From Ehretia macrophylla (Eukaryota; Streptophyta; Magnoliopsida; Boraginales; Ehretiaceae), in the NCBI GenBank assembly GCA_037974665.1, contig CM075783.1, positions 42,297,712 through 42,361,711 of the forward strand: a stretch of 64,000 bases of DNA. Direction: 5' to 3'. The notes beneath the pieces are model-generated. The model did no database searches and was not told the DNA's origin. It saw only the letters and a program-made list of their open reading frames with translations. Below are positions 1 through 64,000 of the stretch, piece after piece; positions within the stretch are counted from its first letter, which is position 1; every line of letters begins with the position of its first letter. Made by a program: the position numbers and the translations under genes.

Positions 1-1828
1 ATTCTGACCAAGATGCAGACTAAACTTGCGGGGTGGAAGCAGAAAGTCTTGTCCCTCGCTGGTCGCGTTACTCTCTCTAAAGCCGTTTTTGCCGCCATGC
101 CAGCCTATTCTATGCAAGTGACGATTCTCCCTGTTCAGACTTATAAGGAGATTGATAAAATCCAACGTAATTTCATTTGGGGATCATCTAAGGAACAACG
201 TCGTATACATTGGTTATCCTGGGAGTCTATCTGCCGTCCAAAGTCTGAAGGGGGCTTGGGTCTTCGTATGGCTAGAAGTACCAATGAAGCTATGCTTGCC
301 AAACTTGGATGGAAAATTCTTAATGAACCAAATTTGCTCTGGGTCAAAGTTTTGAAGGAGAAATATTTCTCTGATAATTTGTTGTCTTACGAAGGTAAGA
401 ATACTAATTCAAAGGTTTGCAAAGATATCATCAAAGGGAGAGACACTCTAAATAAGGGGATTAAGTGGATTCTTTGTAATGGTCATACTACAAGATTCTG
501 GCTGGACCTTTGGGTTGGAGAAGACACTCTGATTAACATGGCATTTCATCACATTCCTGATAGGATGATACATCTTACGGTTAACCGCTTTGTGCATGAG
601 AATGGCATTTGGAATTGGGTGCTCTTCCAACATCTCATTCCGTACCCTCTTCTTTTGCAAATTTCAAATTTGAAGTGCTATCCTGAAGATTCTCGTGATG
701 ATTTTATCAGTTGGAAGCATGATGCTAACGGTTCTTTTTCTGTGAGTACGACTATTATGTATAACCAGAACATCCATCTGGCCTCGGATATTAAATGGGA
801 AGATCTTTGGAAAATGCCTTGTCCCCAAAGAATTACAATTTTTTTTATGGCAAGCTGCTCATCAGCGAATATCCTCAAGACTCAAACTTAGCAATGGAGG
901 TATGTTGATTGATACAAGATGTGTTTGTTGTGGTACTTTGTGTGAAGATACGATGCATGTTCTTCGTTCGTGCTCTTATGCTCATCAAATTTGGGAACGT
1001 CTCATCCCTAGATCCCTTTGTAATGGGTTCTTCACCATGGATTGGAATGCGTGGATCAATAGAAATATTCAATCTCGTGATGTTTCTTTTGGTGTTAGTT
1101 GGAAATACATTTTTGCGGCTGCCATTTGGGAGATTTAGAGGCTGCGTAATAATTTCACCTTCAGAGGGGCGATGAGGGAACCCCTTGGTGTGACTGTTAG
1201 CCAGATCATTAAGAATGCGAATGAGAATGTGGAAGCTTGGAGGACCCATGACAGCCACCAAATCCAAACCAAGAGGGCTATTATGATTGGATGGGAGAAG
1301 CCGGACATGGGTTACAAGTTGAATATTGACGGATGTTCGAAAGGCAATCCAGGAATTGCTAGGGCAGGTGGTCTATTCCGCGACGTTAATAGTGGGTGGA
1401 TGTCGGGTTTTGGCATCAACCTGGGCATTGCAAGCAACAATAGAACAGAGTTGCTGGCTTTAGAGGAAGGGCTGAGCAGGGCGGAGCATCTCGGACTTCA
1501 TCATCTTTCCATTGAGACTGACTCCTTTTTTATCTGTAACTTGTTGAAAAATAAACCTGACTACAATAACCTGCTCAAGATTACGGTGGAGAATTGTGTT
1601 GAGATTCTTAATAGGCACGGTAATTACCGAGTTGTCCATGTTTTTTGTGAAGCTAATAGATGCGCTGACTGGATTGTTAATTACAGTCTTCATCAACCCC
1701 TTGGATCGTTTTCGTTGGATCAACCTCCAGATGCTCTCCGGACTCTGATTGAGAAGGATAGAATAGGTTTTAAATCCCGTCGAGTTGTTCATTCCTCTTA
1801 GGCTTCGCCTCCTTCCAACCAAAAAAAA
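1..1828 (+). mobile_element. LINE (L1-type) 3' part, nested element, copy A
   Basis: This is the 3' third of a plant L1-type LINE on the plus strand, cut by the window edge. Base 1 aligns with base 44072 in the second copy, where the element is full length. It ends in a run of ten A (1819-1828), followed directly by GTGGGAATAGCT, the 3' target-site copy. The next bases belong to another LINE in the opposite orientation, so the junction is that of a LINE inserted in a LINE. The 5' target-site copy lies upstream of the window. Confidence 0.9.
13..1801 (+). pseudogene. LINE ORF2 C-terminal part (RT thumb, zf-RVT, RNase H), broken
   Basis: The remnant encodes the end of the reverse transcriptase (KLAGWKQKVLSLAGRVTLSK, then the GGLGLR block), a zf-RVT region with CVCC..CEDTMHVLRSC, and a type I RNase H. 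RNase H acidic residues are visible: NIDG near 1322-1333, TELLALEEG near 1447-1473, ETDS near 1516-1527, and a final D in ADWIVNY. Inactivating changes are a frameshift in the T-run near 838-848 and an in-frame TAG at 1136-1138 in the linker before RNase H. The terminal TAG is at 1799-1801. The RNase H reading frame 1172-1801 is otherwise open. Copy C carries different stops, so the two copies decayed separately. Confidence 0.88.
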
Positions 1829-4258
1829 AAGTGGGAATAGCTTGCAAGACTGATTTGATGAGAATTTATTTGCCACTATCAGAAAGGAGGCGATTTTTCC
1901 AATTTTCCATTCTGTCTACGATTCTTTCTTTGACCCATTCAAGGGTTTGAACACGAGATTTACCCCAGTCTGTAAGAAGTCCGAGGTATTTTCCAATGTT
2001 ATTTTTTTGTTTGATATTAAAGACCATTGTCAAAAGATCCATAATACCTTCGGTGTTTGCTTGCTGAAAATGATGGCTGATTTAGAAAAATTAATCATTT
2101 GGCCTAAGACGAAGCAATAAAGGTAAAGAATTTCTTTGAGGGCTTCGGCTTCTGAATGTGTTGCTTCTAGGAAAAACAGTGAGTCATCTGCAAATAGGAG
2201 GTGTGTTAAAGGGGGGGAAAGATCTGGAAAGTTTGATGCCTTTTATAAGGTTCCTTTGTTGGAAAGATGAGAACATGTCAAAAAGAGCTTGAGTGACGAG
2301 TGCAAACAAAAAAAGTGACAAAGGGTCACCTTGTCTCAAGCCCCTTTGTGGATTGAATTGCTTAGTTGGGACACCATTTATGATAACAGAGTATGACACT
2401 GTTGAAACACAACTCATGATCCATGATACCCTTCTCGGGTGAAAGTTCTTTTTGATGAGAAGATGCTCAAGAAAATGCCATTCCACTTGGTCGTAAGCTT
2501 TTTGCATGTCAAGCTTAATGGCAGCAAAGAACTTTTCTGGATTTTTCCTTATCTTGCTAAGTGCATGTACCACTTCTTGTGCTATAAGGATGTTGTCCTG
2601 AATAGCACGGTTAGGGACAAATGCACTTTGAAAAGGGCTGATAATTGAGTCAAGATGGAGACGAAGTCTACCCACCAAGACTTTGGAAAAGATTTTGTAA
2701 ATAAAATTTGTGCACCTTATCGGTCTAAAATCCCCAGTTGTTTCAGGATATTTGGCCTTAGGAATTAAGGCAATATTAGTATGATTGATACATTTGAGAT
2801 TACAATTGCACTGCATAAAATTTGTAATGGCTAAAACAATATCATCTTCCAAAAGCAGCCAACACTTCTTGTAAAAAATTCCTGGAAAACCATCCGGGCC
2901 TGGAGCTTTATGGTGTCCCAAACTCTTAGCTGCACTTATAATTTCTTCCCTGAAGACAAGCTTGATTAGCTCCTGATTAATCTGGTCAGAGATGCGAGGT
3001 CGAACGCAATCAAGCACTGCTCCACAATTACGGGCTCCATTACTAGTATACAGCTTGTGGAAGAATTTGGTAATCCATTCAGAAATAGTGCTAGGATCTT
3101 CAGTCCACTGTCAATCCTCATTTTTAATCCTTAAAATTCTGTTATTTGCTCTCTACTGTTGAGTAGAGGCATGAAATAAACGAGTGTTACGGTCCCCAGC
3201 TTTAAGCCAATTGACTCGTGCCTTATCAACCCACATTTTTTCCTCTGCATCCAAGAGAGCTCCTAGTTCTGAAACCACAACACTGTATTCTTCAGAGTTG
3301 AAAACCTGTTGTGGTTGATTGCAAATGTGAACAACCTATCTTTCAAGTGAGCAATCGCAGCTTTGTCTCTTTTGAACTGATTAGAACTCCACCTGATTAA
3401 ATGTTTCCTACATCTGAAGAGCTTCTTTTTGATAATTTTGACTATATATCCCCCAGTAAGGTGCTTCCAACAATTCTCCACAATACTGTTACATTCAGGA
3501 TAATCAATCCAATGAGAAGCAAAATGGAACCTTTTCCTTGATTTTTGTTGAGTATTATTATCAAGCAACAAGATGATCGGACTATGGTCAGAACCCACAG
3601 GGGGTGGGATAGCAACCCAGGCATCTGGATAAGAATTAAACCATTGAAGATTTGAGAAAACCCAGTCAATCCTGTGTTGGATACGACTAGCTCTTTCTCT
3701 ATTATTTGACCAGGTGAATCTACAGCCACTACTAGCAACTTCTATCAGCTCAGCTCGATCAATGAAGTCTCTGAAGTCCTACAAAATCTTTGGATTTTTT
3801 TCCCTTTCCTCCATCTTTGTCAGACAAATTCTTGATCATGTTAAAATCCCCCATTATAACATAGGGATCATCTGAGGACGCAAAAATATCATAAAAATGA
3901 TTCTAGAATTTTTTCCTTGACTGATGATTTGGGTAACAGTAAACAAATGATAGCAAAAAACTGTTACCTTTAAGGTCTTTGACAATGGCTTTGATTGAGA
4001 ACTCATCGTTGTCCACCACCTTGACATCGGCATAATCTCGGCAGAGCAAAGATAGGCCTCCTGACGAGCCTGAGGGGTCAACACAAGCCAACAACTTGAA
4101 CCTTATTTTTCTGCAAACTCTAAGAAAATATTATTTTTCCGCATCTTGGTTTCAGACAGGCCAATCAAGATTGGATCAAAATGAGAGATATAATCTCTCA
4201 GAGAATTAACTATTAAGGCCGGCCCTAAACCTTGACAGTTCCAACCCAATAGTTTCAT
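1829..4258 (-). pseudogene. LINE ORF2 N-terminal part (endonuclease + RT), broken
   Basis: On the minus strand ORF2 starts at ATG 4258 with MKLLGWNCQGLGP, the first block of an APE-type endonuclease. A later endonuclease block, GSDHSPIILLLDNN, lies near 3540-3598. The reverse transcriptase follows at 3017-1850: APGPDGFPG, KLDMQKAYDQVEW, GLRQGDPLS, and the catalytic FADD near 2185-2196. The coding region is cut by frameshifts and stops (for example around 4095, 3260 and 2184). The frame stops at the nested insertion. Function in life was target-primed reverse transcription; this copy is dead. Confidence 0.87.
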
Positions 4259-4297
4259 ATCAACCTTGGGTCCTTTTTACGGTCAGAACTCGAGACC

Positions 4298-5761
4298 TTA
4301 AGAGTTTGGATTTTCTTTAGGGCTTACATTCATTTGGATTGGATTTTTTGTGAGTCTTCTGATTTTTTGTTCCTTCACTTTCAGCAACTTTAGAACACTC
4401 CAGAGTTTCCAATGATTTGGTGATATGAATGTCAACAAGGCACAACTCCATGTCACCTTTATCTTCGGTTTCAATATGGCTTGCTTTACGTTTATTCTCA
4501 CCTTTTTTTGTTGGGGTAGAGTTGTTTTTTTTGAAGTTGGTTTTTCCGTTTGTTTGACCTGCACTGTCAGAAAGATTAGTGGGATGGGCTTGGGGTATAG
4601 TAGTGGGAGTGGTTTGGGTTGGAGAAGAGTTGAAAAGGTAGTGGGCCTCTGCATTCTTACGATGGGATGCTTTTTTGTGTCTAGCAGAAGATTGGGCCGA
4701 GGACTGGGTCCCTGAAAATTGGCTTTTGGGCTGTGATGGGCTAGGAGTAAACGTTTGGCAGGTTTGGGAGTTTTGAATTTTGGTGAGATTGGTGAGGTTG
4801 ATTTGACTGAAGATTGGTTTACAGCTGTGGTTTTACCAGAGTTAATGGCAGTTGTGAGGCTCAATGGGTTCTGGCTAGCTTGGGTTTGAGTTGGATTCTG
4901 ACACTTTGCAGGGTTGATTGGACAATTCTGAGTAGCAAGAGGAGACTTTTTTGCAATTTGTTTTTGGTATTGCTCACGGTGGCGCGTGAGGCTACCTTCC
5001 GCCATAGCTTTAGGATCTTCTTCTCCATATTGTTTGGCAGCAACAACTCATAAATTCTTTCTTCCAGGGGCTGCGCTTAACCAAGGACCCAGTAAAGGGG
5101 TTTCACTATCTTCTTGTGCTTGTTTTTCAAGAAAGTGTTTTTCCTGACAATCTTTTTCCGGATGATCTAATTTACCACAAAGTTGACAGAACTCTCCCAA
5201 CTTTTCATATTTGAACTTGATCCAAAGATCAGGAAGGTTTTCACGAGGAAGAGAAAAGCCAGGAATCAATGATTGGTGGATGTTCCATCTGATACGAATT
5301 CTCATACAGCAAACTGCGTCCGAGTTCCTACCATCATCCAGATCCACCTCTTCGAGTTCGCCTAAGTATTTGCTTATCTTCTCAGCATTTTCTTTTGATA
5401 CAAATCCAGTCGAGAAGCCATGGACTTGAATCCGAAAGGACGTATGATCGAGGTCTATTTCGTGAACTGATAGAGTATCCTTCCAAGGATGGAGAAGGAG
5501 GTGGTAACCATGGACAGCCCATGGTCTGAGATTCCATGCTCTTTACTTGTCTTGAGCTGAACCAAATGTTATTCTGAAGACGTTGTTATCAAGCAGACGA
5601 GTTTCTGCTGGGAGTTTAAGTCCCCAACTTTTGTTTATCACAGATCTAACCAGACCAGGAGGAGTTGGATTTGGTGATAAGACTTTTGCTAAAAGGGATA
5701 GTTTGCAGTGGTGTTGAACTTTCGGGTCAGTGTTGTGGTTAAGAGGGATTGAGATCTTCAT
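4298..5761 (-). pseudogene. LINE ORF1 (DUF4283 + CCHC zinc knuckle), broken
   Basis: ORF1 begins at ATG 5761 with MKISIPLNHNTDPKVQHHCK. The first part resembles the DUF4283 region of plant LINE and gag-like proteins. A CCHC knuckle, CQLCGKLDHPEKDC, lies near 5145-5186. A long Pro/Ser/Thr/Lys-rich tail ends at a TAA at 4298-4300. An in-frame stop near 5543 and a frameshift near 5005-5050 break it. The protein family binds nucleic acid in the LINE ribonucleoprotein. Copy C has the same early stop, so that stop predates the segmental duplication. Confidence 0.85.
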
Positions 5762-5958
5762 TGAAGAGAATGTCAGAGATGAATAAATTCAGAAGATTGG
5801 GAGAGTAAAGAAGATGGAGATGACTAAATGCAGAGTAAAGAGGAGGAATAAAAGACAAAAGGAGTTAAAAGATACAAAAGTTTTTTGGTGGTTTAGTTGA
5901 GGGCTTAAGAGGGAAGAGATTTTGAGACTCCATTCCCTTGCCAGAGCATGGTTGAGTC

Positions 5959-7387
5959 CATCATGTTCCTCTCATGGTCATATTTTGAGTAAGATTAAGC
6001 ACCACTAGCCCACATAAAAATATAGAATTTTTTATTCTTTAGAAACAAAAAATTAATTCAAGCCAATAATCGTTAGTCTACATAAAATATTAAAACAGTT
6101 GAGATTTTTGACATTAGACTAAGCATCAAGTCTTTTAAGATAATGTTGATTCATTAATAATAGGTTAAGTAATTTGTTAATGTGGCTAATACCGGAACAA
6201 CTTTGACATTATAACGATATTGAGTTGGAGCTTGATGTACGTTGATTAGTCAACTTAATCATGCATTATCCTTCAAACCTAAAACCTTTAATAGAGTTAA
6301 TTATTCTACTTCTAGTAATTTTGGAGCACATCTTTTATTTTTTCACTGCTTGAAAGTGATTGTTACGATCACGAAAAAACAAAAATAATTGTTCTGAGTC
6401 ATTGCAGGTCATATTCGGGTTCATGTACTCATGGATTTGATCAAGAGCATAACTAAGTGTAAGGCCTAAAAAATTTCAATGGTAAGGATCATCAAAAGAA
6501 AATATGAAATTTAGGATGTTTGGTTGAAAACATATAGAACAAATAAATTTCCCTTTACTACTTTTGCTGTTTGCTCTTGGTGAATCTAGCCAATAAGACA
6601 AACCAAGGATGAAAACAACGAATCAATTCACGCCAGCTAAGATCTATTGGAAAATCTTGTTGGATGAGCATTGTCTTCAAGTCTATCCATCCCCTCATTT
6701 ACATTGCCCATGACCCCCATTACAAAGGAACCAGATTATAACTCCCCCTCACCTATGTAACAATATCTTTCTAGAGGAACTCAGTTTTGGAAATTCTTCC
6801 GTTCACACAAATATTGACAGATATATATAACCCTAAAAAGAAATGATCTAGATTAATTAGGTATAAAATTTTATTAAAATTGACCATAAAAAAATTATCT
6901 TTATAGTTAATTTGAAGCTAAGATCTAAACAAAGTCTCCATTGTCTACACTTCAAATGTTCTACCACTAAATTAACCATTGAATTGTATAGCAATATCAT
7001 TTTTTTTTTATGATGTAAATTCTTCCGGTAAGCTTTTTGAACTCAAACCAATTATATAAAATTTGAGGACACATGAACTTGCCCACAAGAAAAATGGTCT
7101 AGCTAAATTAGTCAAGAACGACATTGGAGGGAACCGCCCTCGTAGAAATCAACTTCCCAATTGATTTAAACTCAAAAACCGTGAATAAATCTTCTATCCA
7201 CGCTCCAAATACTTCACACTAAGAAAACCATTAAGAGTTATGTAACATTATGTTTATTTATTGTTCTCTCTCCCATTTTCTTTCACCTTATCTGATCTTG
7301 ATACTTCATCAGAACTTCCGTAATTATTTGCTGCTAATTTTAATACAACCAACATTATTCCAGACGAGGACTGGACATAGACAGCAT
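5959..7387. other. Intergenic stretch between LINE and unit A; no gene seen
   Basis: AT-rich sequence without a credible exon, tRNA or intact element. Bases up to about 6905 are repeated at 50395-51339 before unit C. Bases 6905-7387 have no counterpart before B or C, so this part of the left flank of unit A is private to A. Confidence 0.6.
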
Positions 7388-7599
7388 AGTATCTATGGAT
7401 AACACAGTAAGGCTAAGAAAATACGAACATAAATATATAGCACCAATAAGTTTAGATTTAAAAAGAAATTATGTCATAACTTATAGCACAGAAAGCAAAA
7501 GAGATCAAAGCTTAAGGCTAAGAAAATAGGACCGTAACTATATAGCAGAAACACAACAAAAAGAACGACATGCAATGATCGTTGCGTTGCGTGCAGCAT

Positions 7600-7968
7600 T
7601 CACCTGGAACAACAAAAAGAATCAAATTAAGCAAAATAACGGAAAAGTTGAAAGACATAAATATCAATTAAGCTAAAACTCAACGAGGAACGCTCACGTA
7701 CTTTGTTGTTTTTTTGCTCCGGTCGCCTCTTTTTTTGCGAGGTTCGAGCCACACAATTTTTAAAAGAATATCCCCCGCTGCGTTTCCAATGCTGTATCAA
7801 AATGGGTGGAAATATTATTATCTAATCTCAAATTAGATAACTAAAAAAAATCAGAAAAAATTACAAAACAAAAATTATAGAATTAGAAACCTACCAAACA
7901 CCGAGAGTCCCAAACCCAAAAAGAAAGACTGCCGTTCTCAATAGCAAACCAGGATCGTTGTCGCACAT
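7600..7968 (-). CDS. Small spliced gene, ~55-aa putative membrane peptide, copy A
   Basis: The minus strand shows a compact gene. A 3' splice site with a pyrimidine tract (CTTCTTCCTTGCAG) precedes GGTGAAGATG. The first coding exon is 7968-7895 (24 codons + 2 nt) and ends at GTAGGT. The second starts after TTTTGATACAG at 7791, in matching phase, and runs to a GTACGT donor after 7702. The next acceptor (TTGTTCCAG, exon from 7603) gives AAG then TGA, so the spliced product has 55 residues ending KKTTK. Read-through without this last splice gives 61. The protein starts MCDNDPGLLLRT, has one hydrophobic segment (about residues 8-27, rich in G and F), then a basic tail. Family not recognised. Three copies keep the frame and splice sites. 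Confidence 0.6.
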
Positions 7969-8064
7969 CTTCACCCTGCAAGGAAGAAGAGAAAGATCAT
8001 CAATGGGGATAGATCTGATGGCTGAAAATAACAAAACACAATAAAACGATGCATACTCCTTTAC

Positions 8065-8200
8065 CTATTGATAGATAAGAGAGAGAACGATAGGCTTTAG
8101 GTGTGTATACGGATACAGATCAACAAGTAGACCTACCTAAAGCACAATGGTAGGTCGATGGGTTTGGGCCGCTTTTAGAGGGAAAATTTCCATAGTATTA
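8065..8200 (-). promoter_or_regulatory. 5' UTR exon and promoter of the 55-aa gene, copy A
   Basis: On the minus strand a 5' splice site ATAG|GTAAAG ends a non-coding first exon at 8065. Intron 1 is then 8064-7976. About 100 bp further upstream lies TGGGCC (8165-8170 on plus; GGCCCA on minus) beside AAACCCA. TGGGCC is the plant Site II motif, known from promoters of many ribosomal and mitochondrial-protein genes and often paired with telo-box-like AAACCC. No TATA box is evident close to it. B and C keep the motif and the donor. Confidence 0.45.
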
Positions 8201-8370
8201 AATCAATAATATGGTTTGTAAATATATTAATTGTGGATATTATTTTCTGTTTCTATATCTTGGAGCTTTACTTTAGAAATTTTAACAACTATATGTATTT
8301 CATCAATAACACTAATCAATTTTAATATTAATTTTAATTAGTTAGTATTTATGAATAGATAATGCAAATA

Positions 8371-9224
8371 TAGTGGAACCTCTTTAAATTAATACTCGAT
8401 AAATTAATAATCTTTTTTATTTAATAAAAATGTCCAATCCCGACTTAGGACCAATTTAAAAAGTTGATAACTTCGATAAAATTATAGGATAATACATTTA
8501 AAAAAATTTATTTGTATTTTATTGACTCAAATATTTGATAAATTAATAATTAACTAAAAAATACATAATAAATTGACTATGACGTTTTTTTAAAATATGA
8601 ATCAAAAGTAGGTTATCTTTTGTTAAACTTTAAATTTAATTGAATCTCATATTTAATTATTTATAGACTGTTTGAAACAAATGAATTCCACAAAATTTTG
8701 TGGAATTGATTTGCAAATCTAATTTTTTATATTTGGAAACATCACTTTAAAAAATTGAAAATCCAAGATTTGTAAATTTTGGATTTACTCAAGGCTTACT
8801 CAAATCATTACTCAAGACGTGAAATTTACAAATTCACGTTTTTTAAGTTAGTTCCTTCTTTTGATGACAAAATTACATTTTCTTTTGAGATAATACTACA
8901 AGGATTAGAATACAAGATTAGAGAAATTAGTTTTCATCCTGATCCTACAAGGACTTGGATACGAGATTAGAAAAACTTTGTTCTAATCCTACTAAATTAA
9001 ATTTTATCTTCTATTCTTATTACTTATCTATTCAAATTGAACTGAAAAAATATAATTCACTTTTTTAAAAAAGATATCATAATCATAATATATTTACTAT
9101 AAAGCCAAAAAAATTAAAAATACCTCTATTAATTAATAGTTATTAATTTATCGATAAATTAATATCTCATTAAATTAATAGAACTTGGTGGTCCTAACGC
9201 TATTAATTTAAAGAGATTCTACTG
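8371..9224. mobile_element. Emigrant/Lemi1-like (pogo) MITE, copy A
   Basis: The left end TAGTGGAACCTCTTTAAATT and the right end (complement CAGTAGAATCTCTTTAAATT) form terminal inverted repeats. They resemble the CAGTA-AACCTCTATAAATTAATA ends of plant Emigrant and Lemi1 pogo-type elements. TA flanks both sides. The interior has no transposase. The right arm repeats TTAATTTATCGATAAATTAA-type palindromes typical of these ends. Confidence 0.65.
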
Positions 9225-11637
9225 TAAATAATTTTTTATTTTAGATGACTATGATGTTAAGACTACGGCTCTATTTTGCTTAACTTTTTTATACTCAAAA
9301 GTATTTTCTGTGAGTTTGGAAGTCGATCCCACCTGTTTGACCCATTTCTGAAAGCACTTTCAGGTAGAAGCTGAAGTTAAAAAAAGCTGAAAATCAATAA
9401 GCTCCAAATTGGAGCTTTTCAAAATGGATTTTTGCGAAGCTGTTTTTATATAATGTGAGAAACTGTTGTCTTTTTCTTTCTCAAATATACCTCTTCATAT
9501 TTTTTTAAAGTAAAATATTACCCTCAAATTTTATAAAAGCTCAATATTGCTCAATATATGCCAAACAGAGCCTACATGAAATATAGATGAATTAATAAAT
9601 AATTCACGATTTAAAATCCTAATATAAAGACGAAAAAAACTAGGATAGAAATGTGAAACATAAATCCACAGTGAATAAATATTTGTGATTTTAGATGGCT
9701 AAGTATATTAAAACTACCTGAAAATAATGATGAATGAATAAATACTTCATGATTTAGGATTCTAATTTAAAGACGAACAAAAAAAAAAAAGCTTGGATTA
9801 AGAAATGAAGGAAATAAAATTCACCATGAAGAAGCTCGTAAAAAGAATAAGAAAACTAAGAACATAGGGAATGAGGGTGAAAGAATAAGAACAATAAAAA
9901 AAAAAAAAATTAGAGGACAAGTTATTTTTTAATTTTACAAAAAAGGTGTTTTTAAACAGAAAATTTTAATTAAAGAAAGAAACATGTAATGATCATCAAG
10001 AAAAGTAATCATAAGGTCTCTGGCTTAACAGTTTATCACCAAATAATTATCTAGGCAACCAAAGATACATGGTCAAATGGCCAGTGACTAATTAGTCTTC
10101 TTTATAGTTGAATCAATTTCGAAAAAATTTAAATTCATAATGATAGTAATAGTTAAGGGTAAATTTTACACTTGATCCATATTGTTTACATATTTTTTCA
10201 ATGTACTCGTTAATATTTTAAAAGACTCATAGTGGTCCTTAATATTTACAAAAATTATTTAAAATGGTACATATTATTCAAACTTTGTTCTAATCCTAAT
10301 AAATTAAATTTTATCTTCTATTCTTATTACTTATATCTTCAAATTGGACAGAAAAAATATAATTCGCTTTTCAAAAAAAGAGATCATAATCATAATATGT
10401 TTACTATAAAGGTAAAAAAATTAAAAATGTCTCTATTAATTAATAGTTATTAATTTATCGATAAATTAATATCTCATTAAATTAATAGAATTTGGTGGTG
10501 TCAACGCTATTAATTTAAAGAGGTTCTACTGTAAATAATTTTTGATTTTAGATGACTATGATGTTAAGACTACGACTCTATTTGGCCTAACTTTTTTACA
10601 CTCAAAAGTACTTTTTGTGAGTTTGGAAGCCGATTCTACCTGTTTGACCCATTTTTGAAAGCGCTTTCAGGTAGAAGCTGAAGTTGAAAAAAGTTAAAAA
10701 TTAATAAGCTCCAAATTGGAGCTTTTCAAAATGGATTTTTGCCAAACTGTTTTTATATAATGTGAAAAACTGTTTTCTTTTTCTTTCTCAAATATACATC
10801 ATCATATTTTTTAAAGTAAAACAGTCAACAACTTTTGTTCATCAGCATTTTTAACCAAAGTTCTATTTCAAAAACTCTATAACTCAAAAGTTAAAATTAC
10901 ACAGGTAGGCCAAACAGAGCCTACATGAAATAGAGATGAATTAATAAATAATTCACGATTTAAAATCCTAATTTAAAGACGAAAAAAACTAGGATAGAAA
11001 TGTGAAACATAAATCCACGGTGAATAAATATTTGTGATTTTAGATGGCTAACTATATTAAAACTACTTGAAAATATTGATGAATGAATAAATACTTCATG
11101 ATTTAGGATTCTAATTTAAAGACGAACAAAAAAAAAAACTTGGATTAAGAAATGAAGGAAATAAAATTCACCGTGAAGAATCTCGTAAAAAGAATAAGAA
11201 AATTAAGTACATAGGGAATGAGGGTGAAAGAATAAGAACAGTAAAAATAAAAATAAAAAAATTTAGAGGACAAGTTATTTTTTAATTTTACAAAAAAAGT
11301 GTTTTTAAACAGAAAAAATTAATTAAAGAAAGAAACATGTAATGATCATCAAGAAAAGTAATCATAAGGTCTCTGGCTTAACAGTTTATCACCAAATAAT
11401 TATCTAGGCAACCAAAGATACATGGTCAAATGGCCAGTGACTAATTAGTCTTCTTTATAGTTGAATCAATTTCAAAAATATTTAAATTCATAGTGATAGT
11501 AATAGTTAAGGGTAAATTTTACACTTGATCCCTATTGTTTACATATTTTTTTAATGTACTCCTTAATATTTTAAAAGGCTCATAGTGGTCCTTAATATTT
11601 ATAAAAGTTATTTAAAATGGTACTTATTATTCAAACT
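8974..11637. repeat. Direct duplication of ~1.3 kb within unit A
   Basis: 8974-10280 is repeated at 10281-~11637, both starting AACTTTGTTCTAATCCT. The left breakpoint lies inside the Emigrant-like element and the right one inside the Mutator-like MITE, with AAACTT shared at the junction. Both halves carry the same GGCTCT MITE and the same poly-A/ATT blocks. The same structure occurs in B and C, so it predates the unit duplication. No gene is in it. Confidence 0.85.
9267..9572. mobile_element. MITE with GGCTCT-TTTGGC inverted ends (two copies in unit A)
   Basis: The left end GGCTCTATTTTGCTTAACTT and the right end (complement GGCTCTGTTTGGCATATATT) are inverted, with TAC on both sides. The second half of the tandem duplication holds a longer copy at 10574-10922. 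The centre contains the hairpin AAGCTCCAAATTGGAGCTTT. No ORF. I cannot assign a superfamily from a 3-bp flank alone. Confidence 0.5.
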
Positions 11638-11908
11638 TAACCAATTTGGTCCTTATTGTTTTAAAAAAAATTTAATTTAGTCTTTATTATTTTTTTTAAA
11701 AATTTAATTCAGTCCCTGCACGTTACCTCTATTTGAAGACTAAATTAAATTTTATGAGAAATAATAATAATTAAATTGGCTAGTTTTGAATAATAGGGAC
11801 CAATTTAAATCACTTTGTAAACATTATGAACTAATATGATTTTTTTAAAACATTAAGGACCAACTTAAAAAAAATTATAAAAATAGGGACTAAGTGTAAA
11901 ATTTACCC
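11510..11908. mobile_element. Mutator-like MITE with 10-bp target duplication, copy A
   Basis: Perfect outer inverted repeats GGGTAAATTTTACACTT / AAGTGTAAAATTTACCC are flanked by TAATAGTTAA at 11500-11509 and 11909-11918. A 9-10 bp duplication fits Mutator-like elements. The arms also carry inverted GTCC-TATT blocks, so the element could fold back over most of its length. Non-coding. Confidence 0.75.
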
Positions 11909-11924
11909 TAATAGTTAATTTGAG

Positions 11925-12368
11925 TTTTAAATGACATATTACCCCTATGTGGTTTATAAATAAAAGTACACAAAATTCCGTTATATTTTTAAAACTAGCA
12001 CGAACCCTCTTGTGGTCCATCCAAATGGTGCAAACTCAACCCCTCAGCTAACTGACGTTTAAAAGACTAACAACATCTATTTTGCCTTTTGCTTTAAGGT
12101 TTGAGAGAAAAAAAATAAGGATCTGTTTCTCTCTCTTGCAAAAACTACTCAACTTTATCATCTTCTTCTCTTCCCAACACACCTACCCTCCATATCCATT
12201 GAGCTTATCCCTTCTCCCTCTCCCGTTTTCTCCTCTTTGTCTCTGTTTCTTTTTCTCTCTTTCAAATTCATTAACACCATAACCAGCCACCATCACCACT
12301 TACCACAACTACATACTTGTAAAAATCATTATCAGCCCAAATGACTACGAAAACTTTAATAAATGAAT

Positions 12369-12447
<79 letters not shown>

Positions 12448-13440
12448 CCGCTTTAAATTAATAGCATTGTGGCGGCCAAATTCTATTAATTAAGCAAGAT
12501 ATCAATTTATCGATAAATTAATAATTATTAATTTATCAAGATATTTTTTTTTTTTTTGAATTAATAGGAAACATATTATTATCAATGATATCTTTTTTGA
12601 AAAGTGACTCATATTTTTTCAGACTAATTTGTAAAGATAAGTAGAAAATTCTAATAACAATAGAAGATAAGAATCTAATTTAGTAGGATTAAAACAAAAA
12701 TTTATAATCTCGTATCAGGATTAGGATTAGAACAACATTTGTTAATCTCATAGAGAATTTATTATGTAATTTTTAGTTAATTATTAATTTATAAAATATT
12801 TGAATTGTTAACAAGAAAATATTTTAAATGTATTATTTTATAATTTTATCGAAATTATTAATTTTTTACACTGATCCCAAGTTGGGATCAAACGTTTTTA
12901 TTATTTAAAAGAGATTATTAATTTATCACATCTTACAATATATTGACCGACTCTAAAGTTTATCCACTTCTGATCTTTTCTTAATTCGCAGATTCATTAG
13001 CTTTCTCCATATCTGATACAATATGGTCGTCTAAAGTTTCTTCCTCTTCTTGAACGTGCATTCACATTCCAATAAAAAAAAAAAAAAAAGGATTTCTTAT
13101 GCTGCAACAAGCTCCAGTCAACGTGATTAAGTCTTTGTGAGCACGACAATGAGATCTATGCTTCAGCTGTGTATGTGTGTAGCTCTACTTATATGCAAAA
13201 GTGAGGGTGTTTTGTTCCGCATAAATGTAAAAATATGTCGCTAATGTCAAATGTTGTTGCAAAAATCGCATACTACGCACGTGATTTTAACTTCTTGTTA
13301 ACTTATTTTCTGTGATGGAAGTGGGTAATATACACTATTTTGATGGACCACAAGTGATTATGTGCTAATTTTAAAAATACAAGACGGTTCGTATATTTTT
13401 GGTAAACCACAAGAGAGTAATATGCAATTTAACCTTATAA
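11925..13440. mobile_element. ~1.5-kb element with degenerate ~130-bp inverted ends, copy A
   Basis: The left region ACATATTACCCCTATGTGGTTT, with a later CTTGTGGTCCATC block, recurs inverted at the right end (GATGGACCACAAG and AAACCACAAGAGAGTAATATG, 13340-13430). Between them lie a pyrimidine-rich tract (12120-12270), a TA microsatellite, a truncated Emigrant-like element and unique DNA. No transposase is visible, and no clean target duplication was found, so the ends are approximate. Confidence 0.45.
12373..12928. repeat. (TA)n microsatellite joined to a truncated, inverted Emigrant-like end
   Basis: About 35 TA units (12373-12442) run straight into TAACCGCTTTAAATTAATAG, an Emigrant-like terminal repeat. 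The rest of that element, in the opposite orientation to 8371-9224, continues to about 12928 and lacks its far terminus and a middle block. Pogo-type elements target TA, so a TA microsatellite is a natural landing site. Simple repeats here produce Tyr-Ile open frames that are not genes. Confidence 0.65.
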
Positions 13441-13640
13441 ATTAAATGCATATCATTCATAGACTTGATTACACGAGAAGACTTTAGGTAGCTTGCTAGC
13501 TCCTATATATGCTCAAACCATTCTGTTAACAAACCATCCCATTCTAACACATCCCTTCTCTTTTCAACATCATCATAATTTCCATACCTCTCTCTACATT
13601 CCTAACTTCACTTTATCAAAAAACTGCATCATATAACATT

Positions 13641-14745
13641 ATGCCTGGAGGCAATCGTCCATGGACCTTATTCAAGGTTAGATACACCGGATAAAACTCC
13701 AAGCTCTAACAAGGTTCATAAACACACACAAGCATGTACGCGTATATGCATCAATAATACAACATGCACATAACATATATAAACAATTTTGAGCAAGTAA
13801 ATAATCTGGTTGAAGAAAAGATGCAAAATAAATATATAGCAGCAGTAAGTTTAGATTTTAAACAGAAAATTATTTTTCATAACTTAGCAGTACTGAAAGA
13901 AAGCAAAAGAGATCCAAGCAAACAAAGATTGCTATCCCAAATTATCTTCAATCTGTAATTAATACATGAGATTTATTCCCTTATTTCCTCCCTTGTATTT
14001 ATTCACTTACCTTGTACAGTCAGGTTGACCCACTGGTGTAGGATTGATAGAAGGCATTGCTGTGTATATATATATTTGTATATTCATCAATGATATCATT
14101 GAATTTCGAATCTTTAAATGGTTTCAGAGCAGGAAGAATTTTATTATTTTGCTTTTTGGAAGAATTTTATTCCTGTAATGCCAATTTATTGTGCTTCGTC
14201 TCTTCTCAAAGCAATCTTCATAAACTTTAAACAAAGGTACCACCGGAAATCTGACACCAACGTCTAGGACACATGTCAAATGATAGACTTCGCCAAGTTG
14301 ATCTTTCCTCTTTCCACTTAATATGTTCCATGAATATTATGCCATATTCATATTCAAAGGGGTTACCTTTAAGGAAGAATCAATGAACTAGTCAAGTTAT
14401 CTCGATTTTTAATTCTTAAAATTTCCGATGAGAGAGAGTTAAACTAGCTTGGTTAATTAGGAGACGACATGTATCCTCTCAATAAAAGGCACTTAATAAT
14501 CAGTTCCGTAGCGAGAAGTTCCTCAGTATATTGAGTCCAGTCTCATTAATCTCTCGATACGAAAGGAAACCACAATTTACAATTTGATCATGAAGAGGGG
14601 AAAGACTACCGATACCGACTACTACCAAGACATGATACTAAGCAAGGGTTTCAAGAGAAGAGGAACGAATGGTTCTATATACAAAGATTTCTATGCGCAC
14701 TTCACTGACGAAGAATTCCGTCAGTTAACCGATCCAAAAGACTAA
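13641..14745 (+). CDS. Possible two-exon small gene (~84 aa), copy A, uncertain
   Basis: A TATA-like TATATA at 13504 and a pyrimidine/A-rich leader precede ATG 13641. This gives MPGGNRPWTLFK (13641-13676) followed by GTTAGA, a possible donor. A second block, opened by TTCCTCAG at 14526, reads in phase 0 from 14527 to a TAA at 14743-14745. It contains LINLSIRKETTIYNLI and later GFKRRGTNGSIYKDFYAHF. In C the acceptor reads TTAG, which would be an in-frame stop if it were exon but is a valid acceptor. B has a 9-nt in-frame deletion in exon 2. These facts favour coding, but the family is unknown, the intron is ~850 bp, and extra exons may be missing. Confidence 0.3.
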
Positions 14746-15636
14746 CCTATCCAGCACTTACTGTGGGTCTATGCGACCGACCCTGGACATAGCCATCCAC
14801 GTGGTCAGAGGTAGAGTCAAAATTTTAAAATTGGGAGAACCAATATTCAAATAAAAACATTTATAATAAGATAAAAAAAATAGGAGGGACGTTAACTTAT
14901 TTTTTACGATACTATATAGATTTTTTTAACGACATTAACTTTTTTTTAACGATATTACATAGACTTTTTTTTTTTTTTTTAAATATTGGGAGGGCCAGGG
15001 CATGTGGTAAACTGGGTAAAAACAAAAAAAACAAAAGTCACGATTAGAATAAAAAGTTCTTACTTCAAAACAATCTTTGGAGTTTTTCTTTATTTGAACC
15101 AATCTTATACAAAAATAAAATTTCATATTAAGCTCCAAATATATGCTATTGGGATGAGATGGCTCCTACTAACTCTAACCCCTAAGAAATCACTAAAAAT
15201 GACGATATTGCACGTCTTGAGACCATACTTATCATATTAATAAACGCCTTCTTAGTCTAAGGAACTAGTACCTAACAATGATGACTACCAACACAAAAAG
15301 ATCATCCTTTGTCCAGGACAACATTTGCGGTACTATAAGTACCCCATTTCCAAATAACCCTAGGTTACCTTTTTTAACCTTAATTTGCAACTGAGTCTCC
15401 CTAATTATAGGTTACTATTTGCTCTCGCTATAAATAGAGTAACTTGTAATTATTTTAATTGTCTTTATGACATTACAAATTCTCGAACAGTCCTATATTT
15501 AAGATATTGATATTATCTTTTCTTCAAAGTAATTTGTCACATATGTAACTACAATAAAGAACTGAACTCGCGTTACATTTAACGCCTTCGTAGAAAGCAG
15601 ATTGGAATACTCAACTTTGTATTTTAGCGTTATTTT
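14746..15636. other. Non-genic stretch with degenerate transposon and possible LTR remains
   Basis: Near 14808-15030 the block AGAGGTAGAGTCAAAATTTTAAAATTGGGAG looks like a decayed hAT-type end, split here only for description. From about 15230 the sequence has CTATAAATAGAG (about 15428) and AATAAAG (about 15554), spaced as in an LTR. Further on, TGGTATCA at 15895-15902 resembles the initiator-tRNA primer site that follows LTRs in plant retrotransposons. No coding domain remains. B has lost most of this block. Confidence 0.3.
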
Positions 15637-15795
15637 TGCGAGATCGTGGGCTCGACACTTTCCATTATTCTAGAGTTTCATTTTTAACTAACCTAATACA
15701 TGTGTAGAAGCACACCGCTGTACCCGAAGGTTTAACGGTTGGTGGTCAAGCTCCGTCAACTAAATTTTTACGCCATTCAAAACAAAAAAAAAAAC
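15637..15795 (+). mobile_element. 5'-truncated tRNA-derived SINE, copy A
   Basis: GATCGTGGGCTCGACAC matches the B-box part of the complete SINE at 36717-36927. The downstream body also matches (TAGAGTT...ACATGT...GCACACCG.TGTACCCGAAGGTTTA...GTCAAGCTCCG), and it ends in an A-run. The A-box half is missing. C carries the same fragment and B has lost it with the surrounding ~650 bp. Confidence 0.65.
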
Positions 15796-16607
15796 TTTGT
15801 ATTTTTGCGGCCAAGTGGGCCAAGTCCATCGTCCAATACGGTTATATAATTTAACAATAATATTGGTATTTGTGTGCTCCTTATTATACAATGGTGGTAT
15901 CATAAAAGAACACTATGTTGCACAAACTTTCCGCTATCGAGTCTGGAAAAAGAATAGTAATTTCAGCAGTGACCAAATGATTAGTTAACTTTTTGACTAA
16001 TTAATCTTTCTAATTAACTAATTCAAAATATTTAAATTTATCATGAAAATAGTACTAAATCTAAATTGTTATAAATTGAATAAGTATATTTTACAAAATC
16101 AACGTGGCACATAATTTATATTCTCTTCCTTTTAAATATGTGACATTCTCATTGCCCCACATAGAATGGAAAAAAATAGTACAAACTCTTCAAATATGTG
16201 ACATTCTCGTCACGCTACATAGAACGGGGAACCACAACTTAGGACCACCAGATAATAGCGAGAGTCGACACTTTTAACTCATATCCTGTTCTATTACCAC
16301 CTATAACCATCCAGGTCCAACTGTTAACTTATTCGTAGATAACTACCTCAAGCCTCAAAATTTATATATTTTAAATGAATTTAACGTAATCTTACCTAAT
16401 ATAAACCGTTATAAAAAAGAAAATGTACAACCTACCTACTTATGCACATAATATCTTTAAGTATTCGTTTAATAATCTTGAATAAGAACTCGTCGACCGT
16501 CCTTTTGTCAATGAAAAATCAAAGTCTACTCTTAATTCATCACTCCATTTTTCCATTTCTACGCTTTCCAGAAGACTTGACTTGTCCTCGTATAGAACTA
16601 TATTAAC
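15796..16607. other. Upstream region of PIRL copy A; no gene seen
   Basis: AT-rich. A 63-codon open frame at 15797-15988 recurs in C but overlaps the LTR-like end and TGGTATCA, so I do not call it a gene. Two CATTCTCATTGCC/CATTCTCGTCACG-type short repeats lie at about 16143-16215. The region expected to hold the N-terminal ~150-200 residues of a PIRL protein shows no matching exon. Confidence 0.5.
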
Positions 16608-19600
16608 ATGTTTCTAAAAGATAATTGGCAAAAACTGCGAAATTTTCATATGGAGAAAGAAATGGTTGAGGTTGATGATCCTGACCATGTTAACGATGAT
16701 CAAGTTGATGAAAAAGTGGTTCAGATATTGAAAGATGCATCAACGAAAGTTGTGGAGAGAGTTGAGCTATCAGGGCATCAACTTAGGTTCTTACCAGAAG
16801 CCTTTTGTAAGCTTCATGGCTTAGTTGTTCTCAATCTTTCACACAATGAACAGGAGGTTAGTTTGACAGTTCTGTAAAGTGTGCGCCTCGTTTAAAAGTT
16901 TTCGCTTAAGACGTTAGAAGGGTATATTTTATTGGTTTACTGTTTCTAACAGATATTTTTAGATAGTTGATCAATTGAAGTTTAGTCCCTATTGTTACCC
17001 TTTTGTTTCAATTTAGTCCCTATTATTTTATTTGTCTCAATTTAGTCCCTATTGTTTACAAAAAAATCTCAATTTGGTCCCTTCCGTCAAATAAAGGTTA
17101 AATCTAACAGAAAGTTGGTCACGTGCACCGCATGTGACCACGGTCTCAGGGGTAATTTTGGAATATAACAATAGAAGTTCAATTTAGTCCTCAATGTTTT
17201 GAAAAAGTTTCATTTGAGTTCTCAATGTTTTAAAAAAATTTCAAATAAGTCCTCAATGTTTGAAAAATGTTTCAAATAAGTCCTCAATATTTTAAAAATA
17301 TTTCAAATAGGTCCTCAATGTTTTAAAAATATTTCAAATAGGTCCTCAATGTTTGAAAAATATTTCAAATAAGTCCTCAATATTTTAAAAATGTTTCAAA
17401 TAAGTCCTCAATATTTTGAAAAGATTTCAATTAAATCCTTACTGTTCTATAAAGTTGGAAATAAACTCTTAAGGTCCCCCATCTCTTAAACACACAAGAT
17501 TTAGGTGGTTAACAAGGAGGAAATAGACTTGTCTTGATAGATGTAACTCAAAAAATTTAGTCAAGTTAGCTTTTAACTAATAAGTGATAGATAACTAAGA
17601 TAACGTCCGTGAAACCAAATTCAAATTTGTCAAAACCAAAATTAGGGAAGTCACAATAGGTAAACAAAGAGGCAGAATAAGGGCACAATATACGTTACCA
17701 ACTGCAGACCTTTAGCATTTTTCATTTGAATACCTGTTATGAAAACAATCATAAACACCTCAACATTAGAAAAAATGATGTTTCTTCATCCTTAATCCAA
17801 AAAAAACATAACAATAGTATCATCAAAGCATCAGTCATAAAAGTCTGTCATAATCCCATAACCTGTCATAAAAAAAGTCATTAAATATGGTTAAAGTCAT
17901 TACATTTAGCTATCATAGTCCCATCCATATACAAAAATCATCTTTACATATCCTGTCATAATCCCATCCATCTACAAAAATATCCATCAGTCATGTCATA
18001 ACCTATTTGTAACCCATCCACAAAAACCATTGGGTTGATTAACTTTGTTCATAGCATGTTCATTCATCAATATGAACAAAGTTACAAAAAATATCCATCA
18101 GTCTTGTCATAACCTATTTGTAACCCATCCACAAAAATCTCTGGGTTGACTAACTTTGTTCATACCATGTTCATTCATCAATATGAACAAAGTAAGGACT
18201 TAATTGAAATCTTTTCAAAACATTGATGACTTATTTGAAACATTTTTAAAATATTGAGGACTTATTTGAAATATTTTTAAAACATTGAGGACCTATTTGA
18301 AACATTTTTAAAACATTGAGGACCTACTTGAAATTTTTTTAAAACTTTGAGGACTTATTTGAAATATTTTTAAAATATTGAGGACTTATTTGAAATATTT
18401 TTAAAATATTGAGGACTTATTTGAAATTTTTTCAAAATATTGAGGACTCAAATAAAACTTTATTGTTATATTCCAAAATTGCCCTTGAGACCGTGGTCAC
18501 GTGCGGTGCACGTGACCAACTTTCTATTAGATTTAACCCTTATTTGACGGAAGGTACCAAATTAAGATTTTTTTTCAAACAATAGGGACTAAATTGAGAC
18601 AAATAGAACAATAGGGACAAAACTGAGACAAAAGGGTAACAATAGGGACTATCTGTGAAATTTGCCCAATATATTATACAAAACTAATGTGGGACGGATA
18701 TTACAATCTTTACCTTAAATGGGAGACTGGCAATACGTTGAATCCAATCAATCAACTCAAAATACTTAAAAAATTCATAATACAGTGGGAGAGAACCAAA
18801 AGCATTATAAAGTGAAAATTACATGAGATAGTACAATCGCCCCACTTATATAGGTGACGAGCCAATGGAGAGCCTACTTGTTCACTTGATCTCTACCTCT
18901 TTTAGAACCTAGGTCCTGCTATTAGCTAGCCAATATATTGAGTCTAATTCACTAACTCGAAATGTTTAAACCAGTAGTGACAATAATAGAAAATCGAAAT
19001 ATCATAATCTGAACAGATATTTTATTGTCTAGATAGAAAGAAGTTAATGATCTCATAATTCACTTGTCTCTTGATATCCAAATTATTAAAGAGTGTCTCC
19101 GTTTTCCAATAATAAATTTGTCTTTTTGATAGTTCAAAATGGTATGTCATTTGTAGTAGTTATGTTGTTGGTTATGTTAAGAGTATCTTTTTAAGTGATT
19201 CCTGATGTGTTTCTTTTGTTATGGGGTAAATTGCCTTTTAACCCCGTGTGTTATGCCTAATTCGCTGCTTACCCCCTGTGTCGCGGTATTATAAAACACA
19301 GAGGGACTGCAGAATTTGCTGATAAATCCCTTGCTCTGTTATGTTACAGGCCATTCCTGATTCAATTGCAGGACTGCAGAAATTGGAGGATCTTTATGTG
19401 TCATCCAACCTTGTGCAGAGCTTACCAGACTCCATTGGCATGTTAACAACCCTGAAGATTTTGGATGTTTCTGCAAATAAACTTACTGCGATTCCAGAAA
19501 GCATTGCTGGTTGCAGGTAATTATCGCGCTGTATCTTCAGCCACGAGCTCTTTTCTTCTTGATCCTAGTGACAATTCTGAATTTGCTGACAGGTCTTTGA

Positions 19601-20212
19601 TGGAGTTGGATGCGAGCTTCAATAAATTAATGTTCTTGCCTGGAAATATTGGTTACGAATTGGTTAATCCGCGCCCTTCCAAAGTCTGTTTTTGAAATGA
19701 AATCTCTGAGACATTTGGATGCTCATTTTAATGAGCTTCATGGAGTGCCATATGCAATTGGAAGATTACAAAGTTTTGAGGTTTTAAACCTCAGCAGCAA
19801 TTTTAATAATTTGAGAGAGCTTTCTGAATCAATTTGTGATCTGACCAACCTCAGAGATCTTGATCTCAGTAATAACCAAATCCAAGCTCTTCCAGGCACA
19901 TTTCACCGGCTTGAAAATATAACTCGGCTTGATTTAGATCAAAATCCACTTGTAATCCCACCTCTAGATGTTGTATCTAAAGGCGTTGAAGCTGTAAAGG
20001 AGTTTATGCTGAAGAGACAACGCGATATGTTAGCTGCTGAAGAAGAAAGAAGGGTGCTCGAAGCTAATATGGGAGCTCAGACAGGATGGCTGGCTTGGGG
20101 AACCTCCATGTTTAATGATGCCGTCTCCGAGGTTGCAGGATATCTAGGGAAAGGCATGAATTCGAGCGATCCATATCTGGATCAACAGTTGTTATTAACT
20201 TTGGAGAACTAG
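16608..20212 (+). pseudogene. PIRL1/PIRL9-like leucine-rich-repeat gene, copy A (broken)
   Basis: The encoded protein belongs to plant intracellular Ras-group-related LRR proteins. Exon 1 is 16608-16856 (LSGHQLRFLPEAF, LVVLNLSHN), donor GAG|GTTAGT. Exon 2 is 19350-19516 ([15 protein letters not shown]), phase 2. Intron 2 is 76 bp. Exon 3 is 19593-20212, with LRRs [30 protein letters not shown], then NPLVIPP and a C-terminal [17 protein letters not shown] that resembles PIRL9. After GYELVN (about 19670) some 30-odd bases are missing relative to the family. The normal frame therefore ends at TGA 19693-19695, while the LRRs continue in another frame. The usual long N-terminal region is absent. 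Intron 1 holds a 1.7-kb foldback element. Possibly transcribed, probably not a full PIRL. Confidence 0.8.
16983..18667. mobile_element. Foldback element with long inverted arms in PIRL intron 1, copy A
   Basis: Arms of about 450 bp face each other: left from TAGTCCCTATTGTTACCC, right ending GGGTAACAATAGGGACTA. Each arm holds about eight tandem ~30-bp subrepeats (TTTCAAATAAGTCCTCAAT on the left, its complement on the right). Each also has a CACGTG-containing block; at 18495-18517 the bases GGTCACGTGC and GCACGTGACC face each other across 3 nt. The centre has two ~115-bp direct repeats with TTTGTTCATA hairpins. No protein. The right end reads GAAATTTGCCC; the left end lacks this, so it is truncated. 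Confidence 0.7.
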
Positions 20213-21829
20213 AACCTTAGTTTGTATGAATTGGCATATAAACATGAGTGATTGAGTCTACCTCAGGTACATGTAATTTGTTCTTCCTCTGCTGTCTGTA
20301 AGGTAAAACATATTGAATAATGTTTTTCATTATGTGAATATATCTATAGATGCGATGAGTTTCATAGGTGTGTCATACTATATATATAAAGTTACATGGA
20401 ATTCAAGTTTACAATTCCTGATAAGGCGCCCCACTGCACCACAAGGTTTATAACTTTAGAGTAGATTCAATGTGGTCCTGGTTTGGTGAGTTCCTTATCA
20501 TAAAAAAAATATGTTTACAATTCATGCAGCTAGTAACTATGAATTTGATAATTATACTCTGCTTCATGCAATAATTTGCAATCTTACACTAACTGGCCAT
20601 CTGAACTCGGTGTGTTTCTGTGTGTAGATATGAGTTGAAATAGTCATTTTCTACCACAGATGTGGACTTAGACTAGAAGATAAATTTTGATTTTTGAACA
20701 ACACAAAAGTGGCTAAAAATCCTTGCCAATGCACCATCATTACGGACATTTTTCTTTGGGCGTAGTTAGCCGGACCCAACAGTCCTAACATACACTGTGA
20801 AACTCACATCATACGAGTTTCACATGTTGAATGAGCCAGTCAGACTCAACAATTTTCCTTTTTTGTGATAAGGGTAATCAAATATGTCAAATATTAATTT
20901 TATGAAATTATGTTTGAATTCCAGATAAAATAATAATTGGTCACATGTGTAAAGTTCTCATTCAATAAAATGTCAAATTCACTTTAAATATACTATAAGT
21001 AATCTACCTTATAATTTGTAATAGTATATTTTTACAATTAAAACTCGTGATGTAACATCTTCCCGGGGGGAAACAGCCGGAAAACAAAGAAAGATTCCCA
21101 TAGTTGTCTCAAAGGAATGCAACGCACAAAGCAAACCACATCTCACGAAATAGTTAACTCATTCCATAAGGCACAAAAACCTTTCATATTCTCTCCATGC
21201 ATAACACAACACGCACACCATCCTCTATATAATCACATTTTGTGCCTTTACCTAGTTGAATTAGATAATCGATATCAAAAATGTTGCTCGACATCTTCAC
21301 CCTGCAAGAAAGAAGAGAAGCATCATCGATGGGGCTAGACCTGGGTGGAAATTAATAAGATTTTACCAACTTATCTACAAAGAAGGAAAGATAAGAAAAG
21401 CATGCATGCGCCTTTACCTAGTTGTGTCGGCGCGGAGAGATAACGACTGTGGTTTTTTTTTTTTTTTGAAAGGAAGGATAACGATTGAGTTCAAGGGAGG
21501 CTTTAGGGTTTTTGGTGATAACCATGACCAAAACTGATGAGCACCAAAAAGGCATTAAATTTTATCTAATTATGTTGAAATGCATCAGCTTGATGTTTGA
21601 TTTAGCAAGAGATTAGGGAATTATCTTCACGTTAAATGAGATTGTCGACAAGTTTTTACACCAATTAGCTAAAACAACCTTAAATTAAACCAATGAAGTG
21701 ATGCCTTAAAAGATAATTTAGAAAATTACAGACTATAACAAAAGTTTAATGATATATATGATATTTCTTAATTGTCCCACCCATTTGATCTCCACGTGTT
21801 TAATAGTATCAGTGATGTAATGTGTGATT
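20213..21829. other. 3' flank of PIRL copy A with relic of the small gene; no intact gene
   Basis: The first ~250 bp correspond to the 3' flank of PIRL copy B. At 21292-21294 (minus) an ATG follows the same GGTGAAG and TTCTTGCAG acceptor as the 55-aa gene. After MSSN the sequence departs and runs into a second copy of the CAACTAG|GTAAAGG exon-1 donor. Another copy of that donor is at 21411-21425. This is a recombined fragment of the diverged paralogue seen complete at 33640-35764. Confidence 0.5.
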
Positions 21830-21842
21830 AACAATTGAGACC

Positions 21843-22032
21843 GCCTTGGGTTGGGTCATGTATCCCAACTTTTAGTTCACACTTAGTCGTTAGATCAGGT
21901 GAGGATAAGTCAGGCATAACCTATCAAAGGAGTGTCCCAATGCGGTAGTGTCTAATCTTAATCAATATTCCGTACATTAATTGATGTGGGGATATTTTCC
22001 AAGTTAAAACAAAAAAAAAAAAACAACAAAAA
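21843..22032 (+). mobile_element. ~190-bp SINE-like retroposon with 13-bp target duplication
   Basis: AACAATTGAGACC stands on both sides (21830-21842, 22033-22045). The insert ends in an A-rich tail. The paralogous site near 36150-36170 is empty (GATTAACAAATGAAAACCTACC). I see no clear tRNA A and B boxes, so the class (SINE or other A-tailed retroposon) is open. Confidence 0.65.
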
Positions 22033-22045
22033 AACAATTGAGACC

Positions 22046-22704
22046 CTACCACTAATTTGCACAAAGCCAGATATATAATACTATGTGCGATGCATGTACG
22101 AGATCATTTTGGTTCTTCTAATTCAGGAATAAAATAGTGAAATAGATTGAGAAAAATCGAGGAATAAACCGTACCATATTTCAATTATCTATAAATCATT
22201 TGATGCTTGGAGTTACCGATCGGTCTTCTAAACGGTTAACATTTTTAAACAATAATTACTTTTTAGGCAAAAAACCAAGAATATTCTTTTATCGAAAATT
22301 TGTCTACCATACACCCGTCTCTTTCCTTTTTAGTCAAAAACACGACGGCAAATCAAGAATACATCCTTCACATTGAGTAAAGATATGCAACAATAGTATC
22401 TATGGATAACACAGTAAGGCTAAGAAAATACGAACATAAATATATAGCACCAATAAGTTTAGATTTAAAAAGAAATTATGTCATAACTTATAGCACAGAA
22501 AGCAAAAGAGATCAAAGCCTAAGGCTAAGAAAATAGGACCGTAACTATATAGCAGAAACACAACAAAAAGAACGACATGCAATGATCGTTGCGTTGCGTG
22601 CAGCATTCACCTGGAACAACAAAAAGAATCAAATTAAGCAAAATAACGGAAAAGTTGAAAGACATAAATATCAATTAAGCTAAAACTCAACGAGGAACGC
22701 TCAC
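22046..22704. other. A/B unit junction region; no gene seen
   Basis: 22079-22394 recurs before C (51340-51647) and, more diverged, after B (about 36170-36390). From 22396 unit B begins. 22560-22660 holds the 3' exon region of the small gene. No other ORF or RNA is supported. Confidence 0.5.
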
Positions 22705-22976
22705 CTACTTTGTTGTTTTTTTGCTCCGGTCGCCTCTTTTTTTGCGAGGTTCGAGCCACACAATTTTTAAAAGAATATCCCCCGCTGCGTTTCCAATGCT
22801 GTATCAAAATGGGTGGAAATATTATTATCTAATCTCAAATTAGATAACTAAAAAAAAATCATAAAAAATTACAAAACAAAAATTATAGAATTAGAAACCT
22901 ACCAAACACCGAGAGTCCCAAACCCAAAAAGAAAGACTGCCGTTCTCAATAGCAAACCAGGATCGTTGTCGCACAT
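22705..22976 (-). CDS. Small spliced gene, 55-aa putative membrane peptide, copy B
   Basis: Same structure as copy A. ATG is at 22976 after TTGCAG|GGTGAAG. Coding exon 22976-22903 ends at a GTAGGT donor. The acceptor is GATACAG before 22798, and the coding part of the next exon runs to an in-frame TAG at 22707-22705. The product is 55 residues, identical to the spliced product of A as far as I can read, ending KKTTK. Where A has GTACGT, B has GTAGGT, so the stop exists even without the third splice. The TGGGCC motif is kept upstream (about 23173-23178). Unknown family: one hydrophobic segment, basic tail. Confidence 0.62.
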
Positions 22977-23378
22977 CTTCACCCTGCAAGGAAGAAGAGA
23001 AAGATCATCAATGGGGATAGATCTGATGGCTGAAAATAACAAAACACAATAAAACGATGCATACTCCTTTACCTATTGATAGATAAGAGAGAGAACGATA
23101 GGCTTTAGGTGTGTATACAGATACAGATCAACAAGTAGACCGACCTAAAGCACAATGGTAGGTCGATGGGTTTGGGCCGCTTTTAGAGGGAAAATTTCCA
23201 TAGTATTAAATCAATAATATGGTTTGTAAATATATTAATTGTGGATATTCTTTTCTGTTTCTATATCTTGGAGCTTTACTTTAGAAGTTTTAACAACAAT
23301 ATGTATTTCATCAATAACACTAATCAATTTTAATATTAATTTTAATTAGTTAGTATTTATGAATAGATAATGCAAATA

Positions 23379-24231
23379 TAGTAGAATCTCTTTAAATTAA
23401 TACTCAATAAATTAATAATTTTTTTAATTAATAAAAATGTCCAATCCCGATTTAGGACCAATATAAAATTTTGATAACTTCGATAAAATTATAAAATAAT
23501 ACATTTAAAAAAATTTATTCGTATTTTATTGACTCAAATATTTCATAAATTAATAATTAACTAAAAAATACATAATAAATTGACTATGACGTTTTCTTAA
23601 AATATGAATCAAAAGTAGGTTATCTTTTGTTAAACTTTAAATTTAATTGAATCTCATATTTAATTATTTATAGATTGTTTGAAACAAATGAATTCCATAA
23701 AATTTTGTGGAATTCATTTGCAAATTCAACTTTTTATATTTGGAAACATAACTTTAAAAAATTGAAAATCCAAGATTTGCAAATTTTGGATTTACTCAAG
23801 GCTTTCTCAAATCATTACTCAAGATGTGAAATTTACAAATTCACGTTTTTTAAGTTAGTTCCTTCTTTTGAGGACAAAATTACATTTTCTTTTGAGATAA
23901 TCCTACAAAGATTAGGATACAAGATTAGAGAAATTAATTATCATCCTAATCCTAAAAGGACTTGAATACGAGATTAGAAAAACTTTGTTCTAATCCTACT
24001 AAATTAAATTTTATCTTCTATTCTTATTACTTATCTATTTAAATTGAATTGAAAAAATATAATTCACTTTTCAAAAAAAGAGATCATAATCATAATATAT
24101 TTACTATAAAGCCAAAAAAATTAAAAATATTTCTATTATTTAATAGTTATTAATTTATCGATAAATTAATATCTCATTAAAGTAAAGAAATTTGGTGGTC
24201 CCAACGCTATTAATTTAAAGAGATTCTACTG
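23379..24231. mobile_element. Emigrant/Lemi1-like MITE, copy B
   Basis: Inverted ends TAGTAGAATCTCTTTAAATT and complement CAGTAGAATCTCTTTAAATT, with TA flanks. Same element and same site as in unit A, so inherited by duplication. Non-coding. Confidence 0.65.
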
Positions 24232-26735
24232 TAAATAATTTTTGATTTTAGATGACTATGATGTTAAGACTACGGCTCTATTTTGCCTAACTTTTTTATA
24301 CTCAAAAGTGTTTTCTGTGAGTTTGGAAGCCGATCTTACCTGTTTGACCCATTTCTGAAAGCGCTTTCAGGTAGAAGCTGAAGTTTAAAAAAGCTGAAAA
24401 TCAATAAGCTCCAAATTGGAGCTTTTCAAAATGGATTTTTGCGAAACTGTTTTTATATAATGTGAGAAACTGTTATCTTTTTCTTTCTCAAATATACCTC
24501 TTCATATTTTTTTAAAGTAAAATATTATCCTCAAATTTTCTAAAAGCTCAATATTTCTCAATATAGGCTAAACAGTCAACAACTTTTGTTCAACAGCATT
24601 TTTAACCAAAGTTCTATTGCAAAAGCTCTACAACTCATAAGTTAAAATTATACAGGTAAGCCAAACAGAGCCTAAATGAAATAGAGATGAATTAATAAAT
24701 AATTCACGATTTAAAATCCTAATATAAAGACGAAAAAAACTAGGATAGAAATGTGAAACATAAATCCACAGTGAATAAATATTTGTGATTTTAGATGACT
24801 AAGTATATTAAAACTACCTGAAAATAATGATAAATGAATAAATACTTCATGATTTAGGATTCTAATTTAAAGACGAACAAAAAAAAAAGCTTGGATTAAG
24901 AAATGAAGGAAATAAAATTCACAGCGAAGAAACTCGTAAAAAGAATAAGAAAATTAAGTACATAGGGAATGGGGGTGAAAGAATAAGAACAATAAAAATA
25001 AAAATAAAAATTAGAGGACAAGTTATTTTTTAATTTTACAAAAAAGGTATTTTTAAACAGAAAATTTTAATTAAAGAAAGAAACATGTAATGATCATCAA
25101 GAAAAGTAATCATAAGGTCTCTGGCTTAACAATTTATCACCAAATAATTATCTAGGCAACCGAAGACACATGGTCAAATGGCCAGTGACTAATTAGTCTT
25201 CTTTATAGTTGAATCAATTTCGAAAATATTTAAATTCATAATGATAGTAATAGTTAAGGGTAAATTTTACACTTGATCCCTATTGTTTACATATTTTTTC
25301 AATGTACTCTTTAATATTTTAAAAGACTCATAGTGGTCCTTAAAGTTTACAAAAATTATTTAAAATGGTACATATTATTCAAACTTTGTTCTAATCCTAC
25401 TAAATTAAATTTTATCTTCTATTCTTATTACTTATCTCTTCAAATTGGACAGAAAAAATATAATTCGCTTTTCAAAAAAAGACATTATAATCATAATATG
25501 TTTACAATAAAGCCAAAAAAAATAAAAAAAAAATATCTATTAATTAATAGTTATTAATTTATCAATAAATTAATATCTCATTCAATTAATAGAATTTGAT
25601 GGTCCCAACATTATTAATTTAAAGAGGTTCTACTGTAAATAATTTTTGATTTTAGATGACTATGATGTTAAGACTACAACTCTATTTGGCCTAACTTTTT
25701 GACATTCAAAAGTATTTTTTGTGAGTTTGGAAGCCGATTCTACCTGTTTGACCCATTTTTGAAAGCGCTTTTAGGTAGAAGCTGAAGTTGAAAAAAGTTG
25801 AAAATCAATAAGCTCCAAATTGGAGCTTTTTAAAATGGATTTTCGCGAAACTGTTTTTATATAATGTGAAAAACTGTTTTTTTTTTCTCAAATATACCTC
25901 TTCATATGTTTTAAAGTAAAACAGTCAACAACTTTTGTTCAACAGCATTTTTAACCAAAATTCTATTGCAAAAACTCTATAACTCAAAAGTTAAATTACA
26001 CAGGTAGGCCAAACAGATTCTACATGAAATAGAGATGAATTAATAAATAATTCACGATTTAAAATCCTAATTTAAAGACGAAAAAAACTAGGATAGAAAT
26101 GTGAAACATAAATCCACGGTGAATAAATATTTGTGATTTTAGACGGCTAACTATATTAAAACTACTTGAAAATAATGATGAATGAATAAATAATTCATGA
26201 TTTAGGATTCTAATTTAAAGACGAACAAAAAAAAACTTGGGTTAAGAAATGAAGGAAATAAAATTCACCGTGAAGAAGCTCGTAAAAAGAATAAGAAAAT
26301 TAAGTACATAGGGAATGAGGGTGAAAGAATAAGAACAGTAAAAATAAAAATAAAAAAAAATTTAGAGGACAAGTTATTTTTTAATTTTACAAAAAAGTGT
26401 TTTTAAACATAAAAAATTAATTAAAGAAAGAAACATGTAATGATCATCAAGAAAAGTAATCATAAGGTCTCTGGCTTAACAGTTTATCACCAAATAATTA
26501 TCTAGGCAACCAAAGATACTTGGTCAAATGGCCAGTGACTAATTAGTCTTCTTTATAGTTGAATCAATTTCGAAAATATTTAAATTCATAGTGATAGTAA
26601 TAGTTAAGGGTAAATTCTACACTTGATCCCTATTGTTTACATATTTTTTTAATATACTCCTTAATATTTTAAAAGACCCATAGTGGTCCTTAATGTTTAT
26701 AAAAATTATTTGAAATGGTACTTATTGTTCAAACT
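23981..26735. repeat. Direct duplication of ~1.35-1.4 kb within unit B
   Basis: 23981-25381 and 25382-~26735, both starting AACTTTGTTCTAATCCTACT. Copy of the duplication in unit A, about 95 bp longer in its first half because the GGCTCT MITE keeps a segment lost from A and C. That MITE is at 24274-24672. No gene. Confidence 0.82.
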
Positions 26736-27005
26736 TAACAAATTTGGTCCTTATTATTTTTAAAAAAATTTAATTTAGTCTTTATTATTTAAAAAAAAAA
26801 ATTAATTCAGTCCCTGCACGTTAGTTCTATTTGAAGACTAAATTGAATTTTATGAGAAACAATAATAATTAAATTGGCTAGTTTTGAATAATAAAGACCA
26901 ATTTAAATCACTTTATAAATATTAGGAACTAATATAATTTTTTAAAACATTAAGGACCAACTTGAAAAAAATTATAAAAATAGGGACTAAGTATAAAATT
27001 TACCC
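26608..27005. mobile_element. Mutator-like MITE, copy B
   Basis: GGGTAAATTCTACACTT to TATAAAATTTACCC, flanked by TAATAGTTAA at 26598-26607 and 27006-27015. Same insertion as in A and C. Confidence 0.75.
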
Positions 27006-27019
27006 TAATAGTTAATTTG

Positions 27020-27466
27020 AGTTTTAAATGACATATTACCCCTATGTGATTTATAACTAAAAGTACACAAAACTCCGTTGTATTTTTAAAACTAGCACGG
27101 AACCCTCTTGTGGTCCATCCAAATGGTGCAAACTCAACCCCTCAGCTAACTGACGTTTAAAAGACTAACAACAGCTATTTTGCCTTTTGCTTTAAGGTTT
27201 GAGAGAAAAAAAATAAGGATCTGTTTCTCTCTCTTGCAAAAACTACTCAACTTTATCATCTTCTTCTCTTCCCAACACACCTAACCTCCATATCCATTGA
27301 GCTTATCCCTTCTCCCTCTCCCGTTTTCTCCTCTTTGTCTCTGTTTCTTTTTCTCTCTTTCAAATTCATTTACACCATAACCAGCCACCATCACCACTTA
27401 CCACAACTACAAACTTGCAAAAATCATTATCAGCCCAAATGACTACGAAAACTTTAATAAATGAAT

Positions 27467-27533
<67 letters not shown>

Positions 27534-28490
27534 TAACCTTTTTAAATTAATAGCATTGGAACAACTAAATTTTATTAATTCAGTGAGATATGAATTTATT
27601 GATAAATTAATAATTATTAATTTTTCAAGATTTTTTTATTTTTTTGGATTAATAGGTAACATATTATTATCAATGATATTTTTTTTGAAAAGTGACTCAT
27701 ATTTTTTTAGGCTAATTTGTAAGGACAAGTAGAAAATTCTAATAACAATAGAAGATAAGAATCTAATTTAGTAGGATTAAAACAAAATTTTCTAATCTCG
27801 TATCAGGATTAGGATTAGAACGAGTTTTTTTAATCTCATAGAGAATTTATTATGTAATTTTTAGTTAATTATTAATTTATAAAATATTTGAATTGTTAAC
27901 AAGAAAATATTTTAAATGTATTTTTTTATAATTTTATCGAAATTATTAACTTTTTACACTGATCCCAAGTTGGAATCAAACGTTTTTATTATTTAAAAGA
28001 GATTATTAATTTATCAATCTTACAATATATTGACCGACTCTAAAGTTTATCCACTTCTGATCTTTTCTTAATTCGCAGATTCATTGGCTTTCTCCATATC
28101 TGATACAATATGGTCGTTTAAAGTTTCTTCAAATAAAAAAAAGGATTTCTTATGCTGCAACAAGCTCCAGTCAACGTGATTAAGTCTTTGTGAGCACGAC
28201 AATGAGATCTATGCTTCAGCTGTGTATGTGCGTAGCTCTACTTATATGCAAAAGTGAGGGTGTTTTGTTCCGCATAAATGTAAAAATATGTCGCTAATGT
28301 CAAATGTTGTTGCGCAAAAATCGCATACTACACGCGTGATTTTAACTTCTTATTAACTTATTTTCTGTGACGGAAGTGGGTAATATACACTATTTTGATG
28401 GACCACAATGGGGTTCTATGCTAATTTTAAAAATACAACACGGTTGGTATATTTTTAGTAAACCATAAGGGAGTGATATGCAATTTAACC
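27020..28490. mobile_element. ~1.5-kb inverted-end element with (TA)n and truncated Emigrant end, copy B
   Basis: Ends as in copy A (ACATATTACCCCTATGTG; AAACCATAAGGGAGTGATATG). The TA tract is 27471-27529, followed by the truncated Emigrant-like part to about 28018. The Tyr-Ile frame at 27415-27732 is a microsatellite artefact. Confidence 0.45.
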
Positions 28491-28697
28491 TTATAAATTA
28501 AATGCATATCATTCATAGACTTGATTACATGAGAAGACTTTAGGTAGCTTGCTAGCTCCTATATATGCTCAAACCATTCTGTTAACAAACCATCCCATTC
28601 TAACACATCCCTTCTCTTTTCAACATCATCTTAATTTCCATACCTCTCTCTACATTCCTAACTTCACTTTATCAAAAAAACTGTATCATATAACATT

Positions 28698-29793
28698 ATG
28701 CCTGAAGGCAATCGTCCATGGACCTTATTCAAGGTTAGATACACCGGATAAAACTCCAAGCTCTAGCAAGGTTCATAAACACACACAAGCATGTACGCGT
28801 ATATGCATCAATAATACAACATGCACATAACATATATAAACAATTTTGAGCAAGTAAATAATCTGGTTGAAGAAAAGATGCAAAATAAATATATAGCAGC
28901 AGTAAGTTTAGAGTTTAAACAGAAAATTATTTTTCATAACTTAGCAGTACTGAAAGAAAGCAAAAGAGATCCAAGCAAACAAAGATTGCTATCCCAAATT
29001 ATCTTCAATCTGTAATTAATACATGAGATTTATTCCCTTATTTCCTCCCTTGTATTTATTCACTTACCTTGTACAGTCAGGTTGACCCACTGGTGTAGGA
29101 TTGATAGAAGGCATTGCTGTGTATATATATATTTGTATATTCATCAATGATATCATTGAATTTCGAATCTTTAAATGGTTTCAGAGCAGGAAGAATTTTA
29201 TTCTTTTGCTTTTTGGAAGAATTTTATTCCTGTAATGCCAATTTATTGTCCTTCGTCTCTTCTCAAAGCAATCTTCATAAACTTTAAACAAAGGTACCAC
29301 CGGAAATCTGACACCAACGTCTAGGACACATGTCAAATGATAGACTTCGCCAAGTTGATCTTTCCTCTTTCCACTTAATATGTTCCATGAATATTATGCC
29401 ATATTCATATTCAAAGGGGTTACCTTTAAGGAAGAATCAATGAACTAGTCAAGTTATCTCGATTTTTAATTCTTAAAATTTCCGATGAGAGAGAGTTAAA
29501 CTAGCTTGGTTAATTAGGAGACGACATGTATCCTCTCAATAAAAGGCACTTAATAATCAGTTCCGTAGCGAGAAGTTCCTCAGTATATTGAGTCCAGTCT
29601 CATTAATCTCTCGATACGAAAGGAAACCACAATTTACAATTTGATCATGAAGAGGGGAAAGACTACCGATACCGACTACTACCAAGACATGATACTAAGC
29701 AAGGGTTTCAAGAGAAGAGGAACGACTGCTTCCATATACAAAGATTTCTATGCGCACTTAGAATTGCGTCGGTTAACTGATCCAAAAGACTAA
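28698..29793 (+). CDS. Possible two-exon small gene (~81 aa), copy B, uncertain
   Basis: Exon 1 28698-28733 encodes MPEGNRPWTLFK and ends at GTTAGA. Exon 2 from 29584 (acceptor CCTCAG) runs to TAA 29791-29793. Relative to A it carries a 9-nt in-frame deletion removing three codons near HFTDEEF, plus a few substitutions. The frame stays open, which is mild support for coding. TATA-like sequence near 28559. Confidence 0.3.
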
Positions 29794-31013
29794 CCTATCA
29801 AGCATTAACTGTGGGTCTATGCGACCGACCCTGGACATAGCCACCCACGTGGTCAGGGGTAGAGTCAGAATTTTAAAATTGGGGAAACCAAGATTCAAAT
29901 AAGAACATTTATAATAAGATAAAAAAAAAATAAGGGGGACGTTAACTTATTTTTAACGATACTATATAGATTTTTTTAACGGCATTAACTTTTTTTTTAA
30001 CGATATTACATAGACTTTTTTTTTTAAAAAAAAAATATTGGGAGGGCCGGTGCACGTGGTAAACTGGGTAAAAAAAACAAAAACAAAAGTCACGATTAGA
30101 ATAAAAAGTTCTTACTTCAAAACAATCTCTGGAGTTTTTCTTTATTCGAACCAGTCTTATAAAAAAATAAAATTTCATATTTAGCTCCAAATATATGCTA
30201 TTGGGATGAGATGGCGCCTCCTACTAACTCTAACCCCTAAGAACACTAAAAATGACAATAATATTGGTATTTGTGTGCTCCTTATTATACAATGGTGGCA
30301 TCATAAAAGAACACTATGTTGCACAAACTTTCCGCTATCGAGTCTGGAAAAAGAATAGTAATTTCAGCAGTGACCAAATGATTACTTAACTTTTTGACTA
30401 ATTAATCTTTCTCATTCTTGAATTAACTAATCCAAAATATTTAAGTTTATCGTGAAAATAGTACTAAATCTAAATTGTTATAAATATGATAAGTATATTT
30501 TACAAAATCAACATGGGACATAATTTATATTCTCTTCCTTAAATATGTAACATTCTCATTGCCCCACATAGAATGGAAAAGAATATTACAAACTCTTGAA
30601 ATATGTGACATTCTCGTCAAGCTACATAGAACGGGGAACCACAGCTTAGGACCACCAAATAGTAGGAAGAGTCGACACTTTTAGCTCATATCCTGCTTTA
30701 TTACCACCTATAACCATCCAAGTCCAACTACTAACTTATTCGTAGATAACTGCCGCACGCTTCAAAATTTATATTTTTAAAATGAATCTAACGTGATTTT
30801 ACCTAATATAAACCGTTATAAAAAAGAAAATGTACAACCTACCTACTTATGCACATAATACCTTAAGTATTCATTTAATAATCTTGAATAAGAACTCGTC
30901 AACCTTCCTTTTGTCAATGAAAAATCAAAGTCTACTCTTAATTCATCACTCCATTTTTCCATTTCTACGCTTTCCAGAAGACTTGACTTGTCCTCGTATA
31001 GAACTATATCAAC
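29794..31013. other. Upstream of PIRL copy B; no gene seen
   Basis: Corresponds to 14746-16607 of unit A but lacks A 15195-15850 (SINE fragment and most of the LTR-like part). The block with TGGCATCA at about 30296 is kept. The minus frame at 29942-30190 is a low-complexity artefact. Confidence 0.5.
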
Positions 31014-33145
31014 GTGTTTCTAAGAGATAATTGGCAAAAACTGCGAAATTTTCATATGGAGAAAGAAATGGTTGAGGTTGATGATCCTGACCATGTTAAC
31101 GATGATCAAGTTGATGCAAAAGTGGTTCAGATATTGAAAGATGCATCAACGAAAGTTGTGGAGAGAGTTGAGCTATCAGGGCATCAACTTAGGTACTTAC
31201 CAGAAGCCTTTTGTAAGCTTCATGGCTTAGTTGTTCTCAATCTTTCACACAATGAACATGAGGTTAGTTTGACAGTTCTGTAAAGTGTGCGCCTCGTTTA
31301 AAAGTTTTCGCTTAAGACGTTAGAAGGGTATATTTTATTGGTTTACTGTTTCTAACAGATATTTTTTGATAGTTGATCAATTGAAGTTTCCTATATATGT
31401 TTATAGTCTCAATCATAAGTTACAGCATATGATGTTTTGCTTAAATTATATCTTTTATGTCTATTGGTACGGTGATTCTCATGGTAGAAAGCATTTATTC
31501 TTGAATTCGTGTTTGTAATGGTTGAAATCCAATTATTAGTCTGTTAATAAATTTAAGCCTAATCAACTATTTCAAAACATTTAACCCCGTGGTGCAATAG
31601 TAGAAAACTCATATCTTATACATTGAATGTTTATATTATACAAAACTAATGTGGGACGGATATTACAATCTTTACCTTAAATGGGAGACTGGCAAAACGT
31701 TGAATCCAATCAATCAACTCAAAATACTTAAAAAATTCATAATACAGTGGTAGAGAACAAAAAGCATTATAAAGTGAAAATTACATGAGATAGTACAATC
31801 GCCCCACTTATATAAGTGACGAGCCAATGGAGAGCCTACTTGTTCACTTGATCTCTACCTCTTTTAGAACCTAGGTCCTGCTATTAGCTAGCCAATATAT
31901 TGAGTCTAATTCACTAACTCGAAATGTTTAAACCCGTAGTGACAATAATAGAAAATCGAAATATCATAATCTGAACACATATTTTATTGTCTAGATAGAA
32001 AGAAGTTAATGATCTCATATTTCACTTGTCTCTTGATATCCAAATTATTAAAGAGTGTCTCCGTTTTCCAATAATAAATTTGTCTTTTTGATAGTTCAAA
32101 ATGGTATGTCATTTGTAGTAGTTATGTTGTTGGTTATGTTAAGAGTATCTTTTTAAGTGATTCCTGATGTGTTTATTTTGTTATGGGGTAAATTGCATTT
32201 TAACCCCGTGTGTTATGCCTAATTCGCTGCTTACCCCCTGTGTCGCGGTATTATAAAACACAGAGGGACTGCAGAATTTGCTGATAAATCCCTTGCTCTG
32301 TTATGTTACAGGCCATTCCTGATTCAATTGCAGGACTGCAGAAATTGGAGGATCTTTATGTGTCATCCAACCTTGTGCAGAGCTTACCAGACTCCATTGG
32401 CTTGTTAACAACCCTGAAGTTCTGCGAATAAACTTACTGCGATTCCAGAAAGCATTGCGGGTTGCAGGTAATTATCGCGCTGTATCTTCAGCCACGAGCT
32501 CTTTTCTTCTTGATCCTAGTGACAATTCTGAATTTGCTGACAGGTCTTTGATGGAGTTGGATGCGAGCTTCAATAAATTAATGTTCTTGCCTGGAAATAT
32601 TGGTTACGAATTGGTTAATCCGCGCCCTTCCAAAGTCTGTTTTTGAAATGAAATCTCTGAGACATTTGGATGCTCATTTCAATGAGCTTCATGGAGTGCC
32701 ATATGCAATTGGAAGATTACAAAGTCTTGAGGTTTTAAACCTCAGCAGCAATTTTAATAACTTGAGAGAGCTTCCTGAATCAATTTGTGATCTGACCAAC
32801 CTCAGAGATCTTGATCTCAGTAATAACCAAATCCAAGCTCTTCCAGGCACATTTCATCGGCTTGAAAATATAACTCGGCTTCATTTAAATCAAAATCCAC
32901 TTGTAATCCCTCCTTTAAATGTTGTTTCTAAAGGTGTTGAATCTGTAAAGGAGTTGACGCTGAAGAGACAGCGTGATATGTTAGCTGCTGAAGAAGAAAG
33001 AAGGGTGCTCGAAGCTAATACGCGAGCTCAGACAGGATGGCTGGCTTGGGGAACCTCCATGTTTAATGATCTCGTCTCTGAGGTTGCAGGATATCTAGGG
33101 AAAGGAATGAATTCGAGCGATCCGTATCTGGATCAACAATTGTGA
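31014..33145 (+). pseudogene. PIRL1/PIRL9-like LRR gene, copy B (broken)
   Basis: Exon 1 31014-31262, exon 2 32312-32467, exon 3 32544-33145, introns GT-AG as in A. Three lesions are visible. The A-copy start ATG is GTG here (31014), so the first in-frame ATG is 31056 (MEKEMVEVDD). Exon 2 lacks 11 nt after CTGAAG (about 32419), giving an immediate TAA. Exon 3 has the same frame-breaking gap after GYELVN as A. Exon 3 still encodes LRRs and ends [10 protein letters not shown] then TGA, the usual family end; A extends further. Intron 1 lacks the foldback element. A functional full-length product is unlikely. Confidence 0.8.
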
Positions 33146-33639
33146 TTTCATATCTCTGGAGAACTAGAACCTTAGTTTGTATGAATTGGCTTATAAACAT
33201 TTGGGTGATTGAGTCTACTTCAGTTACATGTAATTTGTTTTTCCTCTACTGTCTGGAAGGTAAACCATGTTGAATATTGTTTTTCATTAGGTGAAGATAT
33301 ATAGATGCAATGAGTTTCATGGGTGTGTTATACCATGTATATAAAGTTACATGGAGTTTAAGTTTACAATTACCGGTCCTTGATTGACGTGGAGCATATG
33401 TTAAGGCACCATATTATACCACGGAATTTATAACTTAATTTGGAGTATATTCAATGTGGTCCTGACAATTATTGGTCCATGATTATCACATAACAATTTA
33501 TAACTATAACACACTTCACGCATGATGAAAGAGCCCCAAATCACTTCACTATTTGGCGATTATTGGCCCATGATTCACGTCATATTCACAGCTTAAGAAT
33601 AAAAGTTTAATAGATTTCTATGAGTTAAAAAAAAAAAAG
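33146..33639. other. 3' flank of PIRL copy B; no gene seen
   Basis: Begins collinear with 20213 onward of unit A, then diverges. No ORF, RNA or clear element. Confidence 0.5.
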
Positions 33640-33954
33640 AGGCTCACCTACTTTGTTTTTTTTTTTTTGGCTCCGTTCACCTCTTTTCTTGCGGGGTTTA
33701 GGAGGATTTGACACAACAAAATTATCACGTCATGATATATGAATATATATATATTCATATTAGGCCGAAAAAAATACTAATAATCCTCCTGATTTGCGAA
33801 AAAAATAACCGACGCTGCGATTTCAACGTTGTATAAAAAAGGATGACCATATTATTATCTAATCCCAACTTGTTTACATATGAACAAGTAGATAAATACG
33901 TAGATTATTAAATCAGAAAAAATTTACAAACAAAACGAAAAAAGTCACAACCAA

Positions 33955-33994
<40 letters not shown>
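33955..33994. repeat. (ATT)n microsatellite
   Basis: About 13 ATT units at the left edge of the inserted organelle-type DNA. A shorter ATT tract (35629-35643) lies at the right edge. Confidence 0.9.
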
Positions 33995-34109
33995 GTTAGA
34001 GTTTGTGACCCGAATTCTATTTGGCCCAACCCGAAAAGTTCGCGGTGCGATCCATTTGGTGAAAACTTATTTTTGGAGAAAAATTAGGGATCTGTGGTGG
34101 TAGCGAAGG

Positions 34110-34378
34110 TCGAGTCGTTACCTTAACCGCAAGGAGGGGGATGCCGAAGGCAGGGCTAGTGACTGGAGTTCAGTCGTAACAAGGTAGCCGTACTGGAAGG
34201 TGCGGCTGGATCACCTCCTTTTCAGGGAGAGCTAATGCTTGTTGGGTATTTTGGACACTGCTTCACACCCAAAAAGAAGGGAGCTACGTCTGAGTGAAAC
34301 TTGGAGATGCAAGTCTTCTTTCCTTTCTCGACGGTGAAGTAAGACCAAGCTCATAAGCTTATTATCCTAGGTCGGAAC
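34110..34378 (+). pseudogene. Chloroplast 16S rRNA 3' end and 16S-trnI spacer fragment
   Basis: From GAGTCGTTACCTTAACCGCA the last ~110 nt of plastid 16S rRNA can be read, including GTCGTAACAAGGTAGCCGTA, GGAAGGTGCGGCTGGATCAC and the anti-Shine-Dalgarno CCTCCTT (about 34214-34220). The plastid spacer follows (CAGGGAGAGCTAATGCTTGT, later CTAGGTCGGAAC), and similarity stops at about 34378, before trnI. It is a nuclear (or mitochondrion-relayed) copy, too short to give rRNA. Confidence 0.85.
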
Positions 34379-34577
34379 TGGATACCCTTTTTTAAAAAGG
34401 TCAAAGATCGAGGCTTTTCGGAAGAAGGGTATTCTATTATATATATATATATAAATACGCCCTCAGTACCCTTGTTGGCCAACTTGGCTTTCATCAGCCC
34501 TTGCGATAACGCGCCTTCTTCAATTTGCTTAAAGTGGAATTTCCTCTCTCTTCTTCCTATCACTCATAGACTGCCTA

Positions 34578-34780
34578 TCAGATCAATCGGTGGTAGTCAA
34601 TCCTTGCTTAGAAGCTTACTTGAGGTGTGTAGCAGGGGATAGACCAAAGGAATGGGTTAAATGGTTGCCACTAGCTGAGTTATGGTACAATACTAATTAC
34701 CATACAGCCACCAAAAAAAACTACCCAATATGAAATCTTGTATGGCAAACCACCTCCCACCCATCATCCCTGACCATAGT
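34578..34780 (+). mobile_element. Ty3/gypsy integrase fragment
   Basis: The plus strand reads CLEAYLRCVAGDRPKEWVKW, then LPLAELWYNTNYHTAT, and after a 1-nt frameshift in an A8 run (34712-34719) YEILYGKPPP. These blocks belong to the C-terminal part of the integrase core of plant Ty3/gypsy polyproteins. Nothing else of the element is present. Confidence 0.85.
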
Positions 34781-35764
34781 CATTGCATTGTTATACTCGG
34801 AGAGGCGAACCTCATGCTTCTTCCTGCCTGGGTTCGACTGCCAAGTAAGAACCTCTCCTAAGGTGCCTTGGTTATAAAGTATGTGGGATTGGCTATCCCC
34901 CTTAAACAAATACTCTCAACAATGGTTCTCCCTCCCTAGAGGCCAGCTTCTTCGCTGTAGTGGGACCGCTGCACCTACGCTTTCTCTACAACACCTCCCT
35001 CTCAATCCAGAGCATTGGATTGATTGCTTAGCTACATGCTACTTACTTTAGATTCAACCTAAAATGAAAGGGAATCGAAGTGACATTTTGTCCACTTCCA
35101 CTACTAGGGCAGGGCTGGTGCGGCAAACTCATAATTAAACGAGAGCCTGAAGATTCTGTGATATTAGCCTTTGCCTTTTTCGATATATTCAAATCAACAT
35201 GGAGATGTAAAGCCTGAATCGCTCGTTAGTAAGAGGCCCTCTCTCTATTAATTAGGTGGAGTCATGTCAAAGCATTCCACATGTTCGTCGATGAAAGAAA
35301 GTGATGAATCTTGAATGAATGAAGGAAGCGAAAGACATAGTCAGATCCTCAATCTCTATTTGCGAAAAACTTGCTTGCTTGAATGAATAGCCTTTGCCTT
35401 TTTGGGCTAAGGGTTTTATTTGTATGAGCCTATATATAGTAATGTATTTAGGTTTGTCAAGTAGGTTTTGGTAGCCAACTCTATTTGCTCACCTCTTGTA
35501 CCAATTTTCGATATAGTGAATTTGCTCCTCCTCTGCCTGTGGTTTTTCCCGTAAAGGGTTTTCCACGTAAAATCTGTGTGTCTCTTATTTTTCGTTTTCT
35601 GTTGCTATTGTTTGTCATCTTTGATAACAATTATTATTATTACTACATAAATATTAAAGAATTAAAAAACCTACCTAGAGCCGAGAACAAGCACTCCGCC
35701 AAGCATAAAAGTACGGACTACATTTTTCATTAGGAAATCGAGATCGTTGTCGCCCATCTTCACC

Positions 35765-36697
35765 CTGCAAGAAAGAAGAGAAACATCATCAATCATCAAT
35801 GGGGTGGAAAATTAATAAGATTTTACCAACTTATCTACAAAGAACAAAAGATAAGAAAAGCATGCATGCATGCGCCTTTACCTAGTTGTGTCGGCGTTTG
35901 ATATATCAAGTGAGATAACCATTGATCCCTTTGACTCAATATTATATTTTATTGAATATATATATATATATAGATCAACAATTTTAGACATCACAGCTTC
36001 TCCAACTATAGCATACTGGAGGGATACCTTAAAAGACAATTATGAAAATTACAGAATATCACAAAAAGTTTAATGATAATATATGATGTTTTTTAATTGT
36101 CCCACTCATTTGATCTCCACGTGTTTAATAGTAATCAGTGATGTAATGTATGATTAACAAATGAAAACCTACCACTAATTTTGGTTCTTCTTTAGGAATA
36201 AAATAGTGAATCAGATTGAGAGTAATCGATGAATATACTGTACCATATTTTGATTATCAATGAATCATTTGATGGTTTGAGTTAATCATCAGTCTTCTAA
36301 ACCGTTAATATTTTTAAACAATAATCACTTTTAAAGCGAAAAATTAGAAATATATTTTTATCCAAAATTTGTCTATTATACACCGATCTCTTTCCTTTTA
36401 GTCATTTGAATATTCTTCCTTTTTTGGTTATTTACACCCCATCAATATGACATCAATTCAAATAAAAGTGACAAAAATTGAAGCTTGAAGAAGCGAAGCG
36501 AGCCTAGAGTAGTCTCTTGAAAATATCTGTGGGAACACCAGAGCCTCACGTGGTTGATTCAGTAAGTGCAGATTTTCACAACGGTTTGATCCTGATTGCA
36601 TAGATAGTAGTGTTTGTTCTAGTATTTTAAGAGTTTGAGCCTTGACAATTCAAAACGACTATCGTTTTTTTAAAATTTCGTCTTTAAGTTAATTAAC
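35765..36697. other. Right flank of unit B; no gene seen
   Basis: Collinear but diverged from 21300-22380 of unit A, without the 190-bp retroposon. Open frames here (35485-35733, 35870-36073) run through introns and microsatellites. Confidence 0.5.
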
Positions 36698-36716
36698 AAT
36701 TATAGATCGTTAAGGA

Positions 36717-36927
36717 CTCCAAGGGCATGGTCCAGTGGAGGATGAAATCACTCCTGTAAGATCGCGGGTTCGACTCTCTCCACTGCTTTAGAGTTCCAAC
36801 CTTAATTGATCTGGTGCATGTATGGGGGCGCACCGTTACACTCGAAAGTTTATTAGTTAATTGTCAAGCTCCGCTGAATAATCTTATGGTCCAATTCTAC
36901 CAACTGAATTTCCACACCATAAAAAGA
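36717..36927 (+). mobile_element. Complete tRNA-derived SINE with target duplication
   Basis: 211 bp. The head resembles a tRNA: A-box-like TGGTCCAGTGGAGG (36729-36742) and B-box GCGGGTTCGACTCTC (about 36764-36778). The body is shared with the truncated copies at 15637 and 60583, and the tail ends AAAAAG. Flanks AATTATAGATCGTTAAGGA (36698-36716) and AATTATAGATTGGTAAGGA (36928-36946) form a 19-bp target duplication with two mismatches. Confidence 0.85.
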
Positions 36928-36946
36928 AATTATAGATTGGTAAGGA

Positions 36947-37762
36947 GGTGTGGAACTAATGATGCTTTAATTAGTTAATAATTGTGCCTTGAAGAAGCAT
37001 AACAAACCATAAATATAGATATTATCTGTTGTATTTGCTGTTATTAGAGTCTTCCAACTTGATGCACTGAATTTGGACATATTGGGATATGTTGTTTTAG
37101 CCCTGAAGTAACTCGACATGCATGAGATATGCTAATGCTGTTGACAAAAAAAAAAATGATATGCTGATGCTGCAGGATATAGTCACTCAAAACGTGAGCG
37201 GAATGACCAAAAAAAAAATTGTTCGCTCACGAGCCATTATCAGTCATTATTCATTAGGCAATGAGCTCGGGCAGGCGTGAACAGTGTCAAGCAACATTAA
37301 ATATTAATTGATGCCCGTAATCAATATTATTATAAATAGTCCACTCACTAGAAATTATTAGGTAACTCGTGCATATTATACGGGTCACCACCACCGCGGT
37401 TCCTTCCTTTCTTTTGCAGGTCAGGTAATATAGGTTGAATTACTGAGCCTGGGTGGATATAAGTTTTCCACCCTCATCAGTTCCAAAATTTAATCCCGAG
37501 GTGTCTTTGGCCATAAAAAAAAATAACTAAATAATATGTTCTTCACACGAATCACTATTGAATTAGATAAATTTTTGTCAATATCTATAGCAGATTTAAC
37601 AAGGTAATCTCCAATGGGGACTACATAAGAAAATTAAGAAACCATAGGCAATGCTACAAGTTAAAAACCATCTTCTAACGGGTTTAGTTTTGATCAACTT
37701 GTTGCATGTCGGACATAAAAGACCAAGGACTCATCCGTACGAGATCAACGATATTTATATCA
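36947..37762. other. Intergenic; no gene seen
   Basis: AT-rich DNA between the SINE and the 3' end of the LINE. No domain, RNA or element recognised. Confidence 0.5.
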
Positions 37763-37929
37763 CATCATGTTTTTTTTTTTTTTTGACAAAAGAAGTATTT
37801 CATTAAAATGAAACTTAGAATAGGTACAATAGTTTAACCAACCCCCGAAGGGGCTAAATCAGCTACAAAAATATTATAAAGGAGAAGAGGAATATTAGTT
37901 ATTCAGTCAATAACTAACTTAGCTTTCAG

Positions 37930-39550
37930 ACAATTCTTTACAACCTAGTATGCAGCTTGGTTAGCTGACCTATTTTTGTACTGAAATCTAACATGGTTGA
38001 TTTTAGCTGCCATCTTCCGGATATCATCGATTATTGGCTTGATTATCCTCCTAGTGCCTTGGTTCGATGGAGAGAGAGCATTAAAGACAACTACTGCATC
38101 ATTTTCAAAAATGACAAAATCAATGGCAAGTGCTCTTGCAAACGAAATTGCCTGCAATAACGCCATGGCTTCAGCTTCCAAAGCAGAGCCACAGGAATTT
38201 TTTTTAGCGAAGCCATTAATCAAAGTACCTGTGGAATTACGGCAGACAATCGCAATAGCTGCTCTGGTAGGAGAGACAAATGATGCATCCAGATTGATCT
38301 TGATCCAGTTGGGCGGTGGAGGATACCACTGGTTCGTTGAGGGTAGCAAATTAGATGTTGACTGGACCGAAGTATCCTCTTTGTTAGCTAAGTAGAATGA
38401 GTTCAACGAGTTGTAAGCTTCTTCCAATGTGGTGGCTGCATTAATGGGTTTCCTTTCAATGACAAAAGAACATCTGCTTTTCCATATTTGCCATGCAATA
38501 TAAGCAATTTGAGACTCCCCTTCGCCAGCATTAAGACCCAAAGATTTGAATTTATCACTAATTTATAAGAGCTAGGACTCGAAGCGTGTGATCAAACTAG
38601 GGTTGACACAAATTTGAAGAGGGCATCCCTACCAAAGAAGTTGTGTCCACTCGCATCCAATGAGCAAATGCTTGACTGATTCAGAAACTGCATCACAAAT
38701 AGGACAAGCCGATGAGGGAGCACATTTCCTTTTGCATAAATTTTCTTTCGTTGGTAAAGCATTAGAGCAGGCTTTCCAAAGAAAGAGTTTGACTTTAGGC
38801 TCAATCTTGAGTCCCCAAATGAGTTTCCATAACTGAGGAGGGATCTGATGAGATGAACTTGCAGTGTTGGTGATACTAATATTCCTTGATTTTGCAATAA
38901 AGTACCCCGATTTGACTAAGTAAATACCATCAGGAGTGAAAGGCCAAATAAATGAGTCCTTATATGTGGATTGAGAGATAAATAGAGCCAAGATCTGGTC
39001 CACAATTTCCCTTGGAAAAAGATGATTTAAAACGCCACGATCCCATTCTTTTTTCCCTGGCATGAATAGATCGGCCATTTTATCAACAGTCGTATGATTT
39101 GGCTTAGGGATGAAGTCGATGCCCTCAAGCCATTTATGCTTCCAAATATTTATGTGTTGGCCATTTCCAATTACCCATCTTCCTTCTGTAAGAAGGAACT
39201 TCAGACTGAGTAAAAGACTTAGCTAACTCCACGACGATCTGCGGCTTCTGTCAATTTCCCAAAAATGACAATTGTTGAAGTAGATGCCCTTAAGAACTCT
39301 AGCAACCAGGGAATCAGGGTTTTGAAGAATTCTCCAGGCTTGCTTTGAAATAAGAGCCAAGTTGAAGTCCTGGATGTCCTTGAAACCCAAACCTCCTTCT
39401 CCTTTTGATTTCGACAGTGAATCCCAACTTTTCCAATGAATGATTTTATTCTTGTCTTTGCTCCACCAATATCTAGCTATTTGCGAGCTTATCTGTTTGC
39501 AAACAGCGTTTGGATAACTAAAAACCGTCATTGAAAAAGTGGGAATAGCT
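37930..39550 (-). pseudogene. Host LINE ORF2, 3' half (RT end, zf-RVT, RNase H), broken
   Basis: On minus: TFSMTVFSYPN then KGEGGLGFKDI (39531-39223), a zf-RVT segment with CKRKCAPSSACPIC (38629-39078), and an RNase H with NLDASFV, EAEAMALL and END blocks (38541-37945). Frameshifts separate these pieces near 39200 and 38590, and a TAG follows NQAAY near 37945. RNase H is the extra C-terminal domain of one plant L1 group. Confidence 0.85.
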
Positions 39551-39766
39551 GCTTCTTTGATTCAACAATCTATTGAACTAATCTCTCTAGTAAAATGTTA
39601 TCTCTCCCTCGTGAAGCTTTTTACTTTTCTCTTTCTTGTGCTTTTTCTTTCAACGGTAAAATAAGTCACGTAACCCAAAGTTCATCAGATCTGAAAACTA
39701 CCATTGTAGAATTGAGATTCTGAATCTGTTTCTTGGCATAAATCATCATCGTTGCTGGCCCTCCTC

Positions 39767-41661
39767 ATGGAGGAGGACCCAAAATCTCAGACTCAAGGAC
39801 CTATAGCTGGTCTCATTCACCTTGACTTTAATCGTAGCAAAGATCTCAGAGGCGGGAAGAAGGCCAAAACTGTCACCTCTCTAACGCAACAAGTATCTTC
39901 ACCTACTCCTATGGAGGACAGTAACAACTCCCACGGCGGCAAAGAACCATTCTCACAGTCGACGCAGCAGGTACCTTCACATACTTCTATGGAGGGCAGT
40001 AGCAAGTTCCATGGTAGCGAAGGACCACCCCCACAGCCACAAAATTGGAGAGGCCTTTTTGGAAAGAAATCTGATTTTATGGCAACTGCAATGGTTTGGT
40101 GGTTGATGTCCCTGACTTTGATGATGCTGGCTCAGATTGTGACGGTGATTGCTCCGACGATGACAAAGGGAAAGATGCAATAGCACCCTACCTCTATCTG
40201 TCACAGGAGGAAAAAAGGGAGATGCGTAACCCATGGAGAAATGCTCTGATCATCAAATTAATAGGGAAAACAGTGGGCTTTCGACTTTGTGCCTCTCGCC
40301 TCAGTAAACTATGGAATATTCAGGGGAGGTTTAGCTTGGTTGATGTTGGATTTGGTTTCTTTGTTGTCAGATTCTCCTCTGTTACAGACTATGAACATGT
40401 TCTTATCGGCGGTCCGTGGATGCTAATGAACCACTATATGACAGTTCATCAATGGGAACCTTATTTTCGGTCAGAAATTGCAAACATCAATACAATGTCA
40501 ATTTGGGTTCACTTTCCGGGAGTTCCGATAGAGTTCTACAAGGTAAACATTTTAACCAAAATGGGGAATTTAATTGGAAAAACTCTCAAAGTTGATAAAT
40601 TGACAAGTGATCGTTCTAGAGGGAGATTTGCTAGAGTTGCGGTCTAGGTTGATCTTGCTAAACCACTGTTGTCCAGGATTCACATTAAGGATGGCTACTA
40701 TCAAAGAATTGAATATGAAGGGATCCATTTGGTTTGTTTCAAATGTGGATTATATGGTCATAGGAAAGATCACTGCCCAAAAATAAATCCTCATCAAGAG
40801 GGTACAAATGGAGATAAAGGGAAAATTGTGGAGAGTTCTCAAGGGAATTTTCAACAATCTACCGAAACCCCAATCAATTGGGATCCCATGATTGACTTTG
40901 GTGACTGGATGTTGGTTCAACGCAAGATTGCTAGAAGAATGGGACAAGGCGGTCAAAAGAATTCTGAAATAGGGAGGGTTAACTCTACTGATCAGAACCG
41001 AGTAAACAAAGCTCCATATAATAGATCAGTCAACAACAAGCACTCTATATTTAACGCAGCTTCAGGGTCAAGATTTAATATCTTTAACAAGAACCAAGAT
41101 ATGGATGGTAAAGAAAATCAAGAAGAATTGGGCGCAAAAGGAAGCTTCCAGTTTTCAGCCGAGAATGAGGAAAGAGGTAAATCTGATAATTCATTTGTTA
41201 ACAAAAGTAGAAAAAGCAAGAGATACCAAAAGAGCAAAGCAAGAACTAATAAGGAACAGGCCGCTAATGCTAATTGTGTGAATATTTATGATGTTGTCGC
41301 TGGTCCCAGTACCACAGGTCTTAATAGTAAGAAAAAAGAGCAAAATGAAAATATAGCGGCTAATAATAGTAATGGTAAATTTGATGAAAAAAGTCAACAT
41401 CTGATGGTGCATGACCTCTCCTTTGAGGACCGAAAATCGTTTGGAGTGGCACATGGTGATAATAGAAGTGTTGATGGCAAATGAGAAGAATTATCTATTC
41501 TTGTTGATCCCATGCATCAAAATCACTCATCTTCTCTTGAAGATCAAGATATTGATATTCCCTCTTATCAGTTACATGGACGACCGCTAGATAATCTCTC
41601 ATCTCAAATGGATTGTTCTATGGAGAAGGCCATCGATTCTGTTAGTGGAAAGGGCAAGTAA
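39767..41661 (+). pseudogene. Nested LINE ORF1 (DUF4283, CCHC knuckle), broken
   Basis: ATG 39767 gives MEEDPKSQTQGPIAG. A frameshift near 40090 moves the frame to VVDVPDFDDAGSD. The DUF4283-like part follows (LIGKTVGFRL, FVVRFSSVTDYEHVLIGGPW, WVHFPGVPIEFY), then a TAG at 40645-40647. Further on is the knuckle CFKCGLYGHRKDHC (about 40737-40779) and a polar, Asn/Lys-rich tail with a TGA at 41482-41484, ending at TAA 41659-41661. Nucleic-acid-binding partner of ORF2 in origin. Confidence 0.85.
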
Positions 41662-41735
41662 ATGGAGTCGGATATTCCCCAGGCTGTTTTGCATTCTACT
41701 GGTGGTTTTAACCACCCTCCCCAAGATGGTTGTTA

Positions 41736-44700
41736 ATGTCGTACAACTTTGACAATAATCCTTCTTTGTTAGGAAGTCGTTCTATGGGTCTGAAGATTTT
41801 GGTTTGGAATTGTCGAGGAGCCGCACGAGAGTCTTTTCGCCAGGTTTTGATTGATTTGGTGCATCAGCATAAACCTTGGATCGTGATTATTCTGGAGCCG
41901 AGAATAAGTGGAGAAAGAGCTAATAAAGTGATCAATTCTCTGCATATGTCGTGCTCTTACAGAGTTGAAGCTAATGGTTTTTCGGGAAGTATTTGGATCT
42001 TATGGAATAATGATTTTGTTGATCTAGAGTTGGCTTCTGCTGGGAATCAAGTGATTAATGTACTTGTCTCGATTAATAGTATTCATAAATGGCTCCTCTC
42101 GGCAGTGTATGCTAGTCCACATGAGGCTCTACGCACTAGCCTGTGGGAGGCCCTTAGAGAAGCGTCTTCTTCACTTCACCTTCCTTGGATGGTGACTGGC
42201 GACTTCAATCAAATTGCTCACCCAGATGACAAACAGGGTGGCGTTAGAGGTGTATCTAGAAAGATGAAGCATTTTGAGAAATGGCAGAACGATTGTAATC
42301 TCTTGGACTTGGGTTTTGTCGGACCTCGTTTCACTTGGTCTGATTCTTGGGACTCGGGTCAAAGGATCATGGAACGTTTGGATCGGGCCTATGCAAGCAC
42401 TAAGGGGAACTTCTTATTTCCGAATACTTGTGTTCATCATCTCCTTCGCATTTGCTCAGATCATCTTCCCATTTTGGTGGATGTTTGTGGTTTGAATCAA
42501 GGAATTAATTCTCCCCGTCCTTTTCGTTTTGAACTTGCTTGGTGTACCCATGTTAATTTCTTTGACTTTGTAGCAAACAACTGGAAGGCTGATGCTGGTA
42601 ACATTAGAGAAGCTTTGGATGACATCTCATCTAAACTCCAAACTTGGAACAAGACAACTTTTGGAAATATTCATGCTAACAAAAGAAGTTTACAGATAAT
42701 AAATAATTCTTCGTTGGTTAGATTAGAAAAAAACTTTGAGAGAAGAATATGAGAAAATCTTGGCGCAAGAAGAATTGTTTTGGTTTCAAAAATCTAGAAA
42801 ATAGTGGATCTTTTCGGGTGATAGGAACACAAAATTCTATCACAATTCTACCATTATTAGGAGGAGGAAAAACGCTATTGTCAAACTCAAAGATGATGAT
42901 GGGAATTGGGTCCAGGAGGCTAGCAAGTTGAGAGATATAGCATTTAGCTACTTCAAATCTTTGTATACAGTTGCTGACCAGGTTCTTCTCTCTTTCTCTA
43001 GTACTAGTTTTAATGATATTCATCACTTGGATTTGATTGTTCTTGGTAATCCAATTGAGGATAATGAAATTCGGGCTGCTCTCTTCCAAATGGATACTTC
43101 GAAAGCTCCGGGTCCGGATGTCCTTTCAGCGGGGTTTTTTCAGAAATGTTGGCCTACTACTAAAGATCTCCTCTGCAAAATGGTTAAAGAAGCCTTTTGC
43201 TTCTGGATTTATGCCTCAAGGTTTGAATCATACCCTTATCCACCTTATCCCTAAGAAGAAGAACCCGGAGTCTATTAAACAATTTCGGCCTATCAGTCTT
43301 ATCAATGTTGTGGCGAAGTTGATTTCCAAAATTATGGTGAACAGACTTCGTCCGCTCTTCCAAGATTTGATCTCTCCTTACTAGAGTAGCTTTATACCTG
43401 GGTGCTCCACAAGTGACAATATCATCCTTGCTCAGGAAGTGATCCATGCCATGAAAAAGAAACAAGGAAAAACAGGTATGATGGCTATAAAACTTGACCT
43501 TGAAAAGGCTTATGACAAGCTCAGTTGGGCTTTCATTAGAGACACTCTTCAACAGCTTCACATCCCGGTTAATTGGATCAACCTCATCATGTCATCTCTC
43601 GAAATGGCTTTGGTTTGTCTTTTATGGAACGGTACCTTGACGAATGCCTTCTCGCCGACGCGGGGAATTCGTCAAGGGGACCCTCTTTCCCCTTATATTT
43701 TTATACTTTGCCTTGAAAGACTTTCACAAATTATTGCTCGGGATGTCAATGAAAAGAATTGGAAACCAATTCGGATCTGTCATTCGGGCACCCCTATCTC
43801 CCATCTCTTCTTTGCTGATGATCTTCTTTTGTTTGCAGAGGCGTCGACCAACCAAATTGAGAACATTTTAAACATTCTGGAGAGTTTTTGCAAGGAATCT
43901 GGACAAAACATAAATGCAGCAAAGTCATCTATCTTTTTCTCTAAAAATACTGATCAAAATCTTGTTAATTTGATGTGCAGCTCTTGCGGATTCCAGGCCT
44001 CGAATGACTTGGGAACTTATTTGGGCGTCCCTCTGCTTCATAAGCGGGTTTGCCAAGGTACCTACAAGTATATTCTGACCAAGATGCAGACTAAACTTGT
44101 GGGGTGGAAGCAGAAAGTCTTGTCCCTCGCTGGTCGGGTTACTCTCTCTAAAGTCATTCTTGCCGCCATGCCAGCCTACTCTATGCAAGTGACGGCTCTC
44201 CCTATTCAGACTTGTAAGGAGATTGATAAAATCCAACGTAACTTCATTTGGGGATCATCTGAGGAACAACGTCGTATACATTGGTTATCCTGGGAGTCTA
44301 TCTGCCGTCCAAAGTCTGAAGGGGGCTTGGGTCTTCGTATGGCTAGAAGTACCAATGAAGCCATGCTTGCCAAACTCGGATGGAAAATTCTTAATGAACC
44401 AAATTTGATCTGGGTCAAAGTTCTGAAGGAGAAATATTTCTCTGATAATTTGTTGACTTACGAAGGTAAGAATGCTGATTCAAAGGTTTGCAAAGATATT
44501 ATCAAAGGGAGAGACACTCTAAATAAGGGGATTAAGTGGATTCTTTGTAATGGTCGTACCACAAGATTCTGGCTGGACCTTTGGGTAGAAGAAGACACTC
44601 TGATTAACATGACACTTCATCACATTCCTGATGGGATGATACATCTTACGATTAACCGCTTTGTGCATGAGAATGGCGTTTAGAATTGGGTGCTCTTCCA

Positions 44701-45871
44701 ACATCTCATTCCGTACCCTCTTCTTTTACAAATTTCAAATTTGAAGTGCTATCCTGAAGATTCCCATGATGATTTTATCAGTTGGAAGCATGATGCTAAC
44801 GGTTCTTTTTCAGTGAGTACGACTATGGTGTATAACCAGAACATCCACCTGGTCTCAGATATTAAATGAGAATATCTTTGGAAAATGCCTTGTCCCCAAA
44901 GAATTTCAACTTTTTTGTGGCAAGCTGCTCATCAGCGAATATCCTCAAGACTCAAACTTAGCAATGGAGGTATGTTGATTGATACAAGATGTGTTTGTTG
45001 TGGTACTTTGTGTGAAGATACGATGCATGCTCTTCGTTCGTGCCCTTATGCCCGTCAAATTTGGGAATGCCTTCTCCCTAGATCCCTTTGTAATGGGTTC
45101 TTCACCATGGATTGAAATGCGTGGATCAATAGAAATATTCAATCTCGTGATGTTTCTTTTGGTGTTAGTTGGAAATGCATTTTTGCGGCTGCCATTTGGG
45201 AGATTTGGAGGCTGCGTAATAATTTCACCTTCAGAGGGGCGATGAGGGAACCCCTTGGTGTGACTGTTAGCCAGATCATTAAGAATGCGAATGAGTATGT
45301 GGAAGCTTGGAGGACCCATGACAGCCACCAATTCCATACCAGGAGGGCTATTATGATTGGATGGGAGAAGCCGGACATGGGTTATAAGTTGAATATTGAC
45401 GGATATTCGAAGGGCAATCTGGGAATTGATGGGGCAGGTGGTCTCTTCCGCGACGTTAATAGTGGGTGGATGTCGGGTTTTGGCATCAACCTGGGCATTG
45501 CAAGCAACAATAGAACAGAGTTGCTGGCTTTAGAGGAAGGGCTGAGCAGGGCGGAGCATCTCGGACTTCATCATCTTTCCATTGAGACTGACTCCCTTTT
45601 TATCTGTAACTTGTTGAAAAAGGGACCTGACTACAATAGCCCGCTCAAGATTACGATGGAGAATTGTGTTGAGATTCTTAATAGGCACGGTAATTACCGG
45701 GTTGGCCATGTTTTTCGGGAAGCTAATAGATGCGTTGACTGGATTGCTAACTACAGTCTGCATCAACCCCTTAGATTGTTTTCTTTGGATCAACCTTCAG
45801 ATGCTCTCCGGACTCTGATTGAGAAGGATATAATGGGTTTCAAATCCTGTCGAATTGTTCATTCGTCTTAG
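41736..45871 (+). pseudogene. Nested LINE ORF2 (endonuclease, RT, zf-RVT, RNase H), broken
   Basis: ATG 41736, or 41784 for a start beside the endonuclease block LVWNCRGAARESF. Endonuclease motifs: LEPRISG, TGDFNQI, SDHLPIL (to about 42480). Frameshifts lie near 42740-42760 and 43240. RT motifs: KLDLEKAYDKLSWAF, GIRQGDPLSP and FFADDLLLF (catalytic DD at 43817-43822). In-frame stops: TAG 43382, TAG 44681, TGA at about 44869, TGA at about 45115. zf-RVT: CVCCGTLCEDTMHALRSC. RNase H 45360-45800 with NIDG, TELLALEEG, ETDS, VDWIANY; end TAG 45869-45871. Confidence 0.9.
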
Positions 45872-45900
45872 GCTTTATCTCATTCTAACCAAAAAAAAAA

Positions 45901-48344
45901 GTGGGAATAGCTTGCAAGACTGATTTGATGAGAATTTATTTGCCACTATTAGAAAGGAGGCAATTTTTCCAATTTTCCATTTTGTCTACGATTCTTTCTT
46001 TGACCCAATCAAGGGTTTGAACACGAGATTTACCCCAGTCTGTAAGAAGTCCGAGGTATTTGCCAATGTTATTTTTTTGTTTGATATTAAAGACCATTGT
46101 CAAAAGATCCATAATATCCTTCGGTGTTTGCTTGCTGCAAATGATGGCTGATTTAGAAAAATTAATGCTTTGGCCTAAGACGAAGCAATAAAGGTAAAGA
46201 ATTTATTTGAGGGCTTCGGCTTCTGAATGTGTTGCTTCTAGGAAAAACAGTGAGTCATCTGCAAATAGGAGATGTGTTAAAAGGGGAGGGGGGGGGGGGA
46301 GAGAGGGGAAGATCTGGAAAGTTTGATGCCTTTTATAAGGTTCCTTTGTTGGAAAGATGAGAACAGGTCAAAAAGAGCTTGAGTGACGAGTGCAAACAAA
46401 AAAGGTGACAAAGGGTCACCTTGTCTCAAGCCCCTTTGTGGATTGAATTGCTTAGTTGGGATACCATTTATGATAACAGAGTATGACACTGCTGAAACAC
46501 AACTCATGATCCATGATACCCATCTCGGGTGAAAGTTCATTTTGATGAGAAGATGCTCAAGAAAATGTCATTCCACTTGGTCGTAAGCTTTTTGCATGTC
46601 AAGCTTAATGGCAGCAAAGAACTTTTCTGGATTTTTCCTTTTCTTGTTAAGTGCATGTGCCACTTCTTGTGCTATAAGGATGTTGTCCTGAATAGCACGG
46701 TTAGGGACAAATGCACTTTGAAAAGGGCTGATAATTTAGTCAAGATGGGGACGAAGTCTACCCACCAAGACTTTGGAAAAGATTTTGTAATAAAATTTGT
46801 GCAGTTTATCGGTCTAAAATCCCCAGTTGTTTCAGGATATTCGGCCTTAGGAATTAAGGCAATATTAGTATGATTGATACATTTGAGATTACAATTGCAC
46901 TGCATAAAATTTGTAATGGCTAAAACAATATCATCTTCCAAAAGCTGTCAATAGTTCATGTAAAAAATTCCTGGAAAACCATCCGGGCCTGGAGCTTTAT
47001 GGTGTCCCAAACTCTTAGCTGCACTTATAATTTCTTCCTTGAAGACAGGCTTGATTAGCTCCTGATTAATCTGGTCAGAGATGCAAGATCGAAGCAATCA
47101 AGCACTGCTCCACAATTACGGGCTCCATTACTAGTATACAGCTTGCGGAAGAATTTGGTAATCCATTCAGAAATAGTGCTAGGATCTTCAGTCCACTGTC
47201 AATCCTTATTTTTAATCATTAAAATTCTGTTATTTGTTCTCTGCTGTTGAGTAGAGGCATGAAAGAAATGAGTGTTACGGTCCCCAACTTTAAGCCAATT
47301 GACTCTTGCCTTATCAACCCACATTTTTTCCTCTGCATCCCAGAGAGCTCCTAGTTCTGAAACCAAAACACTGTATTCTTCAGAGTTGAAAACCTATTGT
47401 GGTTGATTGCAAATGTGAACAACCTATCTTTCAAATGAGCAATCGCAGCTTTGTCTCTTTTGAACTGATTAGAACTCCACCTGATTAAATGTTTCCTACA
47501 TCTGAAGAGCTTCTTTTTGATAATTTTGACTATATCTTCCCCAGTAAGATGCCTCCAACAATTCTCCACAATAGTGTTACATTCAGGATAATCAATCCAA
47601 TGAGAAGCAAAATGGAACCTTTTCCTTGATTTTTGTTGAGTATTATTATCAAGCGACAAGATGATCGGACTATGGTCAGAACCCACAGGGCGTGGGATAG
47701 CAACCCAGGCATCTGGATAAGAATTAAACCATTGAAGATTTGAGAAAACCAAGTCAATCCTGTGTTGGATACGACTAGCTCCTTCTCTATTATTTGACCA
47801 AGTGAATCTACAGCCACTACTAGCAACTTCTATCAGCTCAGCTCGATCAATGAAGTCTCTGAAGCCCTACAAAATCTTTGAATTTTTTTCCCTTTCCTCC
47901 ATCTTTGTCAGACAAATTCCTGATCATGTTAAAATCCCCCATTATAACATGGGGATCATTTGAGGACACAAAAATATCATAAAAATGATTCTAGAATTTT
48001 TTCCTTGACCGATGATTTGGGTAACAATAAACAAATGACAGTAAAAAATTGTTACCTTTAGGGTCTTTGACAATGGCTTTGATTGAGAACTCATCGGTGT
48101 CCACCACCTTGACATCGGCATGATCTCAGCAGAGCAAAGATAGGCCTCCTGACGAGCATGAGGGGTCAACGCAATCCAACAACTTGAACCTTATTTTTCT
48201 GCAAACTCTAAGAAGATTATTTTTCTGCATCTTGGTTTCAGACAGGCCAATCAAGATTGGATCAAAATGAGAGATATAATCTCTCAAAGCGTTAACTAAT
48301 AAGGTCGGCCCCAAACCTTGACAGTTCCAACCCAATAGCTTCAT
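45901..48344 (-). pseudogene. Host LINE ORF2, 5' half (endonuclease, RT), broken
   Basis: ATG 48344 (MKLLGWNCQGLGP). The endonuclease continues to GSDHSPIILSLDNN (about 47650-47690). RT follows with WIMSCVSAVSYSVIINGIP and GLRQGDPLSPFLF (46540-46277) and the FADD block near 46255-46266. Compared with copy A, the RT has a G-rich expansion at 46283-46308 that shifts the frame just before FADD. Several frameshifts break the endonuclease as well. The frame reaches the nested insertion at 45901. Confidence 0.85.
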
Positions 48345-48383
48345 GTCAACCTTGGGTCCTTTTTACGGTCAGGACTCGAGACC

Positions 48384-50197
48384 TTAAGAATTTGGATTTT
48401 CATTAGGGCTTACATTCATTTGGATTGGATTTTTTGTGAGTCTTCTGATTTTTCTTCCTTCACTTTCAGCAACTTTAGAACACTCCAGAGTTTTCAATGA
48501 TTTGGTGATAGGAATGTCAACTAGGCACAAATCTAGGTCACATTTATCTTTAGTTTCAATATGGCTTGCTTTACGTTTATTCTCACCTTTTTTTGTTAGG
48601 GTAGAGTTGTTTTTTTTTTTAAGTTGGTTTTTCTGTTTGTTTGACCTGCACTGTCAGAAAGATTAGTGGGATGGGCTTGGGGTATGGTAGGTGAGTTTGA
48701 GGTTGGAATGGTTTGGGTTGGAGAAGAGTTGAAAAGGTAGTAGGCCTCTGCATTCTTAGGGCATCCTCAATGGAGTCTTCAAATGCAAAACTTTCCTAAT
48801 TTAGGTGTTTTTAGAGACTCTAGTATCTAAAAACAACACTATTCATAACAAAAGTACGTAGGGTCCACCACTTTTGGCTTAAAAGATGCTAAAATAGAGA
48901 TCCAGTCTCCATTTTCTTCCACAAATTTGTTGAAAAAAATAGAGACTGGGTCTCTATATTGGCATATTTTAAGTCAAAAGTGGTGGACCCCACATACTTT
49001 TGTCATGAATAGTGTTGCTTTTAGAGACTTAAGTCTCTAAAAATACCCAAATTAAGAAAGTTTTGCATTTTAGAGACTCCATTGATGATACCCTTACGAT
49101 GGGATGTTTTTTTGTGTCCAGCGAAAGATTGAGTCGAGGACTGGGTCCTGAAAATTGGCTTTTGGGCTGTGATGGGCTAGGAGTCAACGTTTGGCAGGTT
49201 TGGGAGTTTTGAATTTTTGTGAGATTGGTGAGGTTGATTTGACTGAAGATTGGTTTACAGTTGTGGTTTTACCAGAGTTAATGGCAGTTGTGAGGCTCGA
49301 TGGGTTCTGGCTAGCTTGGGTTTGAGTTGGATTCTGACGCTTTGCAGGGTTGATTGGACAATTCTGAGTAGCAGGAGGAGACTTTTCTGCAATTTGTTTT
49401 GGGTATTGCTCACGGTGGCGCGTGAGACTACCTTCCGCCATAGCTTTAAGATCTTCTTCTCCATATTGTTTGGCAGCAACAACTCGTAAATTCTTTCTTC
49501 CAGGGGATGCGCTTAGCCAAGGACCCAGTAAAGGGGTTTCACTATCCTCTTGTGCTTGATTTTCAAGAAAGTGTTTTTCCTGACAATCTTTTTCCAGATG
49601 ATCTAATTTACCACAAAGTTGACAAAACTCTCCCAACTTTTCATACTTGAAACTGATCCAAAGATCAGGAAGGTTTTCACGAGGAAGAGAAAAGCCAGGA
49701 ATCAATGATTGGTGGATGTTCCATCTGATGCGAATTCTCATACAGCAAACTGCATCCGAGTTCCTACCATCATCCAGATCCACCTCTTCGAGTTGGCCTA
49801 AGTATTTGCTTATCTTCTCAGCATTTTCTTTTGATACAAATCCACTAGGGAGGCCATGGACTTGAATCCAAAAGGACGTATGATCGAGGTCCATTTCGTG
49901 AACTGATAGAGTATCCTTCCAAGGATGGAGAAGGAGGTGGTAACCATGGACAGCCCATGGTTTGAGATTCCATGCTCTTTACTTGTCTTGAGCTGAACCA
50001 AATGTTATTCTGAAGACGTTGTTATCAAGCAGACGAGTTTCTGCTGGGAGTTTAAGTCCCCAACTTTTGTTTATCACAAATCTAACCAGACTAGGAGGAG
50101 TTGGATTTGGTGATAAGACTTTTGCTAAAAGGGATAGTTTGCAGTGGTGTTGAACTTTCGGGTCAGTGTTGTGGTTACGAGGGATTGAGATCTTCAT
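48384..50197 (-). pseudogene. Host LINE ORF1 (DUF4283, CCHC), broken by stops and a MITE
   Basis: ATG 50197 (MKISIPRNHNTDPKVQ), in-frame stop after SAQDK (about 49979), then an open DUF4283/zinc-knuckle part (49894-49184) with FWIQVHGLPSGF and CQLCGKLDHLEKDC. The polar tail is cut by the Tourist-like MITE at 48759-49093, absent from copy A. The TAA at 48384-48386 matches the ORF1 end in copy A. Confidence 0.85.
48759..49093. mobile_element. Tourist-like (PIF/Harbinger) MITE
   Basis: 335 bp, ends GGGCATCCTCAATGGAGTCT and complement GGGTATCATCAATGGAGTCT, flanked by TTA (48756-48758, 49094-49096). Copy A has the empty site at about 4652-4665 (CATTCTTACGATGG). The two halves can pair (CCACCACTTTTG / CAAAAGTGGTGG). 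It inserted after the segmental duplication. Confidence 0.9.
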
Positions 50198-50394
50198 TGA
50201 AGAGAATGTCAGAGATGAATAAATTCACAAGATTGGGAGAGTAAAGAAGATGGAGATGAGTAAATGCAGAGTAAAGAGGAGGAATAAAAGACAAAAGGAG
50301 TTAAAAGATACAAAAGTTGTTTGGTGGTTTAGTTGAGGGCTGAAGAGGGATGAGATTTGGAGACTTCATTCCCTTGCCAGAGCATGGTTGTGTC

Positions 50395-51647
50395 CATCAT
50401 GTTCCTCTCATGGTCATATTTTGAGTAAGATTAAGCACCATTAGCCCACATAAAAATATAGGCTTTTTAATTATTTAGAAACAAAAAATTAATTCAAGCC
50501 AATAATCGTGAGTCTACATAAAATATTAAAACAGTTGAGATTTTTGACATTAGACAAAGCATCAAGTCTTTTAAGATAATTATGATACATTAATAATAGG
50601 TTAGGTAATTTGTTAATGTGCCTAATACCGGAACAACTTTGACATTATAACGATATTGACTTGGAGCTTGATGTACGTTGATTAATCAACTTAATCATGC
50701 ATTATCCTTCAAACCTAAAACCTTTAATAGAGTTAATTATTATACTTCTAGTAATTTTGGAGCACATCTTTTATTCTTTTCACTACTTGAAAGTGATTGT
50801 TACGACCACAAAAAAACAAAAATGATTGTTCTGAGTCATTGCAGGTCATACTCGGGTTCATGTACTCATGGATTTGATCAAGAGCATAACTAAGTGTAAG
50901 GCCTAAAAAATTTCAATGGTAAGGATCATCAAAAGAAAATATGAAATTTAGGATGTTTGGTTGAAACCATATAGAACAAATAAATTTCCCTTTACTACTT
51001 TTGCTGTTTGCTCTTGGTGAATCTAGCCAATAAGACAAACCAAGGATGAAAACAACGAATCAATTCACGCCAGTTAAGATCTATTGGAAAATCTTGTTGG
51101 ATGAGCATTGTCTTCAAGTCTATCCATCCCCTCATTTACATTGCCCATGACCCCCATTACAAAGGAACCAGATTATAACTCCCCCTCACCTATGTAACAA
51201 TATCTTTCTAGAGGAACTCAGTTTTGGAAATTCTTCCGTTCACATAAATATTGACAGATATATATAACCCTAAAAAGATATGATCTAGATTAATTAGGTA
51301 TAAAATTTTATTAAAATTGACCATAAGAAAATTATCTTTATACTATGTGCGATGCATGTACGAGATCATTTTGGTTCTTCTAATTCAGGAATAAAATAGT
51401 GAATTAGATTGAGAAAAATCGAGGAATAAACCGTACCATATTTCGATTATCTATAAATCATTTGATGCTTGGAGTTAATTAAACGGTTAACATTTTTAAA
51501 CAATAATTACTTTTTAGGCAAAAAAACCAAGAATATTTTTTTATCGAAATTTTGTCTACCATACACCCGTCTCTTTCCTTTTTAGTCAAAAACACGACGG
51601 CAAATCAAGAATACATCTTCACATTGAGTAAAGATATGCAACAATAG
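50395..51647. other. Left flank of unit C with recombination junction; no gene seen
   Basis: 50395-51339 equals 5959-6905 (left flank of A). At about 51340 it switches to sequence equal to 22079-22394 (left flank of B). ATA is shared at the switch. No ORF is supported; the 71-codon frame at 50678 is not kept in A. Confidence 0.7.
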
Positions 51648-51955
51648 TATCTATGGATAACACAGTAAGGCTAAGAAAATACGAACATAAATATATAGCA
51701 CCAATAAGTTTAGATTTAAAAAGAAATTATGTCATAACTTATAGCACAGAAAGCAAAAGAGATCAAAGCTTAAGGCTAAGAAAATAGGACCGTAACTATA
51801 TAGCAGAAACACAACAAAAAGAACGACATGCAATGATCGTTGCGTTGCGTGCAGCATTCACCTGGAACAACAAAAAGAATCAAATTAAGCAAAATAACGG
51901 AAAAGTTGAAAGACATAAATATCAATTAAGCTAAAACTCAACGAGGAACGCTCAC

Positions 51956-52232
51956 CTACTTTGTTGTTTTTTTGCTCCGGTCGCCTCTTTTTTTGCGAGG
52001 TTCGAGCCACACAATTTTTAAAAGAATATCCCCCGCTGCGTTTCCAATGCTGTATCAAAATGGGTGGAAATATTATTATCTAATCTCAAATTAGATAACT
52101 AAAAAAAATCAGAAAAAATTACAAAACAAAAATTATAGAATTAGAAACCTACCAAACACCGAGAGTCCCAAACCCAAAAAGAAAGACTGCCGTTCTCAAA
52201 AGCAAACCAGGATCGTTATAGCACATCTTCAT
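51956..52232 (-). CDS. Small spliced gene, ~55-57-aa putative membrane peptide, copy C
   Basis: Same plan as A and B. Exon 52233-52153 follows TCCTTGCAG; the donor is GTAGGT. The next coding part runs 52049-51956, with TAG at 51958-51956 ending KKTTK. Changes from A/B: GGTGAAGATG became GATGAAGATG, adding an in-frame upstream ATG at 52232 (MKMC start); the third residue D became Y; and one Leu codon changed silently (CTA to CTT). Frame and splice signals are intact. TGGGCC remains upstream at about 52423-52428. Confidence 0.58.
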
Positions 52233-52628
52233 CCTGCAAGGAAAAAGAGAAAGAACATCAATGGGGATAGATTTGATGGCTGAAAATAACAAAACACAAT
52301 AAAACGATGCATACTCCTTTACCTATTGATAGATAAGAGAGAGAACGATAGGCTTTAGGTGCGAATACAGATACAGATCAACAAGAAGACCGACCTAAAG
52401 CACAATGATAGGTCGATGGGTTTGGGCCGCTTTTAGAGGAAAAATTTCCATAGGATTAAATCAATAATATGGTTTGTACATATATCAATTGTGGATATTC
52501 TTTTCTGTTTCTATATCTTGGAGCTTTACTTTAGAAATTTTAACAACAATATGTATTTCATCAATAACACTAATCAATTTTAATATTAATTTTAATTAGT
52601 TAGTATTTATGAATAGATAATGCAAATA

Positions 52629-53481
52629 TAGTAGAACCTCTTTAAATTAATACTCAATAAATTAATAATATTTTTTAATTAATAAAAATGTCCAATCCCG
52701 ACTTAGGACCAATTTAAAAAGTTGATAACTTCGATAAAATTATAAGATAATACATTTAAAAAAATTTATTTGTATTTTATTGACTCAAATATTTCATAAA
52801 TTAATAATTAACTAAAAAATACATAATAAATTGACTATGTCGTTTTCTTAAAATATGAATCAAAAGTAGGTTATCTTTTGTTAAACTTTAAATCTAATTG
52901 AATCTCATATTTAATTATTTATGGACTGTTTGAAACAAATGAATTCCACAAAATTTTGTGGAATTGATTTGCAAATTCAACTTTTTATATTTGGAAACAT
53001 CACTTTAAAAAATTGAAAATTCAAGATTTACAAATTTTGAATTTACTCAAAGCTTACTCAAATTATTACTCAAGATGTGAAATTTACAAATTCACGTTTT
53101 TTAAGATATTTCCTTCTTTTGAAGACAAAATTACATTTTCTTTTGAGATAATCCTACAAGGATTAGGATACAGATTAGAGAAATTAGTTTTCATCCTGAT
53201 CCTACAAGGACTTGGATACGAGATTAGAAAAACTTTGTTCTAATCCTACTAAATTAAATTTTATCTTCTATTCTTATTACTTATCTATTCAAATTGAACT
53301 GAAAAAATATAATTCACTTTTTAAAAAAAGATATCATAATCATAATATATTTACTATAAAGCCAAAAAAATTAAAAATATCTCTATTAATTAATAGTTAT
53401 TAATTTATCGATAAATTAATATCTCATTAAATTAATAGAACTAGGTGGTCCCAACGCTATTAATTTAAAGAGATTTTACTG
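52629..53481. mobile_element. Emigrant/Lemi1-like MITE, copy C
   Basis: Ends TAGTAGAACCTCTTTAAATT and complement CAGTAAAATCTCTTTAAATT, TA on both sides. Same site as in A and B. Confidence 0.65.
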
Positions 53482-55985
53482 TAAATAATTTTTTATTTTA
53501 GATGACTATGATGTTAAGACTACGTCTCTATTTTGCTTAACTTTTTTATACTCAAAAGTGTTTTCTGTGAGTTTGGAAGTCGATCCCACCTGTTTGATCC
53601 ATTTCTGAAAGCGCTTTCAGGTAGAAGCTGAAGTTAAAAAAAGCTGAAAATCAATAAGCTCCAAATTGGAGCTTTTTAAAATGGATTTTTGCGAAGCTGT
53701 TTTTATATAATGTGAGAAACTATTGTCTTTTTCTTTCTCAAATATACCTCTTCATATTTTTTTAAAGTAAAATATTACCCTCAAATTTTATAAAAGCTCA
53801 ATATTGCTCAATATAGGCCAAACAGAGCTTACATGAAATAGAGATGAATTAATAAATAATTCACGATTTAAAATCCTAATTTAAAGACGAAAAAAACTAG
53901 GATAGAAATGTGAAACATAAATCCACAGTGAATAAATATTTGTGATTTTAGATGGCTAAGTATATTAAAACTACCTGAAAATAATGATGAATGAATAAAT
54001 ACTTCATGATTTAGGATTCTAATTTAAAGACGAACAAAAAAAAAAGCTTGGATTAAGAAATGAAGGAAATAAAATTCACCGTGAAGAAGCTCGTAAAAAG
54101 AATAAGAAAATTAAGTACATAGGGAATGAGGGTGAAAGAATAAGAACAATAAAAAAAAATTAGAGGACAAGTTATTTTTTAATTTTACAAAAAAGGTGTT
54201 TTTAAACAGAAAATTTTAATTAAAGAAAGAAACATGTAATGATCATCAAGAAAAGTAATCATAAGGTCTCTGGCTTAACAGTTTATCACCAAATAATTAT
54301 CTAGGCAACCAAAGATACATGGTCAAATGGCCAGTGACTAATTAGTCTTCTTTATAGTTGAATCAATTTCGAAAATATTTAAATTCATAATGATAGTAAT
54401 AGTTAAGGGTAAATTTTACACTTGATCCATATTGTTTACATATTTTTTCAATGTACTCCTTAATATTTTAAAAGACTTATAGTGGTCCTTAATATTTACA
54501 ACAATTATTTAAAATGGTACATATTATTCAAACTTTGTTATAATCCTAATAAATTAAATTTTATCTTCTATTCTTATTACTTATCTCTTCAAATTGGACC
54601 GAAAAAATATAATTCGCTTTTCAAAAAAAAAGATCATAATCATAATATGTTTACTATAAAGCCAAAAAAAAATAAAAATATCTATATTAATTAATAGTTA
54701 TTAATTTATCGATAAATTAATATCTCATTAAGTTAATAGAATTTGGTGGTGTCAACGCTATTAATTTAAAGAGGTTTTACTATAAATAATTTTTGATTTT
54801 AGATGACTATGATGTTAAGACTACGACTCTATTTAGCCTAACTTTTTGACACTCAAAAGTACTTTTTGTGAGTTTGGAAGCCGATTCTACCTGTTTGACC
54901 CATTTTTGAAAGCGCTTTCAGGTAGAAGCTGAAGTTGAAAAAAGTTAAAAATCAATAAGCTCCAAATTGGAGCTTTTCAAAATGGATTTTTCCGAAACTG
55001 TTTTTATATAATGTGAAAAACTGTTTTCTTTTTCTTTCTCAAATATATCTCTTCATATTTTTTAAAGTAAAACAGTCAACAAATTTTGTTCAACAGCATT
55101 TTTAACCAAAGTTCTATTTCAAAAACTCTATAACTCAAAAGTTAAAATTACACAGGTAGGCCAAACAGAGCCTACATGAAATAGAGACGAATTAATAAAT
55201 AATTCACGATTTAAAATCCTAATTTAAAGACGAAAAAAACTAGGATAGAAATGTGAAACATAAATCCACGGTGAATAAATATTTGTGATTTTAGATGGCT
55301 AACTATATTAATACTACTTGAAAATAATGATGAATGAATAAATACTTCATGATTTAGGATTCTAATTTAAAGACGAACAAAAAAAAAACTTGGATTAAGA
55401 AATGAAGGAAATAAAATTCACCATGAAGAATCTCATAAAAAGAATAAGAAAATTAAGTACATAGGGAATGAGGGTGAAAGAATAAGAACAGTAAAAATAA
55501 AAATAAAAAAAAATTAGAGGACAAGTTATTTTTTAATTTTACAAAAAAAAGTGTTTTTAAACAGAAAAAATTAATTAAAGAAATAAACATGTAATGATCA
55601 TCAAGAAAAGTAATCATAAGGTCTCTGGCTTAACAGTTTATCACCAAATAATTATCTAGGCAACCAAAGATACATGGTCAAATGGCCAGTGACTAATTAG
55701 TCTTCTTTATAGTTGAATCAATTTCGAAAATATTTAAATTCATAGTGATAGTAATAGTTAAGGGTAAATACATGGTCAAATGGCCAGTGACTAATTAGTC
55801 TTCTTTATAGTTGAATCAATTTCGAAAATATTTAAATTCATAGTGATAGTAATAGTTAAGGGTAAATTTTACACTTGATCCCTATTGTTTACATATTTTT
55901 TTAATGTACTCCTTAATATTTTAAAAGGCCCATAGTGGTCCTTAATATTTATAAAAGTTATTTAAAATGATACTTATTATTCAAA
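53231..55985. repeat. Direct duplication of ~1.3 kb within unit C
   Basis: 53231-54530 and 54531-~55985, as in A and B; the second half includes the extra 98-bp duplication. No gene. Confidence 0.82.
55673..55868. repeat. 98-bp tandem duplication private to copy C
   Basis: CATGGTCAAATGGCCAGTGA begins at 55673 and again at 55771. The repeat unit ends at AGTTAAGGGTAAA, so the first GGGTAAA of the Mutator-like MITE is duplicated too. A and B have one copy. Confidence 0.92.
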
Positions 55986-56259
55986 CTTAACCAATTTGGT
56001 TCTTATTGTTTTAAAAAAAAATTAATTTAGTCTTTATTATTTTTTAAAATTTTTTAATTCAGTCCCTGCACGTTACCTCTATTTGAAGATTAAATTAAAT
56101 TTTATGAGAAACAATAATAATTAAATTTGCTAGTTTTGAATAATAGGGACCAATTTAAATCACCTTGTAAATATTAGGAACTAATATGATTTTTTTAAAA
56201 TATTAAGGACCAATTTAAAAAAAAATTATAAAAATAGGGACTAAGTGTAAAATTTACCC
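55860..56259. mobile_element. Mutator-like MITE, copy C
   Basis: GGGTAAATTTTACACTT to AAGTGTAAAATTTACCC, TAATAGTTAA at 55850-55859 and 56260-56269. Confidence 0.75.
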
Positions 56260-56275
56260 TAATAGTTAATTTGAG

Positions 56276-57346
56276 TTTTAAATGACATATTACCCATATG
56301 TGGTTTATAACTAAAAGTACACAAAACTCCGTTATATTTTTAAAACTAGCACGGAACCCTCTTGTGGTCCATCCAAATGGTGCAAACTCAACCCCTCAGC
56401 TAACTGACGTTTAAAAGACTAACAACAGCTATTTTGCCTTTTGCTTTAAGGTTTGAGAGAAAAAAAATAAGGATCTGTTTCTCTCTCTTGCAAAAACCAC
56501 TCACCTTTATCATCTTCTTCTCTTCCCAACACACCTAACCTCCATATCCATTGAGCTTATCCCTTCTCCCTCTCCCGTTTTCTCCTCTTTGTCTCTGTTT
56601 CTTTTTCTCTCTTTCAAATTCATTAACACCATAACCAGCCACCATCACCACTTACCACAACCAGTGACGGACCCAGGCTACGGGGGTCAGTGCATGCACT
56701 ACAAAAATATAGCGAATAATCAAAGCTTTAAGTAAACTTATATATACGTAAACAAATACATATTAAACACATTTTAAATACAAAATAGAGGAAAAAAGTA
56801 ACTTTAAAGTATAAAAAAGTAACTACTTCCAAAGTTGAAAAAAAATCACATATTAGCATATGAATATATTTAAATTTTTCCTAATACATATAAAAATTTC
56901 CATTATTTTAAAAACATTCCACTTAAATAAGCAAAATCAATATGAAACATTCACGTTTTCAATCAAACTGAGTTGAATGTTTTAAATTATTAGTAATGAT
57001 AAAAATAAACAACATCCAAGATAGCTCGATTGGTTTAGCACTTGAAATAATGAATCTTACTATATGGGTTCGATTCTTCTAACACGCAATATTTTTTTTT
57101 CCTTTGGCAAAAGAAAAAAACCAATGAAGCACTCCAGCAAGATTCGAACCTGGGAGGTGTAGCACCTGTGCTATAGGCCTTGATTTTAAAGGTGATTACT
57201 TAACCACTAAACCATATTAACTTTTGTTGAGTGTAAGCCTATGCATACACTACCTAAAGGGTAGGTCCGCCACTGACCACAACTACATACTTGTAAAAAT
57301 CATTATCAGCCCAAATGACTACGAAAACTTTAATAAATGAATACAA

Positions 57347-57419
<73 letters not shown>

Positions 57420-58395
57420 CCTCTTTAAATTAATAGCATTGGAACAACTAAATTTTATTAATTTAGTGAGATATGAATTTATTGATAAATTAATAATTAT
57501 TAATTTTTCAAGATTTTTTTATTTTTTTGAATTAATAGGAAACATATTATTATCAATGATATCTTTTTTGAAAAGTGACTCATATTTTTTCAGGCTAATT
57601 TGTAAAGATAAGTAGAAAATTCTAATAACAATAGAAGATAAGAATCTAATTTAGTAGGATTAAAACAAAATTTTCTAATCTCGTATCAGGATTAGGATTA
57701 GAACAAGTTTTTTTAATCTCATAGAGAATTTATTATGTAATTTTTAGTTAATTATTAATTTATAAAATATTTGAATTGTTAACAAAAAAATATTTTAAAT
57801 GTATTATTTTATAATTTTATCGAAATTATTAACTTTTTACACTGATCCCAAGTTGGGATCAAACGTGTTTATTATTTAAAAGAGATTATTAATTTATCAC
57901 ATCTTACAATATATTGACCGACTCTAAAGTTTATCCACTTCTGATCTTTTCTTAATTCGCAGATTCATTAGCTTTCTCCATATCTGATACAATATGGTCG
58001 TCTAAAGTTTCTTCCTCTTCTTGAAGGTGCATTCACATTCCAATAAAAAAAAAAAAAAAAGGATTTCTTATGCTGCAACAAGCTCCAGTCAACGTGATTA
58101 AGTCTTTGTGAGCACGACAATGAGATCTATGCTTCAGCTGTGTATGTGTGTAGCTCTACTTATATGCAAAAGTGAGGGTGTTTTGTTCCGCATAAATGTA
58201 AAAATATGTCGCTAATGTCAAATGTTGTTGCAAAAATCACATACTACGCACGTGATTTTAACTTCTTGTTAACTTATTTTCTGTGACGGAAGTGGGTAAT
58301 ATACACTATTTTGATGGACCACAAGTGATTATGTGCTAATTTTAAAAATACAAGACGGTTCGTATATTTTTGGTAAACTATAAGAGAGTAATATG
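56276..58395. mobile_element. Inverted-end element, copy C, enlarged by a hAT-like insertion
   Basis: Same ends as in A and B, interrupted at 56662-57275. The TA tract is 57353-57414 and the truncated Emigrant-like end runs to about 57899. The Tyr-Ile frame at 57337-57615 is an artefact of the TA tract. Confidence 0.45.
56662..57275. mobile_element. Non-autonomous hAT-like element with tRNA-like sequences
   Basis: 614 bp. Ends CAGTGACGGACC and complement CAGTGGCGGACC; target duplication ACCACAAC at 56654-56661 and 57276-57283. Units A and B have the empty site (CTTACCACAACTACA). Inside are a plus-strand tRNA-like stretch (TAGCTCGATTGG near 57022, GGGTTCGATTC near 57066) and a minus-strand one (TAGTGGTTAAG near 57204-57214, AGGTTCGAATCTTGC near 57140-57154). 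Neither is a full tRNA. No transposase. Confidence 0.85.
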
Positions 58396-58611
58396 CAATT
58401 TAACCTTATAAATTAAATGCATATCATTCATAGACTTGATTACATGAGAAGACTTTAGGTAGCTTGCTAGCTCCTATATATGCTCAAACCATTCTGTTAA
58501 CAAACCATCCCATTCTAACACATCCCTTCTCTTTTCAACATCATCATAATTTCCATACCTCTCTCTACATTCCTAACTTCACTTTATCAAAAAACTGCAT
58601 CATATAACATT

Positions 58612-59716
58612 ATGCCTGGAGGCAATCGTCCATGGACCTTATTCAAGGTTAGATACACCGGATAAAACTCCAAGCTCTAACAAGGTTCATAAACACACAC
58701 AAGCATGTACGCGTATATGCATCAATAATACAACATGCACATAACATATATAAACAATTTGGAGCAAGTAAATAATCTGGTTGAAGAAAAGATGCAAAAT
58801 AAAAATATAGCAGCAGTAAGTTTAGTTTTTAAAAAGAAAATTATTTTTCATAACTTAGCAGTACTGAAAGAAAGCAAAAGAGATCCAAGCAAACAAAGAT
58901 TGCTATCCCAAATTATCTTCAATCTGTAATTAATACATGAGATTTATTCCCTTATTTCCTCCCTTGTATTTATTCACTTACCTTGTACAGTCAGGTTGAC
59001 CCACTGGTGTAGGATTGATAGAAGGCATTGCTGTGTATATATATATTTGTATATTCATCAATGATATCATTGAATTTCGAATCTTTAAATGGTTTCAGAG
59101 CAGGAAGAATTTTATTCTTTTGCTTTTTGGAAGAATTTTATTCCTGTAATGCCAATTTATTGTGCTTCGTCTCTTCTCAAAGCAATCTTCATAAACTTTA
59201 AACAAAGGTACCACCGGAAATCTGACACCAACGTCTAGGACACATGTCAAATGATAGACTTCGCCAAGTTGATCTTTCCTCTTTCCACTTAATATGTTCC
59301 ATGAATATTATGCCACATTCATATTCAAAGGGGTTACCTTTAAGGAAGAATCAATGAACTAGTCAAGTTATCTCGATTTTTAATTCTTAAAATTTCCAAT
59401 GAGAGAGAGTTAAACTAGCTCGGTTATTTAGGAGACGACATGTATCCTTTCAATAAAAGGCAATTAATAACCAGTTCCGTAGCAAGAAGTTCCTTAGTAT
59501 ATTGAGTCCAGTCTCATTAATCTCTCGATACGAAAGGAAACCACAATTTACAATTTGATCATGAAGAGGGGAAAGACTACCGATACCGACTACTACCAAG
59601 ACATGATACTAAGCAAGGGTTTCAAGAGAAGAGGAACGAATGGTTCTATATACAAAGATTTCTATGCGCACTTCACTGACGAAGAATTCCGTCGGTTAAC
59701 CGATCCAAAAGACTAA
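58612..59716 (+). CDS. Possible two-exon small gene (~84 aa), copy C, uncertain
   Basis: Exon 1 58612-58647 (MPGGNRPWTLFK, then GTTAGA). Exon 2 59498-59716 after CCTTAG; TAA 59714-59716. Compared with A there is one Gln-to-Arg change near the end and the CAG-to-TAG acceptor change. If the region upstream of 59498 were coding, that TAG would stop it. Family unknown. Confidence 0.3.
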
Positions 59717-61560
59717 CCTATCCAGCACTTACTGTGGGTCTATGCGACCGACCCTGGACATAGCCATCCACGTGGTCAGAGGTAGAGCCAAAATTTTAAA
59801 ATTGGGAGAACCAAGATTCAAATAAGAACATTTAGAATAAGATAAAAAAAAATATGAGGGACGTTAACTTATTTTTTACAATACTATATAGATTTTTTTA
59901 ACGATATTACATAGACTTTTTTTTTTAAAAAAAAAATATTGGGAGGGCCGGTGCACGTGGTAAACTGGGTAAAAAAAACAAAAACAAAAGTCACGATTAG
60001 AATAAAAAGTTCTTACTTCAAAACAATCTTTGGAGTTTTTCTTTATTCGAACCAGTCTTATACAAAAATAAAATTTCATATTAAGCTCCAAATATATGCT
60101 ATTGGGATGAGATGGCTCCTACTAACTCTAACCCCTAAGAAATCACTAAAAATGACGATATTGCACGTCTTGAGACCATACTTATCATATTAATAAACGC
60201 CTTCTTAGTCTAAGGAACTAGTACCTAACAATGATGACTACCAACACAAAAAGATCATCCTTTGTCCAGGACAACATTTGCGGTACTATAAGTAACCCCA
60301 TTTCCAAATAACCCTAGGTTACCTTTTTTAACCTTAATTTGCAACTGAGTCTCCCTAATTATAGGTTACTATTTGCTCTCGCTATAAATAGAGTAACTTG
60401 TAATTATTTTAATTGTCTTTATGACATTACAAATTCTCGAACAGTCCTATATTGAAGATATTGATATTATCTTTTCTTCAAAGTAATTTGTCACATATGT
60501 AACTACAATAAAGAACTGAACTCGCGTTACATTTAACGCCTTCGTAGAAAGCAGATTGGAATACTCAACTTTGTATTTTAGCGTTATTTTTGCGAGATCG
60601 TGGGCTCGATACTCTCCATTATTCTAGAGTTCCATCTTTAACTAACCTAATACATGTGTAGAAGCACACCGCTGTACCCGAAGGTTTAACGGTTGGTGGA
60701 CAAGCTCCGTCAACTAAATTTTTACGCCATTCAAAAAAAAAAAAAACTTTGTATTTTTGCGCCCAAGTGGGCCAAGTCAATCGTCCAATACGGTTATATA
60801 ATTTAACAATAATATTGGTATTTGTGTGCTCCTTATTATACAATGGTGGTATCATAAAAGAACACTATGTTGCACAAACTTTCCGCTATCGAGTCTGGAA
60901 AAAGAATAGTAATTTCAGCAGTGACCAAATGATTAGTTAACTTTTTGACTAATTAATCTTTCTAATTAACTAATTCAAAATATTTAAATTTATCATGAAA
61001 ATAGTACTAAATCTAAATTGTTATAAATTGAATAAGTATATTTTACAAAATCAACGTGGGACATAATTTATATTCTCTTCCTTTTAAATATGTGACATTC
61101 TCATTGCCCCCACATAGAATGGAAAAAAATAGTACAAACTCTTCAAATTTGTGACATTCTCGTCACGCTACATAGAACGGGGAACCACAACTTAGGACCA
61201 CCAGATAATAGCGAGAGTCGACACTTTTAGCTCATATCCTATTTTATTACCACCTATAACAATCCAGGTCCAACTGCTAACTTATTCGTAGATAACTACC
61301 TCAAGCCTCAAAATTTATATCTTTTAAATGAATTTAACGTAATCTTACATAATATAAACCGTTATAAAAAAGAAAATGTACAACCTACCTACTTATGCAC
61401 ATAATATCTTTAAGTATTCATTTAATAATCTTGAATAAGAACTCGTCGACCGTCCTTTTGTCAATGAAAAATCAAAGTCTACTCTTAATTCATCACTCCA
61501 TTTTTCCATTTCTACGCTTTCCAGAAGACTTGACTTGTCCTCGTATAGAACTATATTAAC
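59717..61560. other. Upstream of PIRL copy C; LTR-like and SINE remains, no gene
   Basis: Matches 14746-16607 of unit A, including the CTATAAATAGAG and TGGTATCA landmarks (about 60381 and 60846). No exon supported. Confidence 0.4.
60583..60735 (+). mobile_element. 5'-truncated tRNA-derived SINE, copy C
   Basis: GATCGTGGGCTCGATAC, CACCGCTGTACCCGAAGG and GTCAA/GACAAGCTCCG blocks, as in the complete SINE at 36717. Ends in an A-run. Confidence 0.65.
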
Positions 61561-64000
61561 ATGTTTCTAAAAGATAATTGGCAAAAACTGCGAAATTTTC
61601 ATATGGAGAAAGAAATGGTTGAGGTTGATGATCCTGACCATGTTAACGATGATCAGGTTGATGAAAAAGTGGTTCAGATATTGAAAGATGCATCAACGAA
61701 AGTTGTGGAGAGAGTTGAGCTGTCAGGGCATCAACTTAGGTTCTTACCAGAAGCCTTTTGTAAGCTTCATGGCTTAGTTGTTCTCAATCTTTCACACAAT
61801 GAACAGGAGGTTAGTTTGACAGTTCTGTAAAGTGTGCGGCTCGTTTAAAAGTTTTCGCTTAAGACGTTAGAAGGGTATATTTTATTGGTTTACTGTTTCT
61901 AACAGATATTTTTAGATAGTTGATCAATTGAAGTTTAGTCCCTATTGTTACCTTTTTGTCTCAATTTAGTCTTTATTGTTCCATTTGTCTCAATTTAGTC
62001 CCTATTGTTTATAAAAAAATTTCAATTTGGTCCCTTCCGTCAAATAAGGGTTAAATCTAACAGAAAGTTGGTCATGTGCACCGCACGTGACCACGGTCTC
62101 AAGGGTAATTTTGAAATATAACAATAGAAGTTCAATTTAGTCCTCAATGTTTTGAAAAAGTTTCATTTGAGTTCTCAATGTTTTAAAAAAATTTCAAATA
62201 AGTCCTCAATGTTTTAAAAATATTTCAAATAAGTCCTCAATATTTTAAAAATATTTCAAATAGGTCCTCAATGTTTTAAAAATATTTCAAATAGGTCCTC
62301 AATGTTTGAAAAATATTTCAAATAAGTCCTCAATATTTTAAAAATGTTTCAAATAAGTCCTCAATATTTTGAAAAGATTTCAATTAAATCCTTACTATTC
62401 TATAAAGTTGGAAATAAACCCTTAAGGCCCCCCATCTCTTAAACACACAAGGTTTAGGTGGTTAACAAGGAGGAAATAGACTTGTCTTGATGGATGTAGC
62501 TCAAAATATTTAGTCGAGTTAGCTTTTAGCTAATAAGTGATAGATAACTAAGATAACGTCCGTGCAACCAAATTCGAATTTGTCAAAACCAAAATTAGGA
62601 AAGTCACAATAGGTAAACAAAGAGGCAGAATAAGGGCATAATATACGTTACCAACTGTAGACCTTTAGCATTTTTCATTTGAATACCTGTTATGAAAACA
62701 ATCATAAACACCTCAACATTAGAAAAAATGATGTTTCTTCATCCTTAATCCAAAAAAAACATAACAATAGTATCATCAAAGCATCAGTCATAAAAGTCTG
62801 TCATAATCCCATAACCTGTCATAAAAAAAAAGTCATTAAATATGGTTAAAGTCATTACATTTAGCTATCATAGTACCATCCATATACAAAAATCATCTTT
62901 ACATATCATGTCATAATCCCATCCATCTACAAAAATATCCATCAGTCATGTCATAACCTATTTGTAACCCATCCACAAAAACCATTGGGTTGATTAACTT
63001 TGTTCATAGCATATTCATTCATCAATATGAACAAAGTTACAAAAAATATCCATCAGTCTTGTCATAACCTATTTGTAACCCATCCACAAAAACTACTGGG
63101 TTGACTAACTTTGTTCATACCATGCTCATTCATCAATATGAACAAAGTAAAGACTTAATTGAAATCTTTTCAAAACATTGAGGACTTATTTGAAACATTT
63201 TTAAAATATTGAGGACTTATTTGAAATATTTTTAAAACATTGAGGACCTAATTGAAACATTTTTAAAACATTGAGGACCTACTTGAAATTTTTTTTAAAC
63301 ATTAAGGACTTATTTGAAATATTTTTAAAATATTGACTTATTTGAAATATTTTTAAAATATTGAGGACTTATTTGAAATTTTTTCAAAATATTGAGGATT
63401 CAAATAAAACTTTTATTGTTATATTCCAAAATTGCCCCTGAGACCGTGGTCACGTGCGGTGCACGTGACCAACTTTCTATTAGATTTAACCCTTATTTGA
63501 CGGAAGAGACCAAATTGAGATTTTTTTGCAAATAATAGGGACTAAACTGAGACAAAAGAGTAACAATAGGGACTAGAGACAAAAGAGTAACAATAGGGAC
63601 TATCTGTGAAATTTGCCCAATATATTATACAAAACTAATGTGGGACGGATATTACAATCTTTACCTTAAATGGGAGACTGGCAATACGTTGAATCCAATC
63701 AATCAACTCAAAATACTTAAAAAATTCATAATACAGTGGGAGAGAACCAAAAGCATTATAAAGTGAAAATTACATGAGATAGTACAATCGCCCCACTTAT
63801 ATAGGTGACGAGCCAATGGAAAGCCTACTTGTTCACTTGATCTCTACCTCTTTTAGAACCTAGGTCCTGCTATTAGCTAGTCAATATATTGAGTCTAATT
63901 CACTAACTCGAAATGTTTAAACCCGTAGTGACAATAATAGAAAATCGAAATATCATAATCTGAACACATATTTTATTGTCTAGATAGAAAGAAGTTAATG
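61561..64000 (+). pseudogene. PIRL1/PIRL9-like LRR gene, copy C, exon 1 and part of intron 1
   Basis: ATG 61561; exon 1 ends at 61809 (GAG|GTTAGT). The exon-1 protein is the same as in A as read. The rest of the gene lies beyond the window, so it cannot be said whether the exon-3 gap of A and B is present. Intron 1 carries the foldback element. From 63619 to the end the sequence follows the A intron (18668 onward). Called a pseudogene only by analogy with A and B. Confidence 0.55.
61936..63618. mobile_element. Foldback element in PIRL intron 1, copy C
   Basis: Same element and position as 16983-18667, with long arms, ~30-bp subrepeats and the CACGTG palindrome at 63448-63470. A short ACAAAAGAGTAACAATAGGG repeat is duplicated near the right end (63553-63600). 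Some subrepeats differ in number from A. Confidence 0.7.

Follow-up and report, generated by a model that had tools for sequence, protein, structure and literature searches.

The window analysed here, a 64,000-nt stretch of contig C20 of Ehretia macrophylla, contains three tandem units (A, B and C), each carrying a short minus-strand frame that a preliminary description took to be a spliced gene for a 55-residue membrane peptide, kept intact while its surroundings decay. The locus raises two questions: whether these frames belong to a real spliced gene, and whether it is the protein that has kept them open. An open 55-aa frame is present on the minus strand in every unit (7600-8200, 22600-23180 and 51850-52430), and so is the three-intron plan attributed to it, in which one intron lies in the 5′UTR, one interrupts the coding sequence in phase 2 and one follows at the 3′ end, with GT-AG sites. 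In copy A, read on the minus strand, the 5′UTR intron (intron 1, GTAAAG...TTGCAG) spans 7976-8064 and is followed by coding exon 2 (7895-7968; 74 nt, phase 2 at its end), the phase-2 coding intron 2 (7792-7894), coding exon 3 (7702-7791) and the 3′ intron (7604-7701), whose donor is the first GT of GTACGTGAGC, with an alternative donor possible 4 nt further in. Exon 3 of copy A corresponds to exons 3 and 4 of those family members in which a further intron, missing from A-type genes, lies inside this exon. Diverged relatives repeat the GGTAAAG of copy A intron 1, and its TTGCAG ahead of the GTGAAGATG leader.

The coding region of copy B occupies 22708-22976 on the minus strand (exon 2, 22903-22976; intron, 22799-22902) and that of copy C 51959-52226, also on the minus strand (exon 2, 52153-52226, with the change D3Y; intron, 52050-52152). 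In both, exon 3 runs to a lysine codon, ending at 22708 and 51959 respectively, and TAG follows directly. This family stop, AAG-TAG, reads AAG-TAC in copy A, which ends after the lysine only if the 3′ intron begins at the first GT; provided that donor is used, the stop is a TGA at 7602-7600.

The three copies are young. Across 1.3 kb, identity to A is 98.1% for B and 97.7% for C, and a DNA search with A across the 1.58-Gb genome of 20 contigs finds eight near-identical copies. Because A, B and C stand only about 2% apart and eight such copies exist, survival of the frame is weak evidence of selection, and the earlier argument that a frame kept open must be a frame selected is not supported for these copies. 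Among the eight, L005 has ATA in place of ATG and A is without TAG; ten other coding sites vary, six of them as amino-acid changes, in an alignment read by eye in which the 5′ flank is poorly aligned and the coding columns of L003 were read off by hand. These variable sites are too few for a selection test. Five of the six amino-acid changes belong to L007 (G000:C20:42242230-42242830), all in exon 3.

A wider family emerges when the genome is queried with the DNA of A and of three relatives (L043, L038 and L041). Besides the eight near-identical copies, many matches are partial or come from diverged sequence; nearly all of these lie on C20 and C14, with short matches additionally on C3, C6, C11, C12 and C17. 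Thirty-four stretches were fetched by coordinates, together with loci cut out by the searches; one of those fetched, L050, is another close copy, and L051 is without a match. Gene models were assembled for 18 loci, namely 15 of the 34 stretches plus A, B and C, and the remaining 19 stretches contribute only BLAST pieces, a by-eye view or an exon-2 parse, with L087-L089 left out entirely. Eleven of the 18 models are open to a common lysine-stop end, A being counted despite its change from TAG to TAC. The other seven are broken or incomplete: L026 and L028 contain early stops, L030 has ATA instead of ATG together with a 2-kb intron and an end out of phase, L034 yielded no exon 4, L036 and L040 finish out of frame (their exon 4 measures 36 nt, that of L043 47 nt), and L047 has lost an acceptor.

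L047 is the sister of a diverged copy within the window, copy D (33641-35793, minus strand). In both, the exon-3 acceptor has changed from AG to AA (at about 33830 in copy D), and for this reason we call copy D a pseudogene. The preliminary description had cited it (as 35675-35764) for an in-frame difference of 9 nt; the difference stands, in an open exon 2 at 35675-35757 (83 versus 74 nt, the longer value resting on window coordinates 35757-35675 and on L047), but the gene around it is no longer intact. The intron of copy D (35674-33829) holds approximately 1.65 kb of extra DNA compared with the 199-nt intron of L047. Another relative is represented by fragment E (21280-21358, minus strand), which comprises a leader and a start with its ATG at 21294 and appears truncated.

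Evidence that the family has been spliced comes from L086, a close relative of L082 and L083 (96% identical in the exon-2 stretch). In L082 and L083, the coding exons measure 65, 41 and 35 nt, and between them lie a first coding intron of 165 or 186 nt and a second of 116 nt; the coding sequence of L086 is uninterrupted, and its 141 nt equal 65+41+35 exactly. The alignment shows both coding introns gone, including the equivalent of copy A intron 2, to within a few letters that are ambiguous where the exons join, whereas flanking intron sequence is retained. The simplest account would be that L086 was replaced by a spliced, reverse-transcribed copy. The second coding intron is found in L036, L040, L043, L041, L037, L038, L082 and L083 and not in the A clade, where it was probably lost. 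The precise intron absence in L086 and the lack of the second coding intron in the A clade point to splicing of the family's transcripts in the proposed manner, a conclusion that would carry over to A, B and C by homology. Thus, the spliced gene first described from three young copies holds up as a spliced gene family, in which one relative precisely lacks both coding introns and diverged relatives have a common exon-2 phase. The splice sites of intron 2 are regular, with GT at all 17 donors (15 GTAGGT, GTAGCT in L030 and GTCGGT in L041) and AG at 16 of 17 acceptors, counts that arise partly by construction as boundaries were set by homology and at GT/AG.

Exon 2 keeps its phase across the family. 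Its coding lengths of 62, 65, 74, 77, 80, 83 and 89 nt are every one 2 mod 3 (L043, parsed as 45 nt at a nearer GT, has 89 nt in its gene model), and L039 is the sole out-of-phase exon 2 among the parsed loci; the lengths of intron 2 fall into all three classes mod 3. Outside exon 2, frame-breaking changes occur in L026, L028, L030, L036 and L040. Simulated random substitution gives a joint chance of finding no stop of 0.003 to 0.02 in five pairs, which were picked among open-frame members and are accordingly biased towards coding.

The protein itself is not conserved, and the initial methionine is the only invariant column across ten members. Pairwise dN/dS over 16 pairs extends from 0.15 (A-C and B-C, on three changes) via 0.59 and 0.78 to 3.2, with one pair undefined. 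Codon models of 14 sequences, with L026 and L028 truncated at their stop codons and kappa searched on a coarse grid, have their grid optimum at omega 1.4; an omega of 0.5 is rejected, lying 39 units of 2*lnL under the best fit, and an omega of 1 lies 2.9 units under the free fit, so that values above 1 are not significant. Purifying selection on the protein was not found in these models over the wider family. The clade L034/L036/L040/L043 prefers omega 2.0 (4.6 units versus 1; two of its members end out of frame and one is without exon 4), the clade of five around A prefers 1.4 (1.7 units versus 1), and the C14 clade of five with L041 prefers 0.7-1.0, with no better fit than at omega 1 (0.4 units). 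When coding sequence is compared with introns and 70-nt flanks, coding differs more in six of 11 pairs (p 8e-4 to 1e-13), not all of them independent, as in L038-L082, where the coding difference is 40% versus 15% for introns and flanks. In two of these six pairs, the ends of L036 and L040 that are out of frame enter the comparison, and the excess is absent in the other five, all three pairs around A among them. Positive selection in the family is suggested.

An organelle role had been guessed from a promoter block, GGCCCAAACCCA, which we take to be site II/telo-box-like. The block is where it was reported, at 8159-8170 in copy A (minus strand), 23167-23178 in copy B and 52417-52428 in copy C. 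Blocks of the GGCCCAA type precede the GTGAAGATG leader by 196-198 nt in six of the eight close copies (those caught by the pattern) and lie within 330 nt upstream in four of 16 diverged loci (L026, L040, L043 and L048, the last with a weaker form). In the other 12 no block was found within this 330 nt, a span from which farther blocks would be missed. As far as seen, only part of the family has the block. The organelle role, which rested on it, is made doubtful by the presence of the block in only four of 16 diverged loci and by the fast change of the protein, which argues against a respiratory or ribosomal subunit.

The predicted products share a moderately hydrophobic 19-residue segment, found in all 17 peptides scored (every peptide of at least 40 residues, broken members and duplicates included). 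Organelle outer-membrane signal-anchored proteins, of which OEP7 is an example, are alike in carrying a single segment of moderate hydrophobicity close to the N terminus, followed by basic residues; the present family differs in its fast sequence change, in the basic cluster of A, B and C, which starts 17 residues past the scored segment, and in that its targeting is putative. On the octanol scale, the segment scores between -0.24 and 0.38 per residue, and at least three lysines or arginines lie within 15 residues past it in nine of the 17 peptides, A, B and C having one basic residue there. According to a review (PMC4010795), most organelle signal-anchored proteins, TOM20 being named among them, have a hydrophobicity below 0.4 and at least three basic residues after the segment; all 17 peptides fall under this 0.4 per residue, although the Wimley-White scale behind the rule may be another than the one used here. 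On these predictions, a membrane location of the peptide is plausible. Plant COX5c-type genes, which have a site II promoter and a leader intron, offer a further likeness in their short protein, single hydrophobic segment, leader intron and site II block. They differ from the present family, which has coding introns and a protein that is not conserved, and whose members show no likeness by eye to the COX5c protein.

Relatives outside the family were sought at several levels. A genome search with the A peptide for a conserved single-copy parent returned only the eight close copies and a weak match on C7 (E 1.43), and a search with the L038 peptide matched only L038's own exons; protein searches of this kind are insensitive with exons so short. 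The C7 match was rejected as a parent, its 2.2-kb stretch being without a DNA match. The A peptide and ten family members gave nothing credible in Pfam, where one of the ten matched MotA_ExbB at E 0.13, or in a PDB sequence search, where the A peptide matched two chains of cytochrome P450 (E 0.75 and 0.85). In literature searches we recognised no paper treating this peptide family.

We conclude that A, B and C are young copies within a real gene family, spliced formerly or at present, whose protein changes fast. The reading we favour, with reservations, is that of an orphan family of short membrane peptides subject to gene birth and death, A, B and C being young copies of one member. The family, situated mainly on two contigs, would encode short proteins (46-62 aa in intact models) from genes that have a 5′UTR intron, a 3′ intron and, between these, two coding introns, of which the A clade lacks the second, probably through loss. 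The transcript would be translated, and the product would sit in a membrane through its one moderately hydrophobic segment with the basic tail in the cytosol. Turnover by tandem duplication and loss would most likely proceed under changing selection, as in genes of defence or genetic conflict, and not as in a fixed housekeeping gene. Lineage-specific birth-and-death families of small, fast-evolving peptides, among them plant defence or conflict genes and animal toxin families, are alike in their tandem copies, many of them broken, and in showing, for several pairs, more divergence in coding exons than in introns; unlike them, the present family shows no cysteine scaffold, and an omega above 1 is not statistically established. 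In a bolder form, the tiny membrane peptides would make up a diversifying family, centred on one chromosome and driven by an arms race, by self/non-self recognition or by gamete conflict, its coding exons outpacing their own introns; this strikes us as rather unlikely.

The main rival to birth and death under selection is a once-spliced family that is now mostly dying, in which segmental duplication spreads copies, the splice plan lingers and the protein is neutral. An omega indistinguishable from 1 over the 14 sequences fits this, as do the seven broken or incomplete models among 18, the lost start of L005 and changed stop codon of A among eight young copies, and the broken state of the neighbouring leucine-rich-repeat gene in units A and B. 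Neutral decay would predict equal rates in coding and non-coding sequence, however, and coding is faster than introns and flanks in six of 11 pairs; exon-2 length, moreover, changes in threes at all parsed loci but L039. We hold general decay to be possible, yet distinctly less probable than the reading we favour.

The remaining alternatives fare worse. If the product were a small, conserved subunit of a complex in mitochondria or plastids, this would account for the GGCCCAAACCCA block of A, B and C and of some relatives, for the hydrophobicity below the reported cut (PMC4010795) in 17 of 17 peptides and for the basic residues past the segment in nine of them. Such a subunit is improbable for a protein with no credible Pfam or PDB relative, a single invariant residue across ten members and an omega not below 1, in a family where 12 of 16 diverged loci show no block within 330 nt. 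Promoters of the site II/telo-box type also occur in snoRNA genes, and intron 2 is more alike than the exons among L037, L038, L041 and L082, as expected if the gene hosts an intronic small RNA and its introns matter while its exons do not. Against such a host gene, which we regard as very improbable, the window contains no Rfam match at gathering score, Rfam scans of 12 family loci give four weak matches and no more, each of them in L026 at a place that its gene model does not cover, the folding of intron 2 is no better than that of simply shuffled sequence at nine of nine loci, and exon-2 length changes in threes. Least probable of all is chance, with an open frame and GT-AG pairs arising at random; the shortness of the frame (55 codons) speaks for it, and the precise double intron loss of L086 and the same plan in diverged relatives contradict it.

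If transcribed and translated, the family favoured here would be one easily missed by standard annotation, as its coding exons measure about 30-110 nt, it contains no domain and it changes fast, and it would offer a small example of orphan membrane peptides arising and turning over. Its intron-less relative L086 is a natural record of splicing within the same genome. L086 was also considered as the leader of an immune-receptor gene and rejected in that role. The adjoining piece, presumably NLR-like, recurs on C6, C4 and C7 without an L086 match; since it stands at six places with stops, at which the L086 gene query has no match, it looks like a separate repeat. Among the best 150 of 487 candidates scored, frames related to this piece cluster at C14:17.4-21.4 Mb and 51.6-52.5 Mb and at C15:31.9-35.1 Mb.

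The surroundings of the peptide genes had been described as decaying throughout. This holds for the leucine-rich-repeat gene of the tandem units, which by eye shifts frames in A and B, and our agreement extends to the parts inspected. The gene, LRR by Pfam and presumably akin to plant PIRL proteins, lies at 16596-20209, 31002-33142 and 61549-61827 on the plus strand, and in unit C only its first open piece is seen within the window. Each tandem unit holds two copies of a direct repeat of approximately 1.35 kb (9107-11717, 24114-26815 and 53364-56067). Arrays of a 31-nt repeat occur at 17085-17561, 18117-18536, 62038-62514 and 63072-63429, in two opposite orientations approximately 0.75 kb apart. 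Outside the peptide genes, LINE-type open frames occupy 1-5542 and 37948-49978, and the pieces scanned contain reverse transcriptase, endonuclease, RNase H-like and DUF4283 domains.
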